Below are positions 1-64,000 of a stretch of 64,000 nucleotides of DNA, one piece after another. Each line of letters begins with the position of its first letter. The stretch's first letter is position 1. Under the pieces are notes generated by a model. The model did no database searches and was not told the origin of the DNA. It was given only the letters and a program-made list of their open reading frames with translations. The stretch comes from Frankia sp. QA3 (GTDB lineage Bacteria > Actinomycetota > Actinomycetes > Frankiales > Frankiaceae), in contig NZ_CM001489.1 of NCBI RefSeq assembly GCF_000262465.1, positions 2,662,597-2,726,596 on the forward strand. The letters are read 5' to 3'. Made by a program: the position numbers and the translations under genes.

Positions 1-21
1 GTGACCTGAATACTGTCGCTA

Positions 22-279
22 TCATCCGCGCAAGAAGTCCTGCAGCCAGACGTCGACCAGGTGGCTGAGCTCCGTGGGATCGGTCGTGGCGCCCATTGAG
101 GTCGCGGTCCAATCGTTTCTCTCGCCCGCGCAGAGCAAACGGGCGGTCATCCGACCGGCCTGGCCGCTGACCCGCCAAACCCGGATCAGCAGCACCTCGC
201 TGCGCACGCCGACATCCCCCTCGTCCCCCATGCCGTACCAGTCGCCGCGTTCGCCGTGAGGATCGGTGTCGAAAGTCAT
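22..279 (-). CDS. small hypothetical protein, 85 aa
   Basis: The ATG at 277-279 has a strong ribosome binding site (GGGAGG, about six bases upstream on the minus strand), so I prefer it to longer in-frame starts. The product is soluble and acidic at its N-terminus. Its second half alternates beta-like stretches (LLIRVWRVSG, MTARLLCAG) with a C-terminal helix ending in WLQDFLRG. I do not recognise a named family. It is transcribed divergently from the contractile-tail operon across a 305-bp spacer. It could therefore be a regulator or accessory protein of that operon, but nothing in the sequence proves this. Confidence 0.6.
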   Translation of the reverse strand: MTFDTDPHGERGDWYGMGDEGDVGVRSEVLLIRVWRVSGQAGRMTARLLCAGERNDWTATSMGATTDPTELSHLVDVWLQDFLRG

Positions 280-584
280 GAATCCTCCCGGGTTCTCGGC
301 GTGCGCCGCACGCGTGCCCGGCGGCGAGATACCCGGGTCCTGATCGGCGACACGGCATCGGGGCCCTTGGCGCACTGTGCATCGATCACCGTCAACGACA
401 CGTCAACGAATCCGGACCGAGGCTGATGGCCGTGTGACGTCCTGGAGACGCCGGTGCGCGCACCGTACTGCCTTGGCGGGCGCAGGACTGCCTTGGCGGG
501 CGCAGGCCACGTGACCGATCCGCCCGCGGCTCGTAGGGCACGGCCGACCGTTGACACCGCGTGAACGACCCGAAGGAGGTTCGA
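280..584. promoter_or_regulatory. divergent intergenic region upstream of the contractile-tail operon
   Basis: This 305-bp spacer lies between the small minus-strand gene and the first tail gene and should hold the promoters of both. It contains the 20-bp tandem duplication listed separately. The only consensus-like hexamer is TTGACA at 551-556, too close to the ribosome binding site (AAGGAGG at 574-580) to serve the sheath gene. I see no other convincing -10/-35 pair. Confidence 0.4.
467..506. repeat. perfect 20-bp tandem duplication
   Basis: ACTGCCTTGGCGGGCGCAGG occurs at 467-486 and again without a gap at 487-506. It lies about 80 bp upstream of the sheath start codon, so it may be a duplicated regulator-binding site or a recent slippage event. 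Confidence 0.85.
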
Positions 585-2876
585 ATGACCGCGCTCGTTG
601 TGCCCGGTGTCCGGGTCGAGGCCACGTTCGACCCGGTCCCTCCGCCGCCGTCGCCCGCCGGCATCCTCGGGCTGGTCGGCGTCGTCGACCGGCGGCCGAA
701 CGGCCTCGTCGGGCTGACGTCCACGACGGAGATCGCCACGCTGCTCGGCCCGGGCACCCTCTCGTCGATGCCGGAGCTGGCCGACGCCCTTCGCAACGGT
801 GCGTCCGAGGTCGTGGTCTCGGCGGTGGACGATGCCGCGGCCGGAACCGGGAAGCTGCGGCTCAAGGACCGCGACGGCGACGACGTCGTCGAACTGCGGG
901 CCCGTTCGGCAGGCCCCTGGGCCGATCAGGTCGAGGTGCGCGTCGACGAGGTGCTGAGCGCCGACGGCCGCAGCGTCAGGGCCGTGGACGTCACGGTCTA
1001 CGTGGCGGGCGTCGTCGCGGAGGTGCACCGCAACCTGGTCCTCGACCCGCGTATTCCCGAACGGGATCTCTTTCAGGTGATCAACCTGGATTCCACCACG
1101 CTCGTCGCGCTCGACGCGGCGCTGCTGAACGCCGAGCCCACCGTCGTCCGGGACGGCGGTGCCTTCGCCAACCGGCAGCCGGCCAGAGCCCAGCGCGTGC
1201 TGACCGCGGGCAACGCGCCGACCCTTCGCCTGACGGCCAGGAACGCGGGCGAGCGCGGCAACCAGATCTCCGCCCAGGTGCTGGCCGGGCGTGCCGCCGC
1301 CGTCCTCACCGACGCCGCCGCCGCTCCGACGATCCGGGTGACTTCGCGCGAGGTCAGCCTCATCACGCCCACGGTGACCGTCGCGGCGGGTTCGGTGCCG
1401 AACACCGTGACGGTGACCGTCATCCGTGGGACGCAGGATGAGGTGTACGCCGATCTGGCCTCCGTCGGAGCTGTCGTCGCGGCGCTGGGCGGCTCGGAGT
1501 TCGTCCGCGGCCAGGCGATCGACGGCGGGGCGCTGCCGGCCGCGGCCACCACCCCGCTGGCGGCCACCCGCACGTTGGTGGTCCGCGTGGCCGGTGCCGA
1601 CGACGTGCTGTCCGAGGACCGGCTGACGGTCGACGAGGTGGTGGCCGGGCTAGCAGGCAACGCGTTCGTCGACGCGACGATCCTCGCCTCGACCGGGGCG
1701 GCGCTGGACACCGCCGCCGAGAACTCCGGCTTCCTCACCGGCGGCCGCGGCCGGGAACCAGTCGTCCGTCTGGCCGACGCCGCCGACCGCGACGTCGCCG
1801 AGATCGGTGCCGCGCCGGACGTGGATCCGGCCGGCTGGGTGCTCCGCCTGACCACGACGTCCAGCGGCTTCCGACTCTCCCTGGACAACGCCGACGGCAC
1901 CACACTGGAGCGGCACGAGGACCTCACCACCGACCCGGACAGCGACCGGTACCTGGTCGCCGTCCTGGGTGCCGAGTCCGAGCGGATCCGCGCGTTCGAC
2001 CTGTACACCCGCGCCGGGGTGACGGAACTGCCCGCCGCCACCGCAGGCCGCAGGCCGCTCAGCGCCAGCGCGCCACCGCCGACCGCCGCCTACCTGGCAG
2101 CCATCGACGCGCTGGCCGCCGACGAGCGCATCGACCTGCTGGCCGCGTCCCTCCAGGTCTTCGACAACGATGCGCTCGACGTCCGGCAGGTCGACGGGGC
2201 GCTGCGGGCGTTCGCCGAGGCCACCGCCGACCGCGGCGTGCCGGCGATCGCCTTCGGTTCCGTGGGGCCCGCGGAGGATCAGGTGGCCGAGATACTCGAC
2301 CACGCGAACTCCGTCCGGTCGCCGCGGTTCGTCCTCTGCGCGCCATACGGCACTCATGCCGCCGTGGCCGGGCTGGTCGGTCGCCTCGACGTGTTCCGCT
2401 CACCGACGTTCAAGGGCGTGCCGCAGCTGCGGACCTCGCCCGGGCACTTCCGCGAGTCCGAGCTGCGGCGCCTGGTCGACCCGGTCGCCGGCAACGTGCT
2501 CGTCGTCCAGCAGCACCCCACCAGGGGCGTGATCGTGGTCAAGGGCGTCGCGACGAACGGGTGGCAGATCAACGTCACCCGCACGGCCGACCAGGTCGTC
2601 CGCGATGTGAAGCGGATCGCCGAGGGCTTCATCGGCGAGCTGAACGACGAGGCGAACCGGACCGCGCTCGGGCAGCAGGTGACGTCGTTCCTACTGCGAC
2701 TGGAGCGGGACGGCGCGATCGTGCCGAGCGCGGACGGCAGGGACCCGGCGTTCGAAAGCCGGGTCTACGCGACCCCGCTCGACTTTGCCCAGGGCATCGT
2801 GCGCATCGATCTCGCGGTCAGGCCGGTCCGGGCCGTCGATTACGTCTACGCCAGGCTCCGCGTCAAGGCGATGTGA
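585..2876 (+). CDS. contractile tail sheath protein, unusually large
   Basis: Predicted subunit of the sheath that surrounds the inner tube and contracts to drive it through a target membrane. The start is ATG 585, six bases after AAGGAGG; a GTG 24 bases upstream is in frame but has no ribosome binding site. The N-terminus (VVPGVRVEATF, then a proline run and GILGLVGVVDRR) is typical of phage and eCIS sheaths. The last 150 residues carry the conserved sheath C-terminal domain: a helix with DVKRIAEGFIGELNDEANR, then a strand ending IDLAVRPVRAVDYVYARLRV. At 763 residues it is far longer than common sheaths (roughly 350-500). The excess is a beta-rich middle (about residues 200-500), probably surface-exposed insertion domains. 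It is the first gene of the operon, 14 bp ahead of the tube gene. Confidence 0.9.
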   Translation: MTALVVPGVRVEATFDPVPPPPSPAGILGLVGVVDRRPNGLVGLTSTTEIATLLGPGTLSSMPELADALRNGASEVVVSAVDDAAAGTGKLRLKDRDGDDVVELRARSAGPWADQVEVRVDEVLSADGRSVRAVDVTVYVAGVVAEVHRNLVLDPRIPERDLFQVINLDSTTLVALDAALLNAEPTVVRDGGAFANRQPARAQRVLTAGNAPTLRLTARNAGERGNQISAQVLAGRAAAVLTDAAAAPTIRVTSREVSLITPTVTVAAGSVPNTVTVTVIRGTQDEVYADLASVGAVVAALGGSEFVRGQAIDGGALPAAATTPLAATRTLVVRVAGADDVLSEDRLTVDEVVAGLAGNAFVDATILASTGAALDTAAENSGFLTGGRGREPVVRLADAADRDVAEIGAAPDVDPAGWVLRLTTTSSGFRLSLDNADGTTLERHEDLTTDPDSDRYLVAVLGAESERIRAFDLYTRAGVTELPAATAGRRPLSASAPPPTAAYLAAIDALAADERIDLLAASLQVFDNDALDVRQVDGALRAFAEATADRGVPAIAFGSVGPAEDQVAEILDHANSVRSPRFVLCAPYGTHAAVAGLVGRLDVFRSPTFKGVPQLRTSPGHFRESELRRLVDPVAGNVLVVQQHPTRGVIVVKGVATNGWQINVTRTADQVVRDVKRIAEGFIGELNDEANRTALGQQVTSFLLRLERDGAIVPSADGRDPAFESRVYATPLDFAQGIVRIDLAVRPVRAVDYVYARLRVKAM

Positions 2877-2890
2877 GGGAAAGGAGCGTC

Positions 2891-3283
2891 ATGCCCCTGG
2901 TCTTCTCCGCCCGAGACTCCGAGGTGCGGGTCGGCAACGACCTGATCGAGGGTGTCCGGGGGATCGAGTACCGCTCGACCCGTGACCGCCGCGAGGTCAC
3001 CGCGATCGGCAGCGACGAGCGCATCGCCGTCTATTACGGTGCACGTTCGGTCACCGGCCGGCTGCGTGTCGCCTCGACCGCCGTCGTCCTCGACAGCCTG
3101 CTCACCACCCCGGCCGAATTCCAGGTGGTCGCCACGCTGCGGCACGGCGGCGCCCAGCGAACGGTCGCCTTCGACGAGTGCTGGCTGGAGTCCAAGCAGG
3201 TGGCGCTCGCCGAAGGCGGCCACAGCGAAACCGTCTACCAGTTCTCCGCCACCCGGGTGCGCGAGGAGGACTCGAAGGTATGA
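2891..3283 (+). CDS. tail tube protein
   Basis: Predicted inner-tube protomer (gp19/Hcp-like), 130 residues, that stacks as hexamers inside the sheath. The start ATG follows GGAAAGGAG. The sequence is almost all beta strand, opens with a short strand and loop (RVGNDLIEGVRGIEYR) and ends with a strand pair (SETVYQFSATRVRE), as in tube proteins of the T4 gp19 superfamily. Sheath followed directly by tube is the usual order in phage tails and eCIS. Only one tube gene is present, whereas Afp/PVC-type systems often carry several paralogues. Its stop overlaps the next start (ATGA). Confidence 0.8.
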   Translation: MPLVFSARDSEVRVGNDLIEGVRGIEYRSTRDRREVTAIGSDERIAVYYGARSVTGRLRVASTAVVLDSLLTTPAEFQVVATLRHGGAQRTVAFDECWLESKQVALAEGGHSETVYQFSATRVREEDSKV

Positions 3284-3828
3284 CGACTCCCGTCACGTTC
3301 GACAGCGTCCGCGTCGAGCCGGGTGCGCTACGGCTCGGCGACGAGATGTTGCCGCTGCGCCTCGTCACGGCCGATCCCACGACCGACGTGGCCGCCGAGG
3401 TGACCTGGCGGGGGGTCGGATACCGGCTGCGCGCCTGGACGTTCCGCGAGCGCCGCAGACTGCTGGTCGCCCACCTCACGGCGGATGGCGAGCTGGACGT
3501 CGCGGCCCTGGCCGCCGCGGCCCTGGCCGTGCTCGTCCGGCCCGTGCCCACCGAAACGCAGGACCGCGAGGTCGTCGGGCTGGCCGCGTTGGCCTGGAGC
3601 GCCACGGCAGGCGCGCGCACGCCGGCGCCGACTCCGGGTGTCGACCCGGCGACGCAGACGGTGACGCTCGCCGCGGCGACCGGCTGGCGGCCCGGGGACA
3701 TCGACGGTGCGCCGGCCGCCGACGTCGACCACTGGTTCGCCGCCGTCCCGAGCAGCGCCGGGCCTGTCGCGGCGGCACCGCGGGCGACGGACGACCCGAC
3801 GTTCCGCTCGTTCCGGTTGGAGGACTGA
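3280..3828 (+). CDS. tail-operon protein of unknown function (possible assembly chaperone)
   Basis: ATG at 3280 overlaps the tube stop codon by four bases, which indicates translational coupling and rules out the longer frame-open version that begins inside the tube gene. The 182-residue product has a beta-rich N-terminus (residues 1-45), a helical middle (FRERRRLLVAHL through an alanine-rich helix near residues 70-110), and a C-terminal part with a DVDHWFAAV segment. Small helical proteins directly after the tube gene are tail assembly chaperones in many contractile phages. That is my best guess from position and shape, not from a recognised motif. Confidence 0.6.
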   Translation: MTTPVTFDSVRVEPGALRLGDEMLPLRLVTADPTTDVAAEVTWRGVGYRLRAWTFRERRRLLVAHLTADGELDVAALAAAALAVLVRPVPTETQDREVVGLAALAWSATAGARTPAPTPGVDPATQTVTLAAATGWRPGDIDGAPAADVDHWFAAVPSSAGPVAAAPRATDDPTFRSFRLED

Positions 3829-3832
3829 GCAC

Positions 3833-4618
3833 ATGAGTGCCCGGGTGGCCAGAGCCGAGGTGGAGGCATGGCTGCGGGCCCTGGCCGCGCCGATGGTCCC
3901 GCCGGTACCGGCCGATCGCGGGCCGGTACCCGAAGATCGAGCCCCGGCGTCCTCGGTCGAGCACCCGGACCCGGTCGCCGAACCGGCCGGTGCACCGGTC
4001 GCCGCCATGTCGGGATGGGAACGACCTGCGGCGAAGGGAGCCCAGGTCGCAGCCACTGCCCGGCCCGGCCCGGTCGTCTCGGCGGGCGAGCCCGAGCCGT
4101 GGACGCTCGGCGCGTTCGGCCGGGAGGAATTCGGCCGGGAAGGACCGGCGGGGGCTGGGCATGCGCCGACGACACCCGTGCGCGCCCCCGAGCTCACGCC
4201 GTCCGCCGTGCTCGATGGTGGCAGCGGCGAAGGCTCGGCGCCGGGCCGGGGTCCACGGCGATCGCTTCGCTTTGATACGGCGACGAGAACCACGGTGACG
4301 GTTCCGCCGGCGGTCTCGGTACCGGCGGTCTCGACCCCGGCGGCCCCCGGTCGCGCTCCGATGATCGCCCCGACCGCGTGGCGGGACGAACTGGCTCCCG
4401 TCACCGACGTCGAGGCTGCCCTCGCGCCCCTGCTGCCACCGACCTCCGAACCGGGTACGGGCACCACGACCGGTGTGCCCGACGTCCTCCGCACGTCGCC
4501 GGGTCTCTCTGTTCCCGCCGGCCCGGATCCGATCGCCGTCGGTGACCTCGCCGACCTGCTCGCCGGCGTGCTCGAGGACGAGGCGCGCGTGCTCGGCGTG
4601 CTGGAGCTGGAACCGTGA
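3833..4618 (+). CDS. proline/alanine-rich linker protein in tail operon
   Basis: 261 residues, ATG at 3833. The N-terminal 20 residues form a short amphipathic helix (RAEVEAWLRALAAP). A long low-complexity stretch rich in Pro, Ala, Glu and Gly runs to about residue 220. The last 30 residues form a second helix (VGDLADLLAGVLEDEARVLG). Two short helices joined by a disordered tether suggest a scaffold or adaptor that links two baseplate parts. Similar short C-terminal helices occur in small eCIS accessory proteins, but I cannot assign a name. Its stop overlaps the GTG start of the next gene (GTGA). Confidence 0.6.
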   Translation: MSARVARAEVEAWLRALAAPMVPPVPADRGPVPEDRAPASSVEHPDPVAEPAGAPVAAMSGWERPAAKGAQVAATARPGPVVSAGEPEPWTLGAFGREEFGREGPAGAGHAPTTPVRAPELTPSAVLDGGSGEGSAPGRGPRRSLRFDTATRTTVTVPPAVSVPAVSTPAAPGRAPMIAPTAWRDELAPVTDVEAALAPLLPPTSEPGTGTTTGVPDVLRTSPGLSVPAGPDPIAVGDLADLLAGVLEDEARVLGVLELEP

Positions 4619-5304
4619 GGGCCGTCCCGATGATCGGCGACGTCGCCCTGCGGGCCGTGCAGCGGATCCGGCATGAGGTCGACGGCGGGTTCGCGCTGAT
4701 GCCGGTCGAGAACCTGCCCGGCCGCCTGGTGCAGCGGCACGGCCGCGGCTCGCACGTGATCGAGCTGGAGGGCGTCCTGTACGGCGACACCGCCAAGGAC
4801 GACCTCGCCGCCCTGCAGGATCTGGCCAGGAGTGGGGACGAGCAGGTGTTCACCGCGGACATCGTCACGGCGCTGGACCTGGGACACGTCGTGGTCGAGC
4901 GGTTCGTGGCGGGCCAGATCGCCGGGCACGTCGACCATTACGCCTATCGCCTGCGCCTGGTGGAGTCCCCCGAGCTGCCCGAGCCCGCCACCGTCGGCCT
5001 CGGGCTGGGCTTCGGTGACCTGGGCTTCGGCGACCTCGGCCGGTCGGACCTGGGCCTGCCCGATCTCGGCATCGACCCGTCGGTGCTCGGCGACATCGCC
5101 GACCTCGCGGGTGATGTGGCCGGGGCCGTCGACGCCGCGATGGATGCGGTCGACACCCTGCAGAGCCTGGCCGCAGCCGCCGGCGGCCTGGCGGTCGGCA
5201 GTCCGGTGCAGCCGCTGGCGGATGAGATCGGCAAGCTCGGGCAGCTGGCGGACCGCGCGAGCGGGGCCGTCGCCGCCGTCGTCTCGGCGTTCTTCGAGGG
5301 CTAG
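4615..5304 (+). CDS. baseplate-region protein resembling phage gpU / circularisation-N domains
   Basis: 229 residues, GTG at 4615 overlapping the previous stop; an ATG at 4630 is the alternative start. The first 120 residues form a compact alpha/beta domain (VIELEGVLYGDTAKDDLAAL, then VVERFVAGQIAGHVDHYAYRLRLVES). This pattern of ELEG, a residue-rich helix and a final RLRLVES strand is typical of P2 gpU / Mu gp43-like tail proteins and of the N-terminal domain of eCIS LysM proteins. No LysM domain follows. Instead there is a glycine/leucine repeat (LGFGDLG, LGRSDLG, near residues 138-158) and a helical tail. It sits just before the hub gene, where LysM/gp53-type proteins normally lie, so I infer it joins spike, hub and tube. 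Confidence 0.6.
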   Translation: MRAVPMIGDVALRAVQRIRHEVDGGFALMPVENLPGRLVQRHGRGSHVIELEGVLYGDTAKDDLAALQDLARSGDEQVFTADIVTALDLGHVVVERFVAGQIAGHVDHYAYRLRLVESPELPEPATVGLGLGFGDLGFGDLGRSDLGLPDLGIDPSVLGDIADLAGDVAGAVDAAMDAVDTLQSLAAAAGGLAVGSPVQPLADEIGKLGQLADRASGAVAAVVSAFFEG

Positions 5305-5316
5305 GGGGCGCGCACG

Positions 5317-6336
5317 ATGTTGACGCTGGGCCACACCCTCGTCCTCGGGGGCCGGGAGTTCACCTCCCACGCCGTGCACGTGCGCTGCGAGCGGGCCGTC
5401 GCACCCGGTGTCGGGCGGCTGCGGGTGCGGTTGCCCTACGTCGGCGGCCTGCCTGCCGCCGTCGGCGACGACGTCCGCCTCGATCTCGACAGTGGCGACG
5501 TCGCGGCCGGTTCGGCCACCGTGTTCACCGGGACGATCACGGCGCTTCGGCACGGCCCGGCCGGGGTGGACGTGCATGCCGGTGACGCGTCCTGGGCGCT
5601 GGCGCACTACCGGCCCGCGATCACCTACGAGGGACAGACCGCGGGCGGTGTGGTGGGCGCGCTCGCCGGGGAAGCCGGCGCGAGCACCGCCACGCTGGAC
5701 GACGGGCCGACCCTGCCGGCGTACGTCGCCGACGGCGCCACCACCGGCTGGGAGCACATCGCCCGCCTCGCCGCCTGGTCAGGCGCCGACGCGTACGTGA
5801 CCGCCGACGGCGACGTCACCCTCCGAGCCCGGGACGCGTCGTCGGTCGATGCCGCGCTGCGCTGGGGCCGCGAGGTGCTCGCCGCCGGCTCGACCGATGC
5901 TCCGCTGCCGGCCTCCGGTGTGGCCGACGCGGGCGAGGGACCCGGGCCGGCCGACGACCGTCCCGGCGCCTTCCGGTTCACCGCCACCGGCGCGCCGCCC
6001 GCCGCGCCCGTCGCCGTCCGGTACCGCCCCGGCCTGCGGGCCACCGATGTCACCAGGGTTGCCACCACGAGCTGGATGACCCGCGAGGCGACCCGCCGCC
6101 GTCCGATCGAGCTCCTGACGTTCCTGCTGCCGGCCCTCGGCCCCGGCGACCTCGTGGAGGTCCGGGACGCACCGGTCCCGCTGTCGTTGCTGCAGGTCAG
6201 GAGAGTCGAGCATCGGGTGGACGCGGCGGGCGCCCGGACTCGGATCGTGGCTCGGGCCGGCGCTGGCTCCGACCTGCTCGGCCAGCTCGGCAGCCTGCTC
6301 GGCAACCCCGCGGGAGCTGTTGGAGGTCTGTTGTGA
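5317..6336 (+). CDS. baseplate hub protein (gpD / gp27-like)
   Basis: Predicted trimeric hub that adapts the six-fold tube to the three-fold spike (phage late control gene D family, equivalent to the N-terminal part of VgrG). 339 residues, ATG at 5317. Two barrel-like regions are suggested by strands around residues 10-85 (LRVRLPYV, FTGTITALRH) and 190-310. They flank a helical part containing TAGGVVGALAGEAG and the WEHIARLAAWSGADAYV segment that is characteristic of gpD proteins. The C-terminus is Gly/Leu rich. It overlaps the spike gene by four bases. Hub and spike are separate genes here, as in P2 phage, rather than fused as in VgrG or Afp8. Confidence 0.8.
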   Translation: MLTLGHTLVLGGREFTSHAVHVRCERAVAPGVGRLRVRLPYVGGLPAAVGDDVRLDLDSGDVAAGSATVFTGTITALRHGPAGVDVHAGDASWALAHYRPAITYEGQTAGGVVGALAGEAGASTATLDDGPTLPAYVADGATTGWEHIARLAAWSGADAYVTADGDVTLRARDASSVDAALRWGREVLAAGSTDAPLPASGVADAGEGPGPADDRPGAFRFTATGAPPAAPVAVRYRPGLRATDVTRVATTSWMTREATRRRPIELLTFLLPALGPGDLVEVRDAPVPLSLLQVRRVEHRVDAAGARTRIVARAGAGSDLLGQLGSLLGNPAGAVGGLL

Positions 6337-7022
6337 CCAGACTGGCAGAGGCGGTCACGGCACTGGCCCGGCACGAGGTGGCGCGGCTGCGGGTCTGCGA
6401 GATCGGCATCGTCCGCTCCGTCTACTCCGCGGCGACCGGCGATCCCGGCGCCGACCACGCCTGCGGGGTGGAGCTGCGCGACACCGGTCTGGTGCTGCCC
6501 CGTGTCCCGGTCGCCGTCGGGGTCACCGGCGCCGCGTCCCTCCCGCGGGTCGGCGACCTGGTGGCCGTGATCTTCGCCGGCGGCGACCTGCACGCGCCGA
6601 TCGTCATCGGCCGGCTCTACCACGACGGCCTCGAGCCGCCGGAGCACGCCGCGCAGGAGAGCGTCGTCCGGCTGCCCGCGGGCGAGAGTGACTCGACGGC
6701 GCGCCTGGACGTCGTCGCAACCGCGCCATCGGCGTCCGGTCGCCTCCTCACGATCGGCCTGGACGGCGACGTCCCGGTCCAGGTGCGGATCGCGCCCGCC
6801 GAGGTGGTCGTCACCGTCGGCGACGCCCGCCTGTCGTTGCGGCAGCCGGGTGGCGGACCCGGCCGCGCGACGCTCAAGGTCGCCGACTGCCAGGTCGACC
6901 TCGACGGCAACGGCGACGTCACCGTCCAGGCGAGCGGGACCCTGACACTCAAGGGCCGGACGGTGAAGATCGCCGGCGACACCCAGGTGACCGTCAAGGG
7001 CCAGACCGTGGAGCTGAACTGA
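6333..7022 (+). CDS. spike / baseplate assembly protein V
   Basis: Predicted central spike with an N-terminal OB-fold (gpV / gp5 family) and a C-terminal beta-helix. GTG at 6333 overlaps the hub stop and is preceded by GGAGG. Residues 20-105 hold the OB-fold pattern: IGIVRSVY, then LRDTGLVLPRVPVAVGVTG, then LPRVGDLVAVIFAGGD and APIVIGRLYHDG. The last segment is the classic VgrG/gpV signature. Residues 150-229 are short repeating beta strands (VQASGTLTLKGRTVKI, DTQVTVKGQTVELN) that should form the needle. It is followed two bases later by the PAAR gene, which would cap the tip. Confidence 0.88.
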   Translation: MTRLAEAVTALARHEVARLRVCEIGIVRSVYSAATGDPGADHACGVELRDTGLVLPRVPVAVGVTGAASLPRVGDLVAVIFAGGDLHAPIVIGRLYHDGLEPPEHAAQESVVRLPAGESDSTARLDVVATAPSASGRLLTIGLDGDVPVQVRIAPAEVVVTVGDARLSLRQPGGGPGRATLKVADCQVDLDGNGDVTVQASGTLTLKGRTVKIAGDTQVTVKGQTVELN

Positions 7023-7023
7023 G

Positions 7024-7425
7024 ATGGCCGGGCAGCCCGCGGCCGCGAAGGACAACCGGGTGGTGGCCGTCGACACGCACATCGTGATGGTTCCCTCGCC
7101 GTCCGGCGTCACCCCGCTGCCCCTGCCGCACAGCTTCAGCGGCGTGCTGGACGGTGGCCTGGTCAGCACCGTGACGATCGGCGGGCAGGCCGCCGCGGTC
7201 GTGGGCTCTACCGCGTCGAACACCCCGGCGCACGTCCCGACGCCCCCCGGAGCGTCGTTCCAACGGCCGCCGTCGGACAAGGCCACGGTGCAGGTCGGCT
7301 CGGCGACCGTGACGATCGGCGGGAAGGCCGCCGCCCGCAACGGCGACGTAGCCATCACGTGCAACGACCCGGCCGACCTGCCGGCCGGTACGGTCCTCGC
7401 AGCCGGGACGGTGATGGTCGGATGA
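7024..7425 (+). CDS. PAAR-type spike tip protein
   Basis: 133 residues, ATG at 7024. The sequence alternates short strands with conserved prolines, glycines and histidines in the PAAR pattern: VVAVDTHIVMVPSPSG, LPLPHSFSGVLD, VTIGGQAAAVVGS, VTIGGKAAARNGDVAITC. The His and Cys residues (His22, His40 region, the final Cys) are candidates for the zinc site that holds the cone. PAAR proteins sharpen the spike and can carry cargo, but this one has no extension beyond the cone, so cargo must be attached another way. The stop overlaps the gp25 gene start (ATGA). Confidence 0.8.
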   Translation: MAGQPAAAKDNRVVAVDTHIVMVPSPSGVTPLPLPHSFSGVLDGGLVSTVTIGGQAAAVVGSTASNTPAHVPTPPGASFQRPPSDKATVQVGSATVTIGGKAAARNGDVAITCNDPADLPAGTVLAAGTVMVG

Positions 7426-7934
7426 CTGAGCGGACGAGCGCGCAGCGGCGCCTCGGCACCGACCTCGCGCTGACCGCCCTGTTCGCGGCCGACGAGTGGG
7501 GCGCCCACGATCTCGGGACCGTCCTGTCGCGCCGCGGCAGCAGGGTGGTCGCCGCCGTCCTGCCGGACGGTTCGCACGCACCCGACCCGACTGATCTCGC
7601 CACGCTCACCGGCCGCCAGAACCTGGCGCAGTCGCTGATCCTCCGGCTGCTCACGCCGCTCGGCACGCTCGCCCCGCTCGGACACCCCGGCTACGGCTCC
7701 CGCCTCGGCGAGCTCGTCGGCCGGGCCAACGACCCCGTCGCCCGGTTCCTCGCCCGGCGTCACGTCCTGGCGGCGATGGCCCAGGAGAGCCGCGCCCAGC
7801 TCGTCGACCTGGTCTTCGACGACCCGGCGACCTCCGGTCCGGGCACGCTCGGCTTCACCGCCATCGTCCAACCCCTGCTGGACGGCGAACCCGTAGGCGA
7901 GCCGATCGGCCTGACCGTCGCCGTGGAGCTGTGA
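7422..7934 (+). CDS. gp25/GPW baseplate wedge protein
   Basis: Predicted wedge subunit that connects the baseplate to the sheath. It shares the sheath handshake fold. I use ATG 7422, which overlaps the PAAR stop; the frame is open further upstream but only as a shadow of the PAAR gene. The 170-residue product has the family core at residues 60-125: QNLAQSLILRLLTPLGTL, then HPGYGSRLGELVGR, then a helix with RRHVLAAMAQE. Phage and T6SS members usually carry exactly this 'TPLGT...P.YGSRL' pattern. Its stop is one base from the GTG of the J gene. Confidence 0.85.
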   Translation: MTERTSAQRRLGTDLALTALFAADEWGAHDLGTVLSRRGSRVVAAVLPDGSHAPDPTDLATLTGRQNLAQSLILRLLTPLGTLAPLGHPGYGSRLGELVGRANDPVARFLARRHVLAAMAQESRAQLVDLVFDDPATSGPGTLGFTAIVQPLLDGEPVGEPIGLTVAVEL

Positions 7935-7935
7935 C

Positions 7936-9645
7936 GTGTTCACCGCGCGCACCTACCCCGACATCGTCGCCGAGGTCCTCGTCGCGGTGACGCAGGGAGT
8001 CGTCGGCGACGTGCTCACCGTGCCCGGCGTCGTCCCGGACGGGCACCTGTTCTTCCTGCCCCGCCGGCCGGTGCGGCGGCTTTCGCTCGTGTCCGGTGTG
8101 GTCGAGGCGCCGGACGGCTCGACGACGCCGTGGCGGTTCACCGACGCCGACTGGGAACTGGTCAGCTCCACCGGGAGGCCCGAGGAGCTCGACGCCCTGC
8201 GGTTTCGCCCCCGCCGCCCGCGCCCGGCCGGTGGGTCGGTGCTGCGGGTGAGTTACTGGCCGCGCGACGTCCCGGCGGTGCCGCTCACCGACCTCGGCGT
8301 GGGCTCCGTGACCCGCACGCTGCTGGAGACGCTGGCCCGGGAGATCGCCGACGCCGAGGCCCAGCTACAGATCGTCTACGACTCGGCGTTCGTGGACACC
8401 GCCGAGGGCCGGGCTCTGGACCGGGTCGTGGCCCTGCTCGGCATCGAGCGCCGGCAGGCCGACGTCCCGGTCGGCAAGGTCCGCCTCCTGCGGCGTCCCG
8501 GCACGGCCGGGCTCGTCACGGTCCCGGTCGGCACCGTCGTGATGTCCGCGCAGGGGGCGCGCTACCTCACCACTCGGGAGGCGACGCTGCGGGCCGGTGA
8601 GTCGTCCGTGGAGGTCGGCGTCGCCGGCGAGGCCCGGACGACGCCGCTCGTGGGGGTGGGCGAGCTGGAGCGGCCGGCGCTGTCGCTGGCCGGCGTCGAT
8701 CGCGTCACCAACGAGGCGCCCACCTTCCAGCCGACCGGCCCGGAGGAGGACGACGCCCTGCGTGCCCGCGCCCGGCGCGCCTTCCACGGCGTCGGCCTCG
8801 GCACGCTGGACGCGCTCACGCACGGCCTCGGCGGCCTGGACGGCGTGACCGGCGTCCAGGTCACGGAGTTCCCCGACGGCAAGCCCGGCACCATCGCCGT
8901 GGACGTCGCTCTCACCGATCCGGACGACCCGGACGCCGTGGCGGCGGTGGCGGCCACGATCGAGCGGCTGCGCCCCGCCGGCATCCGGATAGTCTGGCAG
9001 TCCGCGGCCCAGGTCGAGGTCGTCGTCGACGTCACCCGGCTCGTCCTGACCGGCGGCAATCGGCCGGTGGCCGAGCTGGAGGACGTCCGCGCCGGGCTGA
9101 CCCGGCGGCTCACGACCGCGATCTCCGAACTGCCGCCCGGTGGCCGGCTGGCCGCGCCGCGCGTCGCCGCCCTGGCGCTCGCCGACGACCGTATCGCCGA
9201 CCTCGACCTCACCTTCACCCTCGACGGCGAGGCAGGCCGGGCCGAGGTCGCGCTGCCGGCCGGGAAGTCCGCGCACCCGGTCACGCCGATCGCGTTGCCG
9301 CCGCCGCGGTACACCGACGTCGGGGCGCCCGGTCCGCAGGTCCGGCTGCAGGTGCGGGTGATCGGGCCGGTGCAGCTGATCGGCACCACGACGCTCGCCG
9401 CCGCGACGGACGCGATCCGGACCCGGACCCTGGCCTGGCTCGCGGCGGCGACCCTGCTGGACTTCACCGCGTTCGCCGCGGCGGTCCGGGACGACACCGC
9501 CTACGCGCTGGTGCTCGAGGAGGTCGCCGTCGTGCTGGAGCGCGACGGCCGCTTCGAGCAGCTCGTGCTCGGCTCGCCGTCCCGGCCGGTGGACGCCCGG
9601 GAACGCCCGAAGCTGGCCGGCGTCGAGCTGGGGGCGCGGTCGTGA
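7936..9645 (+). CDS. baseplate protein J-like
   Basis: Predicted main wedge protein of the baseplate (gpJ / gp6 / TssF-like). 569 residues, GTG at 7936. The N-terminal 160 residues are beta-rich. Around residues 145-260 lie the typical J features: a long helix ending VDTAEGRALDRVVALLGIERRQ, then strands with a GTAGLVTVPVGTVV turn. From residue 255 come NEAPTFQPTGPEEDDALRAR and the GLGTLDALTHGLGGLDGVTGVQV segment seen in J proteins (the 'RA...G..T..ALE..L..V.GV..V' pattern). The C-terminal third has more beta structure. It overlaps the next gene by four bases, and its order with gp25 matches other contractile systems. Confidence 0.85.
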   Translation: MFTARTYPDIVAEVLVAVTQGVVGDVLTVPGVVPDGHLFFLPRRPVRRLSLVSGVVEAPDGSTTPWRFTDADWELVSSTGRPEELDALRFRPRRPRPAGGSVLRVSYWPRDVPAVPLTDLGVGSVTRTLLETLAREIADAEAQLQIVYDSAFVDTAEGRALDRVVALLGIERRQADVPVGKVRLLRRPGTAGLVTVPVGTVVMSAQGARYLTTREATLRAGESSVEVGVAGEARTTPLVGVGELERPALSLAGVDRVTNEAPTFQPTGPEEDDALRARARRAFHGVGLGTLDALTHGLGGLDGVTGVQVTEFPDGKPGTIAVDVALTDPDDPDAVAAVAATIERLRPAGIRIVWQSAAQVEVVVDVTRLVLTGGNRPVAELEDVRAGLTRRLTTAISELPPGGRLAAPRVAALALADDRIADLDLTFTLDGEAGRAEVALPAGKSAHPVTPIALPPPRYTDVGAPGPQVRLQVRVIGPVQLIGTTTLAAATDAIRTRTLAWLAAATLLDFTAFAAAVRDDTAYALVLEEVAVVLERDGRFEQLVLGSPSRPVDARERPKLAGVELGARS

Positions 9646-10892
9646 CCCGCACCGACGCGATGGCCTCCCGGCTGCCTGCGATGTACGACACCCGCCCCGG
9701 CACGCTGCTCACCCGGCTGCTGGACCAGATGGCCCTGCCGCTCGAGAAGGTGGACGACGAGCGGCTCGCGGTCCAACGCGCGCACTGGCTGCCGACCGCC
9801 GTCGACCGCGCCGACATCGGCAAGCTCGGTGCGCTGCTCGACCGGCGACTGGAGGACTGGGAAAACACCGCTCTGTTCCGCGTCCGGCTGGTCGCGATCG
9901 CCCGCGCCCGGTTGGCCGGGGCCGTCACCGCCGGGCCGATCCTCGGCTACGTCGAGGACCTGCTGCGGGCCGGCCGCCTGAGCCTGGGCCTGGACGTTGC
10001 GGCGGCGGCGGGTGGGGCGCGCGCCGTCCTGGTGGAGAACCCGCCGCTCACCGGGCGCACCGTCGTCGGTCCGATGACCCCGCTCGACCGTTTCACCGCC
10101 ACCAACGACGGCCTCGATCCCACCGTCCTGGAGGCCAACCTGGTGGCGCTGCCGGGAACCCGCGCGGCTACGCCCGTGCTCGCCGTCCCGGGCACCGGCT
10201 ACCTGCTGGGCTGGGCGGGAGTGATCCCGGCCGGGTCGCGGCTGCACCTGCGCTGGGACGCCGAGGCGAAGGCGCTGACCGCCGACCTCGATGGCGCGGA
10301 CCGCACCGCCATGCTGTTCAGCGTCGCGGACTTCGAGCCGGGGAAGAGCCTGACCGCGGCGCAGCTGCGACGCCCGGCGGAACCGTTGAGGCTGCCGGTC
10401 GGGACGACCACGGTGTGGTACGTGACTGCCGGCCTGTTCGACCGGCCGGAGCTGGACGCGGTGATGTTCGCGGTGGCGCGCGAGGCGCTCCGCCAGGGTC
10501 GGTTCGACCAGGACGGGTGGGACGACGCACTGATGTACCAGCCGCCGCCGCTGTGGGGCGAGTTCTTCTGGACCTCCCCTGCCCCGGCGAGTTTCGACGT
10601 CCACGTCCCCGCGGGTGTGCTCGCCGCGGACCGGCCGCTGTGGCCCGACCGCGAGCAGGCCCGGGAGCGGCTCGGCCTGCTGGCCGCGCAGGGTGTGGAG
10701 GAGCTGCGCGCGGCGGGCGTGCGGGCGCGCACGGACCTGGTCCCGCTGCGCGAGGTCATGCCGTTGCGGGACCGGGTGACGGTCGGCGAGGGCCTTCTCC
10801 TCGTGGACGGCGCGCCAGCGGCCGGCAGCCCGGTTCCGGAGTTCGGGGCGCTGCTGGACGGCACTCCGATGGATCACTCGCGACTGGAGTGA
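9642..10892 (+). CDS. tail protein I-like baseplate wedge protein
   Basis: 416 residues, GTG at 9642 overlapping the J stop. The first 110 residues are helical and match I-type proteins: MASRLPAMYD, then LTRLLDQMALPLEKVDDE, then a helix leading to AGPILGYVEDLLRAGR. Residues 120-416 form a larger, mixed region with aromatic positions (WYVTAGLFDRPE, MYQPPPLWGEFFW) that is longer than P2 gpI (about 170). It probably carries the attachment site for fibres. In P2 phage and eCIS the J and I proteins make the wedge together, and the coupled order supports that role. Confidence 0.7.
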   Translation: MTRTDAMASRLPAMYDTRPGTLLTRLLDQMALPLEKVDDERLAVQRAHWLPTAVDRADIGKLGALLDRRLEDWENTALFRVRLVAIARARLAGAVTAGPILGYVEDLLRAGRLSLGLDVAAAAGGARAVLVENPPLTGRTVVGPMTPLDRFTATNDGLDPTVLEANLVALPGTRAATPVLAVPGTGYLLGWAGVIPAGSRLHLRWDAEAKALTADLDGADRTAMLFSVADFEPGKSLTAAQLRRPAEPLRLPVGTTTVWYVTAGLFDRPELDAVMFAVAREALRQGRFDQDGWDDALMYQPPPLWGEFFWTSPAPASFDVHVPAGVLAADRPLWPDREQARERLGLLAAQGVEELRAAGVRARTDLVPLREVMPLRDRVTVGEGLLLVDGAPAAGSPVPEFGALLDGTPMDHSRLE

Positions 10893-10895
10893 GGG

Positions 10896-11441
10896 ATGCG
10901 ATCAGATGGGAACCCCCGAGTTTTCCGGTCCGGCGCCTGGCTGGTGGTCGAGCTGCACGACCCCACCGGGACGGCGATCGCCCGGCGCCGGGCGCACAAC
11001 GCGGTGCTCGCCGGCGGCGCCCAGCTCGTCGCCGACCTGTTTCGCGGCACCGTCGGCGCCGGTCCGGTGAACCGGATGACCGTCGGGGCCGACCCGGCGC
11101 CCGAGGTGCCGCCCTTCGCGACCACCGAGCTGTCGCCGTCCGCCCCGGACACCGGCGAGCTGACCGGGCCGCGGGACGTCGAGCTGGCCCCCGAGGCGTT
11201 CACCGTGGCCCTGGACGCCGAGCGGAGGCGGATCCTCGTCACCGCCCGCGCCGTGCTCCCGGCCGGCGACCCGGGCACCGCGCTGCGCGGCCCGGTGGCG
11301 GAGGCGGCCCTGCTGCACCATGCCGAGGACGGCACCCGCCGGCTCTACAACCGGGTGGCCTTCGAGCCCGTCGTCAAGCGCCCCGAGCAGGAGCTTTCCC
11401 TGTACTGGGAGGTTGCCTTCCCGTTCGGCGACCCCGACTGA
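10896..11441 (+). CDS. tail fibre-associated / baseplate periphery protein
   Basis: 181 residues, ATG at 10896. The chain is beta-rich and ends with YNRVAFEPVVKRPEQELSLYWEVAFPFG. That ending (a strand with NRV.FEP..K, then ELS.YWEV.FP) is frequent in phage tail proteins next to gpI. The N-terminus (AWLVVELHDPTG, then RRRAHNAVLAGG) also suggests a beta-sandwich followed by a helix. I infer a structural role at the outer baseplate or fibre base; no enzymatic motif is present. Confidence 0.6.
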   Translation: MRSDGNPRVFRSGAWLVVELHDPTGTAIARRRAHNAVLAGGAQLVADLFRGTVGAGPVNRMTVGADPAPEVPPFATTELSPSAPDTGELTGPRDVELAPEAFTVALDAERRRILVTARAVLPAGDPGTALRGPVAEAALLHHAEDGTRRLYNRVAFEPVVKRPEQELSLYWEVAFPFGDPD

Positions 11442-11502
11442 CTGTCCCCGATCCCGACCACCCCGACATCTCCCCGACCTCGACCACCCCGGAAGGATCA
11501 CC

Positions 11503-12459
11503 ATGGCGACCGGTGCCTTCAATATCCAGGTCAGCGGACACGCGCCGGCCCGGCGTGACGTCACGCTGGAGATCATCAGCGAGACCACGGGCGAGAAGCG
11601 GACGGTGACGCCGTTCCTCGACGGGTCCGCGATGGTGCGTGGGCTGCCCACTGGCGCCTACCAGGTCCGGGTGCTGCACCCGAACGTCGTGGGCGAACTC
11701 GTCGACATGCGCCGGGTGCGGTTGTTCGAGGGGCTGCCGACCCGCATCACGCTGCCGCTGCCCGAGGACCTGTTCCGCGACACCCCGGTGCGTAGGACGC
11801 CGGATACAGATCTCACCCCGGTCCGCGACGCCGCCGTCTCGGCCCGCGACCTCGTCGGCCCGGCAGGTGGGAAGAAACCCGGCGACCCGATCCGAAGCGA
11901 GGACTGGAACGCCGTCGTCGGCGCGCTTGGCGACCTCGCCGGCGCGGTCGCGGAGCTGACCCGGCTGGTGGCGCCGCAAGGGCACGATCACCACGAGCTG
12001 GAAGAGAAGATCGACGAGGTCAACGGCAACGTCCGGCGGTTCACCGACCAGTTCGGCGCCCAGCTCGCGCGGATCCAGCGGACCCTGCAGACGCTGGCGA
12101 TCGAGCGCCAGGTGAACGACACGTTCGCCGCGGCGGGGACCGTGCCCGACGCCGTGCGGGCCGCGGTGGCCGAGTCCGTCGGGACGCTGAAGTCCTACTC
12201 CGATTCGGACACCCTGATCTGGGGGGCACGGAAGAAAACCGCGTACGCCACCATCCTCAGGGCGATGGGCGACCTGCGCGACGCGCAGCCCGACCCCACG
12301 CCGCTGGAGGACAACGAGCTGTTCAAGAGCACGCTCGTGGTCGCCACCGAGGAGGCCTCGGTCGCCGCACCACGCACGGTCGGCGGCGAGATCGACCAGT
12401 ACGGCAAGGTCAACGCCAAGACGTCGGGGGCGCTGCTCTACCGCGCCTTCGGCGCGTAG
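11503..12459 (+). CDS. carboxypeptidase-regulatory-like tail protein with coiled coil
   Basis: 318 residues. The start ATG 11503 follows GGAAGGATCACC; the longer open frame upstream lies in the neighbouring gene and is not used. Residues 1-80 look like a beta-sandwich of the carboxypeptidase-regulatory type (FNIQVSGHAPARRDVTLEI, GLPTGAYQVRVLHPN). A linker is followed by a GDPIRSEDWNAVVGALGDL motif (about residue 127) and by a heptad-rich coiled coil (HDHHELEEKIDEVNGNV, about 165-215). A helical C-terminus with an aromatic YSDSDTLIWGARKKTAY stretch ends the protein. The 'DWN' motif recurs in the next gene, suggesting a shared docking element for fibre or trimer assembly. Confidence 0.6.
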   Translation: MATGAFNIQVSGHAPARRDVTLEIISETTGEKRTVTPFLDGSAMVRGLPTGAYQVRVLHPNVVGELVDMRRVRLFEGLPTRITLPLPEDLFRDTPVRRTPDTDLTPVRDAAVSARDLVGPAGGKKPGDPIRSEDWNAVVGALGDLAGAVAELTRLVAPQGHDHHELEEKIDEVNGNVRRFTDQFGAQLARIQRTLQTLAIERQVNDTFAAAGTVPDAVRAAVAESVGTLKSYSDSDTLIWGARKKTAYATILRAMGDLRDAQPDPTPLEDNELFKSTLVVATEEASVAAPRTVGGEIDQYGKVNAKTSGALLYRAFGA

Positions 12460-12468
12460 AGGCCGGCC

Positions 12469-14169
12469 GTGGCCGCCGAGGAGGAGCGCGCGGCTGTGAT
12501 CGCCGCCGTCCTCGACTCGCTTTCGACGTTGGGGGGCCGCGCGCCGGGCAGCCCCCTGCGCGCCGACGACTGGAACGCGCTCGTCGCAGCCCTCGGCATG
12601 GTGGTCCGGCTGTCCGCCGCCGGGGACGCCGGGACGCCGGGTCCGGCGGCCGGAGCCGCGGGGGAACTGCCCCCCGGCTCGGTGAGCATGGAGGAGCTCG
12701 CGCCGGACGTGCGCAACCTGCTGCGGTCCGGCCCGTTCGCGGACCCGGAGCAGACCATCGGCCGGTTCTCGCTCGACCGGCGGCTGTCGGCCGTGACCGA
12801 ACGGCTGGACGCGCTGGAGGCCCGGCTCGAGGCGCTGCTGGCTTCGCTGCACCGCACGGAGAACGACGTGTCCCGCCAGGGGAGCGACCTGCGGCTGGTC
12901 GACCAGCGGGTCGCCGGCACCACCGGGCTCAGGGCCGAGGTCGGCGACCTGCGGACCCTGCTCGGCAACGTCCGCGCCGACGTTGCGGACGTGCTCGTCC
13001 TCCGCCAGCAGCTCAACGGGCTCGACCTCGCCCAGCTGCGAGCGAACGTCACCGAGCTGACGGCGTTCCGGGACGCCTGGCGCGACGGTGAGGGTCAGGT
13101 GACGGCCTTCGCCGGGTTCAGCCGCCGGCTCACCGAGATCTCCGACCGTGCGGTCACCGACGACGAGCTCCGGACGATCCTCGACTCGCGCTTCGACACC
13201 TTCGTCGTGGACCCCGGTCCGATCCGCACCACGGTGACCAACGACTTGCGGGCCGAGGTGCTCGCGGCCAAGGAGGAAATCCGCCGCGGCTCGGCGATCT
13301 CCGTCGCGCGGGCGCTGGCCGACCTGCGCGGCAGCCTCGACGCCGAGGTCATCCGGGTCGTCGGTAGCCAGGTGGCCGGCCTCACCGCCCAGCTGTCGGA
13401 CGTCGCGGCGCGCGCGGCCGACGAGCGGCTGGCCGCCACCCGGGACGAGCTGCGCGCGCAGACGGCCCAGCTCGTCGACGGCCGGATCGCGCGGCTCGGC
13501 CCCCGGGTGGCGCCGCAGGACCTGGCCGACCTCGAGGCGCGGCTCGACACGCGGGTCGACGCGGCGCGCTCGGCAGGCATCTCCAGGGACGAGGTCGGCA
13601 CCCTGCTGACCCAGGCCCGCGTCGATCTCGGCGGCCGGATCGACGACGTCGTCGCCGGGGTGGAGAGCAACCGCCGCGGCCAGGCCGAGCTCGGGGCGAC
13701 GCTGCGGCGCGAGCGCGCCGACGCGGCCGCGGCCGAGAGTCGCCGGCTGGAGGGGCTGATCGACGCGCAGGCCCGCCGCGAAAGGCTCGAGCGCGCAGGC
13801 GCGATCGACGCCGCCGCGCAGCGGGTGACCACCGATCTCGGTAGCCGGATCGACCTGGCCGCGCAGGCGTCGCGGGCCGAGCGGGACTCCGCGGTGGCCT
13901 CGGCCGTGGAGGCACGCACCGCCGCGATCCGCGGCGAGCTGGAGGCTCGGGTCCGGGTCGTCGCGCAAGACGCCGTGGCCGCCGTCGAGTCCGACATCGT
14001 CGACCTGCGTGGGCAGCTGCGCGGCCTGGACGGCCGGCTGAACGACGCGAGCCGGCGCGTCGGCGGGACGCACCTGCGGCCCGGACTCGCGGGCGGCGGC
14101 CTGATCGAACCCGGAGGTGGCTTGATCGAACCAGGAGGCGGCTTGATCAGGCCGGGAGGTGACGGGTGA
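12469..14169 (+). CDS. long coiled-coil fibre-like protein with LIEPGGG tail repeats
   Basis: 566 residues, GTG at 12469. Residues 20-50 carry RADDWNALVAALGMVVRL, the same DWN element found in the preceding protein. From about residue 75 to 535 the sequence is dominated by heptads (RLDALEARLEALLASLHR, LADLEARLDTRVDAARSAG), giving a predicted parallel coiled coil more than 400 residues long. The C-terminus is three copies of a seven-residue LI(E/R)PGG unit. Length and composition suit a tail fibre or a sheath-spanning filament. A rod-shaped tape measure is an alternative, but the next helical gene suits that role better. The stop overlaps the next start. Confidence 0.65.
   Translation: MAAEEERAAVIAAVLDSLSTLGGRAPGSPLRADDWNALVAALGMVVRLSAAGDAGTPGPAAGAAGELPPGSVSMEELAPDVRNLLRSGPFADPEQTIGRFSLDRRLSAVTERLDALEARLEALLASLHRTENDVSRQGSDLRLVDQRVAGTTGLRAEVGDLRTLLGNVRADVADVLVLRQQLNGLDLAQLRANVTELTAFRDAWRDGEGQVTAFAGFSRRLTEISDRAVTDDELRTILDSRFDTFVVDPGPIRTTVTNDLRAEVLAAKEEIRRGSAISVARALADLRGSLDAEVIRVVGSQVAGLTAQLSDVAARAADERLAATRDELRAQTAQLVDGRIARLGPRVAPQDLADLEARLDTRVDAARSAGISRDEVGTLLTQARVDLGGRIDDVVAGVESNRRGQAELGATLRRERADAAAAESRRLEGLIDAQARRERLERAGAIDAAAQRVTTDLGSRIDLAAQASRAERDSAVASAVEARTAAIRGELEARVRVVAQDAVAAVESDIVDLRGQLRGLDGRLNDASRRVGGTHLRPGLAGGGLIEPGGGLIEPGGGLIRPGGDG
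14101..14163 (+). repeat. three 21-bp tandem repeats at the 3' end of the coiled-coil gene
   Basis: Units begin at 14101, 14122 and 14143 and read CTGATCGAACCCGGAGGTGG(C) with a few substitutions, encoding LIEPGGG, LIEPGGG and LIRPGGD. They end two bases before the GTG of the next gene. Confidence 0.85.
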
Positions 14170-15017
14170 GTGTCGCGCGGATCGAGCAACGCCTGGCCAC
14201 GCTGCTGTCGACGCCCGCGTTGACCGTCGGCACCGGCGTGGTCACCGTCGGCGGGCATTCGATCGCGGCGGCGGTCTCGGTGTCCGGGGTGACGCCGCGC
14301 CCGCAGTTCGCCACCCACCTGCCGACCGAGTTGCTTCCCAGGACGCCGCAACGGGTCAGCAGCGTGACCGTGCGCGCCGTCCTCTCGGTCGCCGCCGCGG
14401 CTGGGGGCAGTGGCCGGGCCGACGCTCTGGAGGCGGCCACCGTGCTGTGGTGGCGCTGCGAGGACGCCCCGGTCGCCACCGGATCCGGGTTCCCGGCCGA
14501 CGACCTGACCGAGGGCTATCGCGTGGTCGAGGTACGGCCCGTCGGCTGGACGACGCCCGAGTCGTCCGCCGCGGACGAGCGGCAGTACCACCGGATCGAC
14601 CTCGATGTCGACGCGCTGGTCTGGCCGCGTACCGTCGCACCGCGGGCCGGGGACACGATCGGCCCCGTGCTGATCCGGCTGAGCGGCGCGCTGGCCGGCG
14701 AGGAACCGATCAGGGTGCGTCCCGGCGCGCAGGCGCAGATCGGGGTGGACGTCGATCTGCGATCGCTCGTCCTGCACCCGCGCGCGCCGGGCGACCCGGC
14801 GCCGCTGCCGCGAGAGGCCACCGTGACCGTCGTCCCGGTGGGGGACGCGGCGGCCGGGTCGGTGGCGGCCGCGACGGTACCGCTGACGGGTGACCGCGCC
14901 GTCGTCACCTACACGGCGGGTGCCACCGGCGGCCGGGACGAGTTGCGCTTCACCCTCGCCCCGGACGGCGCGGAGCCGCTGGCCCTGGGCGCCGTGCCGG
15001 TAGAGGTGGTGCCATGA
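14166..15017 (+). CDS. tail-operon protein of unknown function, 283 aa
   Basis: GTG at 14166 overlaps the previous stop by four bases. The N-terminus begins with a short helix (RIEQRLATLL). Strands and loops follow to residue 190 (VTVRAVLSVAAAAGG, GYRVVEVRPVGW, YHRIDLDVDALVWP). A separate C-terminal beta domain covers residues 190-283. The N-terminal helix-plus-sheet plan recalls tail terminator or sheath cap proteins (Afp16/gpU-type), which the operon otherwise lacks, but the resemblance is only at the level of predicted fold. Confidence 0.55.
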   Translation: MSVARIEQRLATLLSTPALTVGTGVVTVGGHSIAAAVSVSGVTPRPQFATHLPTELLPRTPQRVSSVTVRAVLSVAAAAGGSGRADALEAATVLWWRCEDAPVATGSGFPADDLTEGYRVVEVRPVGWTTPESSAADERQYHRIDLDVDALVWPRTVAPRAGDTIGPVLIRLSGALAGEEPIRVRPGAQAQIGVDVDLRSLVLHPRAPGDPAPLPREATVTVVPVGDAAAGSVAAATVPLTGDRAVVTYTAGATGGRDELRFTLAPDGAEPLALGAVPVEVVP

Positions 15018-16729
15018 CGGTGCGGACGTTCCCGCCGGCGGGCCGCTTCCCCGCCCTGTCGACAGGTGCGCCGGTCGACGTGGAGTTCCCGGCCGAGGGC
15101 GGCACGGTCCCGCTGCGCCTCACCTTGACCGCCGCCGCCCCCGTCGCCGACGCCACCGGCACGACCCGGCTCGGTGTCGACCTCGACCTGGTGTCGCTGA
15201 CGATCAAGCCGCTCGATCACGAGGTGGCGGTGCCGGTCCCGCCGACGATCGGCAAGGTGCTCGCGGCCGACCTCGACATCGACCAGGAGGTACGCCGGGT
15301 CCGGATCTTCGACCTCTCCCTGCCCCGTCACGGCGACACGCTGTACGCCTTCGCCGACGGCGACGTGCGGGTCGAAACGCCGCGTCAGGACGGTGATCCG
15401 CAGGCGCGCACGTCGGTCCGGGCGGTGCTGTCGGCCGGGCCTCGCGGTGCCCAGGCCACGCCGCCGACGCGCGGGTTCCCGGGCTTCGGGCCGCCGGATG
15501 CGGCCCGGCTCTACGGGGACCAGCTGCCCTGCGGCAGTACCAGGGGCACCCCGGCTCAGATCACCCTGGACTGCGGGGCGCCGGTCCGTGGCGGCCGGGT
15601 GGAGCTACGGTTCTGCACCGGGGACGACCCGCTGCACCTCGCCCCCGTCACGGTGAGCGCCCGGGCCGAGGTCGTGCGCTCGGCGCCGCCGCGTGGGCTG
15701 CGGCTCACGGTCGGGCCGGCGAGCTCACCGGTCCTCGCCTGGCAGCACGACCCGCCGCTCACGGCCCCGGACGCGGTCGAGCTGGTGCCGGTGCTCGGCG
15801 CCCTGCTGGACAAGGCGGCTTCCGCTCCCGGGCCTGTCACCGTCGACGCCTCGCTCACGTGTGCCGTGGCCGCGAAGGTGCGGCTGGTGTTGTCCACTCG
15901 CGGTGCCGCCCGCACCCGCGGGCGGTACCAGGACGACCCGGCCCGGGTCGCGCTGGCCGGTGCCGGAGGTGTCCTGGCCGCGGGCGTCGTCGGCGACCCG
16001 GTCGCCGCCACCGCGACCGCACGGCTGACGGGCAGCGCCGGCCCGGTCCGGCGCACCGCGGCGTCACCGTCGCCGCTGGCCGACCCAGCCCGCACGGGCA
16101 CCGTCGTCACCGACACCCGGTACGTCGCCCGGCGGCTGGACGCCACGGCGCTGGAGGCGCGGCCGCTGGTCCGGGTCGGGGTTCTGGCCGCGGCGGTCGC
16201 CGGCGAGCTGGTGGTGGAGCTGCGCGCCGACGCGGGCGGCCCGGGTCCGGTGCTCGCCCCGGGCGGGGTCACCGCCGTGAACACGCACGCGGTGCCCGCC
16301 TGGTGGACCGTCGAGATCCCGCCGTTGCGGCCGGGCGCCGTGCCGGCGGCGGGCTGCTGGATCGTGGCCCGCACGAATGCGGGCCGTCTGCTGTGGGCCG
16401 ACGGGGATCCGCCGGGCGAGACGATGACGAGCGAGGACGGCGGGCGCAGCTGGTATCCGGCGCAGGGCCGGTCCCCCGCCCTGGCGCTGTTCGTCGACGA
16501 TCCGGGTGGCGCCGTCCCGCCGCTGCTCGCCCGGATCGGCACCGTCACCTCAGCGTTGCTGCCCGAACCCGGCGCCGCCTTCGACTCCGTCGTCACCTGG
16601 CCGGCCGAACTGCGCCAGGCCCTGCCCACCGCGGCGGCCGCGCACCTGGACTGCGCCCGTGACCTGCGGCTCGAGGTCGTCGACCTGCGTGTCTCCTGGA
16701 CCGCCACGCTGTCGCTGGGGAGGGCCTGA
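15014..16729 (+). CDS. large beta-rich tail-operon protein, 571 aa, unknown
   Basis: ATG at 15014 overlaps the previous stop (ATGA). Nearly the whole chain is predicted beta strand separated by proline/glycine turns. It contains pairs of cysteines (LPCGST and TLDCGAP near residues 175-190, RFCTGDD near 200), and a C-terminal region with WWTVEIPPLRPGAVPAAGCW followed by an SEDGGRSWYPA loop that resembles jelly-roll or lectin-like sandwiches. That would fit an adhesin or fibre tip domain. I do not recognise the family. Its stop and the next start share one base (TGATG). Confidence 0.55.
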   Translation: MTVRTFPPAGRFPALSTGAPVDVEFPAEGGTVPLRLTLTAAAPVADATGTTRLGVDLDLVSLTIKPLDHEVAVPVPPTIGKVLAADLDIDQEVRRVRIFDLSLPRHGDTLYAFADGDVRVETPRQDGDPQARTSVRAVLSAGPRGAQATPPTRGFPGFGPPDAARLYGDQLPCGSTRGTPAQITLDCGAPVRGGRVELRFCTGDDPLHLAPVTVSARAEVVRSAPPRGLRLTVGPASSPVLAWQHDPPLTAPDAVELVPVLGALLDKAASAPGPVTVDASLTCAVAAKVRLVLSTRGAARTRGRYQDDPARVALAGAGGVLAAGVVGDPVAATATARLTGSAGPVRRTAASPSPLADPARTGTVVTDTRYVARRLDATALEARPLVRVGVLAAAVAGELVVELRADAGGPGPVLAPGGVTAVNTHAVPAWWTVEIPPLRPGAVPAAGCWIVARTNAGRLLWADGDPPGETMTSEDGGRSWYPAQGRSPALALFVDDPGGAVPPLLARIGTVTSALLPEPGAAFDSVVTWPAELRQALPTAAAAHLDCARDLRLEVVDLRVSWTATLSLGRA

Positions 16730-19700
16730 TGAATCTCGCCGCCGACGTGCGCGTCTCCCTCGACCTGAGCACGCCCGTAGGTGCGGCCAAGGGCACGCTG
16801 CTGGCCCACCTCGACACCGACGCCGTGCTCAACGCTCTCGTCAGCGGCGACGCCGCCACCCTGGCCACCGGCGATCTCGGCATCGCGCTGGCGGACCTCG
16901 GCAGCGGTCTGTTGGCCTCGCCGGAGACCCTGCTCGGGCCGTTGGAGGAGGCGTTGAGCCAGCTCGCCGGCGAGCTGGATCTCGGGCCCCTCGGCAAGCT
17001 CGGCGACCTGCTCGACACCCTCGAGGTCGTGGGCCGGGTCGCCGAGCGGGTCATCGCCCTGACCGCGCCGGGCGTCGCGCCGTTCGACCTCGGCTCGGCC
17101 TCGGCCGGCGGCGGGTTCGGCCTGACCGGCTCACCGCTGCCCTCGATCATCGGCGGGTCGTTCGGCGACGTCGTCAATCTGGTGCTGGACAACGTGGATC
17201 TGCCGAACCGGCTCGCGCCGGTCGGGAAACTGCGTGCCGCCGTGGACGCGGTCGACGGGCTGGTGCTGACCGGTGACGCCGCCGCCGTCCTCGAGGCACT
17301 CGCCCCGCTGCTGCTTCCCCTGCCGCTGCCGGCGCTGCGGCAGCTACGCGCGCACCTGGACCTGTTCGACGCCCGCCTCGACCGCGTCCCCGCACCGGAT
17401 GCGTTGCTCGCCGCGCTCGACGGCTGGTCCGTCGCGCTGGACGCCGTCGCCTCGCTGGCAACGCCCACGCCCCAGGCGCTCGCGGACCTGGCCCGCGCGC
17501 GAGACGCGGCCTCCGCCGCGCTCGACGCCCAGGTCACCGGCCTCGACGCCTGGCTGGACGGGTTCGGCTGTGGCACCTGGACCGCCGAGCTGCGCCGCCA
17601 GCTCGGCCTGCTGCCCGCCGTCCCGGCTGTCCGGATCGACGCGCTTACCCGTGACCTCGCCGCCGACATCGGCCAGGTCCGGGCCATCATGGCAGCGGCC
17701 GGCGACCAGGCGATCCTGGACGGCGTTGGCCGGTTCGCCGCCCAGGCGCACGCGTTCGTGGAAGCCACGCTCGGCGGCATTCCGGTGCTGCTGGATTCGG
17801 CCGAGGAACGGGTCAGGGAGCTGTTGTCGCAGCTGCCGACGCATGCCTTCCGGGCCGGGCTGGTCCAGTCGGTGGACGACGTGATCGACCGGATCGACGG
17901 CCTCGGCATCGACGCGGTCCCGCGGGCCGTCGAGGACGCGGTCGCGCAGCTACGCTCCGTGGTGCAGGGGGACGTCGTCGGCCGGGTGCGGGCCGCCGTC
18001 GGCGGCGTGGTCTCCGACGTGCGGGACGCCGTCGGCGAGCTCGAGCGACTGCTGGACGACGTCACCGGGGCGCTCGACACCGCGGTCGGCGCGGTGACGC
18101 CCGTGCTCGCCCGGGTGCGGGCCGCCGTCTCGGGCTTCACGGGCGAGATCGACGCGGTGGTCAGGCTGCGCGGCGAGATCGACCTGCCCGGGGCCGCGCA
18201 ACGCGGCGTCGACGCCGTCACCGAGCTGGCCGATGCCGTGCAGGGCCTGCTCGGCGGCGGCGTCGTCCCGGACGCGCTGCGGCCCGTGCTCGAGCAGGCC
18301 GCGGACGCGCTGGCGAGCGTCGACCTGAAGGCGATCCTGACGGAGCCCGCGTCCCAGGCCGTGGCCGACCTGAGGATCGAGCTGCCGGACGACGTCACCG
18401 ACCTGCTCGCGGACGTCGCCGCCCTGCTGCGGGACGCGCTGCCGCTCGCCCTCATCGCCGAGCTGGACGCGCCCGTGCTCCGGGTGTCGAGGGCGCTGGC
18501 GGACTTCGACCCGGTGTCGCTGCTGTCGGGGGTCTCGCACGCCCTCAGCGACGCCGCCGGGACGGTCGAGTCGCTCGATCCGCGCCCGCATGTGTCCGGC
18601 GCCGAGGAGGTGTTCCAGGAGGTCCTGGCGCGGCTGGACCGGCTCGACCCCATCCGGCTGCTGGCGCCGGTGGCCGGTGTCTACGACGATCTGCTCGGCA
18701 AGCTCGGCGGCGTCGACCTGCAGGGGGTCGGCGACCGGATGCTCTCCGGGTTCGAGGCCGCCGGCGCGCCGTTACAGGAGGTCGTGACGACGGCGGCGCG
18801 CCGGCTCGCCAGTGAGGCGAAGACGCCACCGGCCGGCGGCACCCCGCCGCCGGCCGTGCCGGGCGACCCGGCGCCGCCCGCCGACCGGCCGGCGGCGCTG
18901 TTCCGCCCCGGCGATGGGATCCGCGCTCTCGGGGCCGTGCTGGACCGGGTCCGGGTCGCGTTGGCGCCCGTCGACGACGCCGTCCTGGTACCGGTGTTCC
19001 GGGAGCTGCACGCGCTGACCGTGGGGCTCGCGGTCCGCGCGGTGCCCGAGGACCTGCACGGCCGCCTCGTGACCGCGTTCGACCGGGCGCTGGCGCCGGC
19101 GCGGTTGGAGGCATCGCTGCCACCGGCGGTGCGGCTGCGTGCGGCCTGGGACCGCGCGTCGGCCCGGCACGGCCTGGACGTCGCGCTGTCCCCGGCCGTC
19201 CTCTTCGATGCCCGGACGACGGCGGCCCGGGCGCTGAGGGCGCGGGTGGATGACTGCACCGGCGACCTGGTCGCGATCGGCGGGCAGCTGTCCGCGTTCT
19301 GCTCCGGTGTCCTCGCCGCGATCCCCGGGGCGCTGGCCGAGGAGGTCACCGGTCGCGGGCCGATCGACGCCTTCCTCACCCAGCTCGACCCGGAACCGGT
19401 GGCCGCCGCCCTCGACGCCCTGGCGCAGGAGGCGGCCGAACGACTGCTCGCCGTCGGCGACGCCCTCGCCCAGGCGCTGGAGAGCCTGCGGGCGGACATC
19501 GAGGCGCGCCTGGTCACCCTCGGCCCGTCGGCGATCATGGAGCGGCTGGCCCGTCTGCTCCTGCTGTTCCGACAGGAGCTGGACCGGATGCACCCGGCCG
19601 AGATCGGCCGCGACCTGCGCCCGCTGTTCCTCGCCGTCCGCGGCCGGATCGAGGCGTGGTCACCGGTGGCGCTGGCCGGGCGGGTGGCCGAGGCGCTGGT

Positions 19701-20031
19701 GGTCGTCGCCGACGCGCTGCGAGCCCTCGACCCGGTGGTGCTGCTCGGCGACCTGTCCGATCTCGACGGCCTCGCCGAGCGCGTCGCCGGCCTGGCCCCC
19801 GGACGGCGGCTGCGTCCGCTCGCCGACCAGCTCGGCGAGCTCGGTGAGCAGCTCGCCGGCCTCGACATCGAGGCGAGTGTCACGGTGATCACCGACGCGG
19901 CGGCCGAGATCCTCACGGAGCTGTCCGCGGCCGTGGACGTCGTCCTCGACAAGCTGGCGGATCTGCTCCGCTCGCTCGGCTCGAGCGCCGACGTCTCGGT
20001 GACCATCGACGTGGGGGTGTCCGTCCGATGA
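16729..20031 (+). CDS. 1,100-residue all-helical protein, tape-measure candidate
   Basis: ATG at 16729 overlaps the upstream TGA by one base. The sequence is almost continuously helical, rich in Leu, Ala, Val and Asp, with recurring 25-40-residue segments of the type LVQSVDDVIDRIDGLGIDAV and VRAAVGGVVSDVRDAVGELERLL. A proline-rich hinge at about residues 700-730 (PPAGGTPPPAVPGDPAPPAD) divides it into two arms. No enzymatic motif or signal peptide is visible. Contractile systems need a tape measure, and no other gene in the operon suits the role. At about 1.5 A rise per residue it would specify a tube on the order of 150 nm. The weakness is that a tape measure normally lacks a central proline hinge, so a filamentous scaffold remains possible. 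Confidence 0.6.
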   Translation: MNLAADVRVSLDLSTPVGAAKGTLLAHLDTDAVLNALVSGDAATLATGDLGIALADLGSGLLASPETLLGPLEEALSQLAGELDLGPLGKLGDLLDTLEVVGRVAERVIALTAPGVAPFDLGSASAGGGFGLTGSPLPSIIGGSFGDVVNLVLDNVDLPNRLAPVGKLRAAVDAVDGLVLTGDAAAVLEALAPLLLPLPLPALRQLRAHLDLFDARLDRVPAPDALLAALDGWSVALDAVASLATPTPQALADLARARDAASAALDAQVTGLDAWLDGFGCGTWTAELRRQLGLLPAVPAVRIDALTRDLAADIGQVRAIMAAAGDQAILDGVGRFAAQAHAFVEATLGGIPVLLDSAEERVRELLSQLPTHAFRAGLVQSVDDVIDRIDGLGIDAVPRAVEDAVAQLRSVVQGDVVGRVRAAVGGVVSDVRDAVGELERLLDDVTGALDTAVGAVTPVLARVRAAVSGFTGEIDAVVRLRGEIDLPGAAQRGVDAVTELADAVQGLLGGGVVPDALRPVLEQAADALASVDLKAILTEPASQAVADLRIELPDDVTDLLADVAALLRDALPLALIAELDAPVLRVSRALADFDPVSLLSGVSHALSDAAGTVESLDPRPHVSGAEEVFQEVLARLDRLDPIRLLAPVAGVYDDLLGKLGGVDLQGVGDRMLSGFEAAGAPLQEVVTTAARRLASEAKTPPAGGTPPPAVPGDPAPPADRPAALFRPGDGIRALGAVLDRVRVALAPVDDAVLVPVFRELHALTVGLAVRAVPEDLHGRLVTAFDRALAPARLEASLPPAVRLRAAWDRASARHGLDVALSPAVLFDARTTAARALRARVDDCTGDLVAIGGQLSAFCSGVLAAIPGALAEEVTGRGPIDAFLTQLDPEPVAAALDALAQEAAERLLAVGDALAQALESLRADIEARLVTLGPSAIMERLARLLLLFRQELDRMHPAEIGRDLRPLFLAVRGRIEAWSPVALAGRVAEALVVVADALRALDPVVLLGDLSDLDGLAERVAGLAPGRRLRPLADQLGELGEQLAGLDIEASVTVITDAAAEILTELSAAVDVVLDKLADLLRSLGSSADVSVTIDVGVSVR

Positions 20032-23000
20032 CGATCCCCGCCCAGGCCCCACCGCTCACGGAGCTCACCGTCGTCCGGGACGGCGATGGCCGCGCTGTCG
20101 CGCTCGAAGGGGACGGCGTGCGGCACCACCGCCGGGACGACGAGGGTGGCTGGACCGTCATCGACGACCCCGCCGGTGCGACCAGCCTGCGGCAGGACGA
20201 GTACCGCACTGAGCTGCTGCGCGACGGTCACCTCCTGGCGCAGCGCCGGGCGGGCGACGCGGAGGAGTGGACGGTGCCGGGCACGCCGCAGCCGGTCCGG
20301 ATCGAACGGGACCCGCAGGGCCAGGTCTGCCTGGTGCTGGTCGGTGACCGGGTCGTCGCTCGGCGCGCGGACGGCGCCACGGCCCGGGTGCTGCGGTGGG
20401 CGAGTGGGGACGTCGGGCACGGCCCCGAGGGTCTGTTCGCCGCCGGGCCGCGCCAGAGGTCCCGACTCGAGTGGGCGGCGCGCGCCGAAGGGGGCACCCT
20501 CACGCTCGGCCGCGACAGCTATCGGTTCGACGCCGAGGGCCGGGTCGTCGAGCACCGCCATCCCTGGCTTGGCGCCACCCGGTACGCGTTCGCCGGCCGG
20601 GAGCTGGCCGCGGTCGACACCCCGGACGGGCGGGTCGAGCTGCACCACAGCGCGGACGGCCGGGTCCGGGTGCGCCGGGACACGAGCGGCCGGACGACGT
20701 ACGGCTACGACGAGGCCGGCCGCCGGGTGCGCGAGACCGGACCGTCCGGTGTCCGCCGCCTGGAGTGGGACGGGCTCGACCGGCTCGTCGCCGTCGCCGA
20801 CGAGGGATGGACGGTCCGCTACGGATACGACGGCTTCGGTCGTCGGGTGCGGCGGACGCTGGAGGGAGCCGCCGGCACCGACGTCCGGCTCGAGCATCGG
20901 GACCTGCAGGGGCGGCTCTGGTCCGTCACCGACGCCGGCGGCCGGGCCCTGCGCACCTTCGTCTGGGACCGGCACAGGTGCCTGGCGGCGTTCGACGGAC
21001 CGGCGAGCGGCGCCCCACCAGCGGCCGTGTACGTGACCGCGCCCAGCGGCGTCCCGGTGGGCTTGATCGACGCGGCGGGTGACGTGCGCGACCTGCCGGC
21101 CACGCCGTACGGAGAGTACCGGTCGGCCGACCACCCGGCGCTGTGGTTCCACCTCGCCGACGAGCGCACCGGCTACGTGCACCTGACCCAGCGGGACGCG
21201 GATCCGGCCACCTGGCAGTTCCTTTCGGCGGATCCGTACCACGGCGACGACGCCGCGGACGATCGGCGGCGGCTGCTGCTTGGTCTGGACGGCCCGCTGC
21301 CGCACGAGCGCGACGACCGGACGACGCCGTACGCCGTGTGCGGGTTCGACCCGGTCCGCCGTGTCGACCCGAACGGCGCGATTTCCGCCGGCACGGTGCT
21401 GTGGCAGATCTTCGGCGGCCTGACCTGGCATCTTCCGGCACACACGATCAACTGGCTCTGGATCCACCCGTTCGTGAACCTGTCGTTCGCGTCGATCCTC
21501 GCCTGGCTCCCGGCGGCGGGCTTCGACCCGCGCGGCGCCTACGACTCGTGGTGGGAGTTCTGGCTGCCGTCGAACTACAGCTTCGAGGAGTCCAAGCGGC
21601 AGGACATCGGGGCTGAGCTGATGGCCGGCTGGATGTCGTCCAACCGTACGTTCACGTTCCAGAACGCGATCTGGGGGCGCAGGCGGGAGTGGGAGACACT
21701 CGGCAACGTCGCGAGTCTGCAGCCGTCAACCCCCTACGCGCAGCAGCGGCCGGGGTCGCTGCTGCGGATCAGCCGCGGCGACAGCAGAGCCGCCGACGCC
21801 GTCGACGCGTGGACGATGGTCGCGGACGGGATCGACACGCGAGCGGCGGCGACCAGGCAGTACGACGTCGCCGGCGGTACCGACCACGAGGCGATCCTCG
21901 GCAGCGGCCGCGAGCGGCTCCTGACCGGCGGGAACCTGCACGTCTTCCGGCAGATCAGGAGCGCCGGCGTCAGCCTGCCGGGCACCGACCCGGCGGCACC
22001 GGCAGCCGGTCCGATCGCGATGCACTCGCGGGCGACGGCCGTCCAGGAATGCGCTCCCGGGGCGGCCTGCGCGCTGGTGACCCTGCGCACCACCGCCCAG
22101 GTGTTCACCTACTCCGGCACGGACGCGGCGACGGCGGACGGCGACGTGATCCGGCTCGGGGGCGTGCTGACGATGGTGACCGCGGTCCAGGTCAACGGTG
22201 CCGGCACCCCCAGGACGGCGACCGAGATGTCCGTGCAGCCCGGCAACCAGACCGTCACCCTGCCGGTGCCGGGCGACTACCGGGCCCAGTGGGCGAGCCT
22301 GGATCCGGCCGGCGCGCAGAGCCTCGGCTCCCTGTCCGGGGACACCACGCGCCTGCAGTTGCCGGACTCGGCGGTGGCCTGGACGCCGAACAGCATCGCC
22401 CGGTTGGACGGCGTCGCCCTGGCGCCGGTCGACGCGGTCGAGAGCCATCTGCCGGTGAACGCGCAGGTGACGCTGACCGCCGGGTCGGCCGTGGTCGCGT
22501 TGGGGGCGCCGGTGCGGGTCGCGGCCGCACTGGAGCCGGACGAGCGGCTGCGGGTCGCCGACAACGCCGTGGGTCAGGGTGTGGTGCTGCTGCTTGCCCG
22601 CGGTGGTGGCGTCCGGCTTGCGCGCGTGACGGCGGTGGCGGACGACGATCTGAACCACCAGGATCTGCTCACCCTCGACGCAACCCCGACGGCCCTCGGC
22701 CTGCCGGGCGCCGGCGACCCCCTGGTCGACATTGTGACCGCCGGGCCATCGCGGGGCACCCTGGCGGCGAACGTCCCGCCAGGCGCGGGTGACGCCGTGA
22801 CGAACCTGGCCGTCAACGCGTCGCTCGGCGCCAACGTGGTGGGTCTCGACGTGGGCGGCGCGCTCGCGACCGTGACCGGGGCCGAGACCCGCGCCCTCCA
22901 CCTGACCATCGCGAACCCGGTGGGCGGCGCCGGCCCGTGGAACGTCGAGCGCTTCACCTTCCCGGCCGGCGCCCGCACGCACGACGGCGCGCTGTCCGGC

Positions 23001-26000
23001 CCGCTGGAGATCGTCCGGTTCACGGCGGGGGACGGTGCGGCGACGATCGCGTCGGACGCCCTGCTTCGGCTGCGCGCGGTCACGGTTCCGGCGGCGGTGC
23101 CCGCGGTGGCCGGCCTGGTCCGGGTCGGTGACCACGAGTTCACCCGGCCCTCACCGGACCCCACGCTGGCCGCCGGCGACCTGCTCGCCGTCCAGGGCAC
23201 CCGGACGGACGTCGTGTCCGTGGCCGATCTCGCGATCACAGTGACCCTCGACCGACTGGTCGGCGCGCCCGGGGACCACGTCCGCCGCGTCTGCGCCTTG
23301 GTGAACGGGGAACGGCTCTACGACGCCGTCCGGGTTGACACCACCGTCCGGCTCACCGGCACGACAGGCATCACCAACCCGGCGTTGCTGCCGGACTGGG
23401 TGGCCGGCGACATCGTGCAGATCTCGATCGGCGGCACCACGCAGGAATGGGTCCTCGACGCCGCCCCGGACGGCGGGCGGCTGGCGCTGCGCAACGGGCC
23501 GGGCGTCATCCCAGGAGTCGCCGGCGCGATCGGGACAGTGCGGCGACTGGCACCGATCTGGCCGCCCCTGGCCCGCGAGGTGACGGACCCCGCCCGCATC
23601 TCCACGGTGCTCGCGCAGGTTCCACGGCCCGCGGCACCGGGGACGCTGGTCTCCCAGCACGTCTGGATCACCGGCACCGGCGCGCTGACGGGTGCCGTCG
23701 GGCTGGAGATCAACGGCACCGTGTTCGTCGCGCGGGTCGACGCCGTGAACGCGCTCTCGGTCCGCTCCTCGACGCTGCCGCCGGGACCGCTGGCCGGCTA
23801 CGTGCGGCTGGCGGCGTCGTCGGCGTCGGATCGGATCAGCGCGCGCTGGCATCTGATCGGTGACGAGATCCGGATCGACGACCAGGCCGCGCCGACCCCG
23901 GCGGGTGGCCCGACGGTGGTCCTCGATGCCCTGGCCCCGATCGCGCAGAGCGCGGTCACGCCCAAGGAACAAGCCCTCATGCTCCCGGCCGAACCCGAGA
24001 ACGAAGCGTGGATCCTCACCGCCCGGCAGGCCCTGCGCGAGCACGAGTTGCGGCACACGATCCAGGCGTCGAGGTGGGGGCCGATGTTCCTCGGCCTGCC
24101 GCTTGGCATCGTCGGCGACGCGCTGTGGGACCTGCGCGGTGGGTCCGGGTCCTTCGAGTCGTCGCCGTTCGAGACGGTGAGGCCGCTGCCGGAGGAGACC
24201 ACCGGCGACCGGCCCCGCCCGGCGGGCTTCCGGCTCACGGCGCCGACCGGGCAGTTCCGGCTGGGCGTCGGCGAGGTGGTCGAGTTCGAGCTCGACGGCA
24301 GGGCGTGGCGGACCGTGATCATCGCCGTCGACCAGGGCGACGGGGGGAAGTTCTGGGTGCGCAACCTGCCCCCGGACGGGCTCGGCGAGGCAACGGCGCG
24401 GGCCCGGACCCTGCATCACACCGAGCCCCAGGGCGATGCCTGGCTCAAGATCTTCAGGATTCTGGACCTTCTCACGAACGCGCACATCATGGAGTTCTCG
24501 ACGGGTCTGATCTGGGAGGGCCTGATCGGCCTGTTCTGGCGGGCCGGGCGCCTCATGGACTTCAAGCTGACCTCCAGCGTGGACGTCACGGTGACGGACG
24601 CCGGGCGGGTCACCCTGCACGCCGCCGACGAGGCGGCGTTGGCCAAGCTGCACCTGGACGTCGGCGGCGAGGTGATCGTCGACAGTGACGCCGCGCGGGA
24701 CGACTCCACCCGGACCGTCGTCACCGGCCTGCTCGGCGCCGACGTGACGGTGCGCGACGCCGTCCCGCGCTACCCGGGTGGCGCCCGGATCCGGCTGTGG
24801 CGCGGCCAGGGCAAGGACCCGGACGACGTCTGGGACCTGCGCACCTACCGGCCGGCCACGCTGGAAGCCGGTGCCGCGGACGTGATCTCGGTTCCCGGTG
24901 ACGCGCCCGGGTTCCGCCCGCTCGACGTCCTGGTGCTGAAGTGGACCGGCTCGACCGGGACCAGACACTCGCTGACCACCCGGGTGACCACCGCGCTCGA
25001 CGGTGCCCCGCCGCGGTACAGGCTGGCCGACGCGATCGATCTCGACGGCGCCGACCCCGACACGCTGCGGCTGTCTCGGCTGCGTGACGACGACGACCCC
25101 GCCACGCAATGGTTCGACACCGGCTTCTACGAGACCCCGATCCGGATCCGCCGCGTCACCCGGTACCTCTTCGACCCATGGCGGGCCTTCACCCTCGGCA
25201 CCGAGTTCACGCAGCCGGCGGACGGCTCGACGTTCAAGACCGTGCTGGCCTGGATCGCGCGCGGCGTCCGCTACGCGGTGTCGAACCGCACCTGGACGCC
25301 GCTGTTCGGATACGTCTGGTGGACAAGCATTTTCGGTCGGGACTCGAACAGCGGGCTGGAGCAGTCCGCCTCCTGGAACGGTGGCGATCTCTACTCGACC
25401 ATCACCCGCAGCGGCGACCCGCGGTTCGCCGCGTCCGAGGGCGGCCATGGTGATGAGCCGGGAAGCTACGGAATTTTCGAAGGCGAGCTGCTGCGGATGT
25501 GGACCTGGGAGTCCTGGCGCTGGAATGACGTGTTCGCCAGCATCGAGGCCATCGGGGGTTCGCCGGTCAGGCCGGTGTACGCCTCGGGCACGCACACGGC
25601 GACGCAGAACCCGGCACTGATCAGCGCGGCGTCGCCGGTCACGCCGTGGGACGATCGCTGGCGGTTCACGCCCCCGACCGGGCTGGTGACCGGGTTGGAA
25701 TACCCGGCGGAACTGGCGCAGAGCTCGACCACCGGCGCGGTCGCGGGGTTTCGCCCCTCACCCCTGCTGCAGATTCCCACCCGGGCCGATGTGGCCCGCA
25801 ACAGCGGTGTCTACTTCGTGGCCTGCCAGGCGGGAGCGTGGCGGGTCGGCGTCGCGAAGCCGACCGGCATCGACACCGCCGCGCAGGGGGCAGGCGCCCA
25901 GTACCACACCCGCACGGTCCAGGTCGGCGCGCTGACCGTCACCGCGGGCGGCACGAACCTGCCGTGGCAGCCGCCCGGTGCGGCCGCGGCGCTCACGCTG

Positions 26001-26867
26001 TTCCTCACCCAGGAACTGCCGGTCGACGTGACCGGCGGGAACGGCGGGACCTACCGGTTGCGGCTGCTCGACCCCCAGGCGGGCACCGTCGTCAACCAGA
26101 CCGCGGACCTCAGCCTGCGGGCCCGCATCATCACGGGCACGACCGAAACCGTCGAGGTGGTCAGGGTTTATCGGCCCGACGACCCCTGTTTCGCCCGGTT
26201 CGGCACGTACCTGGCCCAGCCGATCGCCATCCCGGTGCGGCGGTTCGGCGTCACCGTCACCGACACCATCACGCTCCGGAACGGTCCCGACCCGACGTCC
26301 CCGGTGGCGAGCCCCGGTGCGCCCGTGCGGCCGGGTGCCGCCCTCTCGGCGCTGCTGCCGGTGACGACGTCGGCCCTGCCGACGGTCGCCTTCGCCGGAC
26401 CGCCTCCCGTCGGTGCGCCGCCGCTGCCGGTCGTCACCGGGCCGTCGCCGGCGGGGAACCTGAACCGGTATCAGATCGCGGTCGATCCGCAGCCGCCGGA
26501 GCAGTCGGTGACGTTGCGGGTCACGTTCCGGTTCGCCGACCCGAACCCGGCGGGCGGCGGGGCGACGCGGGACGTCGTCACGTCCTTCGACGTCCAGCCG
26601 GCGGCAACCCTGTCCGGCCCGGCCCTGGTGGGTCCAGGAGCCACGGTGCTGCTCACCGTCGTCCCGTCGGACGGGGCGGCTCTGGTCGCCGCCGATGTCA
26701 CCCTGCCATCGGGGGCGGATGTCCCGGTGGCAGGTGTGACCGTGTCGGTGACGGCCGCGGGTGAGCTGCGGGTCGCGGCCGGGGCGGGGGCGCCACCGGG
26801 AACGCCGTTCCTCGTCCGGGCCCTATGGAAGGGCCAACCGGCGCGATCCTCGATGGCGATCGGCTGA
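20028..26867 (+). CDS. giant RHS/YD-repeat protein with HExxH metallopeptidase-like region
   Basis: 2,279 residues, ATG at 20028 overlapping the previous stop, last gene of the operon. Residues 150-300 carry YD repeats (YGYDEAGRRVRE, WDGLDRLVAV, YGYDGFGRRVRR). Residues 350-450 are the RHS-associated core (TPYGEYRS, FLSADPYHGDD, RRVDPNG at 446-450). In ordinary RHS toxins a short toxin follows the DPxG point; here about 1,830 residues follow. That tail begins with an aromatic/hydrophobic stretch (residues 455-500). It contains many Ig-like beta segments and an EHELRHTIQASRWGPMF segment with His1339-Glu1340-His1343. This arrangement resembles the HEYGHxxQSxxxGPLYL element of RHS-linked zinc peptidase-like domains. 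Near 1758-1834 lies a Trp-rich region (WTPLFGYVWWTSIFGRD). I infer that it is the cargo or receptor-binding effector of the injection apparatus. No N-terminal PAAR or signal peptide is present. Confidence 0.8.
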   Translation: MTIPAQAPPLTELTVVRDGDGRAVALEGDGVRHHRRDDEGGWTVIDDPAGATSLRQDEYRTELLRDGHLLAQRRAGDAEEWTVPGTPQPVRIERDPQGQVCLVLVGDRVVARRADGATARVLRWASGDVGHGPEGLFAAGPRQRSRLEWAARAEGGTLTLGRDSYRFDAEGRVVEHRHPWLGATRYAFAGRELAAVDTPDGRVELHHSADGRVRVRRDTSGRTTYGYDEAGRRVRETGPSGVRRLEWDGLDRLVAVADEGWTVRYGYDGFGRRVRRTLEGAAGTDVRLEHRDLQGRLWSVTDAGGRALRTFVWDRHRCLAAFDGPASGAPPAAVYVTAPSGVPVGLIDAAGDVRDLPATPYGEYRSADHPALWFHLADERTGYVHLTQRDADPATWQFLSADPYHGDDAADDRRRLLLGLDGPLPHERDDRTTPYAVCGFDPVRRVDPNGAISAGTVLWQIFGGLTWHLPAHTINWLWIHPFVNLSFASILAWLPAAGFDPRGAYDSWWEFWLPSNYSFEESKRQDIGAELMAGWMSSNRTFTFQNAIWGRRREWETLGNVASLQPSTPYAQQRPGSLLRISRGDSRAADAVDAWTMVADGIDTRAAATRQYDVAGGTDHEAILGSGRERLLTGGNLHVFRQIRSAGVSLPGTDPAAPAAGPIAMHSRATAVQECAPGAACALVTLRTTAQVFTYSGTDAATADGDVIRLGGVLTMVTAVQVNGAGTPRTATEMSVQPGNQTVTLPVPGDYRAQWASLDPAGAQSLGSLSGDTTRLQLPDSAVAWTPNSIARLDGVALAPVDAVESHLPVNAQVTLTAGSAVVALGAPVRVAAALEPDERLRVADNAVGQGVVLLLARGGGVRLARVTAVADDDLNHQDLLTLDATPTALGLPGAGDPLVDIVTAGPSRGTLAANVPPGAGDAVTNLAVNASLGANVVGLDVGGALATVTGAETRALHLTIANPVGGAGPWNVERFTFPAGARTHDGALSGPLEIVRFTAGDGAATIASDALLRLRAVTVPAAVPAVAGLVRVGDHEFTRPSPDPTLAAGDLLAVQGTRTDVVSVADLAITVTLDRLVGAPGDHVRRVCALVNGERLYDAVRVDTTVRLTGTTGITNPALLPDWVAGDIVQISIGGTTQEWVLDAAPDGGRLALRNGPGVIPGVAGAIGTVRRLAPIWPPLAREVTDPARISTVLAQVPRPAAPGTLVSQHVWITGTGALTGAVGLEINGTVFVARVDAVNALSVRSSTLPPGPLAGYVRLAASSASDRISARWHLIGDEIRIDDQAAPTPAGGPTVVLDALAPIAQSAVTPKEQALMLPAEPENEAWILTARQALREHELRHTIQASRWGPMFLGLPLGIVGDALWDLRGGSGSFESSPFETVRPLPEETTGDRPRPAGFRLTAPTGQFRLGVGEVVEFELDGRAWRTVIIAVDQGDGGKFWVRNLPPDGLGEATARARTLHHTEPQGDAWLKIFRILDLLTNAHIMEFSTGLIWEGLIGLFWRAGRLMDFKLTSSVDVTVTDAGRVTLHAADEAALAKLHLDVGGEVIVDSDAARDDSTRTVVTGLLGADVTVRDAVPRYPGGARIRLWRGQGKDPDDVWDLRTYRPATLEAGAADVISVPGDAPGFRPLDVLVLKWTGSTGTRHSLTTRVTTALDGAPPRYRLADAIDLDGADPDTLRLSRLRDDDDPATQWFDTGFYETPIRIRRVTRYLFDPWRAFTLGTEFTQPADGSTFKTVLAWIARGVRYAVSNRTWTPLFGYVWWTSIFGRDSNSGLEQSASWNGGDLYSTITRSGDPRFAASEGGHGDEPGSYGIFEGELLRMWTWESWRWNDVFASIEAIGGSPVRPVYASGTHTATQNPALISAASPVTPWDDRWRFTPPTGLVTGLEYPAELAQSSTTGAVAGFRPSPLLQIPTRADVARNSGVYFVACQAGAWRVGVAKPTGIDTAAQGAGAQYHTRTVQVGALTVTAGGTNLPWQPPGAAAALTLFLTQELPVDVTGGNGGTYRLRLLDPQAGTVVNQTADLSLRARIITGTTETVEVVRVYRPDDPCFARFGTYLAQPIAIPVRRFGVTVTDTITLRNGPDPTSPVASPGAPVRPGAALSALLPVTTSALPTVAFAGPPPVGAPPLPVVTGPSPAGNLNRYQIAVDPQPPEQSVTLRVTFRFADPNPAGGGATRDVVTSFDVQPAATLSGPALVGPGATVLLTVVPSDGAALVAADVTLPSGADVPVAGVTVSVTAAGELRVAAGAGAPPGTPFLVRALWKGQPARSSMAIG

Positions 26868-26935
26868 CCTGGCGCGGGTCGGCACTGTCGCATTGAGTGG
26901 GACGGGCCAGGGCGGTCCCCGGCTGATGCCGTGAT

Positions 26936-27200
26936 CAGAGCGCCAGAGCGAGTTCGGTGAAGGCCGCCGACAGCCGCAGCAACGGGTCGGGGTCGGTGGC
27001 AGGTTCGCAGTGACCGCGGCGGATGTTCTGGACGAGGGCAGGCCCGGCGCTGATCGTCTGGGCGGAGCGTAGGCGTCTCAGCCCGCGCAGGTGCCGGAGT
27101 CTGCTTTCAGGCGGCAGGGTCGGGCGGCATCGACGAGCAGTGGCGTGAACCTCTGCACCCACCGGTAGACGGTGACGTGGTCGGAGTCGGTGGACGGACA
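26936..27200 (-). pseudogene. IS6-family transposase remnant with internal deletion
   Basis: Reading on the minus strand, one frame near 27185-27110 gives SDHVTVYRWVQRFTPLLVDA, the N-terminal helix-turn-helix part of IS6 transposases. Another frame then gives LRGLRRLRSAQTISAGPALV and, up to 26936, VQNIRRGH followed by LLRLSAAFTELALAL, the conserved C-terminal end. The DDE catalytic core in between is missing, so the element is dead. It marks the downstream border of the tail operon. Three further fragments of the same family occur in this window. Confidence 0.75.
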
Positions 27201-27282
27201 CGACGTCGGCGCATCATTCGATCATGACTGACCGCTGGCCGAGACGGCGGACCTCGCCAACGCAACTGTGCCGACCTGGCGG

Positions 27283-27768
27283 TCAGGCGTTCGGCAGCAA
27301 GGGCGTGCTCGGCCGTGCGTCGGTGTGGTGGTCGAGGACCCGGCGCAGGAGCAGGGTCAGTTGATCACGTTCGTCAGGGGTCAGGGCCGCGAGTAGTTCG
27401 TCCTGGACGCGGGTCAGTTGCTTCTCCAGCCGTCGCAGCTGACGGCGCCCGGCGGGGGTGATGGTGATGATGTTGCGTCGCCGGTCGGCCGGGTCGGGGG
27501 TGCGTTCGACGAGCTGCTGGTCGGCCAGTTCGTTGATGGTTGCCACCAGGTCGCTGAGGTGGATGCCGCTGCGGCGGCCCAGGTCGGCCTGGCTGGTGGG
27601 GCCGAGCTCGTCCAGCCAGGCCAGCGCCCGGTAGTGGTAGCCGCGGGCACCGACCGCGGCCAGGCCGTCCGACACCAGCCGGTGAGCCTGCTGGGCGGTC
27701 TGCGTCATCAACCAGCTCGGCATAGCGGCGAACCGGCCCGCAGCCGTCGCGTCATCCGGTGCTCGCAT
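27283..27768 (-). CDS. MarR-family transcriptional regulator
   Basis: 161 residues, predicted dimeric winged-helix repressor. The DNA-binding part is clear: LDELGPTSQADLGRRSGIH, LSDLVATINELADQQLVER, then the wing PADRRRNIITITPAGRR (the DxRxxxxxLT signature, here with IITIT). Flanking helices provide dimerisation. The start codon at 27768 follows an open intergenic region containing two palindromes, and a second MarR-like gene is transcribed divergently. I infer that it represses both itself and the divergent gene set with the dehalogenase. The ligand is not deducible. Confidence 0.9.
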   Translation of the reverse strand: MRAPDDATAAGRFAAMPSWLMTQTAQQAHRLVSDGLAAVGARGYHYRALAWLDELGPTSQADLGRRSGIHLSDLVATINELADQQLVERTPDPADRRRNIITITPAGRRQLRRLEKQLTRVQDELLAALTPDERDQLTLLLRRVLDHHTDARPSTPLLPNA

Positions 27769-27799
27769 GTGACCAGCCTAACAAATTCGTCGCCGCCCT

Positions 27800-27820
27800 A
27801 ACGATGGACAGTCTATCGTT
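27800..27820. promoter_or_regulatory. palindromic operator 1 (MarR-type)
   Basis: AACGATGGACAGTCTATCGTT: two 10-base arms around a central A that match at 9 of 10 positions. It lies in the divergent spacer between two MarR-family genes, as expected for the binding site of a dimeric MarR repressor. Confidence 0.6.
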
Positions 27821-27828
27821 CGCCTCCC

Positions 27829-27851
27829 TAACGTTAGATTTCTAAACGTTA
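27829..27851. promoter_or_regulatory. palindromic operator 2 (MarR-type)
   Basis: TAACGTTAGATTTCTAAACGTTA: arms TAACGTTAGA and TCTAAACGTTA are complementary apart from one extra base. It lies 27 bp before the start of the plus-strand regulator gene. The local AT richness also suggests an overlapping promoter. Confidence 0.6.
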
Positions 27852-27877
27852 ATCATCCGAACGAATTGGGTGAAGTC

Positions 27878-28303
27878 ATGACCACCACCGTCCAGATCCT
27901 CACCCCCCAGATCGTCGGGCAGGCCGAGAACGCCCACAAACCCGTCCTCGCCCGCGTCCTGGCTCCCACGGGCACCACGAAGAACCAGTGGGTGGCATTG
28001 GTGATGACGGTCACAGCCGGTGGCGCCGTCGAGACCGATCAGTTGGCCGACCGGATAGCCGGCGCGCTGAAGGTCGACCAGGTCGTGGCGCGGGACGCGA
28101 TCGCCGAGCTGGTCGCCGCGGGGCTCCTGGCCGCCGAGGCGTCCCGGGTCGCGCTCACCGAGGCCGGGCGGTCGCGGTACAGCCAGATCCGCGCCGCGAT
28201 CGACGCGGTCATCGTGCCGGCCTACGCCGACATCCCGTCCGAGGACCTGGCCACAGCGGCCCGCGTGCTGACGATCATCACAGACCGTCTCAACGCCGCG
28301 TAG
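27878..28303 (+). CDS. MarR-like winged-helix protein
   Basis: 141 residues from ATG 27878; a TTG at 27866 is in frame and possible. The fold order is helix (KNQWVALVMTVTAGGAV), winged-helix core (ETDQLADRIAGALKVDQVVAR, DAIAELVAAGLL), short wing (SRVALTEAGRSRY) and a long C-terminal helix (EDLATAARVLTIITDRLNAA). It lacks the basic DxRxxR wing of classical MarR proteins, so it may bind DNA weakly or act as a partner of the divergent regulator. The dehalogenase-like gene follows 33 bp later on the same strand, so the two are probably co-transcribed. Confidence 0.75.
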   Translation: MTTTVQILTPQIVGQAENAHKPVLARVLAPTGTTKNQWVALVMTVTAGGAVETDQLADRIAGALKVDQVVARDAIAELVAAGLLAAEASRVALTEAGRSRYSQIRAAIDAVIVPAYADIPSEDLATAARVLTIITDRLNAA

Positions 28304-28336
28304 TCCCAGCACGCCTCACCACTCGAGGAGAAACCG

Positions 28337-29215
28337 ATCAGGCCTACCGTCAAGGTTCTCGACTCCCACATCGCCTGTCACGACAGCGGCGTCGGCGGGC
28401 CGCCCGTGTTGTTCCTGCACGGCAACCCGACCACCTCCCATCTGTGGCGCAACGTGACCCCGCACGTCGCCGGCCAGGCCCGGACCCTGGCGCCGGAACT
28501 GATCGGGATGGGCGCTTCCGGCAGGCCCGACATCGACTACCGGTTCGTCGACCACGCCCGTTACCTCGACGCCTTCATCGACGCGCTGGGCCTGGACGAG
28601 CTCGTGCTGGTCGGCCACGACTGGGGAGGTGCTCTCGCCCAGGACTGGGCCGCCCGGCATCCCGGTCGCACCCGCGGGATTGTGCTGTCAGAGACGTTTC
28701 TGCGGCCGCTGACCTGGGCGGACTACCCACCGCCGGTCGACGGGCTGTTCCAGGCGATCCGCACCCCGGGTACCGGCGAGCAGATGGTCCTGGAAGAGAA
28801 CTGGTTCATCGAGGTCGCGTTGCGCGCCACCAACCCCGGCATCTCCGGCGAGGACCTGGCCGTCTATCGCTCGCCCTACCCGGACCCCGCCTCCCGTCGG
28901 CCGCTGCTGCAGTGGGGCCGCGAGTACCCCGTGGAAGGCGAGCCCGCCGACGTGCACGACCGCGTCACCGCTTACGACAAGTGGCTGGCCGACACCCCGG
29001 AGGTGCCGAAGCTCCTGCTCACCATCGAACCCGCCGGCCTGGTCACCGACGACATCGAACAGTGGGCCCGCGACAACATCGCCGCGCTCGAGGTCGAAAG
29101 CATCGGGCCCGCCGGCCACCACGCCCCGGAAGATCAGCCCGACGCCATCGGCCACGCCATCGCCAACTGGCTGACTCGACTCGGTCTCACCAAGCCACAG
29201 CCGACAACCCGGTGA
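28337..29215 (+). CDS. haloalkane-dehalogenase-like alpha/beta hydrolase
   Basis: Predicted cytosolic hydrolase of the haloalkane dehalogenase branch (cleaves carbon-halogen bonds with water). Key features are the HGNPT oxyanion loop with the halide-binding Asn and the nucleophile elbow VGHDWGGA (Asp95, followed by the halide-stabilising Trp). A KLLLTIEPAG strand supplies the likely acid (Glu), and GPAGHHAPED holds the catalytic His. Reading the frame back from the first GTG (28406) shows homologous sequence for 23 more codons, starting at an ATC (28337) placed seven bases after GAGGAG, exactly where a start should be. Either the start codon has mutated or ATC is used. From 28406 the protein would lose its first strands. 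Confidence 0.85.
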   Translation: MRPTVKVLDSHIACHDSGVGGPPVLFLHGNPTTSHLWRNVTPHVAGQARTLAPELIGMGASGRPDIDYRFVDHARYLDAFIDALGLDELVLVGHDWGGALAQDWAARHPGRTRGIVLSETFLRPLTWADYPPPVDGLFQAIRTPGTGEQMVLEENWFIEVALRATNPGISGEDLAVYRSPYPDPASRRPLLQWGREYPVEGEPADVHDRVTAYDKWLADTPEVPKLLLTIEPAGLVTDDIEQWARDNIAALEVESIGPAGHHAPEDQPDAIGHAIANWLTRLGLTKPQPTTR

Positions 29216-29312
29216 CATCGGGCCAGCCCCCCGCGGCACCCCCACGGCCCGGGGCGCTGGCCCGTCACCCGGCCGCCAGCGTCAGGCGACCCGTGGAATG
29301 GAGGGAAACAAC

Positions 29313-29792
29313 ATGCCAGCCACATTTGACTCGACCCGGCAGAGAGCAGATCCGCCCGACGTCCGGGAACTCGTCGATGAACTCGTGGACCGTGCCCGGA
29401 TCACGGATCTGATCTCGCGCCTCGCCCGCTGCCTGGACTCGCGCGACTTCGACGGCCTCCGCGACCTGTTCAGCACGGACGCGACCGTGACGACCCCCGG
29501 TGGCACCGCGACCGGGCACGACGCCATCGTCGAGCAGGCCCGCCGGCGGCACTCGGTCGATGCGGAGATCCAGCGCATCGTCACGAACCTTCTGATCGAC
29601 CGCCACGGCCACGACCGCGCCGTCGTCCGGGCGAACCTACTGGTGAGCTTCGCCCGGACCGGACCGGCCGATCCGACTCCCTTCGTCCTCGGGGAGGTCT
29701 ACGACCTCGCCCTGCGCCGCACCCGCGCGGGATGGCGCCTCACCAACCTGACCAGCACACCGGTCTGGACGATCAACCGACCCGCGGGGTGA
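29313..29792 (+). CDS. SnoaL-like / NTF2-fold protein
   Basis: 159 residues, ATG at 29313 after GGAGGGAAACAAC. The sequence fits the SnoaL-like cone fold: an N-terminal helix pair (ELVDELVDRARITDLISRLAR, then SRDFDGLRDLF), then TDATVTTPGGTATGHDAIVEQ and curved strands (AVVRANLLVSFA, FVLGEVYDLALRRTRAGWRL). Family members include polyketide cyclases, hydroxylases and dehydratases, so the precise reaction cannot be stated. It lies 97 bp after the dehalogenase-like gene on the same strand and may be the last gene of that operon. Confidence 0.75.
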   Translation: MPATFDSTRQRADPPDVRELVDELVDRARITDLISRLARCLDSRDFDGLRDLFSTDATVTTPGGTATGHDAIVEQARRRHSVDAEIQRIVTNLLIDRHGHDRAVVRANLLVSFARTGPADPTPFVLGEVYDLALRRTRAGWRLTNLTSTPVWTINRPAG

Positions 29793-30169
29793 ACACCACA
29801 GGGTCGGTGCCAACGGCAGAAGCAGCCATCGCCTGACCCGTCGCGCGAGCTACGCAGCAGCTGGCCTGCCGTCCTGCTCACCCTGAAAGAGCGAGTCGAA
29901 GGCCGTCCCCTGGCTGGGGCGGCCGGCTGATACCCGGCCGCCGCCCGATCCTGCTCGGCGGCGTTGCGCCGCATCGACCATGGCCACGCTTCGTTCGACC
30001 GGCCTCCTCCTCGCAGATGCCCCTCGCGCGCCGACGCGACAAAGCCAGCCCATCGACGTGATCGGGCTCTGGGCCCGGAGCTTGGCAGCCGGCACGGCGG
30101 TCACACCCCGCCTCGTGATCCGACGGAGAAAGGCAGTCGAACACGGCTGGCTGCACACAGGAAGGATCT
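29793..30169. other. non-coding spacer
   Basis: About 380 bp with several open frames, but none has a convincing ribosome binding site or recognisable protein. I see no repeat or hairpin of note. Confidence 0.5.
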
Positions 30170-31051
30170 TTACGTGAAGCCAATCATCGATGGCTCCCAG
30201 GACGAGCACCTGATCGAGACAAACCGACGGACCGCGAGCGCCCCAGCCGAGGTGGCCACCGCCAACGCCACCGGCTCCGACGGCTTCAGCTCGCAGAGCA
30301 CCGACGGGTCCTGTGCTATCCCGACGTAGACCGACACCGACTGCGCCACCACGAACTCGCCGAGCCCGTAGTTCCGCCCGGTGGTGCCCGGCTCGGACCG
30401 ACTCTCCACGCCTTCTGTCACCACGCTCAGCTTCTGCACCCGGTGAGCGGGCACGAAGATGTCCTTCGCGGTGGTGGTGGAGCTACCGGTCGCCGCGACC
30501 GACGAGACCTTCCAGTCGTCGGCGATCTCGAACTGGGACATCGGCGCGATCAGCGCCATCTGCTCAGTTGTTCCGTCCGGCAAGGTAAGCAGGGCGCTGA
30601 CGCCGTTCCAGTCCGCGCCCCGGCAGCCGGTGTTGAACTTCCAGAACCCGTTGAGCAGGTAACCCCCGCCGACCGGGGTGAGTGTCGCCGTGGGGGTGAA
30701 CACCCCGGAGACACGGACCGAAGGCGAGGCGTAAACCTCCTGCTTGGTCTGCTCGTTGTGGCCGCGGGCGACCCACGAGCTGGCCAGCCACACCGAACTG
30801 ACCCAGCCCGTGGAGCCGCAGCCCCGGGAGATCTCCTTCAGCAAGGAGTTCTGGTGGGCCAGCGAGGCGTCGAGGCCACCGTGCCGACGTTCCGTCGCCA
30901 TCCGGAACACGCCGGCCTTGTCCAGCAGCTGCAGATTCTCATCCGGTATCCAGCGCTGGTCCTCCGCCAGGTGCCCGTTCTCCCGAAGAGTGGGCACAAT
31001 GTCCTTTACCGCGTCCACCACGTGGGCGGGCTCGAGTTCGGCCGTTGTCAT
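30170..31051 (-). pseudogene. acyl-CoA-dehydrogenase-like flavoenzyme, C-terminally truncated
   Basis: The frame starts at ATG 31051 after GGGAGCAGC. It follows the acyl-CoA dehydrogenase / flavin-dependent monooxygenase fold for about 240 residues: an N-terminal helical domain (EISRGCGSTGWVSSVW), a middle beta domain (GFWKFNTGCRGADWN, DIFVPAHRVQKL) and the start of the C-terminal helices (VAQSVSVYVGIA). Homology ends there at about 30,320; the last 47 residues are unrelated and the four-helix flavin-binding domain is gone. Its paralogue at 34,042-35,201 shows what is missing. Such enzymes hydroxylate aromatic or polyketide substrates with FADH2/FMNH2 from a flavin reductase, and a reductase gene lies in the same cluster. 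Confidence 0.75.
30174..30329 (+). CDS. possible 51-residue peptide gene (RiPP-precursor-like), uncertain
   Basis: A GTG at 30174 lies eight bases after GGAAGGA. The 51-codon frame has an acidic leader-like N-terminus (MKPIIDGSQDEHLIETNRR), an Ala/Thr-rich middle and a Ser/Cys-containing end (SDGFSSQSTDGSCAIPT). That composition resembles ribosomal peptide precursors. It is antisense to the degenerate tail of the neighbouring flavoenzyme pseudogene, and its stop lies at the point where that gene's homology stops, so the peptide may itself be truncated. No modifying enzyme gene is nearby, so this is weak. Confidence 0.25.
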   Translation: MKPIIDGSQDEHLIETNRRTASAPAEVATANATGSDGFSSQSTDGSCAIPT

Positions 31052-31145
31052 GCTGCTCCCTTACGAGCTCGGTCGCCTTACATCGGCTGATCCCAGCTTG
31101 CGGCGGCCCGGATTCCCGCCGGTCTTGCCGCGGTAACCGGCGGGA

Positions 31146-32312
31146 TCAGCCGGCGGCCCGTGAGACGGACGGCGCTCCCGACGTGGCGTGGCGGATCGTG
31201 CCGAGGTTCAGCAGCAGCGCGACCACGCTGACGCCCGCGGCCACCAGGCCGAGCCGGTCCGGCGTCACCCGCTCCTGCAACAGCCCGCCCAGCGCGCCTC
31301 CGAGCGCGATGCCGACGTAGATCGACGACGAGTTCAACCCGAGCAGCACGGCCGAGGCACTCGGCGCGTGCGTCACCAGCCTGCTCTGCTGCGGGACGAC
31401 CGGCAGCGACACGCAGACGCCCCACAGGACCACCCAGATCGTCGCGGTCACGAACGTGCCGATGACCAGGGGGCTGATGGCGAGCACGACCGCCGCCGCC
31501 GCCAGGCCGCCGGCCACGACCCACTGTGGCGGATAGCGGTCGGCCAGGCGTCCTGCCGCGATGTTGCCGATCATGTTGCCGACACCCCAGGCGAGCAGGA
31601 TCACGGTCAGCACTCCGACCGAACCCGCCGTGGCGCCCTCCAGTGCGGAGCTGATGTAGGTGTAGAGGACGTGGGTGCCCGCCAGGGTCATCACGGTCAC
31701 GATCAACATCTCGAACACCCACGTTTCCCGCAGCGGCGCCAGGCGGGCGCGCAGCGAGTCCACGGGCAGCGAGATCCTCGGCAGTGAGATCGCGATGCCC
31801 ACAGCCGCCACGACACCGAGCCCGGCGACGGCCCACAGTGTCAGCCGCCAGTCCGCTCCGCCGATCAGCGTGCCGGCCGGGAGGCCGAACGCGATCGCCA
31901 GCGTCAGGCCGCCCATGACGAACGCCAGCGCACGCCCGCGCCGTTCCTCGGGCGCGATGGCCGCGGCAGCGCTGAAGGCCGCGGCACCGATCAGTCCGGC
32001 GCCGACGGCCGTGACGATTCTGGCGCCCACCACCATGCCGTACGTCGTGCCGATCGCGGTCCCGGCGTTGCCGACCACGAAGGTCGCCAGGGCCAGCAGC
32101 AGTACGGTGCGCAGGTCCATCGAGCTCGTCATAGCGCCGAGGATCGGCGCCGACACGGCGAACGCCAGGGCGAACACCGTGATCAACTGGCCGGCCGCGG
32201 AGACGCCGACGCCCAGGTCGGCGGAGATCTGCGGCAGGAGGCCCGCGATGACGAACCCGTCGGTTCCCACCGCGAAGGTGCCCAACGCCAGAGGTAGCAG
32301 TAGCTTGAACAT
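31146..32312 (-). CDS. MFS exporter, DHA1 type
   Basis: 388 residues from ATG 32312 (MFKLLLPLALGTFAVG). The frame is open further upstream, but that part is antisense to the GMC gene. Twelve membrane segments are predictable. Motifs of the drug:H+ antiporter family are present: GTDGFVIAGLLPQISADLGV in helix 1, and GARIVTAVGAGLIGAAAFSAA in helix 4. An ERRGRALAF segment, with the GLPAGTLIGGADWR region following, marks the loop and the motif C region. It probably exports the product of the surrounding secondary-metabolite cluster or protects against it. It is transcribed with the GMC oxidoreductase gene (53 bp apart) and appears intact. Confidence 0.9.
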   Translation of the reverse strand: MFKLLLPLALGTFAVGTDGFVIAGLLPQISADLGVGVSAAGQLITVFALAFAVSAPILGAMTSSMDLRTVLLLALATFVVGNAGTAIGTTYGMVVGARIVTAVGAGLIGAAAFSAAAAIAPEERRGRALAFVMGGLTLAIAFGLPAGTLIGGADWRLTLWAVAGLGVVAAVGIAISLPRISLPVDSLRARLAPLRETWVFEMLIVTVMTLAGTHVLYTYISSALEGATAGSVGVLTVILLAWGVGNMIGNIAAGRLADRYPPQWVVAGGLAAAAVVLAISPLVIGTFVTATIWVVLWGVCVSLPVVPQQSRLVTHAPSASAVLLGLNSSSIYVGIALGGALGGLLQERVTPDRLGLVAAGVSVVALLLNLGTIRHATSGAPSVSRAAG

Positions 32313-32365
32313 CAAGCCTTCGGCGGTCAATTCCTCACATCTTCCGTGTGTCCCGGGGGTCCGGA

Positions 32366-33946
32366 TCAGGCCCGGGCGTCTTCGGTGATGAACCCGGCGG
32401 CTCGTTCGGCGAGCATGGCCACGACCGCATGGGTGTGGCCACGTGGGAGGGACGGGATGACCGAGGCGTCGACCACCCGCAGACGCTCGACCCCGCGGAC
32501 CCGCAGAGACGGGTCGACGACGGCCTGCTCGTCGCCGGCCGGACCCAGCCGGCAGGTGCCGACCGGGTGGAACATCGTCGTGGCCTGGTCGCGGACGACC
32601 CTCGCCAGTGCGTCGTCGTCGACCTGTCCGGGCCACGGCGGCAGCGGTCCGCCCACCATCGGCCGGAACGGGTCGGTCTCGAAGAGCCGCTCGGCGTGCC
32701 GCAGGGCACGAACGAACATGCGCAGGTCGGCGCCGGCATCGAGATACGCCGGATCGATCCACGGCGGGTCGAGTGGGTCGGCGCTCCTCAGCCCGAGGCG
32801 GCCGTGGCTCTCCGGCTGCAACGGGATGACGGTGAACCCGATCCCCGGCACGGGACCCTCGGGCCCGAATCCGACGGGGGTGAAGATGATCTCGACGTCC
32901 GGCGCGCCGGGACCGCCGTCGGCGCGCAGAAAGCAGACGGCCTCCGCCAGGTTGGACGTCAGCGGGCCGAGACGCTGCTCGGCGTACCGCAGCCGGTTGG
33001 CATCGGTGTCGGCGCCGACCAGGCGGAACTCGCCGGTGGCGCTCATCGTGGGCGACACCGACATGTGGTCGCGCAGGTTGCGGCCCACACCGGGCAGCTC
33101 GACCAGCACGTCGATCCCCACCTCGTGGAGCTCGTCCGCCGCCCCGATCCCGGACAACAGCAGCAGATGCGGGGAGCCGACGGCACCGGCGCTCAGCACG
33201 ACCTCCCGGGCGGCGTGCAGCGTGCGGTCACCGAGAGACACCCCGGTGGCCCGGCCTCGCTCGATGTTCACCCGGTGGACCTGGGCCCCGGTGACGACCT
33301 GGAGGTTGGGCCGGTCCAGCACCGGCCGGAGATACCCGTCCGCCGCACTCCAGCGCGCTCCACGCAGCTGGTTGAGCGGGGTCACCGTCGCGCCGGTCGG
33401 GTCGCCCCCACCGAGGCCGCCGCCGATCTCCTTCAGCCCTAGTTCCGCGCATGCGGCGAGGAACGTCGCGGTGTGGGGGTCCGGGTCACGCGGCGGCGAG
33501 ATCCACAGGGGACCTCCGGTGCCGAAGCCGTAGCCCTGCGCCGGATCACCGGCCCACCGCTCGGCGGCACGGAAGTACGGTTCGACCGCCTCCCAGGTCC
33601 AGTGCTCGCCCCACGGGCCGAAGTCCTCCCGGTGGCCCGGGACCCACATCTGGAAGTTGATCGTCGACGAGCCGCCGAGCGTCCTGCCTCGGGGCCACGG
33701 CACGGCACGACCACCGAGCCCTCGCTGTGGCTCGGTGGTGAACGCCCAGTCCAGCTCGGAACCGAACAGCCCGAACAGGTCCATCGGCGCCTGGATCGCC
33801 GGATGGCGGTCCGGGCCACCCGCCTCGACCAGAGCCACACGCACGTCCGGGTCGGCGGAAAGCCGCCCGGCAAGAGCGCACCCGGCCGAGCCGGCCCCGA
33901 CGATGACGAAGTCGAACGCATCTTCCACCACTTCCACCCTCTCCAC
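32366..33946 (-). CDS. GMC-family FAD oxidoreductase
   Basis: 526 residues, GTG at 33946; a GTG at 33937 is also possible. Predicted flavoprotein that oxidises an alcohol (choline/glucose oxidase family). The Rossmann FAD motif is at residues 16-22 (VGAGSAG), followed by VALVEAGG. The GMC signature 1 (RGRTLGGSSTINFQMWVPGH) and signature 2 (GAVGSPHLLLLSGIG) are clear. The C-terminal part holds TMFHPVGTCRLG with the catalytic His, and RGHTHAVVAM, where the usual Asn is a His. It is complete. In this cluster it could oxidise a polyketide alcohol; the substrate cannot be read from the sequence. Confidence 0.92.
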   Translation of the reverse strand: MERVEVVEDAFDFVIVGAGSAGCALAGRLSADPDVRVALVEAGGPDRHPAIQAPMDLFGLFGSELDWAFTTEPQRGLGGRAVPWPRGRTLGGSSTINFQMWVPGHREDFGPWGEHWTWEAVEPYFRAAERWAGDPAQGYGFGTGGPLWISPPRDPDPHTATFLAACAELGLKEIGGGLGGGDPTGATVTPLNQLRGARWSAADGYLRPVLDRPNLQVVTGAQVHRVNIERGRATGVSLGDRTLHAAREVVLSAGAVGSPHLLLLSGIGAADELHEVGIDVLVELPGVGRNLRDHMSVSPTMSATGEFRLVGADTDANRLRYAEQRLGPLTSNLAEAVCFLRADGGPGAPDVEIIFTPVGFGPEGPVPGIGFTVIPLQPESHGRLGLRSADPLDPPWIDPAYLDAGADLRMFVRALRHAERLFETDPFRPMVGGPLPPWPGQVDDDALARVVRDQATTMFHPVGTCRLGPAGDEQAVVDPSLRVRGVERLRVVDASVIPSLPRGHTHAVVAMLAERAAGFITEDARA

Positions 33947-34041
33947 CCGGCCCCCACGTCCGTGCGTACCAACCAGTGGTCACCCTCCGGTAATCGCGCT
34001 GGTACCAAAGGTGTGCATCACGCACAATTCCGCTCGTTCGT

Positions 34042-35201
34042 TCAGAGGATTGGCGTACCGGCGTCCAGACCGACGAGCATCCGGCCGTGGACCTCCAGGC
34101 TGGTGGTCAGCAGCAACAGTCCGTGCATGGAGTACGCGCGCAGGTCCCGGTGGAACCGCTGGATGTGCACCGATCGCTGGATCGCCGAGGCTCCGCTGGC
34201 CTCGAACAGCTCGTCGACAGCCTCCTTGGCGAGCTGGATCGCGTACGAGCCGTGGGCGCGGACGGTGGCCCTCTCGGCCACGGACGGCAGCTCCCCGGCG
34301 TCGGCCCGATCCTGCAGCAGCCGGGCGAGCTTGCCCACCAGCGCTTCCGCAGCGGCGATCCTGGACTCCGCCCTGGCTACCTGGATCTGGGTCAGCGGTG
34401 ACTCGCTCTGCTCGCTCCACCCGGTGTAGGTGATCCCGCGCCCGGGCAGGCGCTCCAGGAACAGCTCCAGCGCCCCCTTGGCCATGCCGACGCAGGCCGC
34501 CGCGGACTGGGTGACGCTCAGGCTGATCAGGCCGTAGGTGCGCTCCGGCGCGGCCAACCGGCCGGGAACGGCCGAGCCCAGCGCGTCACCGAACCGGATC
34601 ACCCTGTGCGCCGGGACGAACACGTCCTCGGCCACGGTGGACGCACTGCCGGTGCCCGACGCGGACGAGGTGTCCCAGTCGTCCAGCACCGTCAGCTCGT
34701 TCGCGGGCACCATGGCCACGAGCACCTCGTCGGTGCCCTCCAACATCGCGACCGTGACGTTCCAGTCGGCCGCCCGGCAGCCCGTGTTGAACCGCCAGGA
34801 GCCGTCGAGCCGGTAGCCACCCTCGACGGGACGCAGCGTCCCTGTCGGGGAGAACACGCCGGTGACCCGCACCGAGTCGCTCGTGAAGACCTCCTTCTGG
34901 ACGTCTTCGGGAAAGAGCGTCGCGCCCAGGTGTTGGACACGTACACCACCGCGAGCCAGCCGGTCGCCGAGCACCCGCGGGAGATCTCGGCGATCATCGC
35001 GCACTGGTCGGGCACCGGCAGGTCCAGTCCACCGAACCGGGCCGGCACGGTCACGGAGAAGGCGCCCGCCTTCGTCAACAGCTCGATGTTGTCGGCAGGC
35101 ACCCAGCCCCGCCTGTCGGCTTCCTGCCCGTTGTCGCGCAGCCGCGGGACGAGGTCCCGGACCGCGTCGAGGACCTGTCCGGCGGCGCCGTTGGTAACCA
35201 T
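34042..35201 (-). pseudogene. acyl-CoA-dehydrogenase-like flavoenzyme with frameshift
   Basis: The start is ATG 35201 with GGAGGAAAC just upstream. The first 90 residues (MVTNGAAGQVLDAVRDLVPR, then EISRGCSATGWLAVVYVSNTW) are in one frame. From about 34,921 the homologous sequence continues in another frame (TLFPEDVQKEVFTSDSVRV) to the natural end near GTPIL at 34,042. A one-base change in the run near AGCGTCGCGCCC would restore a protein of about 385 residues with all three acyl-CoA dehydrogenase domains (SWRFNTGCRAADWN, DVFVPAHRVIRF, C-terminal helices). It is therefore either recently broken or a sequencing error. It is the second flavin-dependent hydroxylase-like gene in the cluster. Confidence 0.8.
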
Positions 35202-35230
35202 GTTTCCTCCGTTCGTCCGAGATCCGCGGC

Positions 35231-35602
35231 TCAGCCGAGCCGGCGGTTGGGGTTGTCGATGGCGAACCGCCACGTCCCGTCGGGGATCTTGCGCAGCACG
35301 TCCACGCCGGTGCCGTGGAACTTCTGGTCCTCGGTCTCGATGATCCAGTCGACTACCATCAGCGCGGCGTCGTCGGTCACGTACGACTCCTTGAGGACCG
35401 TGGTCATCCGCGGCCGCAGCTGAAGGAACTCGACCATCTCCGCGGCGCGCTCGGCGCCCGCGACGGGGTTGTCCGGCTCCCAGGTCGACACCGCGTCCGG
35501 GGTGTCGAGCAGGTTCACCGCATCGGCGTCACCCGAGTTGAAGGCCCGTTCGTAGAGCGCAACGGTCTCGATCGCATCGGTCGACGGCTCCAACGTGTCC
35601 AT
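35231..35602 (-). CDS. SnoaL-like protein, 123 aa
   Basis: ATG 35602 lies two bases from the stop of the upstream P450 fragment (TGACATG), and the second flavoenzyme gene starts 30 bp beyond its own stop. The sequence has the NTF2/SnoaL-like pattern: helix (DAIETVALYERAFNSGDADAV), VSTWEPDNPVAGAERAAEMV, then strands (YVTDDAALMVVDWIIET, WRFAIDNPNRR). It has the ketosteroid-isomerase-like DUF4440 look seen in many polyketide clusters. The short length is normal for the family. A role in cyclisation or dehydration of the polyketide is possible, but unproven. Confidence 0.75.
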   Translation of the reverse strand: MDTLEPSTDAIETVALYERAFNSGDADAVNLLDTPDAVSTWEPDNPVAGAERAAEMVEFLQLRPRMTTVLKESYVTDDAALMVVDWIIETEDQKFHGTGVDVLRKIPDGTWRFAIDNPNRRLG

Positions 35603-35603
35603 G

Positions 35604-36602
35604 TCAGCCTCTTCTCGCAGTACGGCCGGCGGCGCCGAACGACACCAGGATCGGGTCGCCCGCGGGGATGGTCACGTCGTCGTCGATCTCTATGTCCTCC
35701 ACGGCGAACCGCAGCGGCATGTTGACCAGCGGCGCCTGCCAGCGCAGGGTCTCCTCCGTGACGTCCTCCCAGGTCGCCTCGCCGGAACGGACCATGGCGA
35801 GCTGGTCAGGCTGGGTGAGCATGGCGTAGACGGCGTGGTCGAGCAGGTTGACCGTGGTCTCATGCCCGGCGGTGAACGCCAGCAGCAGGGTGTCGATCAG
35901 CTCGCGCTCGGTCAGCCCGTCCCCGCCCTCCCGGACGGTGATCAGTGACGTGGTGAGGTCCTCGCCGGGGTCGGCGCGCTTGATCTCCAGCAGCGTGGCC
36001 ATGGTGTCGTACAGCGCCACGACGTTGGCCTCCGCCTCCTCGGGCGTCAGCGTGGTGTCGAAGATGCCGTGGACCAGGCGCAGCAGCGTGGGACGCAGGT
36101 CCTCGGGGATGCCCAGCAACTCGCTGATCACCTGGGTCGGCAGCGCATACGCAAACGAAGCCCGCAGGTCGACCGGCCTGCCGTACCGTCCGGCCTCGGC
36201 CATGTCGTCGAGGAGGTCGGCGGTGATCTGTTCGACACGCGGGCGCAGGACGGCGGTGCTGCGGGCGTTGAAGGCCTTCACGACCAGCTTCCGCAGCCGC
36301 GAGTGCTCCGTGCCGTAGGCGGTCATCATGTTGCGGTCGGCCACCCAGATCGCCAGCGACCAGGTCTTCGCCAGCTCGCCCTCGCCGTTCTCCCAGGCCG
36401 GCCAGTGCTGGTAGCTGTCGCGAGAGACACGTGGGTCGGTCAGCAGGCGCTTGATCAGGGTGTAGCCGGTGATCATCCACGCGATGACGCCCCCGGGGAG
36501 CTGTACCTGGGTCGCGTGGCCGCGCGCGCGCAGCATGGCGGCCTCGGCGTGCACGTCACGGCCGGTCGGGTCGATCGCGTACGGGCAGGTGTGGATTTCC
36601 AT
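35604..36602 (-). pseudogene. cytochrome P450 truncated before the heme-binding loop
   Basis: The start ATG 36602 follows TTGGGAGACAATCAG. The P450 fold is recognisable: the C-helix region GTEHSRLRKLVVKAF, the I-helix oxygen-binding motif LLLAFTAGHETTVNLLDHA, and the K-helix ExxR (EETLRW) followed by the beta-sheet (NMPLRFAVEDIEIDDDV). The frame then ends in PILVSFGAAGRTARRG. The FxxGxxxCxG heme-ligating loop and the L-helix, about 70 residues, are missing. Without the cysteine ligand it cannot bind heme in the normal way. The stop joins directly to the next gene's start, so a deletion has removed the end. Confidence 0.85.
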
Positions 36603-36629
36603 CTGATTGTCTCCCAACGGATAGCTCCG

Positions 36630-37394
36630 TCAGCTCGGGGTCGCGGCCAAGCCGTGACCGAGGCCGCCGTCCACGGTGAACTCGCTGCCGGTGGTGAAGG
36701 TGGCGTCGAACCCCAGGAACAGCACCGCCTGCGCGACCTCCGCCATGGTTCCGTGCCTCTTCATCGGCGTGATCGCGTCACCGACGGCGGTGAAAGCGGC
36801 ACGGTCGGCCTCGGCGATACCGGCGATACCCATCGACGGGGTGTCGATGAATCCGGGTTTGACGGCGTTCACCCGGATGCCACGCGGTAGCAACTCCGTG
36901 GCGAATCCCTTGACGAACGCACGGACCGCGGCCTTCGCCCCGGCGTAGTGCGTCATGCCGACGTTGCCGGTGTCGTTGGCAACCGACGTGGTGAACACGA
37001 ACGAACCACCGTCGCGCAGGAGCGGCGCGAGCCTCTGCACGGTGAAGAACGCGCCCCTGGCGTTCACGTCGAAGGTCCTGTCGTAGGACTCGGGCGTCAC
37101 CTGCGCGAAGGGCTCGAGTACCGCGTGGCCCACGTTGACGTGCACGAAGTCCACCGTCCCCAGCCGGTCCTCCACGATCTTGGCCAGCTCGTCGATCTGC
37201 GCCAGGTCCGCCGCATCCGAACGGATCATGTGCGCTGCGTCACCGAGCTCGGCCCGGGCCTTGTCGATGTTGTCCGCGTTGAGACCGGTGAGCACCACCT
37301 CGGCGCCGCCGGCGAGCAGCTCGTCGACGACGGCCCGGCCCATCCCGTGCGTTCCTCCGGTGACCACTGCTCTTCTACCCGAATACTTGCCCAT
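36630..37394 (-). CDS. short-chain dehydrogenase/reductase
   Basis: 254 residues, complete. The N-terminal cofactor motif is TGGTHGMG (residues 12-19). The catalytic set is an SFVFTTSVAN segment (Ser) and THYAGAKAAVRAF (Tyr-xxx-Lys, about residues 147-151). Additional SDR features are NVGHAVLEPF and VNAVKPGFIDTP. The acidic residue after the second strand is replaced by the neutral GLNADN, which is compatible with NADP+. It could be a ketoreductase acting on the polyketide intermediate. It lies between the P450 fragment and the PKS remnant, in the same direction. Confidence 0.93.
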   Translation of the reverse strand: MGKYSGRRAVVTGGTHGMGRAVVDELLAGGAEVVLTGLNADNIDKARAELGDAAHMIRSDAADLAQIDELAKIVEDRLGTVDFVHVNVGHAVLEPFAQVTPESYDRTFDVNARGAFFTVQRLAPLLRDGGSFVFTTSVANDTGNVGMTHYAGAKAAVRAFVKGFATELLPRGIRVNAVKPGFIDTPSMGIAGIAEADRAAFTAVGDAITPMKRHGTMAEVAQAVLFLGFDATFTTGSEFTVDGGLGHGLAATPS

Positions 37395-37550
37395 TCGCTT
37401 GTCCTCCCAGCAAGATGGTGGCCGAGAAATGGCCCGAGGCGCCGCACGACGAACGCTAGTCCAACCCGGAATCGGGCCTTACTTTCTGCCAGCACCCGGC
37501 GGTCATCGCGCGCTCCGACCCGGCGGTGACCGCGCTATTACCGCGATGTG

Positions 37551-39339
<1,789 letters not shown>

Positions 39340-39364
39340 GCCAGCCTGACCCGCCGCGTCGCGT

Positions 39365-39892
39365 TCAGGCCGCGATCCGCCGGTAGCCGCCGCCGAAGTA
39401 CAGCAGCGCGTCGTCGGTGGATCCGCGACTCAGGCTCTCCACCGAGCCGAGGAAGACGGTGTGGTCGCAGGCCGCGTGCATGTCGACAACCTCGCATTCA
39501 AGCCAGGCCACGGCGCCCAGGAGGAGGGGCACGCCTGTGCGCGGTCCCGCCTGCCAGTCCACGCCATCGAACTGGGTGGGCCCCAGCGGGCGGAACTTGT
39601 CGGCGAAGAACGCGGCCTGATCGCGCTGGCCGGACGCCAGGATCGAAACACCGAACCGGCGCTCCGTGGTCAGCGCGCGGTGCATCACCGCGCTCTGGGC
39701 GATGCAGCACAGCACCGTCGGAGGTTCGAGCGAGACCGAGCTGAACGCGTTGGCGGTCATCCCGTGGACGTGGTCGCCACCCACGGTGAGCACGATCACC
39801 CCGGTGGCAAACCGGGACGACACAGAACGCATCGACGCCGGCGTCACCGCCTGCTCGACGAGCAGTTCCATGACTGGTGAGTCGTCAGTCAT
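39365..39892 (-). CDS. flavin reductase (NADH:FMN/FAD) domain protein
   Basis: 175 residues from ATG 39892, preceded by GGAAGGA with good spacing. The flavin reductase-like split-barrel pattern is clear: SMRSVSSRFATGVIVLTVGG, then GMTANAFSSVSLEPPTVLCC, then FGVSILASGQRDQAAFFADK and LGAVAWLECEV. A C-terminal DHTVFLGSVESLSRG strand and FGGGYRRI complete the fold. This small component supplies reduced flavin to the two-component monooxygenases. Its likely partners here are the two acyl-CoA-dehydrogenase-like enzymes, both broken. The gene itself is intact and is the first of the minus-strand cluster. Confidence 0.92.
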   Translation of the reverse strand: MTDDSPVMELLVEQAVTPASMRSVSSRFATGVIVLTVGGDHVHGMTANAFSSVSLEPPTVLCCIAQSAVMHRALTTERRFGVSILASGQRDQAAFFADKFRPLGPTQFDGVDWQAGPRTGVPLLLGAVAWLECEVVDMHAACDHTVFLGSVESLSRGSTDDALLYFGGGYRRIAA

Positions 39893-40077
39893 TGAATTCC
39901 TTCCGATTCTCTCGACAAAATCTCGCAACCCCTGGCCCGGGGGCGACCTTATCCCTGGCCCGGCCACACCCACTCTCCGGCCGGTAACCCGCCGGACCGG
40001 GCGGATGGTTACCGGCCCATGACCCCAACCCGAAAATATGCGGGGCACACCGACCCCGGCAGAGATGGGACCAGCAG

Positions 40078-41607
40078 ATGAGTTCACCCACCGCCGAAGC
40101 CGAGCTCGAGCTCACTGAACCGACCATGCGGGGCTGGCTGTCCACCATCGGACTGGACGCCGTGTACGTCCGGGCCGAGGGCAATACCCTTTACGCCCAG
40201 GAGGGTGCCGAGGAGATCCCGGTTCTGGACTACGTCGGGGGGTACGGTTCGTTGATCTTCGGGCACAACAACCCGCGGATCGTGGCACGCGCACAGACCC
40301 TGCTGGCCGAGCAGGTCCCGGTCCACGCCCAGTTCTCTCGCCATCCTTACGCCAACGACGTGGCCCGCCTCCTCAACACCATCATCGGCCGCGAGCTCGG
40401 CACCGACGAGCCGTACTCCGCGATCTTCGCCAACAGCGGGGCCGAGGCGGTAGAGGTGGCGATCAAGCACGCCGAGCTCGATCGGGTGCTCAGGGCCGCC
40501 ACACTCGGCGAGCAGATCGCGGCCGAGATCACCGCGGCTCGCGCGGCGTACCGCGGGGACCCGGCCGAGTTCGACGGACTCGCGGCGGACGTCGCCGCAC
40601 ACAACCTCGCGGCGATGGCCACGCCGCCGGTGGTGCTGGCGGTGGAGGGATCGTTCCACGGGAAGCTCGTGGCCAGCAGCCAGCTGACCCACAACGAGGG
40701 CTTCCGCACACCGTTCCAGGCACTGAGCCGCACGGCACGGTTCATCCCCCTGAACGACGGGGACGCCCTGAAGCGCATCGTCGTCGCCGAGCAGGCCTTC
40801 CTGCGGAGCCTGGTGGTCGAGCAGGACGCGCTGTTGGTGGCCGAGCGGCCGCTACCGGTCTTCACCGCGTTCCTCGTGGAGCCGATCCAGGGTGAGGGTG
40901 GCATCAGGATGGTCACCGAGGAGTTCGCGGCCGAGGTCCAGCGGACCTGCGCGACGATCGGGTGCCCGGTGATCGTCGACGAGATCCAGTCGGGGATGGG
41001 TCGGACGGGCACGTTCCTTGCCAGTACCGCGATCGGCCTCCGCGGCGATTACTACACGCAGGGCAAGAGCCTGGGCGGTGGTCTGGCGAAGACCGCGGTG
41101 ATGCTGACGCGCACGTCGACCTACCGCCCGGAGTTCGAGTTCCTGCACAGCTCCACGTTCGCGAAGGATGCGTTCTCCTGTCATATCGCCCACACCGTGC
41201 TGGAGATGCTGGAAGCGGACGGTGGTGCCGCCTACGCCACCGCCCGCGAACGCGGAGACCGGCTCAAACTCGCGCTGGACGGCCTCCGAGTCGACTTCCC
41301 CGATGTGGTCAAGGACGTCCGCGGCCGGGGCCTGATGCTGGGCCTGGAGTTCCAGGACCAGTCGCACGCACCGGCCGACCAGATCCGCGAGGCGGCCCAG
41401 GCGGGGGTGTTCTGCTACGTGATCGCCGGATACCTGTACCGGCAGCATCGGATTCGGGTGTTCCCCACGGCGAGCGCAACGCACACCATGCGGTTCGAGC
41501 CCTCGATCCACCTGACGGACGCGGAGATCGGCCGGCTGGACTCGGCGATGCGCACCCCCTGCGCCCTGCTGCGTGAGCAGCGGGGAGACGAACTCACCAC
41601 GCTCTGA
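40078..41607 (+). CDS. class III (PLP) aminotransferase
   Basis: 509 residues, ATG at 40078. Predicted omega-transaminase. Motifs are YVGGYGSLIFGHNNP near the N-terminus, SGAEAVEVAIKHA (cofactor phosphate), VEPIQGEGGIRM and DEIQSGMGRTG (pyridine ring contact), and QGKSLGGGLAK with the internal aldimine Lys330. It is about 60 residues longer than usual, with an insertion after IKHAEL (about residues 130-185). It is divergent from the minus-strand cluster. In polyketide-alkaloid pathways such an enzyme aminates the aldehyde released by the terminal thioester reductase, and the adjacent PKS fragment carries one. It appears intact. Confidence 0.92.
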   Translation: MSSPTAEAELELTEPTMRGWLSTIGLDAVYVRAEGNTLYAQEGAEEIPVLDYVGGYGSLIFGHNNPRIVARAQTLLAEQVPVHAQFSRHPYANDVARLLNTIIGRELGTDEPYSAIFANSGAEAVEVAIKHAELDRVLRAATLGEQIAAEITAARAAYRGDPAEFDGLAADVAAHNLAAMATPPVVLAVEGSFHGKLVASSQLTHNEGFRTPFQALSRTARFIPLNDGDALKRIVVAEQAFLRSLVVEQDALLVAERPLPVFTAFLVEPIQGEGGIRMVTEEFAAEVQRTCATIGCPVIVDEIQSGMGRTGTFLASTAIGLRGDYYTQGKSLGGGLAKTAVMLTRTSTYRPEFEFLHSSTFAKDAFSCHIAHTVLEMLEADGGAAYATARERGDRLKLALDGLRVDFPDVVKDVRGRGLMLGLEFQDQSHAPADQIREAAQAGVFCYVIAGYLYRQHRIRVFPTASATHTMRFEPSIHLTDAEIGRLDSAMRTPCALLREQRGDELTTL

Positions 41608-41612
41608 GCTCC

Positions 41613-41656
41613 GTCCGGCCCGTCCCGGGCGCGCCACGACCCGGGACGGGCCGGAC
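41613..41656. terminator. bidirectional intrinsic-type terminator
   Basis: A perfect 17-bp inverted repeat (GTCCGGCCCGTCCCGGG and its complement) with a 10-base loop lies exactly between the convergent stops of the aminotransferase and the SARP gene. No U-tract is obvious on either side, as is common in actinomycetes. Confidence 0.85.
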
Positions 41657-43816
41657 TCACCGGTGGCTGAGCTGGAGGCAGCCCGCGGTCGGCTCGACGT
41701 CGAGCGTGAGTGTGGTCGAGTGGGGTTCACCGCCGCCCCAGTCCGGACGGCGTTGCAGCAGCTCCGGACGACCGGCGGTGACGACCACCATCAGCGGCAC
41801 CGTGTCGAGGGCCCCGGGCAGGCCCTCCACGAAGTTCAGCAGGTTGTCATCGGCCAGGTGCAGCTCGTCGATGAACACCACCATCGGCTGGTCGTGCACG
41901 ATCCGAGTGACCACCTCGGTCCACTCGCGTACCGTGGCCGCCCCCCGGTCCTGCGTGCACTGGCTGTCGTCGCTCTGCTCCACCAGCAGCTGGGTCAGGC
42001 CCGCCACCGCCCGCTCCATACGGTGCTCGGAGGCGTCCATCACCTCGCGGACCGTCCTGGCCAGCTTCTCCCTGACCAGCCCCGGCGGATCGGCGGGCTG
42101 GACCCCGCAACACGCCAGCAGAATCTCCGTGCGCAGCCCTCGTACGCCGGCGAACGCCCGGGTACGCAGCACCTGCAACGGCTTCAGGCCGTGCCCGGTC
42201 TGGCTCCGCACGCGGGACTCGAACGTCGCCATGAAGCAGGGTTTGCCGTTGCGCGGCAAACCCAGCACCGACACCAGGTGCGGCCTGCGCCGGTGGATCA
42301 CCCGTGACAGCAGGCTCTGCAGCACCACCAACTCGAACTCGAACTCCCGCTCCCCAGCCGCGTGCAGCACCGCACCTCGCAGACCCGCCACCCGCCAGCC
42401 GACGTGGGGGACACGGGTGCGCTCGAACGCGATCACCCCGGACGCCGCCAGTCGGGTCCGGTCGCACACGAAGATCTCGCCACCCTCGCCGTGCGAGACC
42501 AGGACCTGGCACTCCACCACCAGCGCGCTGTTGACCGGTGGCGCCGCGCTCGAGTACGCGGGGTAGAGGTCCTGCTCGTCCGGTGGGCGCGCGATCGTCC
42601 TACCGGTGGAGACCGCCGCCTGGAGCACGATGTGGTGCCCGCGCGGATCCGCCTCGACGCGGTTCCTGATCGCCATCGCCACCAGCACCGCGTGCTCGGC
42701 GTGCACATCGCGCCGGCTGTCGGCGGTGAACAGCGCCAGGTGGATCGCGCCGATCGAGGCCGCCATGGTGCCGCCGACCCGCTCCACCTCGCTGCGGACG
42801 ATCCATTCGACGTCCGCCAGCAAGTCGTCCGCGCTTCCGTCGTCGGCGCCGAGGGTTGGGCGTATCTTGACCTGGACCATCAGGGCACTGGCCTGTCGCA
42901 ACGCGATCGGGTCCGCGGCAACCGACTCGCCGGTCGGCCACCGGGGCAGCGACTCGGCCGCTGTCGCCGGCGCGGCCCGCGCCCTGCCCGCCTCCAGCAG
43001 CGCGCTCTCCCTCCGGACCGGCGGTCCCGACGGCTGGCCGGGCAACTCGAGGTTCGCGGACTGCGCAAGGATCGACTGCTGCAGCACCTGCAGCTCCCGG
43101 CCGGGGTCGAGACCCAACTGCTCGACCAAGGCGGCGCGGAACCGTGCGTAGACGCTCAGCGCGTCCGCCTGCCTTCCACAACGGTAGAGCGCGAGCATGA
43201 GTTGCGCGACCAGGCGTTCCCGGAACGGCTCGGCTTCGACCAGCGACTCCAGGTCGCCGAGCACGGTGTACTGCCCACCGCATTGCAGCTCGGCGTCAAA
43301 CCGGTCCTCCATCGCGACGAGGCGCGCGCTCTCGATCGGCGCCAGCTCCGGCCAGACAATGCCGGCCTCGACGAGGTCGGCCAGTACCGGGCCGCGCCAC
43401 AACGCCACTGCGTCGCGCAACAGTTCGAGCGCCTGGCGGGGCGCATGGTCGGCGAGCGCCTGGTGCCCCCTCGCCGCCAGGTCATGGAACTGGAACACGT
43501 CGATCTCGCCCGGGTCGATATTGAGCACATATCCTGGTGACCGGGTCTCCAGCGACACCTCGGACCCCGGCCGGTACGCCGACGCCAGGCTTCCACGCAG
43601 GTTCCACACCGCGTTCTGTATCATCTTACGCGCGGAATTTGGCGGATCCTGACCGGACCACAATGCGTCGACCAGCCGGGATGCGGAGACCACGCGATTT
43701 GCCTGCAACAGTAGAAGACCCAATGTCGCGCGCTTCGTTATCCCGCCGACTCGAATCGGCAGGTTGTTCTGACTCCACTCAAGCGGACCCAAGACCCGGA
43801 ACGGCATCTCCACCAC
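41657..43816 (-). CDS. SARP-family regulator with cyclase-like and degenerate ATPase regions
   Basis: 719 residues from GTG 43816; ATG 43807 (MPFRVLGPLEW) is a good alternative. The N-terminal OmpR-type winged helix (residues 1-95, RLVDALWSGQDPPNSARKMIQNAVWNLR) is followed by the bacterial transcriptional activation domain (about 100-245, LALYRCGRQADALSVYARFR, LGLDPGRELQVLQQ). Residues 310-490 resemble a class III nucleotide-cyclase-type domain (TLGADDGSADDLLADVEW, ASIGAIHLALF, LQAAVSTGRTI) but lack the metal-binding Asp motif. At about residue 520 a P-loop-like segment reads GLPRNGKP, with Pro replacing the essential Ser/Thr, while the Walker B (MVVFIDELHLADD) is intact. The protein ends soon after, so the ATPase domain is partial. 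It probably controls the adjacent cluster. Confidence 0.88.
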   Translation of the reverse strand: MVEMPFRVLGPLEWSQNNLPIRVGGITKRATLGLLLLQANRVVSASRLVDALWSGQDPPNSARKMIQNAVWNLRGSLASAYRPGSEVSLETRSPGYVLNIDPGEIDVFQFHDLAARGHQALADHAPRQALELLRDAVALWRGPVLADLVEAGIVWPELAPIESARLVAMEDRFDAELQCGGQYTVLGDLESLVEAEPFRERLVAQLMLALYRCGRQADALSVYARFRAALVEQLGLDPGRELQVLQQSILAQSANLELPGQPSGPPVRRESALLEAGRARAAPATAAESLPRWPTGESVAADPIALRQASALMVQVKIRPTLGADDGSADDLLADVEWIVRSEVERVGGTMAASIGAIHLALFTADSRRDVHAEHAVLVAMAIRNRVEADPRGHHIVLQAAVSTGRTIARPPDEQDLYPAYSSAAPPVNSALVVECQVLVSHGEGGEIFVCDRTRLAASGVIAFERTRVPHVGWRVAGLRGAVLHAAGEREFEFELVVLQSLLSRVIHRRRPHLVSVLGLPRNGKPCFMATFESRVRSQTGHGLKPLQVLRTRAFAGVRGLRTEILLACCGVQPADPPGLVREKLARTVREVMDASEHRMERAVAGLTQLLVEQSDDSQCTQDRGAATVREWTEVVTRIVHDQPMVVFIDELHLADDNLLNFVEGLPGALDTVPLMVVVTAGRPELLQRRPDWGGGEPHSTTLTLDVEPTAGCLQLSHR

Positions 43817-44113
43817 CCCAAGAAGGATAGCCCGAAGAATCAGGCATGGTTACCATAATATCACCCCGCCAACGAAGGAGGGACTTCCCGTAGCCGGCCA
43901 GTTCCCATCCGGGTTTCGACTTGACCTGGACTGGCTGATCTTGATGATCGCGAAGTGCCGGACGAGTCCAGGGTCGCCGCGGAGCAGTAAGGAGCAGCCC
44001 GCGGCGTTGGCCGCAGCGATGATCGAGCAGGTGCGGGCGGAGAACGCGGACCCTCGTCGCGCATGCCGATCCTCACAGCGTCGACCCAATGCCACGTGAG
44101 CGTCTTTGATCTT
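43817..44113. other. intergenic region upstream of SARP
   Basis: Mostly non-coding. It contains an 11-base palindrome (ATGGTTACCAT, 43846-43856) about 30 bp upstream of the SARP start and a TATCCT-like -10 on the minus strand closer to the gene, a plausible regulator site and promoter. I see no supported gene. Confidence 0.4.
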
Positions 44114-45460
44114 TCAGGACACCTTCTTGAGGACACCTGTCGGGTGGGCAGGGTACGCGAGATGCACCGGTTGCGGCGATAGTGCGGATCGGCGCGCCGG
44201 ACGGCAAGGCCGGCGGACAGGTCTCGATCGACCCGCGGCCCCGGCGGCGTCGCACCCTGCAGCACTGGTACCGGTGGCCGACCCTGGCGGTGGATACGGC
44301 GTGGCCCGCGCCCACGCGAGGAACGCGTCGGCGATGGGGACCGCGCCCAGGAGATGGCGCCGCGTACCCCACCACCGCACCGGCACGCCGAACACGTCGG
44401 CCTCATGGGTCAACGACACCGCCACCGCGACGTCACCGTTCGACCTCGCCGCGCCGATCGCGACCGCGGTCGCCGACATCGACAGGCCGGCGAGCAACGG
44501 CCCGGAGTCCACATCCCCACCACCCGCCACACCGGCCGGATACTCGCGGACCCCGACAACCCCGAAGCGGCGAGTGACGAACACCGACCGGAACCGCCGG
44601 TACGACGTGGGCGCGCCGGCGGGATCGAGCAGCGGCCAGAACCTCTGGATCAGGCTCTGGGAACTGCCCCGCGCACCGCTCACCCTCCGGCCGGTGACCG
44701 GATCGGTCTCGTGCGGGAGCAGCCCCGTGCCGGGATCCGCTCGCGCCCGCGCCCGGTCGACCCAGCGGGCGATCAGAGCGCTGTGGTCGGCGCCCGTCGC
44801 CAGGTCGGCGCGCCGCAACGCCGCCACGGCCACCACGGTGTCGACCGGTCACGAGCGCCCCGGATAGGCCGGCAGGAACGGCGAGGCCCCGGCGTCGAGC
44901 GCCGCGCGCACCGCCTCCGCCATCCGGTCCGCCGCCGCCAGACCAGCCCGCTCCCCGCCGGGCAGGCCCCCACCCGACGCCGACGGAGGCCAGCCAGCCG
45001 GCACCGCCAGGTCCCCGCCGCCGCGCGCTGCCAGGGCCGCGGACTGCGCCCGCAGCAGCAGCGACCAGCCCGCGTAGAAGACGCCGTACTCGGGCGACAG
45101 ACCCCGCTCGAACACCGCGGTGCCCGCCGGCGACGCCAGGCGGCCCAGCACGCGGGCCGCCTCCGCCCGGGCCTTCCCCGGGTCGCCGTGGCCGCCCGCC
45201 GCGAGATCGGTCAGCGCCAACCCATACAGCACGTTGGAAAAGAAGTACCCCTCGGGGAAAAGACGCTGCATCCTCTCCCCCGCCCCGTGATCCAACGCCG
45301 AACCCAGAAAAGAAAGCTCACCCCGCACCACGCCGACGTCATCCGGCGAACCATCACCGACCACGAACAGAACACGCCCCGTAACCGCGACAACCATCGC
45401 AGTCAGCGCCGACAATGCAACGAGAAGCCAGCGCACCCTGCGGGACCGGGGCGCCGACAT
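44114..45460 (-). pseudogene. membrane-anchored actinobacterial protein split by an in-frame stop
   Basis: ATG 45460 is preceded by GGGAGGTG. Residues 11-40 are a transmembrane or signal-anchor helix (VRWLLVALSALTAMVVAVTG). Residues 60-200 are helical, with LFPEGYFFSNVLYGLALTDL, then SPEYGVFYAGWSLLLRAQ. At 44849-44851 a TGA interrupts a sequence that continues in the same frame (AYPGRS*PVDTVVAVAALRRA). It then carries GTGLLPHETDPVTG, GARGSSQSLIQRFWPL and DVDSGPLLAGLSMSATAVAI. The uninterrupted protein would fit an uncharacterised alpha-helical (toroid-like) family that I have seen in actinomycetes but cannot name. The replaced codon was probably TGG. The two halves might be made separately, but a nonsense mutation is simpler. 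Confidence 0.7.
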
Positions 45461-45633
45461 CGTGGGCACCTCCCGAGTATCGATCCCGGTCCTGGAGCGT
45501 CCTCGCCTTCCTGCTGATGGCCAGGCATGATCAGGTGATGGGTCGAGGCGCCGGTGGCTGCCCGCCGCCCGCTGGGCCCAAGGCCCGATCACGACGGCAC
45601 TCCCGTCGCGGGATCGCCCCGTAGGCCCGCTTC

Positions 45634-48600
45634 TTACGGCCACCAGCGGAACGTGTCGTGGAGTGCGGTCGCCAGGTGCTGGACGGCCTCAGAGCCTCCG
45701 GACTTGTGTAGTTGTGCTGGGACGGTTTTCAGCAGGTGCAGTGCGGCCTGTCGTCCGCCGTCAGCGCTGAGGTTGGCGGCGTGGCGCCAGCGGCCAGGCC
45801 AGTGGGTCGCGAGCAGGCGGTCGGCGCAGAAGGCAACCGCCACCGCGCCGCGGCAGACCTCGATATGGATGTCCAGGGCTTCCTCGACCAGTTCGATCGC
45901 TTCCGCCAACGTGCCGTGATGTTCGCTCTCGGGTAGGTGGGGTGCGAGGGAAGCCAGCGCCCAGGCCGCGCTTTCCGGCGAGTGGAGTGACCGGGCCGCG
46001 GCCACGGCTTCTCCGAGGAGACGTGATGGTAGGAGCGGCGCCAGTCCTGCTAGGCAGGTGGCCTGCAGGAACGGGAAGTTTCCGCCTTCACGGATTTCGG
46101 TGAGTGTTTCGGCGAAGACCGTGCCGGCTTTTTCGGGTGACAGACGTGGTGCGATTGCTGCGAGGATCTCGAAGCGGCGGCCGCCGGATGCGGCGGGGAG
46201 GCAATGTTTACGGGTGATGGTCAGCACGTCGTCGAGGAAGTCGGTGGGGAGATAGCGGGCCAGGTCCATCAGGGCGATGGCGCGCAGGTCCGGGTCGTCG
46301 ATTGTTTCGGCCGCGCTGAGGGCGGCGGTGAAGGCCGGCCGCGCCTCGTGGACGGAAAGCTGTCGCGCGACGGTGACCAGGGCGGAGACCCGCTCGCTCG
46401 GCCTGTCGATCATGCTGGCGGTGATGAGGGCCTGATCGAGGATCTCCTGCCGGGAATTGGTGCCTGCGTGTTTGGTGAGAGCGACCAGTGCCAGCAGGCG
46501 ATCGGTGGAGTCGGCCACCGCATGCGCGATCGTGAGGGCTTGGGCACGCAGGCTGGGAGGTAGAGACGGGGCGAGCGCGGTGAGTGCCTGCTCTTGGGAG
46601 TAGGGGGCGTCGGTGTCGGCGCGGATCGCGTCCAGCGCCTCGGTCAGGATCGGATCCCGGTCGCCGGCGGGCAGGTGTGGTGCGACGGCGGCCAGCGCTG
46701 ATGCTCGGTCGGACGGTCCGCTGATCGCGTGGGCGGCGGGCAGGAGGGCCGCGGCCAACTCTGCGGGTAGGTGTCGCGCGAGCGCGACGATGGTGTCGCG
46801 TTGATCAGACGAGTCGTTGATCGTCGCGGCGGCGGTCAGGGCGTCGGCCAGGACGGGCCCGCGCCGGTCGGCGGGGAGGCGTGGTGCGAGCGCGGCCAGA
46901 ACCGCGGCGCGTCCGGCTCGGTCGCTGATCGAATCGGCGGCGGCCAGGATCGTGGTGAGCTGCTCGTCGGCCAAGCGTGCGCCCACCTCGTGCAGGATCT
47001 CGGCGAGGTGATGAGGATCGATGCTTTCCCGGCCGGGCGTGACCGCGGCGGTCAGGGCTGCGGCGAGCCGGTCGGCGGGCAGGCACGCGATGATGCCGGC
47101 CAGCGCCCGGTTCCTGTACCACGAGGGCATCGTCATGGCTGCGGCGTGGGCGTCGTGGAGTAGGTCGGCGGGCAGGGCGGGCGCCAACACGGCCAGCGCC
47201 GAGGACCGCTCTCCCCACGAGCCGATGGTGAGGATCCTGTCCAGCGCCTCGCGCAGCAGCGACCGCCTTTCGGTGGCGGGTAAACGCGGTGCCATCTCCG
47301 CGAGGCTGTAGGCGATGGACTGCCCGAAGCCGCGCCGCGGGGATTCCACGGCCATGGCCAGCGCATCGAGGATCGCGGCTCGGCGCTGGTCGGCGGGTAG
47401 ATACGGCGCGAGCGATACTGCCGCCATCGCCTGATAGCGGTGGTCCCTGATCGCCCGGGCCGCAGTGAGTGCCTCGGGGAGTAGAGTGCCCACGTGATCG
47501 CCAGGAAGATCGTCGGGAATGCGGGACAGCATGTGGGCGAGTGCGTGGGCGCGGTCATCGGGATCGGCAATCGTCCTGGCCGCGGTGCGGGCCTGTTCAA
47601 AGGCTGATCGCCAGGTGTCCGCGGGCAGTCGCGGGAGGAGTGCCGTGAGGGCCTGCCACCGTGCCTGAGGTTCGTCCAGGGCATGGGCGAGGGCAAGTGC
47701 CTCGGTGGCGAGATCGGCGGGAAGCCGCGGCGCGAGGCCGGCGATCGTGCCGCCACGGATCGCCGAATTTTTGATCGCGGTGATTCCTGCGAGCGCCTCG
47801 GCGAGGACCGCGTGCCGATCGTCGTCCGGCAGATACGCGGCGAGATCCGCGAGGGCGAGCGCCCGGTACTGCGGATCGCTGATCGTACGGGCGATGGGGA
47901 GCACGTCCCGGAGAAGATCGGCGGGCAGATGCTGCACCGCGTCGGCCAGGACCTGCGATCGCACCCGACTGTTCGGGATGGCCCGCAGCGGGGCGAGGGC
48001 TCGGCTGGGCGATATGACACCCTCCGCGACGGCGGCGGCGAGTAGCCGGGGCGAAGCCCGGTTGGCCACGCTGACGACCGAAGAGACGATCAGCAGGTAG
48101 CGCAACTCCAGGCCGATCGTGGCCGCGGGCACGCCGCTGGCGAGCACATCGTCGGTGGTCTGTTCGGCCAGCCGCCACGCCAGCCGGACGTCCGCCAGAT
48201 AGGCGAGGACCAGGCCGGCCCGGTCGTGGGCGGTGTACCAGACATTCTCGGATCGTTCGTTGACCTGGCGGTGTTCGGCGGCGAGAACCTGGTGGACGAG
48301 GTCGCCGCGGCCTGCCGCGGCCAGGTGGGGGACGAGGTGCGTCAACCCGTACTGCGTCACCGGCTCGACCGCCGCCTCACCTTGGCGCAGGCCGGGCAGA
48401 CCGGCCGGCAGACCACCCCAGGTGTCCATGAGGATGGTGGCAAACCGGCCGTGCAGCGCGCGGACTCCGTCGGCGCCCACATCGGCTCGGATGTAGGCAA
48501 ACAGCAGGTCGTGCACGGTGAGCGTGCGGGCGTGCGGGTCGAACTGGACCAATGACCGGCCACCCAGCAGGATGATCAGATCTTCGGTGTCAAGGTCGTC

Positions 48601-50562
48601 CATCCCGGCGGTGGACCGCCACCACCGGGCCACCACCACGATCGGCACCCGGCCGTGGCCTTCAAAAACCGCCAGGTCCCGGAAGCGGTCGCGGCTGGCC
48701 GCCGACAGTGTGCCGACACTGGCGTCCAGCGCCCGTAGCAGGTCCGGGTGCGGATAGCCGGCAAAGCGGTGCGCCAGTCGGTCGAGGTCCGCGCGGGCGA
48801 GCCTGGCGGCCACACTGGACCACCGCCGTCCCTGCGCGACCATCCCGCCCGCGACCGCCAACGCCAACGCCAGACCGCCGCACGCGGACAGCACCGGCTC
48901 CGCCTGCACCGGCAGCACCCCGTTCGCGCAGCGGGCATAGCGGGCCAGCAGGCGGCGAGCATCCTCGTCGGCCAGGGCGCCCACCGAGATGGTGACGGCG
49001 TCGTCGTCGACGACCTCGACGCTGCGGCTGGTGACCAGCAGGCCGCAGCCCGGCCCACCGACCTCCAACGCGGCAACTGCATCGGCGTCCCACACGTTAT
49101 CCGCGACGATCAGCAGGGCGCTGTCGTGCAGCAGGCGACGCAACGCCCTGCCGGCGCGGCGGATGTCGCTGATCGGCTCCGCCCAGCCGACCGCCTCAGC
49201 GAGCTGGGCGAGACAAGCCACCAGGTCCGCCTCCGGGCCGACGTCGATCCACACCGCGCCGTCCGGAAACCGGGCGCGGACCGCCGGATTTACGGCCACC
49301 GCCCGCGCCAGCGTTGACTTCCCGGCGCCGGCCATGCCCACCAACGCCGCCACCGGCATCCGCCCGTCCCGGGCCGGGCGACACAGTGCCGACTCCACCG
49401 CCGTCGTGAGCGTCGAACGCACCACGAAACGATCCGGCACTGCCGGTACCCCCGACCATGCCACCGACACCCCTGAGCGTGTACCGCCAGCGGGCTGCTG
49501 CCCCACGTCAGACCGCGGCGACGGGCGAGGCTGCGGTGGCGGCGGCGTGGCGTCGGGCGGCTGGGGTACCTCGCGAGTCTGCGCGCTCCGGGTCGGGACG
49601 GGGCCGGTTGCGATGACAGGGATGGTGGTCGGTGGGATATACCGGGGCTGATCCCCGGCCGCATCGTCATCCCCAGCTTGAACATCCGGGATCTGGTCGG
49701 CCCTGGCGCGGCCGGGCAGATTCAGCAGCTGGACAAGTAGCTCGGGCACGGTCGGCCGGTCCGCCGGTCGCTTCGCCAGGGCCGGCGCCACCAACCGGCG
49801 CAGCGTCGCGTCCACGTCGTCGAGCGCTGGCGCCCCGCGCAGTACCGTCTCCCGTAGCTCCCTCAGCGTCCGCCCCTCGAACGGATACCGTCCCGTCGCC
49901 GCGTAGACGACCACACCCGCCCACGCGAACACGTCTGTCGCTCTCGTCACCTGTTCGCCCGACCACTGCTCAGGCGCCATCAATACCGGCGTGCCGGGCT
50001 GCGGGCCAGTTGCCGTCAACGACCCCGACGCAGGGTCGTCCATCCTCCGGGACACACCCAGATCGATGACGCGTGGCCCGGTCCGCGACAGGATGATGTT
50101 CGCCGGTTTCAGGTCACGGTGCACCACACCGGCCCGGTGGAACGCGAGCAGCGCGGCCAGCACGTTCACCGCGAGCTGCGTCAACTCCTCCGTCGCCATC
50201 GGTCCGCGGTCGGCCACCTCGTCGGCCAACGTCGGACCGTCGATGAAGACGGTCACCAGATAGGGCAAACGGGCCGCCACGTCGGCGTCGAGAACCGCTG
50301 GCGTGTACGGGCTGCGCACTCGCCGCGCGAGCTCCACCTCCCGCGCGAACCTGGCCCGGCGGTGTTCGTCCCGGGCGAGATGCGGATGCAGCATCTTCAC
50401 TGCGACCCACCCCGCCCCACCGTCGCTCGCGAGATATACCGATCCCATGCCGCCGGCCCCCAGCCTCGCCAGCAGACGATGCGATCCGAGCTGACGCGGA
50501 TCCGCCTCATCCAACGGCTGCGCGTGCGGGGGCAGACCAGCCGGCACCCCGACCCGGCTCAT
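45634..50562 (-). CDS. Ser/Thr kinase - NB-ARC (STAND) - helical-repeat protein
   Basis: 1,642 residues from ATG 50562, which has GGGGAGG five bases upstream; the longer open frame upstream is not needed. Residues 26-280 are a PknB-like kinase: glycine loop LGAGGMGSVYLA, Lys56, HRDLKPAN (148-155), DLG (167-169) and APE (196-198). A proline-rich linker (about 300-370) leads to an NB-ARC domain: Walker A GMAGAGKST (409-417), Walker B LLIVADNVWD (483-492), sensor LLVTSR (508-513), and a CGGLALAL motif near 565. From about 790 to 1,590 there are about 20 degenerate copies of a 38-45-residue unit of the form RAxALAxLAPxLPADxR, predicted to form a helical solenoid. This fits a soluble sensor that oligomerises on ligand binding and uses the kinase as output. 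The kinase residues look intact. Confidence 0.9.
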   Translation of the reverse strand: MSRVGVPAGLPPHAQPLDEADPRQLGSHRLLARLGAGGMGSVYLASDGGAGWVAVKMLHPHLARDEHRRARFAREVELARRVRSPYTPAVLDADVAARLPYLVTVFIDGPTLADEVADRGPMATEELTQLAVNVLAALLAFHRAGVVHRDLKPANIILSRTGPRVIDLGVSRRMDDPASGSLTATGPQPGTPVLMAPEQWSGEQVTRATDVFAWAGVVVYAATGRYPFEGRTLRELRETVLRGAPALDDVDATLRRLVAPALAKRPADRPTVPELLVQLLNLPGRARADQIPDVQAGDDDAAGDQPRYIPPTTIPVIATGPVPTRSAQTREVPQPPDATPPPPQPRPSPRSDVGQQPAGGTRSGVSVAWSGVPAVPDRFVVRSTLTTAVESALCRPARDGRMPVAALVGMAGAGKSTLARAVAVNPAVRARFPDGAVWIDVGPEADLVACLAQLAEAVGWAEPISDIRRAGRALRRLLHDSALLIVADNVWDADAVAALEVGGPGCGLLVTSRSVEVVDDDAVTISVGALADEDARRLLARYARCANGVLPVQAEPVLSACGGLALALAVAGGMVAQGRRWSSVAARLARADLDRLAHRFAGYPHPDLLRALDASVGTLSAASRDRFRDLAVFEGHGRVPIVVVARWWRSTAGMDDLDTEDLIILLGGRSLVQFDPHARTLTVHDLLFAYIRADVGADGVRALHGRFATILMDTWGGLPAGLPGLRQGEAAVEPVTQYGLTHLVPHLAAAGRGDLVHQVLAAEHRQVNERSENVWYTAHDRAGLVLAYLADVRLAWRLAEQTTDDVLASGVPAATIGLELRYLLIVSSVVSVANRASPRLLAAAVAEGVISPSRALAPLRAIPNSRVRSQVLADAVQHLPADLLRDVLPIARTISDPQYRALALADLAAYLPDDDRHAVLAEALAGITAIKNSAIRGGTIAGLAPRLPADLATEALALAHALDEPQARWQALTALLPRLPADTWRSAFEQARTAARTIADPDDRAHALAHMLSRIPDDLPGDHVGTLLPEALTAARAIRDHRYQAMAAVSLAPYLPADQRRAAILDALAMAVESPRRGFGQSIAYSLAEMAPRLPATERRSLLREALDRILTIGSWGERSSALAVLAPALPADLLHDAHAAAMTMPSWYRNRALAGIIACLPADRLAAALTAAVTPGRESIDPHHLAEILHEVGARLADEQLTTILAAADSISDRAGRAAVLAALAPRLPADRRGPVLADALTAAATINDSSDQRDTIVALARHLPAELAAALLPAAHAISGPSDRASALAAVAPHLPAGDRDPILTEALDAIRADTDAPYSQEQALTALAPSLPPSLRAQALTIAHAVADSTDRLLALVALTKHAGTNSRQEILDQALITASMIDRPSERVSALVTVARQLSVHEARPAFTAALSAAETIDDPDLRAIALMDLARYLPTDFLDDVLTITRKHCLPAASGGRRFEILAAIAPRLSPEKAGTVFAETLTEIREGGNFPFLQATCLAGLAPLLPSRLLGEAVAAARSLHSPESAAWALASLAPHLPESEHHGTLAEAIELVEEALDIHIEVCRGAVAVAFCADRLLATHWPGRWRHAANLSADGGRQAALHLLKTVPAQLHKSGGSEAVQHLATALHDTFRWWP

Positions 50563-50778
50563 CCGCACCTCCCCACCAGCCTGACCCACGACTACCGGCT
50601 GCAGACACCGGCGGCTCTGCGGCGAGTCAAGGTCGCCGGATGCCTCCACAAACAGCGAAGCCATCCAGTTCCCATCATCCCCTTCGACCGACTGGGAAGT
50701 AATCAGAGCATTACAGGCCGCGCCTGTCGCCAGCCGGACACCCGCGGGCGGCGCCGGCGCTGCGAGGCGACCGACGGC

Positions 50779-50865
50779 CATCGTCCGCGACCACTACGAG
50801 CTCGGTACCGACGTCGACCCGCGGCTGCGGCTGGCAGCCGCGTTCACCGAACTCGCCCACGCCGT
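50779..50865 (+). pseudogene. IS6-family transposase C-terminal fragment
   Basis: The plus strand encodes VRDHYELGTDVDPRLRLAAA followed by FTELAHAV, matching the C-terminal end of IS6 transposases and the copies at 26,936 and 56,308. Only about 29 codons remain. It sits just upstream of the kinase-STAND gene. Confidence 0.6.
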
Positions 50866-50940
50866 CCGACCCCGGCCGACGAGATCATTGGCCTGCGCCG
50901 CGCCCTCCGAACGCGACAGAGTCCTTACCGGCCAGACCAC

Positions 50941-51942
50941 TTAACCTCGGGTGGCCTTCTGAGCGTCCCAGGCGTCGAGCAGGGAGCGTTCTTCGTCGTC
51001 GGTGAGACCAGCTACCGGTTGCGCAGGCAGTGCGCGGAGTCCGTCGAGCAGTGTTTCCGCCAGCGGCCGGCTGACCAGACCCAGAGCGCGCGCCGCGGTG
51101 TTGTCGAGATCATTGAACCCGGAGTAGCCGGGTTGCCGCAGCCACAAGGGCAGCGATCTCGGCCCGGACCAGGTTTTCACACCGTGTCCGTCGAGCCAGC
51201 CGGGTTCAGCCCACACGAGGGGGCCGCGGTGGCCGGTGATCTCGCGGGTGAGAGCGATGTGCGCCTCGAAGGAGATCGCGTCGCCGGTCGCGTTCACCGT
51301 GCCGGTACGGTGCTGACGAGCGGAGTCGACAAGCCAGAGCGCGAGATCGCGCACGTCGATGACCTGCGTCATGAGGTCCGGGACGGCGGGGACGAGTACC
51401 CGCCCCTGCGGATTCGACGGGGCCGCGAAGCGACCCGGCCAGTAGGTGGTTCGCCCGGACCAGTCACCCGGTCCGCCGATCAGACCGGAGCGAGCGATCA
51501 ACAGACGGGACGGCCCGAACACGTCGGTCACCGCCTGCTCACAAGCTACCTTCGCGGGACCGTAGTCGGCCATGGTGGCCATGACGTCGCCGTCAAGCGG
51601 CTCCAGCAGGGGCGCGTCGACAGTTTTCCGCAGTGCGGACGGGTCGGCGTACACATTGCCGGTGGACACGAAGATGAAGTGCGAGCAGCGCGGCTCCAGC
51701 GCCACAGCCGCGCTACGCACCTGCCCAGGCTGGCGAGACACATCCACCGCCGCATCGAACTCGCCCGGCAGGAGATCGTAAACGGCCGGATCACGACGAT
51801 CACCACGAACCAGCCGCACACCCTCGGCGGCGTCACCCGACTCCCCACGAGCCAGGCACACCACACTGTCACCCGCGTCGCGCGCCGCCTCGGCCACAGC
51901 CCGACCGAGCCAGGCGGTACCCCCCAGAACGAGCAATCTCAT
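50941..51942 (-). CDS. NAD-dependent epimerase/dehydratase-like protein
   Basis: 333 residues from ATG 51942 (MRLLVLGGTAWLGRAVAEAA); an ATG nine bases upstream is also possible. It is an atypical extended SDR. The Rossmann motif GGTAWLG is clear and VSTGNVYAD holds the Ser equivalent. The Tyr-Lys pair lies in ADYGPAKVACEQAV. The substrate half contains the RSGLIGGPGDWSGRTTYWPGR segment. It probably acts on a nucleotide-linked or small ketone substrate; the exact reaction is unknown. The gene starts 315 bp from the divergent gene at 52,258, with the hairpin and the tandem repeat in between. Confidence 0.85.
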   Translation of the reverse strand: MRLLVLGGTAWLGRAVAEAARDAGDSVVCLARGESGDAAEGVRLVRGDRRDPAVYDLLPGEFDAAVDVSRQPGQVRSAAVALEPRCSHFIFVSTGNVYADPSALRKTVDAPLLEPLDGDVMATMADYGPAKVACEQAVTDVFGPSRLLIARSGLIGGPGDWSGRTTYWPGRFAAPSNPQGRVLVPAVPDLMTQVIDVRDLALWLVDSARQHRTGTVNATGDAISFEAHIALTREITGHRGPLVWAEPGWLDGHGVKTWSGPRSLPLWLRQPGYSGFNDLDNTAARALGLVSRPLAETLLDGLRALPAQPVAGLTDDEERSLLDAWDAQKATRG

Positions 51943-52087
51943 GGCACACATTCCACTACGCGATACTCCGTACCGCCACCACCTTCCGGCCCGATGCCGA
52001 GGTGGCTCCAATCCTTACCGAGGGCAAGCGCACCCCCGAAGGGAAAGCAGGCAGACAATTCTCACTTTCGTGGTCACGGCAGAGACC

Positions 52088-52135
52088 CCTGGTCGGGTGG
52101 CCCGGGGGTGCGATCCCCCGGGCCACCCGACCAGG
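52088..52135. repeat. perfect hairpin: 21-bp stem, 6-base loop
   Basis: Arm CCTGGTCGGGTGGCCCGGGGG (52088-52108) and its exact complement (52115-52135) flank TGCGAT. It lies between divergent genes, so it is not an ordinary terminator of either. It may be a leftover terminator from a lost gene, a cruciform-forming operator or a transposon end. Confidence 0.9.
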
Positions 52136-52182
52136 CTGAGCAGATCCTGGTTTCGTCCCGCGGGCCAGGAAAGTCTCGGCGG

Positions 52183-52210
52183 TAGGCTGTCCTGATTAGG
52201 CTGTCCTGAT
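52183..52210. repeat. 14-bp perfect tandem repeat upstream of an uncharacterised gene
   Basis: TAGGCTGTCCTGAT occurs at 52183-52196 and 52197-52210. It lies 48 bp before the start of the plus-strand gene at 52,258, which is where a regulator-binding site could act. Confidence 0.85.
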
Positions 52211-52257
52211 TTGGTCACGGCACACGTGGCCGCCGTGCGCCGTGGCAGAGTCCAGCC

Positions 52258-53019
52258 ATGCGCGAGCCTCGCGACGTCGTCGACGACCTCGAACGCCGGA
52301 GGGAAGATCGGCCAGACCGGACGAACGCGGTGGGTCGGCTGGATCCGCGGCATCCGGCGGGCGAGGATCGGTTCGCGGGCTACGGGGTCATGGGCCTTCC
52401 GTTCCGTTCCGGGCACGTCCTCGGTCTGCGCCGGTTTCCGGAGTCCTCGGTCGGCCCCGGCTATCGGTCGGTCTGGCATCGCGACCCCGACGGCCGCTGG
52501 ACCTTCTACCAGGACCAGCCCGCCGAGCTGGCCTGTACCCGCTACTTCGGCTCGGCCGTCGACGATGTGCGCGAGGGCCCGATCCACATCGACTGGGCAG
52601 GTCCGCGGACGTTGCGTGTCACCGCCGACGACGGCGATCTCGACTGGACGGTGACGGTCGCGGCGACACCGGTGACCCGGCTCTTCAGCGCCCTGGGTTC
52701 CGCCCTGCCGGATCGCGCCTGGCGTTCCCGCCCGCTGCTCGAGGTCACGTCGCGGCTCGCTGGCGCCGCGCTCGGGGCGGGCCGGGTACGGCTGACCGGT
52801 CTCGCACCGAACGGGCAGCGATTCGTGGCCAATCCATTGCGCCTGTGGGTCGTGAGCGACAGCACCGCGACGGTCCGCGGTGCGCACCTTGGCGAACCGG
52901 GACCGATTCCCGCCCAGGCATTCCTTCGCGATTTCGCCATTCCGCAGCGCGGACTGTTCGTTGTCGGGCGGGCGGTTCTCAGGGACCCAGGCGCCTGGCC
53001 CAGATCTTTCGCGCCTTGA
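52258..53019 (+). CDS. uncharacterised actinobacterial protein, 253 aa
   Basis: ATG at 52258. The sequence is complete and well ordered. A charged N-terminus is followed by a beta-rich core with WHRDPDGRWTFYQDQPAELACT and YFGSAVDDVREGPIHIDW, helical parts (TRLFSALGSALPDRAWRSRP) and a final strand set (VRLTGLAPNGQRFVANPLRL, QAFLRDFAIPQRGLFVVGRA). I have seen similar proteins annotated as hypothetical in actinomycetes; the overall pattern suggests a lipocalin-like or hydratase-like sandwich. I will not assign a function. It is divergent from the epimerase gene. Confidence 0.75.
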   Translation: MREPRDVVDDLERRREDRPDRTNAVGRLDPRHPAGEDRFAGYGVMGLPFRSGHVLGLRRFPESSVGPGYRSVWHRDPDGRWTFYQDQPAELACTRYFGSAVDDVREGPIHIDWAGPRTLRVTADDGDLDWTVTVAATPVTRLFSALGSALPDRAWRSRPLLEVTSRLAGAALGAGRVRLTGLAPNGQRFVANPLRLWVVSDSTATVRGAHLGEPGPIPAQAFLRDFAIPQRGLFVVGRAVLRDPGAWPRSFAP

Positions 53020-53660
53020 TCAGATGTGATCGCGGGCCGGTCTCCCACTCTTGTTGATGTTGAGTTGTGCCGCTCGGTCTGGGGGTGGCCGTGGTGGAGT
53101 GCCCCGCTGTCGCGCGAGATGGGCGCTCGGTCCACGTCCAGGCTGATTCTCCTGGTTGACGGGGTGGGAGGTCTGTGGCCGCGGGTTATCCGGGGCGGGC
53201 AGTGCGCGCGGTGTGGTGATCGACTGGAGGGCCAGCCCGGCCCAGGGGTGGTGGGCGGCGAGGTGCAGGACGGTGGTGCGGGCGTGGTGGGCAAGCCGGC
53301 CCGCCAGCCAGAACAGCCGGTGGCGTAGCCGTTTCGGTTCCCACCGTCGCGCCGGGTGGTCGGGTAGGGCGAGCAGCTGGCTCCAGGCGATCAGGTCGAG
53401 CGCGAGCGCGACGATCTGGCACCAGAGCTGGTTCTGGGCGAAGTCGTGCAGCGGCAGGTTGGTCAGGCCGGTGTCCTTGGCGCCGCGGATGCAGTCCTCG
53501 CAGCGGGCACGGCGGCGGTGGCGCAGTTCGAGGTTGGCGAGCTGGCCGCGGGCGGTGTTGGTGACGAACGCGGTGATCCGGTTGCCGTCGACGTCGGTGA
53601 TGCGTAGCTGCGCGCCGGGGTGGGGGCGTTCCTTGCAGGCGATGACGCGTATCCCGGGGA
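53020..53660 (-). pseudogene. IS1380-family transposase C-terminal fragment
   Basis: Minus-strand reading gives PGIRVIACKERPHPGAQLRI, then VTNTARGQLANLELRHRRRA, KDTGLTNLPLHDFAQNQLW and RRWEPKRLRHRLFWLAGRLA, matching the C-terminal half of IS1380 transposases. The N-terminal half with the first catalytic Asp residues is absent; upstream sequence is unrelated. The catalytic Glu region may be present, but the protein cannot be active. Confidence 0.8.
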
Positions 53661-54058
53661 GACTCGAACCATTACCCCACCACCGGCCGCCCTGTCTGAC
53701 GAGCTCATTCGCGCAGGTCACACGGTATGGTCGAGGACGCATGTCGGTACCACCCACGCGATGGCCCCGCGTTCCGACGACCGGCGGCGCGAGCTGCCAT
53801 ACGGGTCGATCGCTGTGACTTCGGTATCCGCGACCGCGAGCCGGTCGTCATAGATGGCCAGGCCGCTGCGCTCCATCCCGCACCTGGTTCACGCACCCGG
53901 AGCGCCATGAGGCGCCGCGCGCCAGGCCGTAGGACAGGGACCACACGTTGACCCACCAGCCTGCCTGACGCAGGCCCCGCTGCCACCCGCAAACGTGCAG
54001 GTCATCACCCGAATCGGGGTTCTGGAGCCCCACGCCGGACGGCTCGCGAAGCGCGTCG
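53661..54058. other. non-coding or degenerate spacer
   Basis: About 400 bp with short open frames on both strands, some of which read like damaged coding sequence (for example RLAVADTEVTAID on the minus strand at about 53,800). No frame has a start, a ribosome binding site and a recognisable family, so I do not call a gene. Confidence 0.4.
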
Positions 54059-54322
54059 ATGAGATCAGAATGGTATCGCTCTCCCCTGGAAGCTGTTGTG
54101 GACCAGGCAGGCCGGATCGTGCTGCCCAAGTCCATCCGGGACGCCCTGGGCCTGCTCCCGGGTACGAAGATGGACATCTCGCCTTACGAGGCTGGTGTGC
54201 AGGTCGTACCCACGGGCAGGACCGCGCGCCTCGTCGAGGAGAACGGCGTGCTCGTGTCGGCCGGCGACACGCCTGTCGATGACGATGTGCTGTTCGGCCT
54301 TATCGACGCGGGTCGCACGTGA
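54059..54322 (+). CDS. vapB: AbrB/VapB-like antitoxin
   Basis: 87 residues. The SpoVT/AbrB swapped-hairpin pattern is clear: [20 protein letters not shown], then [18 protein letters not shown], followed by a flexible C-terminal region that would wrap the toxin. ATG 54059 is the only ATG in frame. Homologues usually start at a Met where this gene has a CTG (54086), so the true start may differ. The stop overlaps the toxin start by four bases, a typical toxin-antitoxin arrangement. It should bind its own promoter with the toxin. Confidence 0.8.
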
Positions 54323-54726
54323 CCATCGCGGTCGACACGAGCGTTGCCATTCCTCTCCTTGTCCGCTCACATCAGCATCACGCGGACGTAGTGCGATGGT
54401 GGGACGGACAGGAACTCACGCTGAGTGGGCACACCCTGGCGGAGACCTACTCGGTACTCACCAGACTGCCGGGCAACACGCGGCTGTCCGGGCCGGACGC
54501 CGCACACCTGCTTGATGCGAGGTTCACGGCGCCGCTGGCGTTAAGCGGCTCGCCTGTCCAGAAGGTCCACACGACCCTGAGCCAACTCGGCATCGCCGGC
54601 GGCGCCGTGTATGACGGACTGGTTGCGCTCGCCGCCAAGGAGCACGGCCTGGCCCTCGCGACGAGGGACGCACGCGCGCGCGGGACCTACGACGCGGTCG
54701 GAGTCACGGTGATTCTGGTCGGGTGA
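54319..54726 (+). CDS. vapC: VapC-like PIN-domain toxin
   Basis: 135 residues, GTG at 54319. PIN endoribonuclease: [12 protein letters not shown] near the N-terminus supplies the first Asp, [16 protein letters not shown] supplies the conserved Glu, [15 protein letters not shown] the third acidic residue and [17 protein letters not shown] the fourth. The set of acidic residues appears intact, so the toxin should be able to cleave RNA (often a tRNA). It is translationally coupled to the antitoxin. It survives inside a region made mostly of transposon debris. Confidence 0.88.
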
Positions 54727-54760
54727 AGCACCTCGTGCTTCCGCCCGCCTCGTCCCCGTT

Positions 54761-54960
54761 TTGACCGCGGCCGGAGACCGCGACGGTGCGAACGCCGTCC
54801 TGCACGCTCAGGCCGATGCCGGCGACGGCGGAACCGCTCTTCAGCTCGCCGCCCGGCCGACCATCCGCGAGCTACTCGCCCGCGCCAGCACCGGCGACGT
54901 CTGGGCCGGCGACAGGCTGTACGCGCTGCTGAGCGGAGCCGGGGATCATCGATTGCGCCG
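54761..54960 (+). pseudogene. fragment of an ADAGD-type helical repeat protein
   Basis: The frame reads DGANAVLHAQADAGDGGTAL, then LLARASTGDVWAGDRLYAL and LSGAGD. This matches the actinobacterial repeat 'LRARADAGDxxAAxxLAxLLAERGD' seen in Sel1/TPR-like proteins. Only about two imperfect units remain before the frame runs into the IS6 fragment at about 54,960. No start or regulatory signal is evident. Confidence 0.4.
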
Positions 54961-55047
54961 CTATGGCCTCATAGCAAGGACGCCGCTGACCTGTCCGTGC
55001 TGGTCGACGGCCCGGAGTAGGTAGATCCAGCGGCCGGCGACCTTCAT
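54961..55047 (-). pseudogene. IS6-family transposase core fragment
   Basis: Minus strand: MKVAGRWIYLLRAVDQHGQV followed by SGVLAMRP, which is the region around the first strand of the DDE core of IS6 transposases. About 29 codons remain. It is directly joined to an IS3 fragment, so one element inserted in or recombined with the other. Confidence 0.65.
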
Positions 55048-55170
55048 ACAACCTCTCCCGGCGCAGGATCGTACCCTTCGCCCCCGGCGACGTCGCCGCC
55101 TCATACTCGGCCAGGATCCGCGGCTTGTACGCCGGCGAGAACGACCGCCGCCGCGCCTTCGGCTCGACCT
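55045..55170 (-). pseudogene. IS3-family OrfA fragment
   Basis: Minus strand: RRRSFSPAYKPRILAEYEAA then TSPGAKGTILRRERLY, the N-terminal helix-turn-helix of IS3 OrfA. It ends at the junction with the IS6 fragment. The upstream part of the same frame (to 55,279) may be the rest of OrfA's N-terminus. Confidence 0.6.
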
Positions 55171-55359
55171 CCGGGTCCGGCCGGCGGCCACCGCCCTCAC
55201 GATCTCCCACCCGGACATCATCGACCAGGCCCCGCCCGGTCGTCACCGACACCACCACGCCCCGTTCGCAGCTACCCACTCCTTCAGGTTCACACCATGA
55301 TCATGGATCACTATCCGGCGCTACCAGGCACTGGATCGGCAACAGTCGTCAACCCCACC

Positions 55360-55614
55360 CTAGGACCGCGCGGGCCCCGCGGGGCAGCGCGAGGCGGTGC
55401 GGTCGGCAAGCCGCTCGAGCTCGTGGGCGTCCCGGGGCTGCCCGCAGCTGCGGCAGACGTCCACCCGCGGGGGCACCGGGCGCGCCGGCGCGTCGAGCGA
55501 ACCGAGCTGCGCCGGCCCCATGAAGCTCAACAGGAAACGGTAGAAACGGCTGGGCCGGTCCGCCGCCACGCCCGTCCCACCCGCCGCGCCGACGGTGCTG
55601 TCCTGACGCTTCAT
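55360..55614 (-). CDS. small protein with a CxxC zinc-ribbon-like motif, 84 aa
   Basis: ATG 55614 has GAGGGAGGG upstream with suitable spacing. The N-terminus is basic, followed by FYRFLLSFMGPAQLGSL and then the motif CRSCGQPRDAHELERL, and a second cysteine near the end (SRCPAGPA). The CxxC...C pattern resembles short zinc-ribbon proteins common in actinomycetes (CRxCGxPWDxHE...CP). It is divergent from the OhrR-type regulator gene at 55,771. The function is unknown. Confidence 0.65.
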   Translation of the reverse strand: MKRQDSTVGAAGGTGVAADRPSRFYRFLLSFMGPAQLGSLDAPARPVPPRVDVCRSCGQPRDAHELERLADRTASRCPAGPARS

Positions 55615-55770
55615 CCGTCGCCCTCCCTCATCGGCCGCCACGCGTGTCGCGTAGCCGGCCGAACCCTGGCGCCCGATTAGTTCGTGCACACAAGAATCGT
55701 ACGCGATTGCTTCGCTGACGTGCCAGGTATCCTGGACCATGACGCACGCCACGAAGGGAGGGACCGGCCC

Positions 55771-56247
55771 GTGATCGAGGACGACGCAAGCATCGGCGAG
55801 GACCTCGGGGAGGATCCCCTCGCGCTGGACCGACAGGTGTGCTTCGCCCTGTCGGTCGCGTCCCGGCTGGTGATCGGGGTGTACCGGCCGCTGCTGGAGC
55901 CCCTCGGTCTCACCCATCCCCAGTACCTGGTGATGCTGGCCCTCTGGGAACGCTCGCCGCGCTCGGTGAAGGACCTCGGCGCCGCCCTGCTCCTGGACTC
56001 GGCCACGCTCTCCCCGCTGCTCAAGCGGCTGGAGTCGGCCGGCTACGTGACCCGGCGCCGGGCCGCCACCGACGAACGCTTGCTGACCCTCGAACTCACC
56101 CCGGCCGGCAGCGCGTTGCGGCAGGAAGCACTGAAGATCCCCCGCGCCGTCGTCGATCGGCTGGGCGTAGAGGTCACCGATCTGCAGGACCTGCACGGCG
56201 CACTCACCCGGATCATCGAGGCCGCCCGCCAGGTACCGGCCCGCTGA
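55771..56247 (+). CDS. MarR/OhrR-family redox-type regulator
   Basis: 158 residues from GTG 55771, preceded by GAAGGGAGGG; an ATG 87 bases upstream is not needed. The N-terminus carries LDRQVCFALSVASR with Cys24 in the position of the peroxide-sensing cysteine of OhrR. The winged helix follows: HPQYLVMLALWERSPRSVKD, LGAALLLDSATLSPLLKRLE, AGYVTRRRAATDERLLTLEL. By analogy it would repress an organic-hydroperoxide resistance gene until the Cys is oxidised. No ohr gene is present nearby, so its target is elsewhere or lost. Confidence 0.85.
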   Translation: MIEDDASIGEDLGEDPLALDRQVCFALSVASRLVIGVYRPLLEPLGLTHPQYLVMLALWERSPRSVKDLGAALLLDSATLSPLLKRLESAGYVTRRRAATDERLLTLELTPAGSALRQEALKIPRAVVDRLGVEVTDLQDLHGALTRIIEAARQVPAR

Positions 56248-56307
56248 CGCCCACAGAATGGATTGGTAGCGGCACTTGGCGTGCCGTTCGTTGACGGCGA
56301 ACGAGAG

Positions 56308-56453
56308 TGTTGAAACGGCTGCGGTCCGTCCAGACGATCAGCACCGGGCACGCTCTGGTCCAGAACATCCGCCGCGGCCATTACGAACTTGCCATCGACA
56401 TCGACCCACAGCTTCGGCCAGCCGCCGCGTTCACCGAACTCGCCGCCGTCTGA
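56308..56453 (+). pseudogene. IS6-family transposase C-terminal fragment
   Basis: Plus strand: VLKRLRSVQTISTGHALVQN, IRRGHYELAIDIDPQLRPAA, AFTELAAV, stop. This is the best-preserved C-terminal end of the IS6 family in the window. Nothing before 56,308 matches the rest of the transposase. Confidence 0.7.
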
Positions 56454-57330
56454 CCGCCGATCACCGGGCTACTGGCATGCCTCGCTTCCTCCGAACACAA
56501 CACTGCCGGACAGCACATCGACGACGGCGACAATGGCACTGGTTCAACCGTGGCGGGTGTTCCCAGGCAGCGCAAGCCCGACCCGGGCAGCGCCGCCATA
56601 GCTCCAGGTACGCTCCTCGAATGTGCGCGGCGGGAAGAGGCCCGCTACTGAGCGGAGCACCACCGGCCGCACCGGATACGATCATCGCGATCAAGTGACG
56701 GCCCCTCCGGATCGGCTGGGAGCAGCGCCGAGGCCGTGCGCCAGCACTTGCGGGGCCGAACCTCCGACCGTCCGTTCTTCAGGCCGAACTGACCGTCATT
56801 TCAGCGTCCGTAGACGTGCGTCTTCGTGCGTGGAAGGCCGCTGACGTACGCGCTTGTCCGCCGGCGTTACTACACGTCAGGCCCAGCCCTCCGCCTTGAT
56901 CGATCAATGTCACGGCAAACAGCCGCGAACTCCGGCCGCGGGTCCGGTCCGTTACTCACCCAGCCCCCCGCCCGAGGTGATCCCGCGAGTGTCCGGCGAC
57001 ACCGGACACCCAGAAAATCCAAGACAGGGACGAAGCGATCAAATTCGTCATCAGCTCGGGTCGGCCGGCGTCCGCTGCTGCAAAAACCGGCGCTCGTCCC
57101 AGCTCTACGCGAACGCGCGGTGTCAGCCGCATACCGCCCGTTACGCGAATACGCGCGAGGGCACTGACGGACGTTTTGAGACTGCTGTGCGGCGTGTCAG
57201 CGAACCGACATCAAACGTGGCCTCGGGTCCCGCGCCGGGCCGCCACACAATGCTGGCCAGCCAATGTTGCCAGCCAATGCGGGACCTCCCTTCCCTGAGA
57301 CGGGCCGGGCGTCTCGCGACGAAGGAGACA
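56454..57330. other. long stretch without a supported gene
   Basis: About 880 bp. Several short open frames exist on both strands, but none has codon use, start signals or a family that I can support. Just before the HAF gene there is a duplicated element (GCCAGCCAATG twice within 57255-57280) and a GAAGGAG ribosome binding site. Confidence 0.5.
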
Positions 57331-58470
57331 ATGATGCCCGTAGCACCCTCCGCTGTGCGCGTCCGCGCAGCCACTCGTCTTGCAGCCGTAGCCGCTCTGG
57401 CCGTCGCGACCGGCGCGGTAGGCCTGGGCACTGCCGCCCAGGCCGCGACGCCCTCGCCGAGGAAGGTGCCGGCGGTGGACCTCGGGGCCCTGCCCGACCT
57501 GCCGACGACCGGTGCGGTGGACATCAACAGCCGGGGCGAGGTCATCGGACTGGGACAGGAGTCCGACCGCGCGTGGCCCCACGGGATCCACTGGCGCGGC
57601 GGACGGATAGAGCGGCTCCCGGACGGGGCAAACGTCGTCAGGTCCATCAATCAGGCCGGGCAGATCACGGGCATCGAGGGGCCCGTCAGCAGGACCAATG
57701 GCTTCGTGATCCCGCCCGGCGGCGCCCTGGTCGGCCTGCCCTTCCTGCCGTCCGACCAGAACGAGTCCGGTCTCGTCGTGGGCACGAGATATCCCATGTC
57801 CAACCTCCGGACCGTGGCCATGACCTGGTTCCGCGGGCACCTGCGCACGCTGACCCCGCCTGCCGGCTACGCCGTCTCGATCGCCACGGGAGTCAACGAG
57901 CGGGGTCAGATCGCCGGAACGCTCGAAGCCGACAACGGGGGGTCGCGCGCCGCGCTGTGGACCGACGGTCAGTGGACGGTGCTGCCGCTGCCGCCCGGAG
58001 CCGACAAGGCCTACGCCAGCGATGTGAATGACCGCGGCGACGTCGTCGGGCGTACCGACGCCGGCCTCCAGTACAACCCGACGATCTGGAGCCGCGGTCG
58101 GGCCCTCGTGATCAGCGACCGGACCGGCGAGGCAACCGCGATCAGCAACCGCGGGGACGTCATCGGCTACCTCGAGAGCTCCGACCAGCGCCACGCCTTC
58201 CACTGGCAAGGCGGGAGGCTCACGGAGATCAACCCTGACGGCACGGGCTGGTCCGATGCGGTCGACGTGACCGACGACGGCCTGGTCGTTGGGAACACGT
58301 CCGACAACACGCGGTCCCGCGGCTTCCGCTGGAACAACGGGCGGGTCGAGTTCCTCGGCGCACTCGGCGGAGCCGACAGCTACGCCAGCGCCGTCAACAA
58401 CCGAGGTCAGATCGTGGGCGCGGCCCTGCTGCCGGACGGACAGCGGCACGCGGCTCGGTGGAACCCCTGA
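57331..58470 (+). CDS. secreted HAF-repeat protein
   Basis: 379 residues from ATG 57331 (or 57334) after GAAGGAGACA; the longer open frame upstream has no signal. Residues 1-37 are a signal peptide with a basic start and a long hydrophobic stretch (AAVAALAVATGAVGLGTAAQA). About seven HAF-type repeats follow, each with a 'xxNxxGxxxG' core: INSRGEVIGLGQ, INQAGQITGIEG, VNERGQIAGTLE, VNDRGDVVGRTD, ISNRGDVIGYLE, VTDDGLVVGNTS, VNNRGQIVGAAL. This predicts a beta-propeller-like extracellular protein. Its ligand or activity is unknown. Confidence 0.88.
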   Translation: MMPVAPSAVRVRAATRLAAVAALAVATGAVGLGTAAQAATPSPRKVPAVDLGALPDLPTTGAVDINSRGEVIGLGQESDRAWPHGIHWRGGRIERLPDGANVVRSINQAGQITGIEGPVSRTNGFVIPPGGALVGLPFLPSDQNESGLVVGTRYPMSNLRTVAMTWFRGHLRTLTPPAGYAVSIATGVNERGQIAGTLEADNGGSRAALWTDGQWTVLPLPPGADKAYASDVNDRGDVVGRTDAGLQYNPTIWSRGRALVISDRTGEATAISNRGDVIGYLESSDQRHAFHWQGGRLTEINPDGTGWSDAVDVTDDGLVVGNTSDNTRSRGFRWNNGRVEFLGALGGADSYASAVNNRGQIVGAALLPDGQRHAARWNP

Positions 58471-58724
58471 CAGCCGGCTGCCAGCGTAAGCGACCCGCCG
58501 GGTAGCTGCCGCAAGAAGCCGAACAGAACCCTCGGTCCCGGCCGTTCGACGTAGCGGCCGGGACCGAGGCGAGCTGCGGCCGTGCAACATTGCCGCTGTA
58601 GCTGGTACCACATCAGGCTAGGTTCGCCCCGTCGACGATTCGGCCTGGCTGGAGGAGGGTTCGCCTCGGTTCTCGCCCCACAGGGCTCTGTTGCATGCGG
58701 CCAGAGCAGGACCGGCGTGCTGCT

Positions 58725-58976
58725 GGTCGGGCAGCACCTCACAGCCACGAACAGTGCCCGCCGATCGTCCAACAGGGCACCGTTCTCCAGAAGCGCCGAG
58801 ACCTCCCGCCACATCTCCCGCCACATCTCCTCGGCGGTGTGCAGGTTCAGAACGGGGTGCCGACCAACCTCCAGGCCCGCCGCCACCAGAACATGCCGGG
58901 CCGAGACCTTGTCCGGAAAGGCACTCGCCAGCGCGCGGACCTCACCGTCCGACAAACCGTCCACCAGCCGCACCAC
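58725..58976 (-). pseudogene. EAD1-like domain fragment (effector-associated domain)
   Basis: Minus strand from GTG 58976: VDGLSDGEVRALASAFPDKV, ARHVLVAAGLEVGRHP, then EMWREVSALLENGALLDDRR with a duplicated MWREMWRE. The order 'L...E.RALA..F....AR.LL.AAGL......W.....FWREV...L..G.L.DGR..L' matches effector-associated domain 1 of bacterial conflict systems. The rest of the frame is unrelated and no start signal is strong, so it is a remnant. A 12-bp tandem duplication in the DNA (58801-58830 region) produces the repeated MWRE. Confidence 0.45.
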
Positions 58977-59263
58977 CCCGTCTCGCCCAGCGCGCCGTCA
59001 CTCCGGTCGCGTCCCGCCGCCGGCCGACACGGACATCATCCACCGCCTCAAAGGATTGCGGTGGTGGCGGACTCCGTCAGGCTGGCCCGATCACGCCGTC
59101 GACGCCAAGCTGGACAGCGCCGGAGTGAAATGGTGGGTTCTTCCCTCAAAGGAGTGATCTACGTGCCGTTGCAGGTGATCGGCGTCAACGGCCGCACCCA
59201 GATGATCACCGCTGGACCGAAGACCCAGGTGGCCGCTGTCGTTCTTCCCACCATGGTCTCTTC

Positions 59264-60660
59264 GTGATCACCCGAGATCGGCTGTACGTCGGCGGCCGCT
59301 GGGTGGACAGCGACTCCACCGAGACCCTGACAGCGATCAACCCCGCGACCGAACAGGTCATGGGGGGTGGTGCCACAGGCGTCCGCGGGAGACGTCACCC
59401 GGGCGATCATGGCCGCGCGCGAGGCGTTCGACGACGGCCCTTGGCCCAGAATGAAACCGTCCGAACGGTCCCGCTTACTGATGCGGATGGCCGAGGTCAT
59501 GCGGCGACGTCAGGCCGAGCTCGTCGACCTCGACGTCGCCGAGGTGGGTCGAGCTCGGATGCTCGCCGAGTCGGTCTTCGTCGACGTGCCGATCGAGCAC
59601 TTCGAGGACATGGCCGAGCGGGTGCTGCTCTCGTTCGAGTTCGACGAGCCGATGCTGCCCTACGAGACCCCGCTCGGCGTCGGCCAGGGCGTCGTGCGCC
59701 GCGAGCCCTACGGCGTGGCTTCGATCATCACGCCGTACAACGCGCCGTTCTTCCTGGCCGCGTTCAAGCTCGCACCGGCGTTGGCCGCCGGGTGCACGAG
59801 GCCGTGCTCATGCCGTCGCCTTACACTCCCCTGTCGGCGTTCCTGGTCGCGGAGATCGCCGAGGAGGCGGGCCTGCCACCGGGAGTGTTCAACGTCGTCA
59901 TCGGCACGCCGGCGGCCGGTGAACTGCTCACCTCGCACCCAGCGGTGGACATCGTCAGTTTCACCGGCTCCGACACGGTCGGTCGCAAGATCGTGAAACA
60001 GGCGGCGGACACGCTCAAGAAGGTCGTGCTCGAACTGGGCGGCAAGTCGGCGAACATCGTCTGCGAGGACGCCGATCCGACCAAGGTGATTCCCGACGTC
60101 GTCATGAACTTCACGCTGAACTGCGGTCAGGGCTGTTCGATGCTGACCCGGACCCTCGTGCACGAATCGATCCACGACGACCTCGTCGCGGGTCTGAAGG
60201 GGGCCATGGACCATGTCAAGATCGGCGACCCGGCCGACCCGGCCGACCCGACGGTGACCATGGGCCCGCTCATCAGCGCCGCACAGCGGGACAAGGTGGA
60301 GACGCTCATCCGCGCCGGCCTCGACGAAGGAGCGCAGCTCGCCTACGGCGGCGGCCGCCCGACCCACCCGCCGACGGGCTTCTTCGTCGAACCGACCGTG
60401 TTCGTCGGGGTCGAGAACTCGATGACGATCGCGCAGCGCGAGTTCTTCGGGCCGGTCACCGTCGTCATCCCGTTCCGGGACGACGACGAGGCTGTCCGGC
60501 TGGCGAACGACAGCGACTTCGGACTCGGCGGCGGAGTCTGGTCAGGTGATCCGACGCGGGCCTACCGCATCGGGGGCCAGATCCGCGCAGGCATGGTGTC
60601 CCTCAACGGCGGCACCGGCGGACTCAGCCCACACGGACCCTTCGGCGGCTTCAGCACCCC
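59264..60660 (+). pseudogene. aldehyde dehydrogenase, frameshifted and C-terminally replaced
   Basis: The frame starts at GTG 59264 (MITRDRLYVGGRWVDSDS), shifts at about 59,355 in a run of G (one extra base), and continues as ASAGDVTRAIMAAREAFDDG through GVASIITPYNAPFFLAAFKL. It shifts back at about 59,795. The rest is a typical aldehyde dehydrogenase: VVLELGGKSANIV (general base Glu) and NCGQGCSMLTRTLV (the Cys nucleophile). The final part reads SLNGGTGGLSPHGPFGGF and then, instead of the family's last 20-30 residues, joins a membrane-protein sequence. Two frameshifts plus a lost end make it inactive. Confidence 0.85.
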
Positions 60661-61069
60661 ACCGACACACACGCCACAGCCGACACGGACAAACCGGCTG
60701 GGCCGACTGGCCACCACCGCTGTCCTGATCATCGGCGGCGGCGCCATCACGCTCGGAGCCTGGCTGGGCGGCGACCGGCCGCTGGCGCTTGCAATGGCTG
60801 TCTTTTACTTGGTAATCGGTGTCGTCACATTTGTGGTGTCCGGCGGCCGCAGCGACGTCGCGGCCCTCATGCGAGTGGCCGGTGACGAGCGGCAACGCTC
60901 TCTCGACCTACGCGCAACCGCCTTGTCCGCTCTGGCGATGGAAACGTTCTGACGCGGTGGCACGGTCATCGACCTGGCCAGCGGCGGGAGTGGCTACCCG
61001 TGGGCATTGGTCTGCGCGGTCGGAGGCGTGTCTGCCATCGCCCTGGCTGTCGTCTGGACCCGCCACTGA
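60661..61069 (+). pseudogene. small membrane protein (DUF2178-like), 5'-fused and frameshifted
   Basis: After the aldehyde dehydrogenase, the same frame gives TRTNRLGRLATTAVLIIGGG, then AMAVFYLVIGVVTFVVSGGR and AGDERQRSLDLRATALSALA. This is two membrane helices followed by the 'DERQR.ID..A' motif of DUF2178-type proteins. The frame stops at 60,950. The expected last helices continue in another frame (VIDLASGGSGYPWALVCAVG, GVSAIALAVVWTRH) up to TGA at 61,067-61,069. Both the start and the middle are damaged. Confidence 0.6.
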
Positions 61070-61079
61070 ACACGGACCC

Positions 61080-62177
61080 GACAACCGGACTCGATTGCTA
61101 CGGATCGTACGTCGCGGTACCGGGTCGGTGGTGACGTGGCGGCGGGCGCAGATGGTCCTGCTGTCCGCGCAGCGGATACCGGTGGCGAAGATCGCGCAGG
61201 TGACGTTCACGTCCGAGGACCGGGTCCGCGACGTGATCCATAACTTCAACGCCGACGGGTTCACCTCCCTCTACCCGAAGTACGCAGGCGGGCGGCCCAG
61301 GAAGTTCACCGTGGCGGAACGCCGGGAGATCAAGAAGATCGCGAAGTCGCGGCCCTCGGAGCACGGGCTGCCATTGTCGACCTGGAGCCTGTCCAAGCTG
61401 GCGGAGTTCCTGGTCGCGGAGGGGATGGTCGACGACATCAGCCATGAGGGCCTGCGGGTCGGAGCTCCGTGAGGAGGGCGTGTCGTTTCAACGGGTGAAG
61501 ACGTGGAAGACCAGCTCGGATCCGGAGTACGAGCCGAAGAAGGCCCGCGTCGAGCACCTGTACGCGATCATCGACGGTCAGGTCGTGCCCGAACCCGGCG
61601 AGCCGACGGTGGTGTTCGGCGTCGACGAGTTCGGGCCACTCAACCTGATGCCACGGCCTGGCCGGCAGTGGGCCGGGGTCGGGGGTGTCAAGACCGACCC
61701 GAAGCGAGGTCCGCGGCGCCGGCAGCGGGCGACGTACACCCGCACGCAGGGATGCGGCATCTGCTGGCCGCCTACGACCTGGGCAAGGACTGGATGTACG
61801 GGCATGTGAGGACCACGAAGAACCGCACCGTGTTCCTGACCTTCTGCCGCTACCTGCGCGGCCTGTACCCACCCGACGTGCGGATCGCGATCGTCGGCGA
61901 CGACTACGCACCCCATCTGTCGACCCGGGTCGATGGGCGGGTCGGGGCGTGGGCGGCGGCGAACAACGTCGAGATCGCCTACACCCCGACGAACAGTTCC
62001 TGACTCAACCGCATCGAGGCCCAGTTCACCGCGCTGCGTTACTTCGCGTTGGACGGCACCGACCACCGCAACCACCGCGCCCAGGCCAGCATGATCCGCC
62101 GCTACCTCGGCTGGCGGAACCGCCACGCACGCGACCAGAAACTACGCGCCGTCGTCGCCAGGGCGAACGTAGCCTGA
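61080..62177 (+). pseudogene. IS630-family transposase with frameshifts and stop
   Basis: The N-terminal part (RRAQMVLLSAQRIPVAKIAQ, FNADGFTSLYPKYAGGRPRK, LPLSTWSLSKLAEFLVAEGM) gives the DNA-binding domain. The reading then shifts at about 61,465 to the DDE part (VVFGVDEFGPLNLMPRPGRQ) and again at about 61,750 (HLLAAYDLGKDWMYGHVRTT, IVGDDYAPHLSTRVDGRVGA). Codon TGA at 62,001-62,003 lies where the family has Trp (NSS*LNRIEAQFTAL). The end is ARDQKLRAVVARANVA. Several events, so it is inactive. Confidence 0.85.
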
Positions 62178-62184
62178 TGCGGCA

Positions 62185-62505
62185 CTAGATGTTCGCGGTC
62201 GGGGTGAGGACGGCGGTGAGGAGGCCGGGGAAGCGGACGTCAAGGTCTTCGTAGCGGATGGTGACGACGCGGCGGCGACCCTCGACCGTGGTCGTGGTCA
62301 GGCCGGCCTCGCGCAGCACGCGGTAGTGGTGGGAGACGGTCGGGGCGCCGACCTCGACCCCCTCGGCGATCACGGAGCAGTCGACCGGGCCGGTCCGGGA
62401 GTACATCGCCTGCATCAGCGTGAGCCGGACCGGATCGGCCAGGGCGGCAAGGAGCGTGACCAGGTTGATCGAGTCACGGCTCGGCTGAGGGAGCTGTCGA
62501 GACAC
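62185..62505 (-). CDS. ArsR-family transcriptional regulator
   Basis: 106 residues, GTG at 62505. Winged-helix repressor: NLVTLLAALADPVRLTLMQA, SVIAEGVEVGAPTVSHHYRV, LREAGLTTTTVEGRRRVVTI. No metal-binding ELCVC motif is present, and only one Cys occurs (VDCSVIAE), so it more likely senses an organic ligand than a metal. It is divergent from the MFS exporter, with three direct repeats and the exporter promoter in the spacer. It probably represses that exporter. Confidence 0.9.
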   Translation of the reverse strand: MSRQLPQPSRDSINLVTLLAALADPVRLTLMQAMYSRTGPVDCSVIAEGVEVGAPTVSHHYRVLREAGLTTTTVEGRRRVVTIRYEDLDVRFPGLLTAVLTPTANI

Positions 62506-62527
62506 GGCGTGCTGCCCGGCTCAGCCT

Positions 62528-62564
62528 CTCAACCGACCACTCAACCGACCGCTCAACCGGTCGG
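62528..62564. repeat. three direct repeats in the ArsR/MFS spacer
   Basis: CTCAACCGACCA (62528-62539), CTCAACCGACCG (62540-62551) and CTCAACCGGTCGG (62552-62564). The third together with the second also makes an inverted element (ACCGACC...GGTCGGT). It is a likely ArsR operator. Confidence 0.7.
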
Positions 62565-62615
62565 TTCGCCGACCACCTCGTCGACCGCCCAGCGCGCTTC
62601 GCCCATCCCGATGCT

Positions 62616-62644
62616 TTGACACCCATCGAACTTACCCCTAGCCT
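62616..62644 (+). promoter_or_regulatory. sigma70-type promoter for the MFS gene, leaderless transcript
   Basis: TTGACA (62616-62621), a 17-base spacer and TAGCCT (62639-62644). The start site seven bases downstream would be the GTG start codon at 62651, which predicts a leaderless message. No ribosome binding site is present before the GTG. Confidence 0.65.
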
Positions 62645-62650
62645 CACGCT

Positions 62651-64000
62651 GTGACGATTCGACAAGGATCGAACTATGAGCCTGGGAGCGAGGGCGGACT
62701 GCGCGGCTGGCAGCTCGGTGTGCTGGCGGCCGGCACGTTCACGCTGGGCGTCGACGGGTTCGTGCTCGCCGGCCTGCTGCCCGCGATTGCCGACGACCTG
62801 TCCGTGAGCATGTCCACCGCCGGCCAGCTCACCACGATCTTTTCCATCACCTACGCGGTCGGGTCGCCAGTGCTCGCGACCCTCACCGGCCACTGGGACC
62901 GGCGCCTGCTGCTCGGCGGCGGGCTGGCGTTGTTTCTTCTCGGGATGGCCGGCCAGGCGCTCGCCCCCTCCTACGCCGTGATGGCCGCCGGTCGGGTCGC
63001 CGCGGCCCTCGGTGCCGCGGCGTTCCAGTCCAACGCCTACGTCATGGCCGGCATGCTCGCCGGCAGCGAGCGTCGCGGCCGCGCGCTGGCCGCCGTCACC
63101 GCGGGTACCTCGCTCTCGACGGTGCTCGGGGTTCCCTTCGGTGTCCTGGCCGGACAGTGGTTCGGCTGGCGAGCGGTGCTGTGGGTCATCACGGCGCTCG
63201 CGGCGCTCACCGCGTTCTGCGTGCCCCTGCTACCCCGGGCCCACGTCCCCCCGACGAGCATGCGCGCCCGGCTGGGCGTGCTGACCCGGCCCGCGGTGCT
63301 CATGGTTCTACTCGCGACGATCGTGGTGCTCGCGCCGCCGTTCCTGCTGATCTCCTATCTGCCGGTCGTCCTGGGCATGGACGGCACGGAGGGCCGGCTC
63401 GTGGTGATACTGCTCGCGTTCGGGCTGGGCAGCCTGGTTGGCAACCGGCTGGTGGGTCGCCTGGTCGACGGTCGCGGCGCGCTGGGAGTGCTGCTGGTCG
63501 CCGTCGCCGGGCTCGCCGTGTCGTTCGCCCTGCTGGTGCCGGCGCGCGAGGAGTACGGCGCGGCGCTGGCCGTCCTCCTCGCCGTCGGCGCCTTCCAGGG
63601 ACTGTCGATCACGCCGCAGCAGCACCGGCTTTTCGTCGTCGCCCCGGACGTCGCCACCGTCGCCCTCGGGCTCAACGGATCAGCGATCTACATCGGCAGC
63701 GCCCTCGGCGCCGCGCTCGGCGGCGTGACCCTCGACGTGGCCGGGGCGTCCACGATTCCGGCCGCGGCCGCCGTACTCGCCGCAGCAGGGCTCGCCCTCA
63801 TCGCCACCACCGCCCCGGAACGACGACCCCGGACCGCCGCAACGCCAGTGGACACAGCGCCTACGGGCCCAGCGCCAGCAGGACCAGCGCCAGCAGGACC
63901 AGCGCCCGGGCAGCCGCGACCGCTGATGGACTCAAGCCCTTCCACGGCCGCCGGGTCTGCAGCCGCTTGCACTGCTCGGCAGCGTGAGTCCGGACGGTGA
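62651..64000 (+). CDS. MFS exporter, DHA1 type
   Basis: 449 residues, GTG at 62651, ending exactly at the window end with TGA. Twelve membrane segments are predicted. Motifs are GVDGFVLAGLLPAIADDLSV in helix 1, GRVAAALGAAAFQSNAYVMA in helix 4, SERRGRALAAVTAG and GVPFGVLAGQWFGWRAVLWV in the motif C region, and ITPQQHRLFVVAPDVA in the second half. The C-terminus has short PAPAGPAP repeats (about residues 405-425). It should export a small toxic compound under control of the divergent ArsR protein. It is similar in type to the exporter at 31,146 but not a recent duplicate. Confidence 0.92.
   Translation: MTIRQGSNYEPGSEGGLRGWQLGVLAAGTFTLGVDGFVLAGLLPAIADDLSVSMSTAGQLTTIFSITYAVGSPVLATLTGHWDRRLLLGGGLALFLLGMAGQALAPSYAVMAAGRVAAALGAAAFQSNAYVMAGMLAGSERRGRALAAVTAGTSLSTVLGVPFGVLAGQWFGWRAVLWVITALAALTAFCVPLLPRAHVPPTSMRARLGVLTRPAVLMVLLATIVVLAPPFLLISYLPVVLGMDGTEGRLVVILLAFGLGSLVGNRLVGRLVDGRGALGVLLVAVAGLAVSFALLVPAREEYGAALAVLLAVGAFQGLSITPQQHRLFVVAPDVATVALGLNGSAIYIGSALGAALGGVTLDVAGASTIPAAAAVLAAAGLALIATTAPERRPRTAATPVDTAPTGPAPAGPAPAGPAPGQPRPLMDSSPSTAAGSAAACTARQRESGR

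What the first reader, a model, noticed from the sequence alone, without database searches (positions are those of the whole stretch)
20028..26867. RHS protein carrying a 1,830-residue extension with a metallopeptidase-like HELRH motif
RHS toxins usually end 100-200 residues after the core. Here the extension is four times longer than the RHS part. It contains HELRHTIQ...GPMF (His1339, Glu1340, His1343), resembling RHS-linked zinc-peptidase-like elements, plus Ig-like and Trp-rich regions. Its place as last gene of the tail operon suggests cargo delivered by the needle.
Basis: partly seen in the sequence, partly recalled or inferred. Interest (0 to 1): 0.8.

Follow-up and report, generated by a model that had tools for sequence, protein, structure and literature searches.

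The report
Giant RHS protein with zincin-like domain
The last gene of a phage-tail-like injection operon encodes a 2,279-residue RHS protein whose very long tail contains an intact metal-peptidase-like signature, probably related to a marker domain of injected effectors; most of the tail stays unassigned and no activity has been shown.

Summary
In detail: 20028-26867 encodes 2,279 residues, an RHS part ending in DPNG (447-450), then 1,829 residues with one HExxH (HELRH, 1339-1343), at the end of an operon with sheath, spike, PAAR and baseplate matches. No library profile matched the tail. Relatives place residues ~1325-1385 in a family of small zincin-like proteins: a profile built without the window scores 30 bits there, at most 4.5 in 500 shuffled copies. 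A Glu aligned with E1382 is kept in 33 of 33 picked relatives, giving the HExxHxxQ-E signature of the eCIS_core/PVC-metallopeptidase domain; Pfam's eCIS_core model itself does not match the window. One unnamed actinobacterial genome encodes a compact RHS version with the domain directly after the core. In the window a matching WxLP segment follows the core but HELRH comes about 870 residues later, so the domain may be split by a long insertion; that is suggestive only. Zinc binding, catalysis and delivery are unproven; no fold match was significant; 'Ig-like' was not confirmed. A new variant of a known kind.

The parts
20028..26867 (+). RHS protein with giant extension, 2,279 aa
20028..21377 (+). 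RHS part, residues 1-450, ending in DPNG (447-450)
   Evidence: PF05593 2.4e-13; YD repeats and sub-threshold Rhs_assc_core; 17 of the 20 PDB chains listed are RHS, Tse15 or teneurin chains over residues 185-402, best E 6.7e-8
21378..21707 (+). Residues 451-560: possible N-terminal piece of the zincin-like domain (WHLP 467-470; FTFQNAIWG 542-550)
   Evidence: BLAST to compact RHS relative L133, 37.5% over 64 columns (window 435-498), E 6e-6, 16 of them RHS core; the piece alone is not significant, 245 of 1000 shuffles reach it
21708..23927 (+). Residues 561-1300: low-aromatic stretch, unassigned, possible insertion
   Evidence: no family match; composition; weak hints of repeated modules
23928..24197 (+). 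Residues 1301-1390: zincin-like piece with HELRHTIQASRWGP and SPFE
   Evidence: profile without window: 30.0 bits at 1332-1382 vs top shuffle 4.5; alignment; model pLDDT 79-92 at 1325-1384
24042..24065 (+). HELRHTIQ, residues 1339-1346
24171..24173 (+). E1382, candidate third metal ligand
   Evidence: aligned with the Glu of 33 of 33 picked relatives; end of profile match
24198..26864 (+). Residues 1391-2279: unassigned C-terminal part; a strand group predicted at 1417-1447 (pLDDT about 48-73); Trp-rich 1701-1900
16729..20031 (+). Preceding gene, 1,100 aa, overlaps the RHS start by 4 bp; only weak hits, one to a phage baseplate hub family (E 0.0077)
561..2876 (+). Sheath (Phage_sheath_1C, E 1.6e-6)
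5317..7425 (+). VgrG-related hub (5317-6336, below cut-off), spike Phage_base_V (6333-7022), PAAR (7024-7425)
7936..9645 (+). Baseplate_J, E 3.7e-15

Best explanation
The protein is a cargo or accessory protein of this phage-tail-like contractile injection system. An RHS part is followed by a very long variable tail containing a zincin-like (gluzincin-type) domain, a remote relative of the eCIS_core/PVC-metallopeptidase domain, with H1339, H1343 and E1382 as metal ligands and E1340 as catalytic base. Most likely the domain binds zinc and cleaves a protein, either a target after injection or the carrier protein itself. Shown by sequence: the RHS part, the operon context, the motif and its family, the conserved Glu. 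Inferred: zinc binding, catalysis, loading into the particle, injection.
For: CIS-like operon with the gene overlapping its end. Profile of 22 relatives, window left out, 30.0 bits at 1332-1382; best of 500 shuffles 4.5. H, E, H, Q, G and the later Glu invariant in 34 aligned rows. Best local score of window 1300-1400 to the C-terminal half of the compact RHS relative 61, reached by none of 1000 shuffles (max 49). That relative is an RHS protein with the domain directly after DPDG. Of 18 proteins scanned with Pfam, one passes the eCIS_core cut-off (L092, 27.6 vs 22) and seven match it below the cut-off. Family profile (window row included) against two canonical eCIS_core proteins: probability 57%, E 1.1e-4. 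L126, a compact relative, folds with pLDDT 86.4 and pTM 0.83, HExxH in helix 102-138 and the Glu in the next helix 146-155. Literature: PVC-metallopeptidase has an HExxHxxQ-E signature and also occurs after RHS repeats (PMC3482391 section 13); VgrG2b's C-terminal domain, whose orthologues are classed as DUF4157, binds zinc through two His and a Glu 44 residues on, and mutating the His abolishes toxicity (PMC6899460 passages). Here the spacing is 39.
Against: Pfam eCIS_core does not match the window, and pairwise similarity to the two canonical eCIS_core proteins of the same genome is no better than shuffles (191 and 309 of 1000; with the motif kept in place 503 and 698 of 1000; best whole-protein alignments lie elsewhere). 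Ten of the 18 proteins scanned had no eCIS_core match. Foldseek found nothing with E<=0.001 for either model: for L126, 36 weak matches led by unrelated proteins, 10 of them zinc aminopeptidase-type entries at E 2.3-9.8; for the window model, none of the 50 listed of 173 is a zinc peptidase. A PDB sequence search with the family profile found nothing. In one eCIS effector, growth inhibition did not depend on the motif (PMC11297309 passage). No close homologue of the extension was found in what was searched, so constraint on this very protein cannot be measured. The aligned relatives were found through the motif. The domain is a small part of the extension, whose main function may be something else.
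Confidence: 0.5

Rival explanations
1. The domain is a non-catalytic docking or loading module that ties the protein to the spike or baseplate, as proposed for DUF4157; activity, if any, lies elsewhere in the extension.
For: In S. lividans the DUF4157 protein Sle2 interacts with a CIS core component and is associated with cargo Sle1 (PMC13277306 abstract and passages); a chaperone role is suggested and one effector acts independently of its motif (PMC11297309 passages). The gene sits in the operon.
Against: HExxH, Gln and Glu are all intact although docking alone would not need them. The compact RHS relative carries the domain at the toxin position.
Confidence: 0.25
2. The protein is a structural or adhesive part of the particle (fibre-like or surface protein), with the zincin remnant of no catalytic importance.
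For: Size, aromatic-poor stretch 561-1300, Trp-rich patches, weak hints of repeated modules, no toxin family match.
Against: RHS core end and compact RHS-zincin relative point to the polymorphic-toxin layout.
Confidence: 0.2
3. HELRH is a chance motif and the extension has no metal site.
For: No close homologues of the extension found; no significant fold match.
Against: Match extends well beyond HExxH to RWGP and SPFE and far exceeds shuffles.
Confidence: 0.05

Closest known systems
eCIS_core / DUF4157 / PVC-metallopeptidase (PF13699)
   Same: HExxHxxQ followed by a Glu; associated with contractile injection systems; 8 of 18 scanned proteins match its Pfam model, one above the cut-off; profile comparison covers the strand and the start of the HExxH helix
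   Different: The window does not match the Pfam model; it adds a GP-containing segment after the helix; it lies deep inside the protein, not at the N-terminus
VgrG2b C-terminal metallopeptidase of the Pseudomonas T6SS (PMC6899460, passages read)
   Same: HExxH plus a Glu 44 residues after the second His (39 here); carried by an injection-system protein
   Different: No sequence match in the PDB search with the family profile; carrier is VgrG, not RHS; a small ORF follows its homologues, while here no + strand ORF of 80 aa or more starts within 500 bases downstream (shorter ones not examined)
RHS polymorphic toxins with metallopeptidase ends (PMC3482391, section 13 and passages read)
   Same: RHS repeats followed by an HExxH domain
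   Different: Extension of 1,829 residues; domain possibly interrupted, and followed by about 890 further residues
Compact RHS-zincin of an unnamed actinobacterial genome, L133
   Same: Core end, WxLP segment, HELRH, GP, FE in the same order
   Different: Domain is contiguous, about 170 residues, and ends the protein

Membership tests
RHS proteins | RHS/YD repeats | tested here: met
   PF05593 50.5 bits vs cut-off 22; TIGR01643 44.7 vs 15.8
RHS proteins | Rhs-associated core with DPxG end | tested here: inconclusive
   TIGR03696 16.4 bits vs cut-off 32.5; DPNG end seen in sequence and aligned with L133
eCIS_core (PF13699) | Score over Pfam cut-off | tested here: not met
   no match; not filed as a member
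eCIS_core / PVC-metallopeptidase | HExxHxxQ-E signature | tested here: met
   HELRHTIQ 1339-1346 and E1382; signature
Small zincin-like family (HExxHxxQ....GP...E) | Profile match over shuffles, window left out | tested here: met
   30.0 bits vs 4.5; selection of relatives through the motif is a caveat
Small zincin-like family | N-terminal WxLP segment and edge strand before HExxH | tested here: inconclusive
   WHLP at 467-470 after the core; N-half profiles find nothing there; shuffles 245/1000, and 1336/5000 for the first 30 residues
Gluzincins, MA(E) | Zinc bound by two His and Glu; catalysis | not testable with these tools
   coordinates of the models were not available, no distances measured
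Contractile injection system cargo | Encoded in a CIS operon | tested here: met
Contractile injection system cargo | Physically loaded and released | not testable with these tools
   needs particle preparation

The most novel reading that the evidence does not exclude
A split metallopeptidase: the toxin domain starts right after the RHS core (WHLP at 467-470, candidate edge strand FTFQNAIWG at 542-550) and is completed by the HExxH and Glu helices at 1339-1382, with about 790 residues inserted between edge strand and active-site helix and about 890 more appended. The inserted part would gate, aim or carry the peptidase. A degenerate second copy at about 1692-1790 (AFTLG ... LEQSAS) is also not excluded (E 0.047 in one profile for 1692-1726).
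Probability: 0.3. Interest if true: 0.7.

Novelty: new variant of a known kind. Interest (0 to 1): 0.5.

Why it matters
The role of the HExxH marker domain in CIS effectors is described as open in the papers whose passages I read. A natural RHS protein with an intact signature, beside a compact RHS relative, gives a direct comparison: is the domain a peptidase toxin, a self-processing enzyme or a docking part? It also shows that library searches can miss the domain when it is divergent or interrupted.

Tried and rejected
Close homologues of the extension: none found. Whole protein: phages and viral contigs none; plasmids 19 records, all within query residues 91-503, the RHS part and a little beyond. 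Residues 1203-1534: plasmids, viral contigs. Residues 1693-1871: viral contigs, plasmids. Residues 1303-1524: 0 of 57 other genomes and 0 of 295 other genomes of the class. Residues 1318-1871: first genome-contig scan. A 58-aa piece gave four noise hits in plasmids and two chance HPPK hits in the PDB. The contig scans rely on six exact 8-mers, so their reach is short.

Syntenic genes: three other genomes of 296 match the baseplate-J protein. In L007 a later gene, 15268-17388, is not RHS-like (weak Het-C); I read three of its ORFs. In L008 the contig ends about 2 kb past the J gene, so the operon end is not visible; the 1,447-aa gene I read (OmpA, PG_binding_1, an HEIGH motif) lies upstream of J. 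In L009 I only listed ORFs. So the comparison of operon ends rests on one genome.

GLEQSAS (1776-1782) as third ligand: set aside for E1382, which the family alignment supports. Direct homology to canonical eCIS_core by pairwise score: not significant. N-half of the family in the window: profiles put nothing at 451-560 and a weak match at 1710-1726. Repeated modules: eight anchors chosen by eye, leave-one-out; four were reached by at most 18 of 500 shuffles, four by 85 or more, so not claimed. More RHS-fused relatives: in 66 genomes of the class of L133's genome 20 match its end (E<=0.001), but only that genome itself over the whole query; the others match from query residue 125 or later.

Literature searches: in their listings and in the passages I read I saw no RHS protein with a zincin domain split in this way; only these searches of the open library support that.
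Full report
What is there. The ORF 20028-26867 (+) encodes 2,279 residues and overlaps the stop of the preceding gene by 4 bases. It is the last gene of a run that includes a sheath C-terminal domain, a spike, PAAR and Baseplate_J over their Pfam cut-offs, and a VgrG-related match below its cut-off. A gene with a BTAD regulator domain lies upstream on the other strand (L010:14713-15579). The genome is a 7.59 Mb single contig. The phylum is inferred to be Actinomycetota: L108, from a genome listed as same phylum, has the same 210-aa ORF as L129, whose record is titled Actinomycetota.

RHS part. PF05593 and YD repeats match clearly, the associated core only below its cut-off; 17 of the 20 PDB chains listed are RHS, Tse15 or teneurin chains, the other three unrelated at E above 0.6. 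The core ends in VDPNG at 446-450. The remaining 1,829 residues match nothing in Pfam or NCBIfam or, for the pieces tested (1203-1534 and 1525-2279), PHROGs.

The motif and its family. A search of viral contigs for HExxHTxQxxxxGP gave 83 stretches; reading them in frame showed that most belong to a real small-protein family. For a first profile I dropped 13 loci (the window's own two, seven judged chance and four of another peptidase type) and those with under 60 residues before the motif, leaving 64, of which 59 distinct. A profile made from the window piece and eight of these matched 96 of 396 genomes of the phylum at E<=0.01, the window's own included. I read 13 of those loci. In 12 the domain is at or near the C-terminal end of a frame whose upstream part often looks like read-through, with the form WAxP...TLGHV...HELxHxRQxERWGPLF...NPFExAAR or variants of it; the thirteenth, L133, is an RHS protein. 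A second scan of genome contigs with a four-row alignment gave four loci from 253 pattern matches: an unclassified bacterium, Herminiimonas sp., an Oxalobacteraceae bacterium and an Actinomycetota bacterium, each a small stand-alone ORF of 156-210 aa.

Strength of the match. A profile of 22 relatives without the window scores 30.0 bits at 1332-1382; of 500 locally shuffled copies 178 were scored at all, the best 4.5. The match runs from the residues before HELRH through RWGP to the Glu of SPFE. In a 34-row alignment (window and 33 relatives that I picked from the 64 viral-contig loci and the four genome loci) H1339, E1340, H1343, Q1346, G1351 and E1382 are invariant. Caveat: the 29 viral-contig rows were selected for HExxHTxQ and GP, and the four genome rows by a pattern covering HExxHxxQ, so invariance of those positions is partly by construction; E1382 was not part of any pattern.

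Relation to eCIS_core. The PVC-metallopeptidase signature is HExxHxxQ-E (PMC3482391 section 13). Of 18 proteins scanned with Pfam, one (L092) passes the eCIS_core cut-off, seven match it below the cut-off and ten do not match (one of these, L016, is of another type). Profile comparison of the family, window row included, with the two canonical eCIS_core proteins of the window's own genome gives probability 57% and E 1.1e-4. Against: the window does not match the Pfam model, and pairwise scores to those two proteins are reached by 191 and 309 of 1000 shuffles, 503 and 698 when the motif is kept in place. So I treat it as a remote relative, not a filed member. The two canonical copies lie elsewhere in the genome, at 3000729-3000962 and 1163145-1163345.

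A compact RHS relative. BLAST aligns its core end and the next 47 residues with window 435-498 (37.5%, E 6e-6) and its HELRH segment with 1334-1355 (59%, E 3e-4). The C-terminal half scores 61, above all of 1000 shuffles. The N-terminal half alone does not stand out (245 of 1000; the first 30 residues after the core, 1336 of 5000). Thus the C-terminal half is secure, while the idea that the window domain begins right after the core and is split by a long insertion rests on position (WxLP at almost the same offset, seen after the fact) and is only suggestive. A strand shortly before HELRH (AVTPKEQALML, 1309-1319) is the alternative and would make the domain contiguous. In 66 genomes of that relative's class no second RHS-fused copy was evident: 20 match, only the genome itself over the whole query.

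Structure. The window fragment 1235-1520, with 33 relatives, gave mean pLDDT 57.3; the confident stretch is 1325-1384 (block means 79-92): a helix 1323-1350 with HELRH and short helices, E1382 in the last. The compact relative L126 gave pLDDT 86.4, pTM 0.83, with two helices carrying HExxH and Glu and a small sheet. Neither had a significant PDB match. I could not measure metal-site distances.

Function. In VgrG2b, a domain whose orthologues are classed as DUF4157 binds zinc through two His and a Glu, and mutating the His abolishes periplasmic toxicity, although no substrate was found (PMC6899460 passages). In contrast, for another eCIS effector the motif was dispensable and a chaperone role was suggested (PMC11297309 passages), and Sle2 of S. 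lividans interacts with a CIS core component (PMC13277306 abstract and passages). Linkers beyond 1000 residues between DUF4157 and toxin domains are reported (PMC8213781 passages). I therefore favour a metal-dependent peptidase cargo at 0.5, a docking role at 0.25, a structural role at 0.2 and chance at 0.05.

Verdict. A true and reasonably unusual protein, a new variant of a known kind, with most of its length still unexplained.

Noticed in passing
window 45634-50781 (-): 1,715-aa protein with a kinase domain (PF00069, 5e-32) and NB-ARC (5.1e-20), a STAND-type kinase layout.
   Followed up: no
window 16729-20031 (+): 1,100-aa protein just before the RHS gene with no confident family match; weak hit to a phage baseplate-hub family in PHROGs (E 0.0077).
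   Followed up: no
L007:15268-17388: A related tail operon in another genome of the genus carries, later in the run, a non-RHS 706-aa protein with a weak Het-C match, which may be different cargo.
   Followed up: partly
L008:6574-10917 (-): 1,447-aa protein with OmpA and PG_binding_1 domains and an HEIGH motif, upstream of a baseplate-J relative.
   Followed up: no
G000 C1:3000729-3000962 and 1163145-1163345 (L130, L131): Two canonical eCIS_core proteins in the same genome, far from this operon.
   Followed up: partly
many Actinobacteria, e.g. L097, L100, L102, L126-L129: A widespread small zincin-like family; of those scanned most reach no library cut-off.
   Followed up: partly
window 22080-23930 and 24210-25100: Possible repeated small beta modules (GDxVxI...); leave-one-out support weak.
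   Followed up: partly
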